A DNA stretch of 37,571 nt from positions 1-37,571 of the forward strand of contig DASYUT010000039.1 of NCBI GenBank assembly GCA_036000965.1, in the 5' to 3' direction. The translations under genes and the position numbers were made by a program. The notes under the pieces were generated by a model that did no database searches, was not told the origin of the DNA, and saw only the letters and a program-made list of their open reading frames with translations. Positions 1 through 37,571 of the stretch are shown here, piece after piece. The stretch is from Actinomycetes bacterium (GTDB taxonomy: Bacteria > Actinomycetota > CALGFH01). The number at the start of each line of letters is the position of its first letter. Position 1 is the first letter of the stretch.

Positions 1-116
1 ACGGCCATGCCGGTGCCGTCTGGCGCTGACAGCCCCGGGCTCAGCCACACCCGCCCGGTGAACCTCGCGGCATCACCCTGCTGATACTTCCCCTCGTGTC
101 CCTTCACGGTCTCCAT
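1..116 (-). CDS. Cupin-domain protein, N-terminal part only (cut by window edge)
   Basis: A reading frame starts with ATG at 116 on the minus strand and runs off the left edge after about 38 codons. An AAGGA-type ribosome binding site lies just upstream. The readable part contains DAARFTGRVWLSPGLSAPDG, which matches the opening of small single-domain cupins, where a Phe-Thr-Gly-x-Val-Trp segment precedes the metal-binding His motifs. Those His motifs would lie outside the window, so metal binding cannot be checked. Family assignment is by recognition of this N-terminal pattern only; the substrate is unknown. Confidence 0.6.
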   Translation of the reverse strand, partial: METVKGHEGKYQQGDAARFTGRVWLSPGLSAPDGTGMA

Positions 117-219
117 CGGCGTCCTTCTCCATGTCCTCGTCGGGCACGCCAACGCTACCCGAACGGAGGACGCTGAGGACCTCGGTGCCAGGGGCGGCAT
201 GATGTCCAGCACGATTGGC

Positions 220-681
220 TCACGTGCCCTCGGTGGGTGCGCCTGCGAGCGCCTCGTCCACCCGGCGCCGGAACGAGCCTGAGGAGGTCACCTCAGCGCC
301 CAGCTCCCGGACCTGCTCCACCAGTCGCCTGTCCGAGGTCACAACCCTGAAGGAATCCGGGGCCTGGTCCTCCCTCACCATCCGGACGATCTCGTCGTCG
401 GCGGCATTCCTCCCGCGCCCCGAGGCGAACGCCACCCGGACCGCGCCGTGCGCGCCGGGGCGAATGTCCGGAGGCTGGCGGTCGAACACGACCGTCACGT
501 CCTCGCCGGTGGCGGAGGCGTACCGCTTCAGCTCTTCGATCAGCCGCCGAACGGCCCGATCCGGATCGTTCCACCACCGGTCCGGTCGGGAACCGATCAG
601 GTTCATGCCGTCGATCAGCCAGCGAGCGCCCCGGCTGCCACCGCGCGTACTGCGGCCCTCATGGTCTGCCCCCGTGGCCAT
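220..681 (-). CDS. NYN-domain (YacP/Rae1-like) putative endoribonuclease, 153 aa
   Basis: PIN/NYN nuclease fold of the YacP (Rae1) type, predicted to cut RNA. Visible motifs are WLIDGMNLIG near residue 21 (first catalytic Asp), VVFDRQPP near 63, RNAADDEIV near 92 (acidic cluster) and VVTSDRRLV near 116, i.e. the ordered acidic residues of the family. I start it at ATG 681 because a GGGAGGA ribosome binding site lies about 10 bases upstream. An in-frame ATG at 762 would give a 180-residue form, but the extra part is low-complexity sequence from the repeats at 682-809. The gene is divergent from rpsD, which would fit a translation-linked role, though this is only inference. Known Bacillus Rae1 cleaves mRNA in the ribosome A site. 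Confidence 0.75.
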   Translation of the reverse strand: MATGADHEGRSTRGGSRGARWLIDGMNLIGSRPDRWWNDPDRAVRRLIEELKRYASATGEDVTVVFDRQPPDIRPGAHGAVRVAFASGRGRNAADDEIVRMVREDQAPDSFRVVTSDRRLVEQVRELGAEVTSSGSFRRRVDEALAGAPTEGT

Positions 682-809
682 CGTTCGAGTTTCCTCCCTG
701 GTAGGCGTGGCATCAAGCCGTGGTAGGCGTGGCATCGAGCCGTCGAGATTCGGGTCCCGCATGGCTCCTCGTTCGAGTTTCCTCCCTGGTATGGGTGGCA
801 TTCGAGCCC
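682..809. repeat. Duplicated leader block upstream of the NYN gene
   Basis: A 22-base sequence beginning CGTTCGAGTTTCCTCC occurs at 682-703 and identically at 770-791. Between and after them a 22-base unit beginning TGGTAGGCGTGGCATC occurs at 699-720 and 721-742 with one difference, with a third diverged copy at 788-809. On the minus strand the first unit is the ribosome binding site of the NYN gene, so the gene's 5' leader has been duplicated. Confidence 0.8.
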
Positions 810-876
810 CCTGGGGTTGCCCCGGGTCGTGCCCGGCGACCTCGACGGCGATCTGACCCTGACCATCCACGAGCTG

Positions 877-943
877 TCCAGGCTTGCCTGTCGCCGGTTC
901 GTCGCCCACCTCTCCAGGCTTGCCTGTCGCCGGTTCGTCGCCC
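877..943. repeat. Two tandem copies of a 31-base unit, 36-base period
   Basis: The unit beginning TCCAGGCTTGCCTGTCGCCG is found at 877-907 and 913-943 without a mismatch. It lies in the divergent intergenic region between the NYN gene and rpsD (682-1021, about 340 bases), which otherwise shows only the duplicated leader at 682-809 and the rpsD leader at 977-1021. No convincing -10/-35 pair for rpsD was found there. Confidence 0.8.
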
Positions 944-976
944 GCCGTCGCGGAATACCGGCGCGCCCAGACCGTT

Positions 977-1021
977 GTCCTCTTCGAGGACCTGTCTTCA
1001 AGAAGAAAAGGAGGTGAATGC
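977..1021 (+). promoter_or_regulatory. rpsD leader: two small hairpins and strong ribosome binding site
   Basis: GTCCTC-TTC-GAGGAC (977-991) forms a perfect 6-bp stem and CTTC-AA-GAAG (996-1005) a smaller one. They are followed by AAAAGGAGGTGA (1006-1017), nearly full complementarity to the 16S tail. This site decides the ATG at 1022 over the out-of-frame ATG at 1018. S4 autoregulates via leader structures in other bacteria; whether these hairpins do so here is unknown. Confidence 0.5.
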
Positions 1022-1627
1022 ATGAGCAGGACCAGGTCCAAGGTCCACCTGAGCCGCGCGCTGGGCATCCCGCTGACCCCAAAGGCGGTACGCCACCTGG
1101 AGCGGCGACCCTACCCGCCAGGCGAGCACGGCCGCAGGCGCAGGACCACATCCAACTACAAGGCACATCTGCTCGAGAAGCAGCGGCTTCGCGCCCAGTA
1201 CGACCTCAGCGAGGCGCAGCTGCGCCTGGCGCTTGCCCGGGCCGTACGAGGCGGTGAGAAGACCGGGGAGGCGCTGCTGGTCGATCTCGAGACCCGGCTG
1301 GACGCGCTGGTGCTGCGCGCCGGGTTCGCTCGGACGATCTACCAGGCGCGGCAGGCCGTGACGCACGGCCACGTCACGGTGAACACCCGCAGGGTGGACC
1401 GGCCGTCGTTCCGTGTGCGCCCTGGAGACGTCATCGAGATCGCAGCCGGCAGCAAGACCAAGACGCCGTTCCTGATCGCGGCGGCCGGCGAGCACGCCGC
1501 CACGGTCCCACCGTATCTCGACGTCGAGATCGAGGCGCTCAAGGCTCGGCTTGTCCGGCTCCCGGTACGGGCTGAGATCCCCGTCGTCTGCGACGAGCGG
1601 CTGGTCGTCGAGTTCTACTCCCGCTGA
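1022..1627 (+). CDS. rpsD: 30S ribosomal protein S4
   Basis: 201 residues, the normal length for S4. It binds 16S rRNA early in 30S assembly. The N-terminal part shows [20 protein letters not shown] and [11 protein letters not shown], and the S4 RNA-binding domain (residues about 90-150) shows [20 protein letters not shown] and VTHGHVTVN, ending with the family-typical [17 protein letters not shown]. The N terminus lacks the CxxC zinc-binding Cys residues of many bacterial S4 proteins, so it is the Cys-free form usual in Actinomycetota. The gene stands alone and not in the alpha operon with rpsM/rpsK/rpoA, as in Streptomyces. It ends in TGATAA, a double stop. Confidence 0.97.
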
Positions 1628-1680
1628 TAAGGCAACGCTGATCAGGCAGCTCGGCTCCAGGTCGCGCCGGGAGCGCCTTA
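1627..1680. terminator. Candidate bidirectional terminator between rpsD and NUDIX gene
   Basis: The 75-base gap between the convergent genes contains TAAGGC at 1627 that can pair with GCCTTA near 1675, and inside it GCTCC/GGAGC. No T-run follows, which is common in high-GC actinobacteria. Support is the convergent position plus the pairing. Confidence 0.4.
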
Positions 1681-1702
1681 CGGGCTGAAGGCTCCAAGGG
1701 TG

Positions 1703-2170
1703 TCAGCGACGGGCGAGCGTGGCGAGCAGCCGGTCGATCAGCTCGCCCTGGGCGCCGAGCAGCTTCTCACGGGCCGTCTCGGGGTCGAACCACCCGGCCC
1801 GGTCGACCTCTGGGAACTCCCGCATGGCGCCGGAGCGGGGCGGCCACTGCATCGTGAAGGTGTTGCTGGCGACCGTGGCGGCGTCAAGGTCGCCCGCTGC
1901 CGCCCAGGCGGTGAGGACCTTCCCGCCCCGCTGCCGGATCGCCCCCAGCTCCAGCAGGTCCGCTCGCGGGGGCGGGTGGCCGGTCTCCTCCTGGAACTCC
2001 CGCAGGGCGACCGCACGTGGGTCCTCGCCCTGGTCGTACTCGCCTTTCGGGATCGACCAGGCACCGAGGTCCTTGTTGGCCCACAACGGCCCGCCGGGAT
2101 GCACGAGCAGGACCTCGACCGTTCCGGCACGGACCCGGTAGAGCAGGATGCCCGCGCTGCGCTTCGCCAT
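1703..2170 (-). CDS. NUDIX hydrolase (COG4119-type NTP pyrophosphohydrolase), 155 aa
   Basis: Hydrolyses a nucleoside diphosphate linked to another moiety; the substrate is not predictable. The full Nudix box G-x5-E-x7-REUxEExGU is present (GEYDQGEDPRAVALREFQEE, then TGH, residues about 46-68), with all metal-binding Glu residues. The start MAKRSAGILLYR and the segment VLLVHPGGPLWANKDLGAWS are typical of the COG4119 group. ATG 2170 is preceded by GGGAGGTGG about 11 bases upstream; the longer frame upstream is low-complexity. It is downstream of recD2 on the same strand with a 175-base gap, so cotranscription is possible but not shown. Confidence 0.88.
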   Translation of the reverse strand: MAKRSAGILLYRVRAGTVEVLLVHPGGPLWANKDLGAWSIPKGEYDQGEDPRAVALREFQEETGHPPPRADLLELGAIRQRGGKVLTAWAAAGDLDAATVASNTFTMQWPPRSGAMREFPEVDRAGWFDPETAREKLLGAQGELIDRLLATLARR

Positions 2171-2345
2171 CCCGACCACCCCACCTCCCAGCGACTCGCC
2201 GCAGGGAGCCAACGGTAGCGCGAACCTCCCGGGTCGAGGGCCTGCCCGCCGGTCGTCCGGCCCAGCCTGTCCCGAGGAGCCGCAGATGAGCTTCCTGGCC
2301 GTTGCCTGGCCCAGTGGTTCGACCCGATCCTGCGTCGCCAGGAGG

Positions 2346-4706
2346 TCACACGCTCGCACGTCTTGTGGCCCGCGACGCAACAGCGGCCTCGACCCGGGCG
2401 CTCTGGCGGCGCAGGCGCTCGTCGAGGCCGGTGTGGCGGTGACCGGCTCCGGCGGTCCGGATGGCCTTGGCCAGGGCGCGCCTGGAGCCGACCAGCACCA
2501 CCAGCTGCCTGGCCCGGCTCACGGCGGTGTACAGCAGGTTGCGCTGGAGCATGAGCCAGGCGTTCGGGGTCAGCGGCACGACCACGCAGGGGTACTCGCT
2601 GCCCTGGGAGCGGTGCACGGTCAGCGCGTAGGCGTGGGTCAGCTCGTCCAGCTCGTCGAACCCGTAGCGTACCTCCTCGTCGTCGTCGAGCAGGACGCGC
2701 AGCTCGCCTTCCTCTGGCGAGAGCGTGGTGACCACCCCGACCGACCCGTTGAAGACGCCCTTGTCGTAGTCGTTGCGGACCTGCATGACCTTGTCGCCCG
2801 CCCGGTAGGTGCGGCCGGCGAAGCGGCGCTCGGGCAGCCCGGGCGCGCCGGGCGTGAGCGCCTGCTGCAGCCGCTCGTTGAGCGTCCCGGCACCCGCCGG
2901 CCCACGGTGCATGGGGCAGAGCACCTGGATGTCACGCCGGGGGTCGAGGCCGAAGCGGCGGGGCAGCCGGTTGGTCGCGATGTCCACGGTGAGGTCGGCG
3001 ACGCGCTCCGGGTCGTCCTCCGGGAACAGGAAGAAGTCGGCCAGGCCCTGGGTCACCGGCGGCTGCCCGGCGTTGATGCGGTGCGCGTTGGTGACCACCC
3101 CACTCCCCTGCGCCTGCCGGAAGATGCGGGTCAGGCGGACGCGCGGGATCACGTCGGCCGCTGGGCCGGCCGGTCCGCCAGCCGGTCCGCCGGTGGCACC
3201 GGCGGGGGCGCCGGCCCGCTTGCCGCTGTGGAGCAGGTCGCGCAGCACCTCGCCCGGGCCGACGCTGGGGAGCTGGTCCGCGTCACCGACCAGCAGCAGG
3301 TGGGCGCCGGAGGGGACGGCCTTGACCAGCTTGTTGGCCAGCAGCAGATCGAGCATGGAGACCTCGTCCACCACCACCAGGTCGGCGTCGAGGGGCCGGT
3401 CGGTGTCGAAGCCGGCGTCGCCGCCTGGCCGCAGCTCGAGCAGCCGGTGCAGGGTCTGCGCCGGCATCCCGGCCAGTTCGGACAGGCGCTTGGCGGCCCG
3501 GCCGGTCGGCGCGGCCAGGACGATCTTGGCCTGCTTGGCGTGGGCGAGGGTGACGATGGCGCGCACCGCGAAGCTCTTGCCGCAGCCGGGGCCGCCGGTG
3601 AGCACGGCCACTCGCTCCGTGAGGGCGAGGCGGACCGCCGCTGCCTGCTCGGGGGCGAGCTGGCAGCCGGTGACCCGGCCCAGCCAGTCGAACGCCACCG
3701 CCCAGTCCACCTCGTGGAACGCGGGAAGCCGGTCGGCGGCCGGGGGCGCCGCCAGCAGGCGCAGCAGCCCCGCGGCCAGCGAGACCTCGGCGCGGTAGAA
3801 GGGGACCAGGTAGACGGCGGGCACACCGTCGTCGAACCCCGGGATGGGGAGCGAGTCTCGTATCACGCCCCGCTCGTGCACCAGTTCCTCGAGGCATGTC
3901 CCGACGAGCGCCGGGCGCACGCCGAGGATCTCGGATGCCTTGGCGACCAGCTCGGGCTCGGGCAGGTAGCAGTGGCCGGCCTCGCTCGCCTCGGACAGGG
4001 TGTACTGCAGCCCGGCCTTGATCCGCGCGGGGCTGTCGTAGCCGATGCCGAGACCCTGGGCGATCTTGTCGGCGGTCTTGAAGCCGATGCCCCAGACGTC
4101 CACCGCCAGCCGGTAGGGCTCCTTGGAGACCACCTTGACGGCTTCGTCCCGGTACAACCGGTAGATGCGCACGGCCAGCGAGGTCGACACCCCCACGCCC
4201 TGCAGGAAGACCATGACCTCCTTGATGGCCTTCTGCTCCTGCCAGGCGTGCTCGATCATGGCCGTGCGCTTGGGGCCGAGCCCCGGCACGCGGTGCAGGC
4301 GCGCAGGATCCTCCTCCAGCACGCGGAGGGTGTCGGCGCCGAAGTGGTCGACGATGCGCTCGGCCATCTTGGGCCCGATGCCCTTGATCAGGCCGGAGCC
4401 GAGGTAGCGGCGGATGCCCTGGACCGTGGCGGGCAGCAGGGTGCTGTAGCTGCGCACCTCGAACTGGCGCCCGTACAGCTGGTGGCTGCGCCAGCGCCCC
4501 TCCAGGCGCAGGCGCTCGCCGGGCTGGGCGCCGAGCAGCGGGCCGACCACCGTGATCAGGTCGGCCGATCCGGGGCTGGCGACCCGGGCGACCGTGTAGC
4601 CGGTCTCCTCGTTGGCGTAGGTGACGCGCTCCAGCACCGCGTCGAGCACCGCCGGGGTGGGACCGGCCGCTAGGGCCGGCGCGGGGGAAGACAGAGACAG
4701 GGTCAC
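2346..4706 (-). CDS. recD2: RecD2-type ATP-dependent 5'-3' DNA helicase
   Basis: Superfamily 1B helicase, the RecBC-independent RecD2/TraA type, acting on recombination and repair intermediates. Length 786, as usual for RecD2. Domains: N-terminal OB-like region (about 10-95), helix-hairpin-helix modules (about 95-190: LIKGIGPKMAERIV, VPGLGPKRTAMIE), then the motor with Walker A GGPGCGKS near 369, Walker B VVDEVSMLD near 442, and motif VI-like ALTVHRSQGSEYPCVVV near 692, the UvrD/RecD C-terminal signature. The start is GTG 4706, preceded by GAGGGAG. It follows ssb by 66 bases on the same strand, so the two are probably one SOS-controlled transcript. Confidence 0.93.
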   Translation of the reverse strand: MTLSLSSPAPALAAGPTPAVLDAVLERVTYANEETGYTVARVASPGSADLITVVGPLLGAQPGERLRLEGRWRSHQLYGRQFEVRSYSTLLPATVQGIRRYLGSGLIKGIGPKMAERIVDHFGADTLRVLEEDPARLHRVPGLGPKRTAMIEHAWQEQKAIKEVMVFLQGVGVSTSLAVRIYRLYRDEAVKVVSKEPYRLAVDVWGIGFKTADKIAQGLGIGYDSPARIKAGLQYTLSEASEAGHCYLPEPELVAKASEILGVRPALVGTCLEELVHERGVIRDSLPIPGFDDGVPAVYLVPFYRAEVSLAAGLLRLLAAPPAADRLPAFHEVDWAVAFDWLGRVTGCQLAPEQAAAVRLALTERVAVLTGGPGCGKSFAVRAIVTLAHAKQAKIVLAAPTGRAAKRLSELAGMPAQTLHRLLELRPGGDAGFDTDRPLDADLVVVDEVSMLDLLLANKLVKAVPSGAHLLLVGDADQLPSVGPGEVLRDLLHSGKRAGAPAGATGGPAGGPAGPAADVIPRVRLTRIFRQAQGSGVVTNAHRINAGQPPVTQGLADFFLFPEDDPERVADLTVDIATNRLPRRFGLDPRRDIQVLCPMHRGPAGAGTLNERLQQALTPGAPGLPERRFAGRTYRAGDKVMQVRNDYDKGVFNGSVGVVTTLSPEEGELRVLLDDDEEVRYGFDELDELTHAYALTVHRSQGSEYPCVVVPLTPNAWLMLQRNLLYTAVSRARQLVVLVGSRRALAKAIRTAGAGHRHTGLDERLRRQSARVEAAVASRATRRASV

Positions 4707-4772
4707 GCGGCTCCCTCGAGGTTCAAGGTCCCGGCCGTGGCTCGGCCGCGGCGTGGGTCGGCCCGCGAGCGG

Positions 4773-5207
4773 CTAGAACGGCACCTCCTCCAGGGCTCTG
4801 CCGGCCGAGACGGGCTCGGTGTCGGCATGCCGCCCGTTCTGCTCGGCCTTCCCGCTCGGCTTGGCCAGGGTGACAGGCGCGAACTTCAGGCTTGCGGCCA
4901 CGTCGTCGGCCTCCACCTCCACGGCCGACCGCCGCTGGCCCTCCGGGGTCTCCCACGAGCGGCTCTTGAGGCGGCCGACGACGACGCAGCGAGTGCCCTT
5001 GCGCAGGCTCTGGCTGACGTGCTCGGCCTGGTCGCGCCAGACGCTCACCCTGAAGAACGACGGCTCGCCGTCCTTCCAGCCGTCGCCGTCCCACAGTCGC
5101 TGGCTCACGGCGAGCCGGAACGTGGCCAGCGCGAAGCCGGTTGGCGTGTAGCGCAGCTCCGGGTCGTCGGTGAGGTTGCCGACGAGGGTGGTCTGGTTGT
5201 CGCTCAC
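4773..5207 (-). CDS. ssb: Single-stranded DNA-binding protein (SSB), 144 aa
   Basis: OB-fold protein that coats single-stranded DNA in replication and repair. The N terminus SDNQTTLVGNLTDDPELRYT and the following FRLAVSQR, SFFRVSVWRDQAEHVSQSL and KGTRCVVVGRLKSRSW are the SSB core, and the tail ends EEVPF, a version of the acidic C-terminal tip that recruits repair proteins. I place the start at GTG 5207 because AAAGGAG lies 8 bases upstream and the SSB core begins there; an ATG at 5234 would add nine residues. The short tail and its pairing with recD2 suggest a damage-inducible SSB in addition to a replicative copy elsewhere, which is inference. Confidence 0.93.
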   Translation of the reverse strand: MSDNQTTLVGNLTDDPELRYTPTGFALATFRLAVSQRLWDGDGWKDGEPSFFRVSVWRDQAEHVSQSLRKGTRCVVVGRLKSRSWETPEGQRRSAVEVEADDVAASLKFAPVTLAKPSGKAEQNGRHADTEPVSAGRALEEVPF

Positions 5208-5240
5208 CTTCGAGCTCCTTTCCTGGTTCAGCATAGGTGC

Positions 5241-5246
5241 ATTCTA
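5241..5246 (-). promoter_or_regulatory. Candidate -10 element of the ssb-recD2 promoter
   Basis: TAGAAT on the minus strand, about 35 bases upstream of the ssb GTG. The -35 position would fall inside the LexA box at 5256-5271, so repressor binding would block RNA polymerase. Confidence 0.5.
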
Positions 5247-5255
5247 CCCTAAGAG

Positions 5256-5271
5256 TCGAACGTACGTTCGA
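5256..5271. promoter_or_regulatory. LexA (SOS) box upstream of ssb-recD2
   Basis: TCGAACGTACGTTCGA is a perfect 16-base palindrome and an exact match to the actinobacterial/mycobacterial LexA consensus TCGAAC-N4-GTTCGA. It lies 49 bases upstream of the ssb start, where it would overlap the -35 region. The gene on the other side (5419-6441) only ends near here, so the box serves ssb-recD2. Confidence 0.88.
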
Positions 5272-5418
5272 ATCACGGGGCGGCCGCTACCCAGGATCCG
5301 GGTCCGGATGGCGGGTCCGCCCCGGCTAGCCGGTCTGCCGGTCCTCCTCGGCCAGTCCACGGAGGGCGTCGGCGATCGAGGCGCCCCCTGCGCGATGGGA
5401 CGGGTCACGTCGGAACGG

Positions 5419-6441
5419 TCACTCCTCATGATGCGATCCGCCCGCGGCGGCCGGGGCGGAGGACCGGCCCTGGCCGCCCGGGGCGTCGGGGGAACCGGAC
5501 CGGTCGGCGAGCACCTCACGGACCTTGGCTCTGAAGGCGGCCAGGCCGGACACCCCGTCGCCCTCCTGACCCATCCGTTCGACCAGGCGGGCCAGCGTGG
5601 GGCCGTGCAGGTCACGGGGGTCGGAGACGCCGCTGTAGTAGGGGCTGCGGTGCAGGAACTCGCGGGCGTCGGCGGCGCTCACCCCGGTCGCCTCGACCAG
5701 GGCGTCGAACTGCTCGACCAGGGCCTCGTCCGGCTCCTCCCACGCGGCGGCGCCCCGGAGCGGCATCCGTGTGGCGCCCTGGGGGCCATTGCCCTGGGGG
5801 CCGTCGCCCTGGGGGCCGTCGCTCCGGGGGCCGTCGCCCTCGGGGCCGTCGCTCTGGGGGCTCGCGACCTCCGCGCCGGCCAGTCCCGGCCCCCCAGCCA
5901 CGGCCTCCTCGGCCGCGGTCGCGGCCGCGCTGCCTGGCTGCTCCAGGATCGCCCGCACCTGGCGGTCCAGGAAGTAGTGCTCCTGGGCCCACAGGTGCAG
6001 TCCGAGCCCGAGGCGCATGGCGCAGCGCTTGAGCGCGTCGGACACGGCGTCCTTGAGGCGGGCGCCGTCGTGAGGCCAGTTGTGCACGTCCCCGACGTCG
6101 CCGACCTCCTCGATGCGCACACGGCGGCCGTCGATCGAGCAGGTGAGCCGCCAGACGCAGCCGACCACGACGTCGTGGAGCGCGGGCGTGCCGGCCTTGG
6201 CCCGGCGGCTCCGGCCCTTGGGATCGGGCGGCACCGCGGCCACGTCCCCTCGGACAACCTCGACCAGCTCGAAGTCAAACGGTCCGACGATGCTGAGCAG
6301 GCGCTGGTTGACGACGTGGTGGGCGACGTAGTCGTTGCCGTCCTTGCGCTCGACGAAGCCGTCGGGAAAGCGGCGGGCCAGCTCGACGAGGTCGTAGATG
6401 GTGCCGTCCGGCGCCTGCCGGACGTCGTGGATGGTGGTCAC
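5419..6441 (-). CDS. Rad52/Rad22-family DNA strand-annealing protein, 340 aa
   Basis: Resembles bacterial and phage Rad52/22 single-strand annealing proteins (Sak/DdrA-like superfamily). The N-terminal half holds VERKDGNDYVAHHVVNQRLL, then GPFDFELVEV, VVGCVWRLTCSIDGRRVRIEE with GDVGD, and the diagnostic helix ARLKDAVSDALKRCAMRLGL followed by GLHLW (about 124-150). The C-terminal half is a flexible linker with a repeated GDGPQ-type motif (about 197-224), encoded by repeats around 5768-5850, then a small helical domain. The start is GTG 6441 with GAGGAG upstream. It ends about 150 bases from the SOS box of ssb; no LexA box of its own was found. Confidence 0.72.
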   Translation of the reverse strand: MTTIHDVRQAPDGTIYDLVELARRFPDGFVERKDGNDYVAHHVVNQRLLSIVGPFDFELVEVVRGDVAAVPPDPKGRSRRAKAGTPALHDVVVGCVWRLTCSIDGRRVRIEEVGDVGDVHNWPHDGARLKDAVSDALKRCAMRLGLGLHLWAQEHYFLDRQVRAILEQPGSAAATAAEEAVAGGPGLAGAEVASPQSDGPEGDGPRSDGPQGDGPQGNGPQGATRMPLRGAAAWEEPDEALVEQFDALVEATGVSAADAREFLHRSPYYSGVSDPRDLHGPTLARLVERMGQEGDGVSGLAAFRAKVREVLADRSGSPDAPGGQGRSSAPAAAGGSHHEE

Positions 6442-6507
6442 TGGGCCAGCTCCTCGGGGAATGGGACCGGAGCGTCGACCGGCCCCGGTCGCGTACCTGA
6501 ACGCCTC

Positions 6508-6565
6508 GGCGTCAACCGCCTCGGCGTCCAGCTAGGGGCGTCAACCTAGGGGCGTCAACCTAGGG
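6508..6565. repeat. Four spaced TTGACGCC-type motifs upstream of the Rad52-like gene
   Basis: On the minus strand TTGACGCC occurs at 6508-6515, 6537-6544 and 6551-6558, with TGGACGCC at 6523-6530, spaced 14-15 bases. The last copies are part of a 14-base tandem unit CTAGGGGCGTCAAC (6532-6545, 6546-6559). Just beyond, CGCTCT/AGAGCG (about 6572-6590) forms an inverted repeat in AT-richer sequence. The spacing suggests regulator sites or repeated -35-like elements; no clean -10 partner was found. Confidence 0.6.
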
Positions 6566-6677
6566 AAGTTCCGCTCTACGTAAAAGAGCGTATCCGGACC
6601 CTGTGACAGTGGGAGCGGGGAAGGCCGTGGCAGCGCTCGTCTCTGGGCGGATGCGGTCGACGGTGCCGGCGGCCCGC

Positions 6678-7271
6678 CTACCGCCGAGGGCGGCCGGGGA
6701 GGCGCCGGCCGGAGGCCTCGATGTCGGCGTCGCTCAGGCCGCTCCGCCAGGCGATGCCTGGCCGAGCCGCGATCCAGGCGGTGGCCTGCGCGCGCGCCCA
6801 CAGCCAGACCGTCTGCTGGTAGCCGACCACCTGGATGGGAGGCGGCACCCGCTTGGGAGTGTTGAGCTTGTAGTTCTTGATCGTCCGGTAGCGCACCGGA
6901 GGCTCGATGAGCCCGCCCAGCTGCCACTCGTCGATGGTGTCGAGGACGGCCTCCTGCTCGAGCTCCAAGCGCTCGGCCAGCTCGACCCGGCCGTTGCGCA
7001 GCGCCGTGACCAGGGCGAGGGCGTGCGCGGAGAGGATGGGGCCGCGCGGCACCTCACGGCCGTCGAGAGCCTCGAGCGTGGCGGCGGCCAGGACGTCGAC
7101 GAGCCTCACCTCCACGGGGTCGCCGCACCCGACCCACCGCCAGGGGTACCCCGCGGCCAGCTCGAAGCGGAGCCCCGGGGCTCCGCGGTCCTTGATCGGG
7201 ACGTGCGCCGGGTAGTAGCGCGGGTCCCGGCCGCCGGCCGCCAGCCGGAACGGCGCCTCCAGCAAGCCCAT
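6678..7271 (-). CDS. Conserved-looking protein of unknown function, 197 aa
   Basis: I do not recognise a family. The frame is accepted because its composition is protein-like where the overlapping frames are Arg/Pro/Ala-rich: it has YYPAHVPIKDRG and a hydrophobic core, LILSAHALALVTAL-like helices, EQEAVLDTIDEWQLGGLIEP (reminiscent of a winged-helix arm), and a Tyr/Trp-rich segment RYRTIKNYKLNTPKR and VVGYQQTVWLWARAQA. No signal peptide or membrane segment is seen. There is no Shine-Dalgarno before ATG 7271, but TAGTGT sits 9-14 bases upstream, so a leaderless transcript is possible. It lies between the Rad52-like and SWIM genes on the same strand, suggesting but not proving a DNA-related role. 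Confidence 0.6.
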   Translation of the reverse strand: MGLLEAPFRLAAGGRDPRYYPAHVPIKDRGAPGLRFELAAGYPWRWVGCGDPVEVRLVDVLAAATLEALDGREVPRGPILSAHALALVTALRNGRVELAERLELEQEAVLDTIDEWQLGGLIEPPVRYRTIKNYKLNTPKRVPPPIQVVGYQQTVWLWARAQATAWIAARPGIAWRSGLSDADIEASGRRLPGRPRR

Positions 7272-7323
7272 GGCCGGACACTACCCAGGGGTGGGGGGCG
7301 GGACAAGCATCCTCGCCAGGCCG

Positions 7324-7364
7324 CCTGCGGGCGACCGGTCCGGTCCCGCGGGCGTGCCCGCAGG
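7324..7364. terminator. Candidate terminator after the SWIM gene
   Basis: CCTGCGGGC (7324-7332) is the exact complement of GCCCGCAGG (7356-7364), and inside it GCGGGC-GT-GCCCGC (7348-7361) forms a second, competing hairpin. The position just after the SWIM gene stop (7387, minus strand) fits a terminator. Confidence 0.5.
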
Positions 7365-7386
7365 ACGCGGGCGGGTGCGGCCATGG

Positions 7387-7872
7387 TCAGGCCGCGGCGG
7401 TCTGCGGCCTGTCGCCGGCGAGCGGCGCCGCGGCGGCCCGCGGCCGGCGCTGGACGGTCCTGGCCAGCAGCAGCCGGGCACCACGGACCTGCGCCCGCTC
7501 GCGCAGCCGCCAGGTGCCGTCCTCCCAGCGGGCCAGGCCCTCGCGTTCCAGCCGGCGTCCGGCAAGCGCGGCGTGCTTGCACGGGACCGGCAGCACCTCC
7601 CGGTACACCCCGGAACGGCAGGTGCAGCCGAAGCGCAGGACGCCGTCGGCGACGCCCCGGATGGACACGTGGTAGCTGCCGGGTTGCGAGTTGGCCTTCA
7701 CCAGGACCGAGCCGTCGGGGAGCACACAGGCATTGTGGCCCTCCTCGACCGCGCGAATTTCTGCGGCAAGCCCGTAGGCGGCGTGGTGCCGTCCTTCGGT
7801 GGCATGCCAGCCCGTATTCACATGAACGGAGGCGACAGGGGTTTCTCCCATGCCTCCATTAGTTTCGCTCAT
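7387..7872 (-). CDS. SWIM zinc-finger protein, 161 aa
   Basis: The central segment FGCTCRSGVYREVLPVPCKH (residues about 81-100) fits the SWIM zinc-finger pattern CxC-xn-CxH, a fold that binds DNA or protein partners. The N-terminal part is VLPDGSVLVKANSQPGSYHV-like, as in many small actinobacterial SWIM proteins; the C terminus is an Arg/Ala-rich basic tail. The start at ATG 7872 is chosen because a strong promoter (7879-7908) puts the transcription start at or next to this ATG, i.e. a leaderless mRNA. A later ATG at 7854 has a GGAGG only one base away, too close to use. SWIM proteins work with helicases or recombinases elsewhere, so the location beside a repair block is suggestive. Confidence 0.78.
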   Translation of the reverse strand: MSETNGGMGETPVASVHVNTGWHATEGRHHAAYGLAAEIRAVEEGHNACVLPDGSVLVKANSQPGSYHVSIRGVADGVLRFGCTCRSGVYREVLPVPCKHAALAGRRLEREGLARWEDGTWRLRERAQVRGARLLLARTVQRRPRAAAAPLAGDRPQTAAA

Positions 7873-7878
7873 GCCTTC

Positions 7879-7908
7879 ACTATAGGTCACGAACGGCTCC
7901 GCTGCCAA
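7879..7908 (-). promoter_or_regulatory. Strong sigma-70-type promoter, probably leaderless, for the SWIM gene
   Basis: TTGGCA (-35, 7903-7908), an 18-base spacer and TATAGT (-10, 7879-7884) on the minus strand, each 5 of 6 to consensus. The ATG at 7872 is 7 bases after the -10, where transcription should begin. Confidence 0.75.
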
Positions 7909-8173
7909 CGAATCCCCAGGTCAGCTGGGTGTCTGGGTAGAGCTGGCGTTTCCGGCGCCGCCCCTGCGGACGCGAAATGGAGCGCGCCCACGAAATGCTC
8001 CGACCGGCTTTATCCGCTTGGTCTCGGGGGCGGTTCACCGCCCGGTCTGCGCCACAGCGGGAGCGCGGCATCCCGGTCGTCGCCGACCCCCCGGTCACCC
8101 TCCGATGACCTCAACGTCGCGCCGGGCCTGCCGGCCAGCCTCGCCGCCTGCGGGTCGACGTGACGGAGCAGCC

Positions 8174-8409
8174 TCAGGCTCGCTGCTCGCCTTGCCGCTT
8201 GGCTGCGTCGCCGTCGGGCTGGGCCCCGCGCTCCTGCTGCCGGTAGCCGTAGGCGGCCTGCCGCACGGCGTCGTCGCTTTCCAGGCGCGAGCCGAGGGCG
8301 CCGCCGATCGTGGCCATCGAGGGCGCCGCCGATCGTGGCCATCGAGGTCGCCGCCGATCGTGGCCATCGAGGTCGCCAGCCAGGCCACGGTGTCGTTGCC
8401 GATCCGCAT
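8174..8409 (-). pseudogene. Small ORF (61 aa when repaired) frameshifted by a 25-base tandem repeat
   Basis: Reading minus from ATG 8409 gives [20 protein letters not shown], then the frame enters three 25-base repeats and becomes Arg/Pro-rich nonsense. In another frame after the repeats the sequence becomes protein-like again, [20 protein letters not shown] and then [20 protein letters not shown], and stops at 8174. Removing two repeat units (50 bases) joins the parts into one 61-residue frame without a break. So the gene is either broken or switched on and off by repeat number. No family recognised; no strong ribosome binding site. It is divergent from the sulfur operon. Confidence 0.55.
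8294..8368. repeat. Three tandem copies of a 25-base unit
   Basis: Units at 8294-8318, 8319-8343 and 8344-8368, starting GAGGGCGCCGCCGATCGTGG; the third has T for G at its fifth base, and the start of a fourth follows at 8369. Because 25 is not a multiple of 3, each copy shifts the reading frame. Confidence 0.95.
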
Positions 8410-8438
8410 CGGGCGCCGCCCACAGCGGCGCACCGCCG

Positions 8439-8468
8439 TTGACACATTCAAGCGAGTTCCGGCAAGGT
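8439..8468 (+). promoter_or_regulatory. Promoter of the sulfate-assimilation operon (leaderless leader ORF)
   Basis: TTGACA at 8439-8444 is a perfect -35. With an 18-base spacer the -10 would be CAAGGT (8463-8468), weak but keeping the key A and final T. Transcription would start at about 8475-8477, at the ATG of the leader ORF, as in the leaderless Cys leaders of mycobacteria. Confidence 0.6.
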
Positions 8469-8476
8469 GGTACGCC

Positions 8477-8575
8477 ATGACCGACGCTCGCCTCACCCGC
8501 AACCGCGCGCTCGACTACGGGCGCGTCGTCTGCTGCGCGTGTCCTGAGGCCCGGCGGTCGCCCCGCGCAACGTAG
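8477..8575 (+). CDS. Cys-codon leader peptide of the sulfur operon, 32 aa
   Basis: A 32-codon [21 protein letters not shown], followed by Cys-Cys-Ala-Cys-Pro and a basic tail. The order Leu-Thr-x-Arg ... Asp-aromatic-x-Arg-Val ... Cys matches the short leader peptides that precede cysteine and sulfate assimilation genes in Streptomyces and Mycobacterium. Cys codons are 19, 20 and 22 (8531-8542). There is no Shine-Dalgarno, and the promoter at 8439-8468 suggests translation from the 5' end of the mRNA. The gene that follows, after 147 bases, is the first sulfate-activation gene. The likely role is cysteine sensing by ribosome stalling rather than a working peptide. Confidence 0.8.
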
Positions 8576-8723
8576 CGCACGCATCCTTTGCCGACCGCCC
8601 GGGCCGCCCGGAGCCTGCTCCCGTGCGCGTCGAAGGGGATCGCCATGTGGGTCTCGCCACCTTCCCTGCGCCCAGCCCTGCGCCCAGCCGTCCGTGACCA
8701 CCAACTCGAGAGGAGCGCAGCAG
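8530..8723 (+). promoter_or_regulatory. Cysteine-responsive translational attenuator (Cys codons pair with the ribosome binding site)
   Basis: CTGCTGCGC at 8530-8538, spanning the Cys codons of the leader, is the exact reverse complement of GCGCAGCAG at 8715-8723, which runs from the ribosome binding site to the first base of the GTG start of the next gene. After a 3-base bulge, TCCT (8542-8545) can pair with AGGA (8711-8714), the Shine-Dalgarno core: 13 pairs in all. CTGCGC at 8666-8671 and 8678-8683 can also pair with 8715-8720 and could be competing partners. Predicted logic: a ribosome stalled at Cys codons covers the left arm and frees the start site, so low cysteine turns the operon on. 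Confidence 0.65.
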
Positions 8724-10606
8724 TGGAGGGCGGGATCACCGTCTGGTTCACCGGCCTGCCGTCGGCCGGCAAGACCACCGTCGCCAACCTGGTGGGGCGG
8801 CGCCTCGCCGAGCTGGGCCGGCGGGTCGAGGTGCTGGACGGCGACGTGGTCCGCACCCACCTGTCGAAGGGGCTCGGCTTCTCCAAGGCCGACAGGGACG
8901 AGAACATCCGCCGCATCGGCTACGTCGCCGGGCTGCTGACCGGGCACGGGGTCACCGTCGTGGTGTCGGCGGTCTCGCCCTACCGCACGGTCCGCGACGA
9001 GGTCCGGGCCGCCGTCGGCCGCGTCGGCGACTTCGTCGAGGTGTACGTGGCCACCGACCTGGCCACCTGCCGGGCTCGTGACGTGAAGGGGTTGTATGCC
9101 AGGCACGCGCGGGGGGAGCTGCGCGGCCTCACGGGGGTCGACGACCCGTACGAGCCGCCGCTCGCGGCCGAGCTGGTGCTCGACACCACAGGCGAGGACC
9201 CGGAGGAGTCGGCCGCCCGGGTGCTCGCCCTGCTCGGCGGCCGTGCCGCCCCGGCTGACGGGGGGTCCGGGTGGCTCATGGAGCAAAGCGGCAGCCCCCC
9301 GGTCGCCGGGTGGCCCTGGGGGCTCATGGAGCGAGGCGGCAGCCTCCCGTTGGACGGGGAGGGCCACGGGGGACTCATGGAGCGAGGCGGCAGCCCCCGG
9401 GGGGAGGGGGAGCGGGCCGTGAGCGTCGCGCCGAACGGCACGGTGTCGCTGCCTGCCCCGCACGGCGGGCGCCTGGTCGACCGGCTCGTCCCCGCGGGCC
9501 GGGCCGAGACGCTCGCCGCGGAGGCGGCCCGGCTGCCCGCGGTGCGCCTGGACGGCCGTGGCCTGGCCGACCTCGAATGCCTGGCCGTGGGCTCGTTCTC
9601 GCCGCTGACCGGGTTCCTCGGCGCGGACGACCACGCCGCCGTGGTGGAACACGGGCAGCTCGCCGACGGGCATGCCTGGACGCTCCCCGTCGTCCTCCCG
9701 GTCCCGGCCGAGGCGCTGCGCGCCGGCCCGGAGCGGCTCGCCCTCACCGACAGGACCGGGACGGTGCTGGCCGTGGTCGACGTCGAGGAGGTGTACGACC
9801 CCGACCCGGAGGCCGAGGCCAAGCTCGTGTTCGAGACCGACGACCCGGCCCACCCCGGGGTGGCGGCCACCCTCGCCCGCCCCGGCCCGCTGGTCGGCGG
9901 GCCGGTCCACGTCCTGCGGCTGCCGGCGTCCCCGGCCGAGCTGGGGCCGAGGCTGACCCCGGCCCAGGTGCGGGCCGAGGCGGTGGCGAGGGGCTGGCGC
10001 ACCATGGCCGGCTTCCAGACCCGGAACCCGGTCCACCGGGCCCACGAGTACCTCCACAAGGTCGCGCTCGAGCACGTCGACGGGCTGCTGCTGCACCCGC
10101 TGGTCGGCGAGACCAAGGACGACGACGTGCCGGCCGCGCTGCGGATGGCCTGCTACCGGGTGCTGCTGGACGGCTACTACCCGACGGACCGGGTGCTGCT
10201 CAGCGCGTTCCCGGCCGCGATGCGCTACGCCGGGCCGCGGGAGGCGGTCTTCCACGCCATCGTGCGCAAGAACTACGGCTGCACCCACTTCATCGTCGGC
10301 CGCGACCACGCCGGGGTGGGCGGCTACTACGGTACCTACGCCGCCCAGGAGGCGTTCGACGCCTACGACGCCGGCCAGCTCGGGATCGAGCCGCTCAGGT
10401 TCGAGCACGCGTTCTTCTGCCGCTGCTGCGAGGGCATGGCGACGAGCCGGACCTGCCCGCACCCGCCCGAGGCCCGGGTGCACCTGTCCGGCACGGCGGT
10501 GCGGGCCCTGCTCGGCGGCGGCCAGCTGCCCCCGCCCGAGTTCTCCCGCCCCGAGGTGGCCCGCGTGCTGGTGGACGGGTACCGGACGCGACGGGAGGCA
10601 GGCTGA
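8723..10606 (+). CDS. Bifunctional APS kinase / ATP sulfurylase, 627 aa
   Basis: Activates sulfate: ATP sulfurylase makes APS, and APS kinase phosphorylates APS to PAPS. The N-terminal domain (1-180) is APS kinase, with P-loop GLPSAGKTT (11-19), [20 protein letters not shown] and [13 protein letters not shown]. The C-terminal domain (235-627) is ATP sulfurylase, with [15 protein letters not shown] (about 432) and GRDHAG (about 526), its two nucleotide-binding signatures. The domain order is that of animal PAPS synthase, not of Aquifex. A linker with three LMERGGSP-like repeats joins the domains. The start is GTG 8723, preceded by GAGAGGAG; the upstream in-frame ATG 8645 lacks a site. The stop overlaps the next ATG. 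Confidence 0.93.
9273..9397. repeat. Three in-frame direct repeats in the linker of the fusion gene
   Basis: GGCTCATGGAGC followed by a short GGCGGCAGCC-like segment occurs with its CTCATGGAGC core at 9275, 9323 and 9374. The spacings, 48 and 51 bases, are multiples of three, so the repeat adds LMERGGSP-like units to the linker without breaking the frame. Confidence 0.85.
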
Positions 10607-11445
10607 TGCCCGTGCTCTCCGAGCCCGAGATCGCCGCGGCGGCCGCGCGGCTCGAGCAGCGGCCCGCCCACGAGGTCCTGGCCTGGGCGCTCGGCCGGTT
10701 CGGCGACCGGTTCGCGATCGTCACCTCCTTCCAGGTCGAGGGCATGGTCGTGCTCGACCTGGCCCGCCGGCTCGACCCGGCCGTCCGCGTGCTCACCCTG
10801 GACACCGGCCGGCTGCCGCAGGAGACCTACGACGTCATCGAGGCGGTCCGTGCCCGGTTCGACGTCAAGGTCGAGGTGGTCGCGCCCGACCCGGTGGCGG
10901 TCGCGGCGATGGTCACCCAGCACGGGCCCAACCTGTTCCGGCGCGACCAGGCGCTGCGCCGGCTCTGCTGCCAGGTGCGCAAGGTCGATCCGCTCGGCCG
11001 CGCGCTGGCCGGGCTCGACGCCTGGTCGACCGGGCTCCGCCGCGACGGCGCGTCCACCCGCGCGGGCACCGCCAAGGTCGAGCCCGACCCGGCCCACGGC
11101 GGCATCGTCAAGCTGAACCCGCTGGCCGACTGGACCCGCGACGAGGTGTGGGCGTATGCGCGCGCCAAGAGGGTGCCGATCCATCCGCTGTACGAGCAGG
11201 GCTATGCGAGCATCGGCTGCGCGCCGTGCACCCGGGCGGTGCTGTCCGGCGAAGACGAGCGGGCCGGCCGCTGGTGGTGGGAGGCAGGTCCGGACCGGGA
11301 GTGCGGCCTGCACCACGCCAGCCCGTCGGTGCGCTTCGACCTCGCCCTGGCCGAGCTGCGGGCGGACGTCGCCACGGGCGGGCGGCCCGACCGACGATCT
11401 CGAGGGGGTGAACGATGCGGTACCTCAGGAGCATCAGCGAGCTGA
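10606..11445 (+). CDS. cysH: Assimilatory APS reductase (4Fe-4S, thioredoxin-dependent type), 279 aa
   Basis: Reduces APS to sulfite. PP-loop motifs [14 protein letters not shown] and [15 protein letters not shown] bind the nucleotide. The paired CC ([13 protein letters not shown], near 123) and CxxC ([10 protein letters not shown], near 204) bind the 4Fe-4S cluster that marks use of APS over PAPS. The C-terminal ECGLHH (near 230) carries the catalytic Cys. Start ATG 10606 overlaps the stop of the previous gene (TGATG), with GGGAGG upstream, so translation is coupled. The 3' end runs 31 bases into the sulfite reductase gene, and the last 20 residues look unconserved. Note that the operon also makes PAPS, which this enzyme type does not prefer. 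Confidence 0.93.
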
Positions 11446-13049
11446 ACCAGGTCGAGAAGTGGAAGCTGGAGCGTCACCCGCTCGACGTGCGTGACGCGAT
11501 CCTCGATCGCTACGCCCGTGAGGGCCCCGAGGCGATCAAGGCCGTCCCCGGCGAGGTGGAGCGTCTGAAGTGGGTCGGCCTGTACCCCCAGCGCCAGGGC
11601 GGCGACGCGTTCATGCTGCGCATCAAGGTCCCTGGGGGACGCCTGACCGCCGCGCAGGCGCGGGTCGTCGGCGAGGTCGCCGACGAGTTCGCCCGGGGCC
11701 CGGCCCCGAACCCGGTGTTCGGCGACGCCTACCTGGACATCACCACCCGCCAGGACATCCAGCTCCACTGGGTCAGGATCGGCGCCGTCCCCGAGATCTG
11801 GCGCCGGCTGGAGGCGGTGGGCGTGACCACCGTGCAGGCGTGCGGCGACTCGGCCCGCAACGTGCTCTGCTGCCCGGTGTCGGGCCTGGACGCCGACGAG
11901 GTGCTCGACGCCTACCCGGTCGCCGCGGCGGTCTCCGCCTACTTCACCGGCAACCGCGAGTACGCCAACCTGCCCCGGAAGTTCAAGCTGAGCGTCACCG
12001 GCTGCCGGGAGGACTGCGCGCAGGCCGAGATCAACGACATCGGGCTGTGGCCGGCCCGGCTGGACGACGGCACCGTCGGCTTCAACGTGCTCGTCGGCGG
12101 TGGCCTGTCGGACGGCCCGCGCATGGCCTCCGACATCGACGTGTTCGTCCACCCCGACCCTGCTGGAGTGGTCGAGCTGTTCCGGGCCATCGCGCAGCTG
12201 TTCGGCGAGCTGGGCAACCGCGAGAACCGCGGGCTGGCCCGGATGCGCTACCTGGTGCAGGAGCTCGGCCCCGAGCGCTTCCGGGCCGAGCTGGCCGACC
12301 GGGCCGCCTTCCCGCTCGCCGCGGCGGGCGAGGCCCTCACCCGCCGCTACCGCGGCGACCACGTCGGCGTGCACGCCCAGAAGCAGCCCGGCCGCTGCTA
12401 CGTCGGCCTCAACGTGACCGTCGGCCGCATGGCCGGGCGGAACCTGGTCGAGGCGGCCCGCCTCGCCGGCGAGCACGGCGACGGCGAGCTGCGGCTGGCC
12501 ACCGACCAGAACCTGATCCTCACCGGCGTGCCCGAGGCGCGGCTCGGCGCGCTGCTGGCCGAGCCGCTGCTGGCCGAGCACTCCCCCGACCCGGGCGCGT
12601 TCGAGCGGGGGGTGGTGGCCTGCACCGGCAGCGAGTTCTGCCGCTTCGCGATCGTGGAGACCAAGGCGCGGGCCGCCCAGTGGGCTCGCGAGCTGGACCG
12701 CCGGCTGGGTCCCGACGAGACCGGCCAGGGCGTGATCCGCATGCACTTCTCGGGCTGCCCGGCCTCGTGTGCGCAGCCCCAGATCGCCGACATCGGCTTC
12801 CGCGGCGAGACCGCGCACCGCGGCGACACGATCGTCGAGGCGGTGGACGTCGGGCTCGGCGGGAGCCTCGGCACCGACGCGGCGTTCATCGACTTCGTCG
12901 AGGGGGCCAAGCCGGTGAGCGAGGTGCCCGACGCGCTGGTCGGCCTGCTCACCAGGTACCGCGCGGAGCGCCGCGACGGCGAGGCGTTCCACCAGTGGTG
13001 CCGGCGGCTGCCGAACACCGAGCTGCGAGCGATGCTGCGAGGAGACTGA
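11415..13049 (+). CDS. Siroheme / 4Fe-4S sulfite (or nitrite) reductase, 544 aa
   Basis: Six-electron reductase. The N-terminal part has ferredoxin-like repeats with LRIKVPGGRLTAAQARVVGE, YLDITTRQDIQLHW and CGDSARNVLCCPVSGLDADE. The cluster-siroheme ligands are visible as CTGSEFC near 402 and GCPASC near 448, i.e. C-x5-C-xn-C-x3-C. The family includes both nitrite (NirA) and sulfite (SirA) reductases, and CTGSEFC is close to NirA. The operon position directly after APS reductase argues for sulfite. There is no fused flavin or NADPH domain, so an electron donor protein is needed; the next gene, 5 bases on, is a good candidate. Ribosome binding site GAGGGGGTG, start ATG 11415. Confidence 0.9.
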   Translation: MRYLRSISELNQVEKWKLERHPLDVRDAILDRYAREGPEAIKAVPGEVERLKWVGLYPQRQGGDAFMLRIKVPGGRLTAAQARVVGEVADEFARGPAPNPVFGDAYLDITTRQDIQLHWVRIGAVPEIWRRLEAVGVTTVQACGDSARNVLCCPVSGLDADEVLDAYPVAAAVSAYFTGNREYANLPRKFKLSVTGCREDCAQAEINDIGLWPARLDDGTVGFNVLVGGGLSDGPRMASDIDVFVHPDPAGVVELFRAIAQLFGELGNRENRGLARMRYLVQELGPERFRAELADRAAFPLAAAGEALTRRYRGDHVGVHAQKQPGRCYVGLNVTVGRMAGRNLVEAARLAGEHGDGELRLATDQNLILTGVPEARLGALLAEPLLAEHSPDPGAFERGVVACTGSEFCRFAIVETKARAAQWARELDRRLGPDETGQGVIRMHFSGCPASCAQPQIADIGFRGETAHRGDTIVEAVDVGLGGSLGTDAAFIDFVEGAKPVSEVPDALVGLLTRYRAERRDGEAFHQWCRRLPNTELRAMLRGD

Positions 13050-13054
13050 CGCTG

Positions 13055-14326
13055 ATGGCCGGGTTCAAGATCCGCGACGAGATGAACGACATCGACGAGG
13101 CGCCTGGCAAGATCTGGTTCTGGGAGCTCGAGCAGGCCGTGATCGACGCCGACCGCTGCGTGCAGTGCGGGGCGTGCGTGGCGGCCTGCCCGAGCGACTC
13201 GATCGGGGTGGGCGCCGACGGCCTGCCCAAGCTGGTCAAGATGTGCACCGGCTGCTCGCTGTGCTGGGACTTCTGCCCCCGCGGCGGCATGCGCCACGAG
13301 GCCACCTGGGCGCTGCCCCCGGCCGGCGGGGACCCAGGGCCCGCTCCGGCGAACGGGTCCCCCGGTGGGGCCGGCGCGGGCGAGGCCGGCTGGAAGATCA
13401 CCGGTGCGCCCGGGCCGGCCGGCGCCGGGCTCGGCCGGGTGCGCGACACCTACACCGCCCGGGTGCGGCCGAAGGTGCCGGGGGCGCAGGACGGCGGGGT
13501 GGTCAGCGCGCTGCTGATCGCGCTGCTGGAGGCGGGCGACCTCGACGGGGCGCTGCTGGCCCGCGAGAGCCGGACCGAGCCGTGGAAGGGCGAGCCGTTC
13601 CTGGCCCGCACACCGGCCGAGGTCGTCGAGTGCGCCGGCAGCTTCTACAACCAGACCCTCGCGCTCGCCGCGCTGGACCTCGACGGCTACGACCTGCCCG
13701 CGCAGCCGCGCCTGGCGGTCGTGGGCACCCCGTGCGAGGTCGAGGCGATCCGCGCGATGCAGTCGCGGCCCTGGACGTGGGGCGCGTCGCGGGTGGACGC
13801 CGTGGTGCTCACGGTCGCGCTGCTGTGCACCAAGAGCTTCAACTACGAGAAGCTGATGGTGGACGAGATCCGGCGACGGCGTGGCATCCCGCTGGAGCGG
13901 GTGGGCAAGGTCGACGTGATCCATGGCCGGATGATCGTCGAGGACCACGACGGCGAGGTCCTGGTCTCCGAGCCGGTCCGCGACTTCCACGGCGCCGCGC
14001 TGAAGGGCTGCGACGAGTGCGCCGACTTCCTCGGGCACGCCGCAGACATCTCGGTCGGGAGCGTCGGCAGCGAGGACGGCTACTCCAGCGTGCTGGTGCG
14101 CACGCCGGCTGGCCAGGCCGCGTTCGACCGGGTCCGCGACCGCCTCGAGCTGCGCGACCTCGACCGGGTCGAGGCGCTGCACAAGCTCGACGCGCTCAAC
14201 AAGAAGATCGCCGTGCGCAGCCTGCAGCGACCGTTCGACCCGTCGGCGCCGCTCTTCGTCGACTTCGCCGAGCACGTGCAGCGCTACGCGGGGACCGACC
14301 GCGCGCCGGTGGTGCGCGACCGGTGA
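13055..14326 (+). CDS. FrhB-type F420-linked iron-sulfur flavoprotein, 423 aa
   Basis: Coenzyme F420 hydrogenase/dehydrogenase beta-subunit family (FrhB/FqoF/FpoF), which moves electrons between F420H2 and Fe-S clusters via flavin. Two ferredoxin motifs come first: CVQCGACVAACP (near 32) and CTGCSLCWDFCP (near 63). After a Gly/Pro/Ala linker (about 85-125) the FrhB N and C domains follow, with DGGVVSALLIALLEAGDLDG, VGTPCEVEAIRAMQ, and CDECADFLGHAADISVGSVG plus SEDGYSSVLVRT, all family hallmarks. It starts 5 bases after the reductase stop with GAGGAG upstream, and its stop overlaps the next GTG. The archaeal F420-dependent sulfite reductase Fsr has the same two modules in one chain, so I infer it feeds the upstream reductase. 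Confidence 0.87.
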   Translation: MAGFKIRDEMNDIDEAPGKIWFWELEQAVIDADRCVQCGACVAACPSDSIGVGADGLPKLVKMCTGCSLCWDFCPRGGMRHEATWALPPAGGDPGPAPANGSPGGAGAGEAGWKITGAPGPAGAGLGRVRDTYTARVRPKVPGAQDGGVVSALLIALLEAGDLDGALLARESRTEPWKGEPFLARTPAEVVECAGSFYNQTLALAALDLDGYDLPAQPRLAVVGTPCEVEAIRAMQSRPWTWGASRVDAVVLTVALLCTKSFNYEKLMVDEIRRRRGIPLERVGKVDVIHGRMIVEDHDGEVLVSEPVRDFHGAALKGCDECADFLGHAADISVGSVGSEDGYSSVLVRTPAGQAAFDRVRDRLELRDLDRVEALHKLDALNKKIAVRSLQRPFDPSAPLFVDFAEHVQRYAGTDRAPVVRDR

Positions 14327-14664
14327 AGCGGCCGCCGGACCCGACGGTCCCCGAGGAGCCGGCGGAGCTGCGCGCCCGCACCCGGGCCCTCGTCGAGGAG
14401 GCCCCCGACCGGGGAGCGGCGCTGGTGGACGCGGCGACGTGGATCGCCGACCCCCTCTGGGAGTGCTGGGGGCCGGCGCTCGAACCGGCCGGGATGGACC
14501 GGGAGCAGTTCCTCCGGGTCGTGGCCGGCTACCGCAGGGAGCTGTGGCTGTGGGTCGTGGGCGAGCGGACGTGGGCGCAGAGCGCAAGCGGGCTGCTCGG
14601 GCGGGTGCTGCGCCGCCTCCCCGGACCCGGAGGAACTGCTCCCGGTCCATCCCGGCCGCTGTGA
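14323..14664 (+). CDS. Unknown 113-aa protein at the end of the sulfur operon
   Basis: Starts at GTG 14323 in a GTGA overlap with the stop of the FrhB-type gene, the pattern of translational coupling, which is the main reason to accept it. It is mostly helical and acidic at the N terminus (VPEEPAELRARTRALVEEAP), with a Trp-rich middle (ATWIADPLWECWGPA), then YRRELWLWVVGERTWAQSAS and a basic tail. No Cys pair, signal or membrane segment is evident, and no family is recognised. By position it may be an accessory of the reductase pair. Confidence 0.65.
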   Translation: MKRPPDPTVPEEPAELRARTRALVEEAPDRGAALVDAATWIADPLWECWGPALEPAGMDREQFLRVVAGYRRELWLWVVGERTWAQSASGLLGRVLRRLPGPGGTAPGPSRPL

Positions 14665-14692
14665 CCGTCTCCGCCCCCGGTCGGGGCCGTCA
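14661..14692 (+). terminator. Candidate terminator of the sulfur operon
   Basis: GCCCC (14673-14677) and GGGGC (14683-14687) form a stem just after the last stop, extended by GTGAC/GTCAC on the outside with mismatches. There is no T-run. Confidence 0.4.
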
Positions 14693-14824
14693 CGACGAGC
14701 TCCTTTCGGCGTCCGTCGCCGGGGCTCGTGCATCGATGGCGGCGGCTCGTGGTACCCGTGGAAGGAGGGACCGTCCGTCCCGGCGACCAAGGCTGTCAAA
14801 GGACCGCCTGCGAGGTGAGCTTCG

Positions 14825-15085
14825 ATGAGCGTGCACGACCCACACATCAGCCAGATCCGACCCGTCGTGCCGCGGACCCCGCAGGGCTGCGAGGAGTGCC
14901 TGCAGATCGGCTCACCATGGGTCCAGCTACGGCTCTGCCTGAGCTGCGGGCACGTCGGGTGCTGCGACTCCTCCCCGATGCGCCACGCCCGCGGACATGC
15001 CTCCGCCGTGAGCCACCCGATCGTCCAGTCCTTCCAGCCCGGCGAGGACTGGCGCTGGTGCTACTTCGACGAGACGTTTGTCTGA
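14825..15085 (+). CDS. UBP-type zinc-finger protein, 86 aa
   Basis: A complete single-domain UBP (ubiquitin-hydrolase-type) zinc finger: CEECLQIGSPWVQLRLCLSC, then GHVGCCDSSPMRHARGH and HPIVQSF, giving the C-x2-C, C-x2-C, C and paired His ligands; it ends in the usual WRWCYFDETFV. In eukaryotes the fold binds the free C-terminal Gly-Gly of ubiquitin; small stand-alone versions are common in Actinomycetota and their ligand is not known. Start ATG 14825 has GAGGTGAG upstream. It has its own 160-base upstream gap, so it is probably a separate unit from the sulfur operon. Confidence 0.9.
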   Translation: MSVHDPHISQIRPVVPRTPQGCEECLQIGSPWVQLRLCLSCGHVGCCDSSPMRHARGHASAVSHPIVQSFQPGEDWRWCYFDETFV

Positions 15086-15194
15086 GCCCGGCTTCTCGCC
15101 CGAATTCTTGTGTCTCGCCGCGTGAGCGGACCCTGCGCTGAGGTCCACGCCGCCGCGGCGCTTCCACGACGCGGGCGGGATGCACGGTGGCCTG

Positions 15195-15413
15195 TCATTC
15201 GGCCAGCCGCCGCCCGTCCGCCACGGCCCGCCGTAGGGCGTGCAGCCGGGCGCCGGGCCGCGTTTCACTCCAGCTCGGTCGTGCCCTCCGGGTAGAAGGC
15301 ACCCCAGGTGGGGGCGCCGGGCCGCGCTTCGCTTCCATCTCGGTCGTGCACTTGACGTCCGCACATAGCAGATGCCAATTGCATTCGCACTTGGCATGAT
15401 GGATGCTACTCAT
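15195..15413 (-). CDS. Possible Cys-rich small protein, 72 aa
   Basis: ATG 15413 with GGAG 8 bases upstream opens a frame beginning MSSIHHAKCECNWHLLCADV, with Cys at C-x-C-x5-C-x4-C spacing like a metal-binding knuckle; the rest is Pro/Arg-rich, with an internal duplication. The Cys-rich part lies in the 49-base repeat whose second copy (16319-16367) keeps the same frame except Glu to Gly. The gap 15086-15501 holds nothing else convincing. It may be a real small gene or chance coding in a repeat. Confidence 0.3.
   Translation of the reverse strand: MSSIHHAKCECNWHLLCADVKCTTEMEAKRGPAPPPGVPSTRRARPSWSETRPGARLHALRRAVADGRRLAE
15347..15395. repeat. 49-base direct repeat, copy 1
   Basis: Begins TGCACTTGACGTCCGCACAT and contains TGCCAA...TTGGCA, an inverted repeat. 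It matches 16319-16367 with one mismatch (T/C), in the same orientation 972 bases away, and weaker similarity continues on the right (GGATGCTAC...CATG). Confidence 0.95.
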
Positions 15414-15501
15414 GCCGAGTCTCCACGCTCTGCGAGGACCCGATGGCACACGCGAACACCGACACCGTTCCCCGGCTGCTTGCGACCCCGGAGTCGTCGC
15501 C

Positions 15502-15765
15502 ATGAGCCTGCTGGCCATGGTGGTGATCGTGGTGGCGGGCCTCGGTGCGGCAGCCCTGATCGCCGCGCTGGTCTGGGTCGACTACCAGAACGAGTGCGAC
15601 TACCAGCACTGGAGCACCGGGCTGCCCCGCGCGGGCACGGCCGACCAGGTCGAACCCGTCGAGCAGCGCATTGACGTGCCGGGTCGCACGGTCCACCCCG
15701 CCCGGCCCGGGCCGTCCACGGCCAGGGCGACCCCGTCGTCGAGCAGGCCGGGAGCGACTCGCTGA
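15502..15765 (+). CDS. Possible small membrane protein, 87 aa
   Basis: From ATG 15502 the frame gives MSLLAMVVIVVAGLGAAALI followed by AALVWVDYQNECDYQHW, a clear single N-terminal membrane helix with a polar flank, then a Pro/Arg-rich tail. GGAG lies about 10 bases upstream. The hydrophobic run is unlikely by chance in this base composition, but no family is recognised and the C-terminal half is low-complexity. Confidence 0.45.
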   Translation: MSLLAMVVIVVAGLGAAALIAALVWVDYQNECDYQHWSTGLPRAGTADQVEPVEQRIDVPGRTVHPARPGPSTARATPSSSRPGATR

Positions 15766-15869
15766 GCGAGGGGCGAAGGTCGGGTCGGCGGCCGGCTCAG
15801 GGTTGGCGGCCCGCTCAAGGTTGGCGGCCGATACCGGCGTAGTCGTGCGCGCTTGGGGTCCGCGGGCGG

Positions 15870-15907
15870 CCCGGCCGGGCGGCCCGATGTCGGGCCGCCC
15901 GGCCGGG
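15870..15907. terminator. Perfect 18-bp inverted repeat (strong hairpin)
   Basis: 15870-15887 is the exact reverse complement of 15890-15907, with only TG between. The arm contains CCCGGCCGGGCGGCCCGA. It lies between the plus-strand gene ending at 15765 and the minus-strand DUF397 gene ending at 15966, so it can serve as a bidirectional terminator. Confidence 0.7.
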
Positions 15908-15965
15908 ACCCACCACACCTGGCTCGACCAGGCTTTGAGCAAGACCGCGCGTGCTCGGAGCGCCA

Positions 15966-16199
15966 CTACAGCAGGTCGTCGAAGTCACCCTGCTTGACGC
16001 TGGTCAGGAACGCGCGAATCTCGGCGTCGGTGAAGATCAGCGCCGGCCCCCCCGGGTGCCTGGAGTTGCGAACCGCGGCGCCGCCCCCGGGGAGCTTCGC
16101 CGTCTCCACGCAGTTGCCCTGGCCGCTGCTCCAGCTGCCCTTCCGCCACTGGACGCCGTGCAGGCTCATGGCGGACATGCCGTTGTGCGTCTCGTCCAC
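15966..16199 (-). CDS. DUF397-domain protein, 77 aa
   Basis: Typical DUF397: QWRKGSWSSGQGNCVETA (residues about 17-34) and VRNSRHPGGPALIFTDAEIR then AFL (about 43-65). In Streptomyces these small acidic proteins are encoded next to XRE-type regulators and act with them in development or antibiotic control. No XRE partner gene is seen beside it here. GTG 16199, with GGAAGGA five bases upstream, is preferred; ATG 16178 and 16169 are alternatives. It lies between the two copies of the 49-base repeat. Confidence 0.88.
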   Translation of the reverse strand: MDETHNGMSAMSLHGVQWRKGSWSSGQGNCVETAKLPGGGAAVRNSRHPGGPALIFTDAEIRAFLTSVKQGDFDDLL

Positions 16200-16238
16200 G
16201 TCATCCTTCCCTCATCATCCCGCTGAGGATCCCCAACG

Positions 16239-16316
16239 GTCTTGTCGGGGATTTGCCGACCTTTGTCGGTCTTATCGTGGTTTGCCGACCTCCACTGTCT
16301 TGTCAGGGTTTGCCGG
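16239..16316. repeat. Three degenerate tandem repeats, about 29-base period
   Basis: GTCTTGTCGGGGATTTGCCG (16239), GTCTTATCGTGGTTTGCCGA (16269) and GTCTTGTCAGGGTTTGCCGG (16297). They lie just upstream of the DUF397 start in AT-richer sequence and run into the 49-base repeat copy 2. They could be operator sites for the missing XRE partner. Confidence 0.75.
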
Positions 16317-16318
16317 TC

Positions 16319-16367
16319 TGCACTTGACGTCCGCACATAGCAGATGCCAATTGCATCCGCACTTGGC
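16319..16367. repeat. 49-base direct repeat, copy 2
   Basis: Second copy of 15347-15395, same orientation, one mismatch. It ends about 57 bases from the stop of the MoeA fusion gene. Confidence 0.95.
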
Positions 16368-16423
16368 GTCGGGATGCTACCGCATGTTGCAATGGAAAGC
16401 TGCGCGACCGACCGCGACGGCGC

Positions 16424-18334
16424 TCAGCGGATCCTGCGGCCCATCTCCTCGACCGCGTAGCCGCCGAGCGCGGCCACGGCGGCCTGGAAGTCGGCCGACT
16501 GCAGCAGCGCCCAGAACGGGGCGAGGACGGGATCGTCGAGGGCGTCGAGACCCAGGACGAGGTCGTAGGGCTCGCGCGCGACCGGGATGAAGCCGAGCCC
16601 GAAGGCGCGGGCGGCAGCCAGGATGCCCAGCCCGCAGTCGGCGCGGCCGGCGGCGATGGCGGCGGCCACGGCCAGGTGGGTGTACTCCTCGCGGGCGTAG
16701 CCGGCGACGGCGTCGGGGCTGATGCCCCGGGTCCGGAGCTCGTGGTCGAGCAGGACGCGGGTGCCCGCACCACGCTGGCGGTTGACGTAGCGCAGCCCCG
16801 GGCGGGTCAGGTCGTCGATGCCGCCAAGGCCGAGAGGGTTGCCGTGCGCGACGATCAGGCCCTGGTCGCGGTGCACGAGGCGGACCACCGCGACGTCGCG
16901 GCCGGCCAGCACCCGGTCGACGTAGGGCAGCGTGTACTGGCCCGTGGCCGGGTCCAGCAGGTGCGAGCCGGCGAGGTGGCACAGCCCGTCGCGGAGCGCG
17001 ACCAGCCCGCCGAGCGAACCCACGTTGGAGGACGCGAGCGTGATGCGCGGGTCCGCGCCACGCAGGGCCGAGGCGGCCAGGTCGAGCACCAGGTCGTGCG
17101 AGCCGATGGCGACGATGGTGCGCTCGATCTCGTCGAGGCCGCGGAGGAGCGCGACGTCGACATCCTCGCCCGCGTGGTGCCCCTCCAGAGCGGCCGGGAC
17201 GACGAGCAGCCCGTCGGCGCGGACCAGTGAGGTCAGCACCCCGGCGCCGCGGGGCAGCGGCGTGGCCACGATCCTCCCGCCCACCCGGCCCAGGCGTACC
17301 CGCACCCAGTCGTCCATCCCCACGACCGACGCGAGCTTGCGGGCCAGCCGCGCCCGGGTCGACGGGCGGCGCTGCGGCGCGGCGCCGGCGATCTCGGCGA
17401 GCAGCGGTGCGGCGAAGATGTCGAACGTCAGCGCCGCGGACACCGGGTAGCCGGGGCAGCCGAGGACCGGTGTGCGGTCCAGCGCGCCCAGCACGACCGG
17501 GTGCCCCGGGCGCACCGCCACCCCGTGGACGGCCAGGGTGCCGAGGTCGGCGACGACCCGTGCGGTGTAGTCGTCGCGCCCCGCGCTGGAGCCGGCGACG
17601 ATGATCAGCAGGTCGCAGTCGGTGGCCGCGGTGCGCGCGGCCTGGGCGATGCGCTGGGGGTCGTCGGGCTCGATCGGCAGGCGGTACGCGTCACAGCCGA
17701 TCTCGCGGGCCTGGGCGGCGAGCATCAGCGAGTTGGTGTCCAGGATCTCCGCGGGCCCGGTCGGCGACCCGATGGGGCGCACCTCGTCGCCGGTGGGCAG
17801 CACGGCGACGACGGGGCGGCGGCGCACCAGGAGCTCGGTGGCGCCGGCGGCGGCCGCGGCGGCGACGTCGACCGCGCGCAGCCGGTGCCCCTCGGGCAGC
17901 AGGAGCTCGGCCGTGCTCACGTCCTCGCCGATCGAGCGCACGTGCTGGTAGGGGGGGACGGCGGCGCGGAGCTCGGCGACGCCGCCGGCATGGTGCACGT
18001 GCTCGCGCATGACGACCGCGTCGCGGCCGTCGGGCAGCGGGTCCCCGGTGTCCACCACGTCGTAGGCGGCCGGCTCGAGGTGGACGGGCGTGGTCTCGCT
18101 AGCGCCGAGCGTGTCGGCTGCGCACACGGCGATCCCGTCCATGGCCGCGGCGTCGAAGGGCGGCGAGGAGCGGGTGGCCCACACCGGGGCCGCGGTGACC
18201 AGGCCGACCGCGTCCTCCAGCCCTACCCGCACGCTGTCGACCCGCGCCGGGCAGCCCGCGGCCGCGCACGCGCGGCGCCAGGCGTCCAGGGCCTGCTCGG
18301 CCGGCAGGTCGCGGATGAACGGGCTGGTGGACAT
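16424..18334 (-). CDS. MoeA fused to a periplasmic-binding-like domain, 636 aa
   Basis: Residues 1 to about 400 are MoeA, which inserts molybdate or tungstate into adenylylated pterin: MDGIAVCAADTLG, DTGDPLPDGRDAVVM, VLPTGDEVRPIG, VAGSSAGRDDYTARV and LGCPGYPVSAALTFD. Residues about 420-630 are a type-2 periplasmic-binding-like domain without signal peptide (SHDLVLDLAAS, ASSNVGSLGGLVALRDGLCH, RYVNRQRGAGTRVLLDHELR, REPYDLVLG), the COG1910 module known fused to MoeA, perhaps a cytosolic oxyanion sensor or carrier. The start is chosen at ATG 18334; ATG 18355 and 18379 lie in a 22-base duplication (18336-18379) and add low-complexity residues. No good ribosome binding site is seen. Last gene of the FDH operon, about 100 bases after the first moeA. 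Confidence 0.9.
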   Translation of the reverse strand: MSTSPFIRDLPAEQALDAWRRACAAAGCPARVDSVRVGLEDAVGLVTAAPVWATRSSPPFDAAAMDGIAVCAADTLGASETTPVHLEPAAYDVVDTGDPLPDGRDAVVMREHVHHAGGVAELRAAVPPYQHVRSIGEDVSTAELLLPEGHRLRAVDVAAAAAAGATELLVRRRPVVAVLPTGDEVRPIGSPTGPAEILDTNSLMLAAQAREIGCDAYRLPIEPDDPQRIAQAARTAATDCDLLIIVAGSSAGRDDYTARVVADLGTLAVHGVAVRPGHPVVLGALDRTPVLGCPGYPVSAALTFDIFAAPLLAEIAGAAPQRRPSTRARLARKLASVVGMDDWVRVRLGRVGGRIVATPLPRGAGVLTSLVRADGLLVVPAALEGHHAGEDVDVALLRGLDEIERTIVAIGSHDLVLDLAASALRGADPRITLASSNVGSLGGLVALRDGLCHLAGSHLLDPATGQYTLPYVDRVLAGRDVAVVRLVHRDQGLIVAHGNPLGLGGIDDLTRPGLRYVNRQRGAGTRVLLDHELRTRGISPDAVAGYAREEYTHLAVAAAIAAGRADCGLGILAAARAFGLGFIPVAREPYDLVLGLDALDDPVLAPFWALLQSADFQAAVAALGGYAVEEMGRRIR

Positions 18335-18335
18335 C

Positions 18336-18379
18336 GACGGCCACGGTACCGGCATCTGACGGCCACGGTACCGGGGCAT
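18336..18379. repeat. 22-base tandem duplication at the start of the MoeA fusion gene
   Basis: GACGGCCACGGTACCGG occurs at 18336 and 18358, each followed by a GCAT, so each copy brings an in-frame ATG on the minus strand. This makes the true start ambiguous by 7 or 15 residues. Confidence 0.8.
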
Positions 18380-18435
18380 CGACGGCCTGTCGGAACCCGC
18401 TGCACGCCAAGACCACCCTGTTGCGCGGCGGGCCC

Positions 18436-19668
18436 TCACCGGTACAGCGTGACCTCGACCTCGGTGCCGGCGGGAAGGCCGGTGGCCTCCTCGGGCACGA
18501 CCAGGTAGCCGTCCGCCGCGACCAGGATCGACAGCAGCGCCGACAGCCCGAACAGCGGGCTGGCGGCGCCGTCGCACAGGCGCACCTGGACGACGTCGAG
18601 GCGGCCGGCGGCCGACGCCAGGTCGCGCTCCAGGGTGGCGCGGGTCACGGGCTCCGACGGCACCCACACCCCGGCGCCCCCGACCCGCCACACCAGGGGG
18701 ACACCCACCAGGCGGAACACCACCAGCGCCGACAGCGGGTTGCCGGGCAGACCGAGGACGGGCACGCCGCCGCACTCGGCGAGCAGCGTTGGCTTGCCCG
18801 GGCGCAGCGCCAGGCCGTGGCACCAGATGCCGGGCTCGCCGAGGCCGGCCACGGCGGCGGCGGTCTGGTCGCGGGCACCGACCGACGAGCCAGCGGAGAC
18901 CACGACGAGGTCGCTGTCCCCCAGGGCGGCACGCATGGCTTCGCGCAGCTTGCCAGCGTCGTCGGGGACGATCCCGCCCGCGTGTGGCTCGCCGCCCGAC
19001 TGCCGTACCAGTGCAGCGAGCGCCGACGTGGTGGCGTCACGGACCTGTCCGGGACGCAAGCTGCGCTGTGCGGGCGGCACGACCTCGTCGCCGGTGGACA
19101 GGATCGTCACCCGCGGGCGGGCGTGCACGCCGATGGTCGTGACACCGGCGGCCGCGAGCATCCCGAGGTCCTGGGCCCGGAGCGGGCGGCCGGCAGGCAC
19201 CAGCTCGGCGCCCCGCGCGGCGTCCTCGTCGGCGCGTACCAGCCCGTCACCGGGGGCGACCGGGCGGACCACCTCGATCATGCCTGGCATCGTCTCCTGG
19301 GTGTACTCGACCATCACCACGGCGTCGGCGCCCGGCGGCAGGACCCCCCCGGTGGGCATGCCGACCGCGGTGCCCGGCGCCACGGCGACCTCTGCTGCTG
19401 CGCCCATCGGCACCGACCCGGCGAGCTGCAGGTAGCCGGGCAGCCCCTCGGAGGCCCCGTAGGTGTCGGCGGCGCGCACGGCGTAGCCGTCGACCGTGGC
19501 CCGTGCAAACCCGGGCAGGGCCGCCGGCGCGCGGACCGCCTCGGCCGGGACCCGGTGCAGGGCGTCGTCCAGCTCGACCGGCTCGGGTGCGGTTCGCCGC
19601 CCGGGGCGGAAGCCGGCCAGCGCCTCGGCCACGGTACGGGTAGCGAAGAACTCCTTGCTACGGCTCAT
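18436..19668 (-). CDS. moeA: Molybdopterin molybdotransferase MoeA, 410 aa
   Basis: Last step of Mo/W-pterin assembly. Motifs in order: ATVDGYAVRAADTYG (near 58), GMPTGGVLPPGADAVVM (near 100), TILSTGDEVVPPAQ (near 190), VSAGSSVGARDQTAAA (near 255) and LGLPGNPLSALVVF (near 300), then the C-terminal domain IV. Usual MoeA length. ATG 19668 chosen; an upstream ATG at 19722 adds 18 residues, and neither has a clear Shine-Dalgarno. It follows fdhB by 57 bases, and a second, diverged MoeA follows it. Two MoeA paralogues in one organism have been linked to Mo versus W choice in archaea. Confidence 0.93.
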   Translation of the reverse strand: MSRSKEFFATRTVAEALAGFRPGRRTAPEPVELDDALHRVPAEAVRAPAALPGFARATVDGYAVRAADTYGASEGLPGYLQLAGSVPMGAAAEVAVAPGTAVGMPTGGVLPPGADAVVMVEYTQETMPGMIEVVRPVAPGDGLVRADEDAARGAELVPAGRPLRAQDLGMLAAAGVTTIGVHARPRVTILSTGDEVVPPAQRSLRPGQVRDATTSALAALVRQSGGEPHAGGIVPDDAGKLREAMRAALGDSDLVVVSAGSSVGARDQTAAAVAGLGEPGIWCHGLALRPGKPTLLAECGGVPVLGLPGNPLSALVVFRLVGVPLVWRVGGAGVWVPSEPVTRATLERDLASAAGRLDVVQVRLCDGAASPLFGLSALLSILVAADGYLVVPEEATGLPAGTEVEVTLYR

Positions 19669-19725
19669 CTGATGGATGTCCTGGACGCCATGGCTGGGGT
19701 GATCGGCGGATCCATCGAGCAAGCC

Positions 19726-21458
<1,733 letters not shown>

Positions 21459-21459
<1 letters not shown>

Positions 21460-24329
21460 CAGCGGGCCTCGGTCGGCACGGCGTCGATCCGGACGGCGCA
21501 GAACTTGTACTCCGGGATCTTGGCGTACGGGTCGATCTCGTCGATGGTCAGCAGGTTGGCCGCCGCCTCCCGGAAGTGGAACGGGATGAAGCAGTTGCCG
21601 GGCGCCTCGATGTGGGAGACGCGCAGCCGCAGCACGATCGAGCCGCGCCGGGAGCTCACGCGCACGTCGTCGCCGTCGCTCAGCCCGAGCGCGGCGGCGT
21701 CGTCGGGGTGCAGGTACACCTCGGCGCGGGGCTGGATCGCGTCCAGCGCGTAGGACCGGCGCGTCATCGAGCCGGTGTGCCAGTGCTCGAGCAGCCTGCC
21801 GGTGTTGAGCACCAGCGGGTACCGGGCGTCGGGCAGCTCCTTGGCCGGCAGCCACTCCGCGGGCACCAGGTGGGCCAGCCCGTCGCTGGTGTTGAACCGC
21901 TCGCCGAACATCACCACGGTGCCGTCGCTGTGCTCGGGGTCGGGATTGGGGTACAGCTTGCCGGACAGGCCGAGGTTGTCGTAGCGCAGGTTCGCGTAGC
22001 TCGGCATCACCGACACCATCTCGTCGAAGATCGCCTGGGGCGAGGCGTAGGCCCACTCCAGCCCGACGCGGTTGGCGAGGTCCTGCACCACCTCCCAGTC
22101 GACGCGCGCCTCCCCGGGCGGGTCCAGCGTCTTGCGCCCCAGCTGCACGCGGCGGTCGGTGTTGGTGTAGGTGCCGTCCTTCTCGAGGTAGGACGACGCG
22201 GGCAGGACGACGTCGGCGAACTCGGCCGTCTCGGTCAGGAAGATGTCCTGCACGACCAGGAACTCGAGTGCCTGCAGCCCCTTGCGGACCTTGTTGATGT
22301 TCGGGTCGGACAGGAACGGGTTCTCACCCATCATGTACATGCCGCGCACGCCGCCGGTCAACGCCGACTTGATGATCTCGGTGACCGTCAGCCCCCGCGC
22401 CGGGTCCAGGTCGGTGCCCCACAGCCGCTCGAACTTCGCGTGGACCTCGGGGTCGTCCACCCGCTGGTAGTCGGGGTAGAACATCGGGATCAGCCCGGAG
22501 TCCGAGGCGCCCTGCACGTTGTTCTGCCCCCGGAGCGGGTGCAGCCCGCTGCCGGGCTTGCCGACGTTGCCGGTGATGGCGCACATGGCGATCAGGCAGC
22601 GGGCGTTGTCGGTGCCGGTGGTGTGCTGCGAGATGCCCATGCCCCAGAAGATGATCCCGGCCCCGGCCTCCCCCCACACCCGTGCGACCCGCCGGATGAC
22701 GTCGGCGTCCACCCCACTGATCTGGGCCGCCCGCTCGGGCGGGTAGTCGGCGACCGTCCGCTCCAGGGCCTCGAAGTTGGAGGTGCGCCGCTCGACGAAC
22801 TCGCGGTCGACCAGCCCGAGCCGGATCACCTCGTGCATGATGCCGTTGTAGAAGGCGACGTCGGTGCCCGGCTTGATCTGGCAGTAGATGTCGGCGTGCT
22901 CACGGACCTTGCTGGCCCGGGGGTCGACGTAGATCAGCGTGGTCCCGCGCCGGCGCGCCTGCTTGAAGAACGACGAGGCCACCGGGTGGTTGGCGGTCGG
23001 GTTGCTGCCGGCCACGATGACGACGTCGGCGTTGACGACGTCGCCGTAGGTGGTGGACACCGCCCCGGAGCCGATCCCCTCGAACAGCGCGGCGACGCTC
23101 GAGGCATGGCACAGCCGCGTGCAGTGGTCGACGTTGTTGGTGTGGAAGGCGGTGCGGAGCAGCTTCTGGAAGAGGTAGGCCTCCTCGTTGGAGCACTTGG
23201 CCGACCCGAAGCCGGCGATCGCGCCGGGGCCGTGCGCGGCGTGGATCTCGGTCAGCCTCCTCGCGACCAGGTCCAGCGCCTCCTCCCAGGTGGCCTCCCG
23301 GAAGTGCGGCAGCACCTCGTCGTAGTCGACCAGCCCCCCGGGCTTGCGCCGGCGGTCGCGGCGTCCGCCGCCACCGCCGTTGTCGTCGCCGCGGACGTCG
23401 GCGGAAAGGGGTCCCTTGGGGTAGGCCGCGTCGCGGCGGATGAGCGGGGTGACCAGCCGCTGCGGCGAGGCGGCGTAGTCGAAGCCGTAGCGGCCCTTCA
23501 CGCACAGGCGGCCCTTGGAGCCGGGCTGGTCGCGCCCGTCGGCGAAGGAGATCGCGCCGCGCTCGCGGTCCACGTAGTAGGTCAGCGCGCACCCCACCCC
23601 GCAGTACGGGCAGACGGTGTCGACCGCGTCAAGCTCGCTGCGCGGGCGGATCGGCACGCCCCGGATCGGCTTGTTGGTCAGCGCGCCGGTGGGGCAGGCG
23701 GCCACGCACTCGCCGCAGGTGACACACGACGACGAGCCCATCGGGTCGTCGAGGTCGAAGGCGATCCTGGTGGCGTAGCCCTTGCCGCTGCGCCCGATGA
23801 CGTCGTTGCCCTGGATGTCGTCGCAGGCGCGCACGCAGCGGTCGCAGAGGATGCAGGCGTCGTGGTTGACCGCGATGACGGGGTTGGAGAGGTCCTCGCC
23901 GCGGCCGGAGGCGACCGGCAGCCCGTCGCCCCGCTGCACGCCGTACCGTGCCGCCAGTGCGAGCAGCGCGTTGTCGCCGGTGCTGGTCTGCTTCGGGTCG
24001 CGCTCGGGCGGCGGCTGGTCGGACAGCAGCAGCTCGGTGAGGGTGGCGCGGTGGCGCTCCAGGTCCGGGGTGGTGGTCTTGACCTCCATCCCGGGCTCGC
24101 AGGGCCGCACGCACGAGGCCGCGTAGACCCGCCCGCCGACGTCGACCACGCACATGCGGCAGACGCCGACCGGGTCGTAGCGCTCGTCGTGGCAGAGGAC
24201 GGGGATGTCGACGCCGGTGTCGCGCGCCGCGGTCCAGATCGTCGTCCCTTCCGGGACCGTGACCTCGCGGCCGTCGATCGTGAGGGTGACCGTGCGCGTC
24301 GGGGTGGGGGCTGGCATCGTCGCAGTCAT
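21459..24329 (-). CDS. fdhA: Formate dehydrogenase alpha subunit, NuoG-like, Cys type, 956 aa
   Basis: Oxidises formate to CO2 at a bis-pterin Mo or W centre. N terminus: NuoG-type 2Fe-2S domain (PVLCHDERYDPVGVCRMCVV, near 40), a His/Cys 4Fe-4S segment, two ferredoxin 4Fe-4S motifs (CILCDRCVRACDDIQGND near 155; CVTCGECVAACPTGAL near 200), then CPYCGVGC (near 235), the cluster of the catalytic domain. The catalytic residue in NVDHCTRLCHASSV is Cys (near 407), not selenocysteine. The C-terminal pterin-binding domain follows (LEHWHTGSMTRRS). A Gly/Arg-rich insert lies near 310. ATG 24329 overlaps the AOR stop by four bases (ATGA). No FdhD or Mo/W transporter gene is in the window. Confidence 0.94.
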
Positions 24330-26218
24330 CGAGACCAGTCTTTCGCTTCGGCCCCTTCGCTGTCGAGGAGCAGATCTTCCAGCGCGAGCTCGTCGGGACG
24401 CCCTCCCGCGTCCAGGCCCCGGGCGGCGTAGTAGCCGTCCACCATCGACCGGAGGCGCTCGGCGGTCAGCGTGGCGACCCGGCCAGAGCCGACCTCCAGC
24501 GGCTCGTCCAGCAGGCGCCGGGGAAGCCAGTCGTCCCCCGGCGTCCAGCCCTCGCGGAGGTTGAACATGCGCTTGGCAAGCACGATCCGCCGTGCCGTGC
24601 GCCGCAGCTCGGCGGCGTCGGTGTCCCAGCCGGTCACCGCCCGCAGCAGCGCCGCCCACTCGTCGTAGGGGTTGCCCTGGTCGAACACGCCGCGCAGGAA
24701 CTTGCAGAGGATCAGCGAGTCCATGACCGCCGCGCGGTCCTCGGTGGCCACGGCCGCGGCCACGTGCGCCTGGCCGCCCGCGAGGCGGTCGAGGCTCCCC
24801 GACAGGTCGGCCTCGTAGGCGCCCGAGCGGTTGTGGTCGGCGCCGCGCGCGTTGACCGCAAGCCCCAGCGCCATGGCGTGCAGCGTGCGCGGCTCGTAGC
24901 CGGGCAGCTCCAGTCCCTTGACGTGCAACGCCAGACCGGCCGCTGCGCCGCCCAGCCGCTCGGCGGCGCGGCGCGAGCCCTCGGCGAGCAGGGCGCCCAG
25001 CCCCTCCCGGGCCCCGACCTCGTCCAGCGCCCGGAGCAGGGCGGCGCCGTCGCCGAACCGCAGCCAGGGCGCGTCGATCAGGCCCCGCTCGGCGCACTCC
25101 ATCGCCCAGGCGATCGTGCCCCCGGCCGAGATCGTGTCGAGCCCCAGCTCGTCGCAGCGCGCGCTGGCGGCCAGCACGGCGTCGGGGTCCGACACGCCGC
25201 ACATCGGTCCCAGTGCGAACACGTTCTCGTACTCCACCCGCACCTTGGCCCCGCTGCGGGCGGCGTAGATGTGCTCGCAGCCGATCGTGCAGGACGCGCA
25301 GCTGTTGCGGGCGACGCGGCGCAGCCCGGACAGGTCCTCGGCGGCCAGGCGCGGGGCCTCGGCGAAGGTGGCGGCCTGGAAGTTGCGGGTCGGCAGCGTG
25401 CTGATGGCGTTGAAGGCGAGCAGGTTGGCCAGCGTGCCCAGCTCGCGGTACTTGGCGGTGGCCGGACCGAAGGAGCGCGCCCGGAGGTCCCGGGCCGCGC
25501 CGAGCACGGCCTCCGGGTCCGCGACCGGGACCGCGCCCGCGCCGCCCGCCCGCCCGGCGCCGCTTGCCCGCCCGGCGCCGCTTGCCCGCACCGCGCCGCC
25601 GGCCCGCACCGCAACGGCCTTCAGGCGCTTGGCCCCCATGACCGCGCCCAGCCCGCCCCGCCCGGCGTGCCGGCCGTCGTGCGACACCGTGGCGTAGCGG
25701 ACGCCGCGCTCACCGGCCGGCCCGATCGCGGCGACCCGCCAGCCCCGGCCCAGCCGCTGCCGCAGCAGCGTCTCCGCCTCGGCGGCTGGACGCCCCCATG
25801 CCTGGCCGGCGTCGACCAGCCGCGCGCCGTCGCCGTCGACGAGCAGCACCGAGGGCGTGTCGCAGGCCCCCCGCACGACGATCGCGTCGTGGCCGGTGAG
25901 CTTGCCGGCGATCGCGAACTGGCTCGACGCCAGCGCGTCGTTGAGCATGCCGGTGAGCGGCGACTTCGCCACGACGGCAAACTTCGCGCTGGTGGTCAGC
26001 GGTGTGCCGACCAGCGGGGAGAACACGAACGCCAGCGGCGCCTCCGGCCCGAGCGGGTCGGCCCGCGGGGGCGCCAGCCGGTGCAGGAGCCAGGTGCCGA
26101 GCCCGGCGCCGCCGATGTAGGCCCGCAGGACCGGCTCTGGGAGCGGCAGCACGGAGGCGCAGGCCCCCGACAGGTCGACGACCAGGGCGCGCCCGAGATA
26201 TCCGCCAGGAACGGCCAT
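24326..26218 (-). CDS. aor: Aldehyde:ferredoxin oxidoreductase (tungsten enzyme family), 630 aa
   Basis: Oxidises aldehydes to acids, or the reverse, at a W-bispterin centre. Domain 1: GGYLGRALVVDLS, RAYIGGAGLGTWLLHRL, VFSPLVGTPLTTSAKFAVVA and KSPLTGMLNDALASSQFA. The 4Fe-4S ligands are CASCTIGC near 307 and a Cys in LILCKFLRG near 504. Other hallmarks are EYENVFALGPMCGVSDPDAV, ELGLDTISAGGTIAWAMECA, VKGLELPGYEPRTLHAMAL and ARGADHNRSGAYE. A Gly/Ala/Arg repeat insert lies near 200. Start ATG 26218 with AGGAGG inside the end of mobA. No ferredoxin-like AorA gene accompanies it; it is coupled by ATGA to fdhA. Confidence 0.93.
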   Translation of the reverse strand: MAVPGGYLGRALVVDLSGACASVLPLPEPVLRAYIGGAGLGTWLLHRLAPPRADPLGPEAPLAFVFSPLVGTPLTTSAKFAVVAKSPLTGMLNDALASSQFAIAGKLTGHDAIVVRGACDTPSVLLVDGDGARLVDAGQAWGRPAAEAETLLRQRLGRGWRVAAIGPAGERGVRYATVSHDGRHAGRGGLGAVMGAKRLKAVAVRAGGAVRASGAGRASGAGRAGGAGAVPVADPEAVLGAARDLRARSFGPATAKYRELGTLANLLAFNAISTLPTRNFQAATFAEAPRLAAEDLSGLRRVARNSCASCTIGCEHIYAARSGAKVRVEYENVFALGPMCGVSDPDAVLAASARCDELGLDTISAGGTIAWAMECAERGLIDAPWLRFGDGAALLRALDEVGAREGLGALLAEGSRRAAERLGGAAAGLALHVKGLELPGYEPRTLHAMALGLAVNARGADHNRSGAYEADLSGSLDRLAGGQAHVAAAVATEDRAAVMDSLILCKFLRGVFDQGNPYDEWAALLRAVTGWDTDAAELRRTARRIVLAKRMFNLREGWTPGDDWLPRRLLDEPLEVGSGRVATLTAERLRSMVDGYYAARGLDAGGRPDELALEDLLLDSEGAEAKDWSR

Positions 26219-26222
26219 CCGC

Positions 26223-27065
26223 CTAGCCTCCTGCATCCGCGGCCAGGAAGGCCACGGTATCACCGGCTACCAGGGGCAGCTCGCCGTCCCGGGTGATCTG
26301 GTCGCCGTTCAGCGCGGCGACCACGTGCCGGTCGAGGGTGAGCCCGGCCGCCGCGGCGGCGCCGGCCAGGGTGGCCGCCCGGACCGTCCGCGGCCCGCGC
26401 TGGCCCGCGACGGCCAGCACCCCGTACCGCCGCACCGTCACCTCTGGGGCCGGCCGGGCCCGGGCGGCCTCGTACTCGGCCGGGTCGTTGACGTTGACCA
26501 CCGAGGCCAGCTCGGGGTCGAGCCTGGCCAGCACCGGATCGGCCAGCAGGGCTGCCTCGTCCAGGCGCACGACCGCGTGGTCGCGCAGCAGGAAGGCCGG
26601 GCGGAGCTGCCCGTCCGCGACCAGCCTGGCGACGTCGGGTGCCAGCGTGGTGCGGTAGGCGGCCGCCAGCGGCTGCGGGAAGCCCAGCGCGACGGGGAGC
26701 GCGATCTCGACGCCGCCGTCGAGCGCCCGCAGCACGCGGCGGACGAACGCGGGGTGCAGGAAGGGCAGGTCGGTGGAGCAGACGAACGCCGCCTCGGCCC
26801 GGCTGGCCGTCGCGGCCAGGCCCGCGGCCAGCCCCTGGAGGGGCCCCAGCCCCTCGCGCGGGTCCTCGACCAGCTCCACCTCCGGGCCCAGCTCGGGCAG
26901 GGCCTGCCCGGGGGCCCGGACGACCACCACCGGCCCGTCCACCATGCGACCGACCAGCCCGGTGACCCGCCGCAGCAGCGTGGAGCCGTGCCATTCCAGC
27001 GCCGCCTTGGCCGTGCCCATGCGCGAGGACCGCCCGCCCGCGAGCACGATCCCTGTGCTGGTCAT
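26223..27065 (-). CDS. MobA-MoaD fusion: Mo-cofactor guanylyltransferase with ubiquitin-like sulfur carrier, 280 aa
   Basis: Residues 1 to about 200 are MobA, which adds GMP to Mo/W-pterin: LAGGRSSRMGTAKAAL (8-23), EGLGPLQGLAAGLAA, FVCSTDLPFLHPAFV (near 95) and VNVNDPAEYEAA. Residues about 208-280 are a beta-grasp MoaD/ThiS-like domain (VTVRRYGVLAVAGQRG ... AALNGDQITRDGELPLVAGD) that ends exactly in Gly-Gly, as needed for thiocarboxylation. Both belong to the same pathway, and bis-MGD made by MobA is the cofactor of formate dehydrogenases. First gene of the operon; GGGGCAGGG precedes ATG 27065. The stop is 4 bases from the AOR start. The fusion is unusual. Confidence 0.88.
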   Translation of the reverse strand: MTSTGIVLAGGRSSRMGTAKAALEWHGSTLLRRVTGLVGRMVDGPVVVVRAPGQALPELGPEVELVEDPREGLGPLQGLAAGLAATASRAEAAFVCSTDLPFLHPAFVRRVLRALDGGVEIALPVALGFPQPLAAAYRTTLAPDVARLVADGQLRPAFLLRDHAVVRLDEAALLADPVLARLDPELASVVNVNDPAEYEAARARPAPEVTVRRYGVLAVAGQRGPRTVRAATLAGAAAAAGLTLDRHVVAALNGDQITRDGELPLVAGDTVAFLAADAGG

Positions 27066-27178
27066 GCCCTGCCCCTGTGCCGCTTCCCCGGACTGCCGCC
27101 AGCCCCCTGGGGGGCTCGATGTCCGCCCCCGGGAAGGCTCGACGTCCGCCGGCCGAGGTCGCGGCGGCCGTCGACCTC

Positions 27179-27207
27179 ATCATGCCGCACCAGCGCCGAG
27201 CCGTCAG
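27179..27207 (-). promoter_or_regulatory. Candidate promoter of the mobA-aor-fdh-moeA operon
   Basis: CTGACG (-35, 27202-27207), a 17-base spacer and CATGAT (-10, 27179-27184) on the minus strand, 114 bases before the MobA-MoaD start. The 27066-27334 gap also holds a direct repeat GGCTCGA(T/C)GTCCGCC near 27113 and 27137. Confidence 0.35.
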
Positions 27208-27334
27208 CGGCCAGGGGGCGCACGGGCTACACCCGCGCTTTGGAACGGGTCGAGCAGGCGAACGCCGGTCCGGGCCATGTCGGCGACGTTGCGGGTACAG
27301 CCGGGGATCTCCCACCCTCAGGCAGGAGCGCGCG

Positions 27335-27979
27335 TCAGGCTCGTAGGAACGCGAGGACGGCGAGGACGCGGCGGTGGTCGTCGGGGGTTACCGGCAGGTC
27401 CAGGCGGGTGAAGATGCTGCGGACGTGGGCCTCCACGGTCTTCGGGCTGAGGAACAGCCGCTCGCAGATGGCCTGGTTCGAACGCCCCTCGGCCATGAGC
27501 GCGAGCACCTCCCGCTCCCGCTCGGTCAGCTCCTCGACCGGGTTGCGGGCCCGTCGCCGGCCGACGAGCTGCGCGACCACCTCCGGGTCGATCACCGACC
27601 CGCCCGCGGCGACGCGGCGGACCGCGTCGGTCACGTCGGCGACGTCGGCGACGCGGTCCTTGAGCAGGTAGCCGACGCCACCGGCGCCGTCCGCGAGGAG
27701 CTGCATGGCGTGGTGGGTCTCGACGTACTGCGACAGCACCAGCACCCCCACCCCCGGGTGCGCGGCGCGGATGCGTTGGGCGGCGTCGAGGCCCTCGCGG
27801 GTGTGGGTCGGGGGCATGCGGATGTCCACCACGACCGCGTCGGGCGGGTCGGCGCGCACCCGGGCAAGGAGCTGCTCGGCGTCGCCGACCTGGGCGGCGA
27901 CCCGGATGCCCGCCGCCTCGAGGACTCGCGCCAGCCCCGCACGAAAGAGCACGGCGTCGTCGGCGATCACGACGCGCAC
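27335..27979 (-). CDS. NarL/LuxR-family response regulator, 214 aa
   Basis: DNA-binding half of a two-component system. Receiver domain 1-120 with acidic pair near 7-8 ([10 protein letters not shown]), phospho-acceptor Asp in VVVDIRMPP near 52, and Lys in [10 protein letters not shown] near 107. LuxR helix-turn-helix at about 150-200: [20 protein letters not shown] and [20 protein letters not shown]. The start is GTG 27979, overlapping the end of the kinase gene by 13 bases. Last gene of a kinase/regulator operon; likely target is the divergent ABC transporter or the FDH operon on its other side. Confidence 0.92.
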
Positions 27980-29739
27980 GGGAGCACCGCCGTGATGCAG
28001 GTGCCCTGCCCAGCAGGGCTGTGGACGTGCAGGCGGCCGTCGAGGACGGCGACGCGGTCGGCCAGGCCGCGCAGGCCCGAACCGTCCGGGTCGGCGCCGC
28101 CGGTGCCGTCGTCGCCGACCTCGACGACGAGGTCGCCACCGCGCCGCCGGGCGCTGATCGTGACGGCGGTGGCGCGGGCGTGCTTGGCGGCGTTGGCGAG
28201 CGCCTCGGACGCGACGTAGTAGGCGGTCTCCTCGACGCGGGGTGGGAGCCGCTCGGAGACGACCGGGGCGAGGGTGACGGGGATGGGGGAGCGCTCGGCC
28301 AGTGCTGCCAGCGCGGGCCCGAGGCCCGCCTCGCTGAGGATCACCGGGTGAATGCCGCGGGCCAGCTCGCGCAGCTCGGCGAGCGCGCGCCGCAGCTCGG
28401 CGGCGGCCTCGTCGAGGGCTGCGGCGAGTTCCTCGTCGCCGGCGGTCCCGACCTGCGACCGGGCGATTCCGAGGGCGAGCGAGACGTTGACCAGGCGCTG
28501 CTGGGCGCCGTCGTGGAGGTTGCGCTCGACGCGGCGGCGCTCGGCATCGCCGAACTCGACGATGCGGGCGCGCGAGGCGCGCACCTCCTCGAGCTGGGCG
28601 CGGACCTCGGCGTGGAGGCGCTGGTTCTCGATGGTCATGCGGGCGGTCGCCGCGACGGCCTGGACCAGCGCGGGATCGTCGTCGAGGGCGGCGTGGTGGA
28701 GCAGGGCGGCGACCGGGTCGCCACCCTGGCGCAGGATGGTGACGGCGCGGTCGTCACCGGCGGCCGGGAGCTCGACCGGGTGTCCCGCAGCGTCGACGAA
28801 GGCGTGCCGGTCGGGCAGCCAGTAGGCGAGGGTCAGGGTGGGGTCGTGGAGGGCGCGGGCGAGGGCCTGCTCGAGCCGGCCGGGCGGCAGGGCCTTGCTA
28901 AGCTCGATGGCGAGGCCGCCGACTGCCGAGTGATCCAGCCGGGTCCGCGCCAGTCCGGCCAGGAACGCCAGCGGCCACAGCAGCAGCAGCATGAGGATCG
29001 TCAGGTTGAACCCGATCTCGATCGGCGACGGTGGGCTGGACATCACCACCATGAGTGCCTGCCCGATCAGGTAGACGACCACCAGCACGACCCCGACCAG
29101 CACGACCGGGGCGAGGCTGCGCCGCCGCGGTTCGGGCGCCCGGTGCCAGCGGGAGATCACGATCCAGAGCAGCAGCCCGGCCAGCACCACGAGGACCAGG
29201 TTCGAGACCGCGAGCACCGCTTCACCGTACGGATGGCGGCCGCCCAGCGCCAGGAGGTCGTCCGGGCACTCGGCGCAGCCCAGCGAGGCCGGGTCCACCA
29301 GCAGCAACTGGGCCAGGGCCAGGGGCACCGTGGCTGCGTAGTTGGCGACGACGAACAGCCGTTGCAGCCGGGTGGTCGCCCGGCCGTCTGGGTAGACGGC
29401 GATCAGGTGGGCGAGGACGGCTTCCGGCAGCGTTGCCACCAGGAACCAGAGCGCGAACCCGAGCGGCGCGCGGACGAGGGTCACGCCGTTCAAGAGCAGG
29501 CCGTTCAACAAGTAGGCCAGCCCGACCGTGACCATGAGCGCACCTGTGCGGTTGTCGGGCCGGCGCGACCAGGCGACCAGGCCGGCCGCCGCGAACGACC
29601 AGCTCACCCCGATGATCGCGACCAGCAGGTAGGCGAGCGGCCCGGGCCGGTCCTCGCCGGCCCGTAGCAGCAACGCGAGGTCGACCAGCCCCGCGGCCAG
29701 GGCGGTGAGGGCGAGCGCGAGGCGCAGCCGCTGGCTCAT
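27967..29739 (-). CDS. NarL-type sensor histidine kinase with membrane N terminus, 590 aa
   Basis: The N-terminal third has about seven hydrophobic helices ([60 protein letters not shown] and others), so it is a membrane sensor. A GAF-like region follows (about 300-385), then a coiled linker. The HisKA_3 dimerisation box is [20 protein letters not shown] with the phospho-His near 406, and the HATPase domain shows [21 protein letters not shown] and [18 protein letters not shown] 29739 follows the stop of the receiver protein by one base. Signal unknown; a CAEC pair lies in an external loop. Confidence 0.9.
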
Positions 29740-29740
29740 C

Positions 29741-30103
29741 TCATCCGGTCGCTCCCATGAGGGCGCGCATCGCGTCCACGGACAGCTCGGCCTTGGGGAT
29801 GAATCCCCGCGCGCCACACTGCTCCACGCGCGCGCCGTAGTCGGCACGGTCGCGACTGGAGACAAGCACCACGGCGGGCCCGGCCGCGCCGTCGCGGAGC
29901 CGCTCGGCCACCTCGAACCCGTCGATGCCGGGGAGCTGGATGTCCAGCAGCACCACGTCGGGCCGCAGCTCGCGAGCGGCGTCGATGGCCGCATGCCCGT
30001 CCGCGGCCTCCCCGACCACCTCGAAGCCGCCCGCCGCGAGCAGCTTGCGCGCGAGGGAGCGGAACCCGGGGTGGTCGTCGACGATCAGCACGGTCGGTCT
30101 CAT
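29741..30103 (-). CDS. Receiver-only (CheY-like) response regulator, 120 aa
   Basis: A single receiver domain with no output domain: VLIVDDHPGFRSLARKLLAA (acidic pair), DVVLLDIQLPGIDGFEVAER with the phospho-Asp near 54, VVLVSSRDRADYGARV and RGFIPKAELSVDAM with the conserved Lys. It ends at residue 120, right where a DNA-binding domain would be expected. Start ATG 30103; the longer frame upstream is unconserved. First gene of the three-gene system; it may compete for phosphate or tune the kinase, which is inference. Confidence 0.88.
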   Translation of the reverse strand: MRPTVLIVDDHPGFRSLARKLLAAGGFEVVGEAADGHAAIDAARELRPDVVLLDIQLPGIDGFEVAERLRDGAAGPAVVLVSSRDRADYGARVEQCGARGFIPKAELSVDAMRALMGATG

Positions 30104-30321
30104 GGCGCCATCGTCGCAACTAGCCGGGAGCCGCACCAGAGGGCTGCCCCTGCCCCGGGGTGAGGGTCTGCCCCTACCGGATCGCAGGGCGGGCCCTCCC
30201 TCGAGTCCAGGGACGGCCCCGATGCCCGTGCCCCGTGCCCGCCCGTAGGGTCTCGAGCCGTCAGCTGCTCCGCGCTCGGGGCCGCGTCGGATCACCCGAG
30301 CCTACAGAGATGGAGGAACGC

Positions 30322-31089
30322 ATGACCGTCCACATGGACATCACCACGGAGACCGGGAGCCGCTCGGGCGTGGCCGCCTCGGTCGTCGACGGCACCAAGG
30401 TCTACGGCAAGGGCGCCGCCGAGGTGCGGGCCCTCGACGGCGTGACGCTGGGCTTCGCCGGCGGCCAGTTCAGCGCCATCATGGGCCCGTCGGGCTCGGG
30501 CAAGTCGACGCTGGTGCACTGCGTCGCGGGCCTCGACACCCTCACCTCGGGCGAGGTGCGCGTCGGCGGGGTCGACCTGACCCGCCTCGACGACAAGCGC
30601 CTCACCCTGCTGCGGCGGGACCGGATCGGCTTCGTCTTCCAGGCCTTCAACCTGGTGCCGACCCTCACCGCGCTGGAGAACATCACCCTGCCCGCCGCGC
30701 TGGCCGGACGCACACCAGACAAAGGCTGGCTCGACACGGTCATCCGGACGGTCGGGCTGGGCGACCGCCTGGCCCACCGGCCCAGCGAGCTGTCCGGCGG
30801 CCAGCAGCAGCGGGTGGCCGTCGCCCGTGCCCTCGCTGCCCGCCCGGAGATCGTCTTCGCCGACGAGCCGACCGGCAACCTCGACTCGCGGGCCGGCGCG
30901 GAGATCCTCGCGTTCCTGCGCCACGCGGCGCGGGAGCTGGGCCAGACCATCGTCATGGTCACCCACGACCCGGTGGCGGCCAGCTACGCCAGCCGGGTGG
31001 TGTTCCTCAACGACGGCCGTGTCGTCGACGAGCTGGCCGAACCAACGGCCGAGCGGGTGCTCGACCGCATGAAGCAGTTCGGGGAGTAG
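30322..31089 (+). CDS. ABC transporter ATP-binding protein (MacB/LolD type), 255 aa
   Basis: Powers the FtsX-type permease encoded 6 bases downstream. Walker A GPSGSGKST near 58, Q-loop FVFQAFNLVPTLTALENITL, signature LSGGQQQRVAVARALA near 156, Walker B EIVFADEPTGNLDSRAG, and the H-loop VMVTHDP. The N-terminal tail of about 20 residues is longer than usual. Start ATG 30322 with GGAGG six bases upstream. It is divergent from the two-component operon (30103), and the 30104-30321 gap should hold both promoters; no clear elements could be assigned. Confidence 0.94.
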   Translation: MTVHMDITTETGSRSGVAASVVDGTKVYGKGAAEVRALDGVTLGFAGGQFSAIMGPSGSGKSTLVHCVAGLDTLTSGEVRVGGVDLTRLDDKRLTLLRRDRIGFVFQAFNLVPTLTALENITLPAALAGRTPDKGWLDTVIRTVGLGDRLAHRPSELSGGQQQRVAVARALAARPEIVFADEPTGNLDSRAGAEILAFLRHAARELGQTIVMVTHDPVAASYASRVVFLNDGRVVDELAEPTAERVLDRMKQFGE

Positions 31090-31095
31090 AGACCG

Positions 31096-33633
31096 ATGTT
31101 CAAGACCACCATCACGGGCCTGGCGGCCCGCAAGCTCCGCCTGTTCACCACCGCCCTGTCCATCCTGCTCGGCGTGGGGTTCATGGCCGGCACGTTCGTG
31201 CTCACCGACACCATCGGCAAGACGTTCCACGACCTGTTCGGCAGCGTCTACGCCCACACCGACGCGGTCGTTCGCGGTCGGGCCGCAGTGGCGTCCTCTG
31301 CGCCCTCCGGGATCGGCGAGCAGCGCCCCCTGGTCGACGCCGCCCAGGTGCGCACCATCACCGGCGTCCCGGGCGTCCGAGCCGCCGAGGGCAACGTCCT
31401 GGGCTACGCCCAGCTGGTGGACAAGCAGGGCAAGGCCATCGGCACGCCCGACTCCGCCCTGGGGCTGAACTGGAACCAGGTGGCGGCGCTCAATCCGTTC
31501 ACCCTCGTCGCGGGGCGGACGCCCCAGGCCGACGACGAGGTCGTCGTCAACAAGGCCAGCGCCGACCAGGCCGGTTTCGTCGCGGGCGACACGGTCACCG
31601 TCCTCGTGCAGGCAGGCCCGCAGCGGGTGCGGGTCGTCGGTATCGCAAGATTTGGCACGGCCGACAGCCTCGCCTCGACGAGCGGGGTCCTGTTCCGCCA
31701 GGCCGCGGCGCAGCGCCTCATGGCCGAGCCGGGCAAGTTCAACGACATCAGCGTGGTGGCCGACCAGGGCGTGTCGCAGGAGCAGTTGCGCGACCGCCTC
31801 GGCACGGCGCTTCCCGGCACCGAGGTCGTCACCGGGAAGGCGATCGTCGAGGAGGGCCGGCGCAGCATCCAGAAGGCCCTGAAGGGCCTCAACCGGGGCC
31901 TGCTGGTGTTCGCCCTGATCTCGCTGTTCGTCGGCTCGTTCATCATCTACAACACCTTCTCGATCGTCGTCGCGCAGCGGGGCAGGGAGATGGCGCTGCT
32001 GCGGGCAGTCGGCGCCAGCCGGCGGCAGGTGCTCGGCTCGGTGCTGCTCGAGGCCGTGGTGGTGGGGCTGGTCGCCGCGCTGCTCGGCGTGGCCGCGGGC
32101 ATCGGCGTGGCCGCCGGGCTCAGGGCGCTCCTGACCGGCTTCGGGTTGCTCGAGATCCCGGCAGGCGGCATCGTCCTGGCCCCCCGCACCGTGGCCGTCT
32201 CGCTGCTGGCGGGCGTCCTGGTCAGCACGGCCTCGGCGGTTCTCCCGGCACGCAGGGCAGCGAAGGTCCCGCCGGTCGCGGCGCTGCGCGACCTCGCCCG
32301 CGACACCTCGGGGAGCTCCCGGAGCCGGCTGGCGACCGGCGCCGCCGTCATCGCCGCGGGCGTGGCATCGCTCTCGTTCGGCCTGCTGTCCCACTCCGGG
32401 CGCGCCATGCTCCTCGTGGGTCTCGGCGCCGGCGTCATCTTCCTCGGCGTCGCGGTGCTCGGTCCGGTGATCGCCCGGCCCGTGAGCCGGCTCATCGGCG
32501 CGCCCCTGCCCGCCCTGAAGGGCATGCAGGGGACCCTCGCCAGGGAGAACGCGATGCGCAACCCCAAGCGCACCTCGTCCACGGCGGCCGCGCTCATGAT
32601 CGGGGTGAGCCTGGTCGCCTTCATCACGATCCTCGGGTCCACGGCCAAGAGGTCGCTCGACGCCCGGATCGACAAGACCTTCACCAGTGACTTCCAGATC
32701 GACACCGGAAGCTTCGCAGCGCTCAGCCCCGACCTGGCCAAGCGGCTTGCCCGGCTGCCCGAGGTCAAGGCGGCATCCGGGGTGCGGAGCAACACGGCCG
32801 AGATCGACGGCGCCATCTCCGACCTCGTCGCGGTCGACCCCGCCAGCTACAGCCGGATCGCCGACCTCGCCATCGCCAAGGGCCGTCTCGGGGACCTGGA
32901 TACCGACGGCATCGCCGTCCTCGACGTGGCGGCCAGGGCCAAAGGCTGGTCGGTCGGCGACGAGGTGCGGGTGCGCTTCCCCACGGCCGGCGAGCGGCGG
33001 CTCACCGTGGCCGCGATCTTCAGCGACAAGCAGGGCCTGGGCTCGAGCTACATCCTGGGACTGCCCGCCTACGACGCGAACTACCCTGACCGGCTCGACA
33101 GCAAGGTGCTGGTCGACCGGGCCGAGGGCGTGAGCCTCGGCGCCGCCCGCGCGGCGGTCGAGCGGGTGACGGCCGACTACCCGACGGCCAGGCTGCAGGA
33201 CCGGGCGCAGCACAAGCGAGCTCAGTTCGCCGAGGTCAACAAGGAGCTCGGGCTGGTCTACGTCCTGCTGGCCCTGGCCGTCCTGATCGCCCTGCTGGGC
33301 ATCGCGAACACGCTCGCCCTCTCGGTCTTCGAGCGCACCCGGGAGCTCGGCCTGCTACGGGCGGTCGGCATGACCCGGCGGCAGGTGCGCTCGATGGTGC
33401 GCTGGGAGTCGGTGATCATCGCCCTGCTCGGCACCGGCATGGGTCTGGTGATCGGCCTGTGCTTCAGCTGGGCCATGGTGAGGACCGTCCCCGACGAGGG
33501 CGCGCTGGCGGTGCCGGTCGGCCAGCTGGCGGTGATCATCCTCGGCGCCGCCCTGGCCGGCGTGGTCGCGGCCATCCTCCCCGCACGCCGAGCCGCGAAG
33601 CTCGACGTGCTCGGGGCGATCACCACCGAGTAG
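31096..33633 (+). CDS. ABC transporter permease, FtsX/MacB type, 845 aa
   Basis: Membrane partner of the preceding ATPase. The N-terminal helix (residues 12-36) is followed by a large external MacB-like domain, then three helices near 270-430 (LLVFALISLFVGSFIIYNTF with the FtsX motif RGREMALLRAVGASRRQVLG), a second N-type helix and external domain (near 490-700), and a final FtsX block (ELGLVYVLLALAVLIALLGI, then RTRELGLLRAVGMTRRQVRS). This duplicated layout is that of large actinobacterial permeases that move lipids, peptides or antibiotics outward. Substrate unknown; control by the neighbouring two-component system is plausible, as for peptide-antibiotic exporters. Confidence 0.93.
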   Translation: MFKTTITGLAARKLRLFTTALSILLGVGFMAGTFVLTDTIGKTFHDLFGSVYAHTDAVVRGRAAVASSAPSGIGEQRPLVDAAQVRTITGVPGVRAAEGNVLGYAQLVDKQGKAIGTPDSALGLNWNQVAALNPFTLVAGRTPQADDEVVVNKASADQAGFVAGDTVTVLVQAGPQRVRVVGIARFGTADSLASTSGVLFRQAAAQRLMAEPGKFNDISVVADQGVSQEQLRDRLGTALPGTEVVTGKAIVEEGRRSIQKALKGLNRGLLVFALISLFVGSFIIYNTFSIVVAQRGREMALLRAVGASRRQVLGSVLLEAVVVGLVAALLGVAAGIGVAAGLRALLTGFGLLEIPAGGIVLAPRTVAVSLLAGVLVSTASAVLPARRAAKVPPVAALRDLARDTSGSSRSRLATGAAVIAAGVASLSFGLLSHSGRAMLLVGLGAGVIFLGVAVLGPVIARPVSRLIGAPLPALKGMQGTLARENAMRNPKRTSSTAAALMIGVSLVAFITILGSTAKRSLDARIDKTFTSDFQIDTGSFAALSPDLAKRLARLPEVKAASGVRSNTAEIDGAISDLVAVDPASYSRIADLAIAKGRLGDLDTDGIAVLDVAARAKGWSVGDEVRVRFPTAGERRLTVAAIFSDKQGLGSSYILGLPAYDANYPDRLDSKVLVDRAEGVSLGAARAAVERVTADYPTARLQDRAQHKRAQFAEVNKELGLVYVLLALAVLIALLGIANTLALSVFERTRELGLLRAVGMTRRQVRSMVRWESVIIALLGTGMGLVIGLCFSWAMVRTVPDEGALAVPVGQLAVIILGAALAGVVAAILPARRAAKLDVLGAITTE

Positions 33634-33726
33634 GCGGTCACCGGGTCTCAGCGAGGAACCGAGTAGGCGATCACCGGGTCTCAGCGAGGAACCCAGTAGG
33701 CGATCACCGGGTTCCAGCGAGTAGCG
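33628..33726. repeat. Three 33-base tandem repeats that include the permease stop codon
   Basis: Units starting GAGTAGGCGGTCACCGGG (33628-33660), GAGTAGGCGATCACCGGG (33661-33693) and CAGTAGGCGATCACCGGG (33694-33726, more diverged). The first unit contains the last Glu codon and TAG stop of the permease; being 11 codons long, each copy repeats an in-frame TAG. Confidence 0.92.
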
Positions 33727-33740
33727 GTCGCCACCAGGAG

Positions 33741-33768
33741 AGTGGGGCGCCCCGGCGGGCGCCCCACT
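33741..33768. terminator. Strong hairpin terminator after the ABC transporter
   Basis: AGTGGGGCGCCC (33741-33752) and GGGCGCCCCACT (33757-33768) form a perfect 12-bp stem with a CGGC loop, 107 bases after the permease stop. No T-run follows. It also touches the stop of a minus-strand remnant, so it may work both ways. Confidence 0.75.
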
Positions 33769-33902
33769 CAGCCGTCCGCGCGGTCCTCGCGTGGCCGGCG
33801 CCTGAGCTTGGCGCGGAGCCAGGCGACGGGGTCGGGCCTGGTGTCGGCCACCCGCTCCTTGAGCGCTGCACCGGCTTTGCTCGGTTCGCTTCCTTCCGCA
33901 CG
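33768..33902 (-). pseudogene. Remnant of an unknown gene (C-terminal fragment)
   Basis: A minus-strand frame opened by a TAG at 33903-33905 reads ALKERVADTRPDPVAWLRAK then LRRRPREDRADG and stops at 33768, right at the hairpin. The composition looks like a genuine protein tail, but there is no ATG. A GTG at 33851 with AAGGAG only three bases before it would give just 27 residues. Most likely the 3' end of a deleted gene. The rest of 33769-34099 shows nothing else. Confidence 0.3.
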
Positions 33903-34099
33903 CTACCCGTCGCAGGGAGTGCGACGGATCGTCACGTCCAGCCGCCCGGACGCGGCAACGGATCGTCAGACACGCTGGTCAGGAGGCGTGGCCCAGGAGG
34001 CGGTCGAGCAGGTGCCCTTCGCCGGCAGCCGAGGAGCTGGCTGGCTAGCCGAGTCCCGGAATGCGACGATCCGTGGCAAAGAGAAGGGATCGGCGGGAC

Positions 34100-34933
34100 A
34101 TGGACCAGCAGCAGCAACCCGGGACGCCAGGGGGGACGTGGTCGGTCGAGCTGGCCGTGTGTGCCGAGATGGTGTTCCTGGAGCTCCCGGTGGAGGAGCG
34201 GATCCGGCGGATCGCCGACCTTGGGTTCCAGGTCGAGATCTGGGACTGGACCCGCAAGGACATCGACGCCCTAGTCCGGACCGGGGCGGTGTTCTCGTCG
34301 ATGACCGGCTATGTCACCGGGACCCTCACCGACGACCCCGGCGCCAGCGAGCTGCTGCGCACGGCCGAGCAGTCGATCGCCGTCGCCGAGCGGCTCGGCT
34401 GCCCACGCCTGAACCTGCACGGCACCGGGCTCGACGACAAGGGGCTGCCGGTGCGCCCGGTCCGCCAGGTCACCGGGGCGATGTGGCTGGCCGCGGCCCG
34501 CACCCTGGAGCGGTTGGCCGCCCTCGGCGAGCGCGCCGGGGTGACCTTCTGCCTGGAGAACCTCAACACCGCCGTCGACCATCCCGGAGTGCCGTTCGCC
34601 CGCGCCGCCGACACCCTGGCCTTGGTCGAGGCGGTGGGGCGTCCGGGGTTGCGGCTGATGCTGGACCTGTACCACGCCCAGATCGGCGAGGGGAACCTGA
34701 TCGAGCTGCTGCGGCGGGCCGGTCCGCTGATCGGCGAGGTCCAGGTCGCCGACGTCCCCGGGCGGTGTGAGCCTGGGACCGGGGAGATCAACTACCCGGC
34801 GGTTGCGGCCGCCCTGGAGGAGCTGGGCTACCGCGGCACCGTCGGCCTGGAGGCGTGGGCCTCCGGGGACAGCGAGCAGGCCCTGGAGCGGTTCCGCGCG
34901 GCCTTCACCCGGCCCGGCGTCACCGGGGCCTGA
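34100..34933 (+). CDS. Hydroxypyruvate isomerase-like TIM-barrel sugar isomerase, 277 aa
   Basis: Xylose-isomerase-like TIM barrel of the Hyi/IolE group, which interconverts small keto sugars. Residues seen: CAEMVFLELPVEERIRRIAD at the start, CPRLNLHGTGLDDKG, CLENLNTAVDHPGVPF (metal-binding Glu), LMLDLYHAQIGEGNLIELL, and GEVQVADVPGRCEPGTGEIN followed by Tyr, the clearest Hyi signature. The first 15 residues are Gln/Gly-rich. ATG 34100 is preferred over ATG 34061, whose added part is Arg-rich and unconserved. The next gene, an inositol-dehydrogenase-like enzyme, starts 68 bases later, so the pair probably serves inositol or another polyol. Confidence 0.88.
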   Translation: MDQQQQPGTPGGTWSVELAVCAEMVFLELPVEERIRRIADLGFQVEIWDWTRKDIDALVRTGAVFSSMTGYVTGTLTDDPGASELLRTAEQSIAVAERLGCPRLNLHGTGLDDKGLPVRPVRQVTGAMWLAAARTLERLAALGERAGVTFCLENLNTAVDHPGVPFARAADTLALVEAVGRPGLRLMLDLYHAQIGEGNLIELLRRAGPLIGEVQVADVPGRCEPGTGEINYPAVAAALEELGYRGTVGLEAWASGDSEQALERFRAAFTRPGVTGA

Positions 34934-35001
34934 GCCGGCACGGCCAGTTCTGCGGCCTGTCCGCCCACGACGGCGACCACGCGCTAGCAAGGAGGAACGC
35001 G

Positions 35002-36063
35002 TTGACCACCACCGATCCCACACCGGGCGCAAGCAGGACGGCCGCTGACGCCCCCGCCGCCGTTGGCCTCATCGGGGCCGGGGCGATCGGGGCCTTCCAT
35101 GGCGAGACCCTGGCCCGGCGGGTGCCGGGGGCACGGCTGGCCACGATCGCCGACCCGGCCCCCGGGGCGGCCGACCGGCTCGCCGGCTCGCTCGGCGCGC
35201 CGCAGGCCACCACCGACGCGGCTGAGCTGCTGGCCGACGCGGCCGTTCAGGCGGTGGTCATCGCCGCCCCTGCCCGCTTCCACGCTGACCTGGTGGTGGC
35301 GGCCGCCGGGGCCGGCAAGGCGGTGTTCTGCGAGAAGCCCATGGCCCTCACCCTCGAGGACGCCGACCGGGCCATCGCCGCCGCCCACGCGGCCGGGGTG
35401 GCCCTGCAGGTCGGCTTCAACCGCCGCTTCGACCCCAGCTTCCGGGCCGCTCACGACCTGGTCGCCGCCGGCCGCCTCGGCATCCCGCAGCTGCTGCGCT
35501 CGCTCACCCGCGACCCCGGCATCCCCGACCCGGGCCGGGTGCCACCCTCGACCATCTTCCTGGAGACCCTGATCCACGACTTCGACGCCCTGCGCTACCT
35601 CAACCCGGGCGCCGAGGCGGTCGAGGTCTACGCTGTCGCCGACGCCCTGGCCTACCCGGACTTCAAGGCCCAGGGCCTGCAGGACACCGCCGTGGTCTTG
35701 GTCCGCTTCGACAACGGCGCCATCGCCACCGCCGAGGCCAACTTCAACGCCGTCTACGGCTACGACATCCGCGGTGAGGTGTTCGGGTCGGCCGGCATGG
35801 CCACCGCCGGTGACCTGCGCCGCACCACCATGACCTACTACGGCCCCGAGGGCGTGGCCAGCGACACCTGGAGGCGCAACGTGGACTTGTTCCGTGACGC
35901 CTACACCGCCGAGCTGGCCCACTTTGTGGACTGCGTCCGCACCGGTGTCGCCCCCCAGCCGGGCGGCCGGGATGCCCGCGCCGCCCTAGCCATCGCCCTG
36001 GCCGCCATCCGCTCGGTCGACACCGGGAGGCCAGAGCGACTCGACGAGGTCCAGCAACCGTAA
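35002..36063 (+). CDS. Gfo/Idh/MocA dehydrogenase, inositol 2-dehydrogenase-like, 353 aa
   Basis: NAD(P)-dependent sugar or polyol dehydrogenase. Rossmann start AVGLIGAGAIGAFHGETLAR, then CEKPMALTLEDADRAIAAAH (catalytic Lys of EKP), LQVGFNRRFDPSFRAAHDLV, GRLGIPQLLRSLTRDPGIPD and TIFLETLIHDFDALRYL, whose Asp/His pattern is that of IolG-type enzymes. The start is TTG 35002, because AAGGAGG lies six bases upstream and no ATG/GTG is placed better. It forms an apparent operon with the isomerase gene; no transporter or regulator for it is in the window. Confidence 0.9.
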   Translation: MTTTDPTPGASRTAADAPAAVGLIGAGAIGAFHGETLARRVPGARLATIADPAPGAADRLAGSLGAPQATTDAAELLADAAVQAVVIAAPARFHADLVVAAAGAGKAVFCEKPMALTLEDADRAIAAAHAAGVALQVGFNRRFDPSFRAAHDLVAAGRLGIPQLLRSLTRDPGIPDPGRVPPSTIFLETLIHDFDALRYLNPGAEAVEVYAVADALAYPDFKAQGLQDTAVVLVRFDNGAIATAEANFNAVYGYDIRGEVFGSAGMATAGDLRRTTMTYYGPEGVASDTWRRNVDLFRDAYTAELAHFVDCVRTGVAPQPGGRDARAALAIALAAIRSVDTGRPERLDEVQQP

Positions 36064-36745
36064 TGTGACGAGCACCTGACCCTGACCGAGAACCTGACCC
36101 GGCGGGCCGCCACAGCCATCGAGCACGCCGAACGTGCCCGGCACCCCAGCCCACGCGCGTCAACCCAACAGCCGCAATCAACAAGAGGCTAGCCACTCCG
36201 CGCCGCAGGCGCGGCCCGCCCCGCTTCGCTACGTAGGTGTGCCGCCCGCCTCCCGGCTGGGCCGGGCGACCCACATTCCCACGGCATTCCCTCGTCCGGC
36301 GTCCGAGCCCGGGCCCAGCCGAGAGGTAGATCGTGGGCAGCACGATTTGATGCGGCTTCGCCGCCATTCCCCACATTTCAAACAAGGAATTCTCACTCAT
36401 ACCGTGTACCGGCCGCCTGGTCCCGGGGTCGCCGATGGCGCCCACTGCTTCAGCATCTGCGGCCGGCGACCGGCGACCGTGATCGGTAGCGGGCAGCTTG
36501 GGATTCCAGCCAGCCGGAAGGCGAGATGGTGGCTGGCCGTGATGCAACTGCACCGCTGCAGGGCGATCGTTGGGACCATACCCTTGGTCGCGACGCGGCC
36601 GCGACGCCAGCCACGAGGACAAGGAGGCCCACGATGGGAACGTGGGTCTCGCTGATCGGGGCACAGCCACCCAGCGAGGTTCTCAAGCCGCTGCGCCGGC
36701 GGCTTGACCAGCTCGCCCTGCTGGGAGGCCGAGTCGTCGTCCGTC
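36064..36745. other. Region without a firm gene, with an AT-richer island
   Basis: No recognised gene. Around 36325-36420 the base composition drops below that of the surroundings. On the minus strand, ATG 36400 there opens MSENSLFEMWGMAAKPHQIV followed by LPTIYLSAGPG, which is protein-like, but then turns Arg/Gly-rich and stays open into the dehydrogenase gene without conserved sequence, and no ribosome binding site precedes it. GCGGC-TTC-GCCGC (near 36354) forms a small hairpin. On the plus strand ATG 36634 opens MGTWVSLIGAQPPSEVLKPL, also unassigned. This may be a relic of inserted DNA. Confidence 0.4.
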
Positions 36746-36883
36746 GAGGCGTTGCTGGCCAGGTACGCCCGCGGCGTCGGGCAGGCGGCGCCCGTCAGCG
36801 GCGAGGTGGAAAAGCTCCTCGGCCGCCCCGCGCGCACCTACGCCCGGTGGGCCGCCGACCACGCCGCCGCCTTCCGGAACTGA
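36746..36883 (+). pseudogene. C-terminal remnant of an NmrA-like NAD(P)H-binding protein gene
   Basis: A plus frame reads EALLARYARGVGQAAPVSGE then VEKLLGRPARTYARWAADHA and AAFRN before TGA at 36881. The segment LLGRPARTYARWAADHAAAF is the usual tail of NmrA-type NAD(P)H-binding proteins. No matching Rossmann start is found upstream in this frame, so only the 3' end of a gene is left, perhaps after deletion or frameshift. It lies 71 bases before an intact gene of the same broad superfamily. Confidence 0.5.
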
Positions 36884-36954
36884 CGGGAACGCAACCATGA
36901 CCGTCTCGCGGCAGGACGGCCGGCGAGGACGCCGCACACACCATGGAGCAACCG

Positions 36955-37571
36955 ATGAAGCTCACGATCTTCGCGGCGACCGGCGGGATCGGACGGCAGG
37001 TCCTCGAGCAGGCCGTCGCCGCCGGCCACGACGTCACCGCCGTGGCACGAAACCCCAAGCAGCTGTCCCGACAGGCCCGCGTCGTCGCCGCCGACCTGGC
37101 GGCCGCGGACCCATTGGTGCTCCAGTCCGCCGTCGCCGGCGCCGACGCGGTCCTCTCCGGCCTTGGCCCACGGTCGGCCTCCGACGCCGGCGTCGCTTCG
37201 CGGGGCACCCGCGCCATCGTCGGGGCGATGCAGGCAACCCACGTGCGACGCGTCGTGGTGGTCAGCGCCGCGCCGATCGCCACCGTGCCGTCGCCTGGCC
37301 GCCCCAAGCCGCCCACCCACGACCCAGGCGACGGGTTCTTCATGCGGAACCTGTTCAGTCCGTTTGCGAAAGCCGCGTTCCGCAGGCACTACGCCGATCT
37401 GGCGCTGATGGAGGACATCCTTCGCGACAGCGGCCTGGACTGGACCGTCGTGCGGCCGCCGCGGCTGACCGAGGGGCCATTGACCGGCACCTACCGGACG
37501 GCGTACGGGCAGAACCTCCGGGGCGGCTGGTCGGTTTCCCGCGCCGACGTCGCCCAGCTCATGCTTCGCGT
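36955..37571 (+). CDS. NAD(P)H-binding (NmrA/SDR-a5-like) protein, 3' end cut by window
   Basis: Rossmann-fold protein: MKLTIFAATGGIGRQVLEQA with glycine motif ATGGIG, then ARNPKQLSRQARVVAADLAA, ADAVLSGLGPRSASD and VRRVVVVSAAPIA, followed by LALMEDILRDSGLDWTVVRP, the PRLTEGPLTG segment and SVSRADVAQLML. This order is that of BVR-B/NmrA-like oxidoreductases or redox sensors. There are about 205 residues before the edge, near the full length of 210-220. ATG 36955 is preferred since GGAG sits six bases upstream; ATG 36943 in the same frame adds four residues. Substrate unknown. Confidence 0.85.
   Translation, partial: MKLTIFAATGGIGRQVLEQAVAAGHDVTAVARNPKQLSRQARVVAADLAAADPLVLQSAVAGADAVLSGLGPRSASDAGVASRGTRAIVGAMQATHVRRVVVVSAAPIATVPSPGRPKPPTHDPGDGFFMRNLFSPFAKAAFRRHYADLALMEDILRDSGLDWTVVRPPRLTEGPLTGTYRTAYGQNLRGGWSVSRADVAQLMLR

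What the first reader, a model, noticed from the sequence alone, without database searches (positions are those of the whole stretch)
16424..27065. Formate/aldehyde oxidation operon with its own pterin-cofactor genes
Six genes on one strand with overlaps or short gaps: MobA-MoaD, AOR, FDH alpha, FDH beta, MoeA, MoeA-PBP. AOR is a tungsten enzyme family that is rare in actinobacteria, and it is coupled by ATGA to FDH. Formate and aldehyde oxidation feeding NAD+ plus dedicated cofactor insertion looks like a self-contained Mo/W module.
Basis: partly seen in the sequence, partly recalled or inferred. Interest (0 to 1): 0.68.

Follow-up and report, generated by a model that had tools for sequence, protein, structure and literature searches.

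The report
Actinobacterial tungsten-enzyme operon
Six neighbouring genes, conserved in the same order across many mostly air-living soil actinobacteria, look like a kit for making two tungsten enzymes that oxidise aldehydes and formate, a metal use usually linked to microbes that live without oxygen.

Summary
In detail: six minus-strand genes at 27065-16424 encode a MobA-WorX (MoaD/ThiS-like) fusion, an aldehyde oxidoreductase (AOR), formate dehydrogenase FdhA, FdhB (fused NuoE-NuoF), MoeA and MoeA-PBP. In relatives with enough flanking DNA, 56 of 62 keep all six in this order on one strand. Linkage is real, but "rare in actinobacteria" is not: 165 matching stretches were found and 80 examined. 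The best reading is a tungsten module. FdhAB is closest to the tungsten FDH1 of Methylorubrum extorquens; tupAB and/or a GntR-PBP regulator lie beside the operon in 22 relatives and on another contig here; 33 of 37 isolates with the operon have TupA, against 1 of 15 AOR-less genomes. FdhB supports NAD+ reduction from formate. Nothing supports it for AOR, which lacks the usual small subunit and persists in 8 relatives where FDH is broken or not adjacent; ferredoxin is its likelier acceptor. The parts are known; their assembly (MobA-WorX fusion, AOR coupled to FDH, in mainly aerobic lineages) was not found described in the papers searched. Metal, substrates and co-transcription are inferred. Unexplained: no FdhD gene in this genome or in three isolates with intact FDH genes.

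The parts
26223..27065 (-). mobA-worX: MobA-like guanylyltransferase (about residues 1-200) fused to a MoaD/ThiS-like sulfur-carrier domain ending in Gly-Gly
   Evidence: Pfam NTP_transf_3; ThiS in 28 of 30 relatives; AlphaFold pLDDT 93, MobA fold; C-terminal domain matches MoaD structures, best Foldseek E 1.4e-3; Gly-Gly end in 75 of 75
24326..26218 (-). AOR (WorL), 630 aa, tungsten-family aldehyde oxidoreductase, no small subunit gene beside it
   Evidence: AFOR_N and AFOR_C; closest solved structure 1aor; cluster cysteines C307, C310, C314, C505 and T262, Y441, H462 in 79 of 79, E331 in 74 of 79
21459..24329 (-). fdhA, 956 aa, formate dehydrogenase alpha with NuoG-like Fe-S N-terminus and cysteine (not selenocysteine) active site
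   Evidence: TIGR01591 equivalog over cut-off; closest solved structure 7vw6/7e5z, M. extorquens W-FDH; HCTRLCH motif in 66 of 66
19726..21459 (-). fdhB, 577 aa, fused NuoE-NuoF type subunit with FMN/NADH domain
   Evidence: 2Fe-2S_thioredx, Complex1_51K, NADH_4Fe-4S; closest solved structure 7e5z_B
18436..19668 (-). moeA, 410 aa, archaeal-like metal insertase
   Evidence: MoeA_N, MoCF_biosynth, MoeA_C; best solved match is an archaeal MoeA, 1uz5
16424..18334 (-). moeA-PBP, 636 aa, metal insertase fused to a periplasmic-binding-protein-like domain, proposed tungstate insertase
   Evidence: MoeA domains plus PBP_like; PRK14498 equivalog 679 bits over 534

Best explanation
This is a tungsten-enzyme module of mainly aerobic Actinobacteria. 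TupABC, encoded elsewhere in this genome and probably controlled by a GntR regulator with a PBP domain, imports tungstate. The WorX domain of the MobA-WorX fusion carries sulfur for pyranopterin synthesis. MoeA-PBP, with the paired MoeA, captures tungstate and inserts it. The MobA domain adds GMP to make W-bis-MGD for FDH, while AOR takes the form without nucleotide. FdhAB oxidises formate to CO2 and reduces NAD+. AOR oxidises an aldehyde to its acid and passes electrons to a ferredoxin; if the aldehyde is formaldehyde, the two enzymes form one path to CO2. Shown: gene content, order, domains, active-site residues and conservation. Supported by association: tungsten use. Inferred: metal identity, substrates, ferredoxin as acceptor, regulator function and co-transcription.
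For: Six genes in order in 56 of 62 relatives. FdhAB closest to the tungsten FDH1 of M. extorquens. AOR family with intact cluster and second-shell residues. tupAB and/or GntR-PBP regulator beside the operon in 22 relatives and on contig C81 here. TupA in 33 of 37 operon-bearing isolates, 1 of 15 AOR-less genomes. MoeA-PBP linked to TupA in a published survey (PMC11733289). A separate MoeA with moaC elsewhere in this genome leaves the operon MoeAs free to be dedicated. ThiS-like WorX upstream of AOR in distant relatives.
Against: No metal data. Residues tied to tungsten choice in M. extorquens MoeA1 are absent from both MoeAs. 4 of 37 isolates and most MAGs tested lack TupA. TupA and TupB of this genome score below the NCBIfam equivalog cut-offs. 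No FdhD in this genome. Controls for TupA were few and from other lineages. Aerobic life of the window's own organism was not tested.
Confidence: 0.7

Rival explanations
1. AOR and FdhAB form one complex: AOR passes electrons through the Fe-S domains of FdhA to FdhB, so that aldehyde and formate oxidation both reduce NAD+.
For: Fixed order AOR-fdhA-fdhB with a 4-nt overlap here; no small Fe-S subunit or ferredoxin gene beside AOR in this clade; a NuoF-like chain occurs in the same solved entry as an AOR (9mqx).
Against: AOR and mobA-worX are kept in 8 relatives where FDH is broken or not adjacent, in several separate places of the AOR tree. FdhA is of ordinary length with no extra domain.
Confidence: 0.12
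2. The two enzymes serve unrelated reactions and are together only because they share tungsten cofactor supply.
For: FDH is lost from the locus more than once while AOR stays; the cofactor genes are what the two enzymes visibly share.
Against: The unchanged order in 56 of 62 loci suggests a closer link than a shared cofactor, though this does not exclude it. Overlaps the best explanation, in which the C1 path is only a possibility.
Confidence: 0.4
3. A molybdenum module: the same genes work with Mo, and tungsten plays no part.
For: MoeA keeps the Lys and Ser of Mo insertases; E. coli YdhV of the AOR family takes Mo (PMC13328260); four isolates with the operon have no TupA.
Against: TupA in 33 of 37 isolates and tup genes beside the operon in 19 relatives; W-FDH-type FdhAB; MoeA-PBP tied to TupA.
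Confidence: 0.15

Closest known systems
Class I tungsten oxidoreductases with WorX, e.g. P. furiosus AOR and Brevibacillus massiliensis BmWOR (PMC13328260, PMC9424855)
   Same: Single large subunit with one 4Fe-4S cluster, no WorS gene beside it, a ThiS-like WorX gene next to AOR; BmWOR also comes from an aerobe
   Different: Here WorX is fused to MobA and the AOR gene is followed by formate dehydrogenase and two moeA genes
Tungsten formate dehydrogenase FDH1 of Methylorubrum extorquens (7e5z, 7vw6; PMC13197769)
   Same: Two subunits, NuoG-like N-terminus on FdhA, fused NuoE-NuoF FdhB, cysteine active site, best match of both subunits
   Different: Linked to AOR; insertases are the archaeal-like MoeA plus MoeA-PBP pair without the R291/A312 residues; FdhD missing in some genomes
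MoeA1 (MoeA-PBP) and MoeA2 pair of Archaea and some anaerobic bacteria, co-occurring with TupA (PMC11733289)
   Same: Adjacent MoeA and MoeA-PBP genes, TupA association, proposed tungsten insertion
   Different: That survey names anaerobic or facultative bacteria for the pair; here it is in mainly aerobic actinobacteria in a fixed enzyme operon
AorABC(DE) of Aromatoleum aromaticum (PMC6365974)
   Same: Tungsten AOR with MoaD-like genes in the operon
   Different: That enzyme has AorA (Fe-S) and AorC (FAD, NAD) subunits; neither gene is in this operon

Membership tests
AOR / WOR family | AFOR N- and C-terminal domains with four cluster cysteines | tested here: met
AOR / WOR family | Second-shell Thr, Glu, Tyr, His of AOR sensu stricto (PMC12096430) | tested here: met
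   T262, Y441, H462 in 79 of 79; E331 in 74 of 79, Gln in 5
Class I WOR | No WorS, WorN or bifurcating subunit genes with WorL | tested here: met
   None beside AOR in the 80 loci; genes encoded elsewhere not excluded
Class I WOR | Ferredoxin as electron acceptor | not testable with these tools
   needs assay
AOR / WOR family | Tungsten in the active site | not testable with these tools
   only indirect: TupA association
M. extorquens FDH1-type W-FDH | FdhA plus NuoE-NuoF fused FdhB, cysteine ligand, RGQNNVQG motif | tested here: met
M. extorquens FDH1-type W-FDH | FdhD sulfurtransferase available in the genome | tested here: not met
   No PF02634 match in this genome or in L017, L030, L049; present in most other operon-bearing isolates; draft assemblies
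M. extorquens MoeA1-type tungstate insertase | Arg and Ala at positions 291 and 312 | tested here: not met
   Lys or His and Ser instead
MoeA-PBP (archaeal MoeA1 type) | MoeA domains I-IV plus C-terminal PBP_like domain, TupA in the genome | tested here: met
WorX / MoaD-ThiS sulfur carriers | Beta-grasp fold with C-terminal Gly-Gly | tested here: met
   fold match is modest (best Foldseek E 1.4e-3)
WorX / MoaD-ThiS sulfur carriers | Thiocarboxylate formation and sulfur transfer | not testable with these tools
   needs assay

The most novel reading that the evidence does not exclude
AOR, FdhA and FdhB assemble into one NAD+-reducing complex, a WOR type outside the five published classes, in which an aldehyde oxidase uses the Fe-S wire and flavin site of a formate dehydrogenase and could oxidise formaldehyde stepwise to CO2.
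Probability: 0.1. Interest if true: 0.75.

Novelty: new variant of a known kind. Interest (0 to 1): 0.5.

Why it matters
Tungsten enzymes are usually tied to anaerobes; [quoted passage not shown] A conserved AOR-FDH-cofactor operon in Pseudonocardia, Nonomuraea, Amycolatopsis, Kribbella and others suggests that tungsten use is widespread in soil actinobacteria, and it can be tested in culturable type strains. It also offers a natural gene set for making W-FDH, of interest for CO2 reduction, and the FdhD-less genomes raise the question of how their FDH is sulfurated.

Tried and rejected
Riboswitch control (Moco/Tuco RNA): no Rfam hit in the window or the tup contig. Sigma-70 promoters and terminators: none above chance, uninformative in high-GC DNA. 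Metal specificity read from MoeA residues: M. extorquens markers absent. A chance run of genes: rejected by conserved order. AOR rare in actinobacteria: rejected. Sampling by genus, family and class gave only 1-3 genomes. L026 was dropped from the list of FdhD-less genomes with intact FDH because its FdhB match is split between two frames. A fold search with the whole MobA-WorX model returned only MobA-like and related nucleotidyltransferase folds, so the C-terminal domain was modelled alone. Literature searches found no paper describing this operon; subscription papers and preprints are not in that library, so absence there is not proof of novelty.

Full report
Observation. The six genes are present at the stated coordinates on the minus strand. 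Junctions from first to last are +4, -4 (ATGA), -1 (TGATG), +57 and +101 nt. The MoaD part of the first protein is weak in this one sequence but is confirmed in 28 of 30 relatives, by a predicted fold matching MoaD and by a Gly-Gly end in all 75 C-termini listed. PMC13328260 calls the ThiS-like protein beside class I WORs WorX, so I call the gene mobA-worX.

Distribution. A scan of one genome per species gave 215 pattern-matched stretches, 165 encoding a relative of the AOR, of which the best 80 were kept. Named hosts include Pseudonocardia, Nonomuraea, Amycolatopsis, Kibdelosporangium, Herbidospora, Actinophytocola, Kribbella, Nocardioides, Geodermatophilus and Streptomyces, which I know as aerobes, plus many MAGs. 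Of 62 loci with enough DNA, 56 keep all six genes in order on one strand and 6 have no FDH beside AOR; 18 further loci end too early but are consistent. Two of the 56 (L016, L018) have broken FDH genes. In an even draw of 396 phylum genomes 87 have an AOR-family match, but only this genome and three others have close orthologues at 72-84% identity. The six proteins' pairwise distances correlate at 0.92-0.97 over 41 loci, as expected for a unit inherited together, though shared species history alone would give much the same.

The enzymes. The AOR keeps the four cluster cysteines and, with few exceptions, the second-shell Thr, Glu, Tyr and His named in PMC12096430. Its closest solved structure is P. 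furiosus AOR. FdhAB is closest to the tungsten-containing FDH1 of M. extorquens, clearly so for FdhA, with active-site motifs conserved in relatives. FdhB carries the NADH/FMN domain, so NAD+ is the likely acceptor for formate.

Tungsten. MoeA-PBP has been linked to TupA and tungsten before: 86% co-occurrence, 28% in the same locus (PMC11733289). Here tupA or tupB sits beside the operon in 19 relatives and a GntR-PBP regulator in 15, one or both in 22 loci. This genome carries the same regulator-tupABC cluster on contig C81. Its regulator matches GntR plus PBP_like, the same domain as in MoeA-PBP; its TupA and TupB match the tungstate models but below their equivalog cut-offs. Of 37 isolate genomes with the operon 33 have TupA; of 15 AOR-less phylum genomes one does. 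Most MAGs tested have none, which may be incompleteness, and the AOR-less genomes come from other lineages. The M. extorquens tungsten-pocket residues are absent, so selectivity, if real, has another basis, perhaps the PBP domain.

Electron acceptor of AOR. AOR relatives in other actinobacterial lineages (about 37-43% identity by BLAST) include loci with a WorS-like Fe-S gene beside AOR and a stand-alone ThiS-like gene directly upstream (L137, L140). In this clade the small subunit gene is missing and WorX is fused to MobA. FDH is broken or not adjacent in 8 relatives while AOR and mobA-worX stay. L013, L050, the Frankiales group and L082 lie in separate places in the AOR tree, which was built by a quick method with some weak branches. 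So AOR does not need FdhAB everywhere, and a ferredoxin is the likelier acceptor, as in other class I WORs (PMC13328260). A shared complex is not excluded.

Open problem. No FdhD was found in this genome, nor in isolates L017, L030 and L049 with intact FDH genes. FdhD is required for M. extorquens FDH1 (PMC13197769). Assembly gaps, another sulfurtransferase or an inactive FDH are all possible. FdhD lies beside the operon in five Pseudonocardia loci.

Verdict. A real, conserved operon, best read as a tungsten module in mainly aerobic actinobacteria. Every part belongs to a known family; the assembly is a new variant. Metal, substrates, electron acceptor of AOR and co-transcription are inferred.

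Noticed in passing
own genome; L017, L030, L049: No FdhD-family gene (PF02634) although the operon's FDH genes are intact; FdhD is present in most other operon-bearing isolates. Draft assemblies, so absence is not proven.
   Followed up: partly
L081:11408-12388, L070:10991-11971, L075:3071-4054: In Frankiales-group loci without FDH a selD-like gene (AIRS domains checked in L081) lies downstream of AOR, directly after it in L081; L081 also has a selA-like gene upstream.
   Followed up: no
MoeA-PBP, window 16424-18334: His replaces the Lys of the PGKP motif (PGHP) in all 40 family members scored; the paired MoeA has Lys in 54 of 58.
   Followed up: partly
window 8576-14326, + strand: APS kinase-ATP sulfurylase fusion, nitrite/sulfite reductase and an FrhB/FdhB-like Fe-S protein: probably sulfate assimilation.
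   Followed up: partly
window 27338-29724, - strand: LuxR-type response regulator and histidine kinase just upstream of mobA-worX on the same strand; relatives have other upstream genes, so probably not part of the operon.
   Followed up: partly
window 14486-14520 / 14624-14658 and 15341-15409 / 16314-16380: A perfect 35-nt inverted repeat and a 69-nt 91% direct repeat in the region downstream of the operon.
   Followed up: no
window 863-1627, + strand: ORF that reads like a ribosomal protein S4; not checked against families.
   Followed up: no
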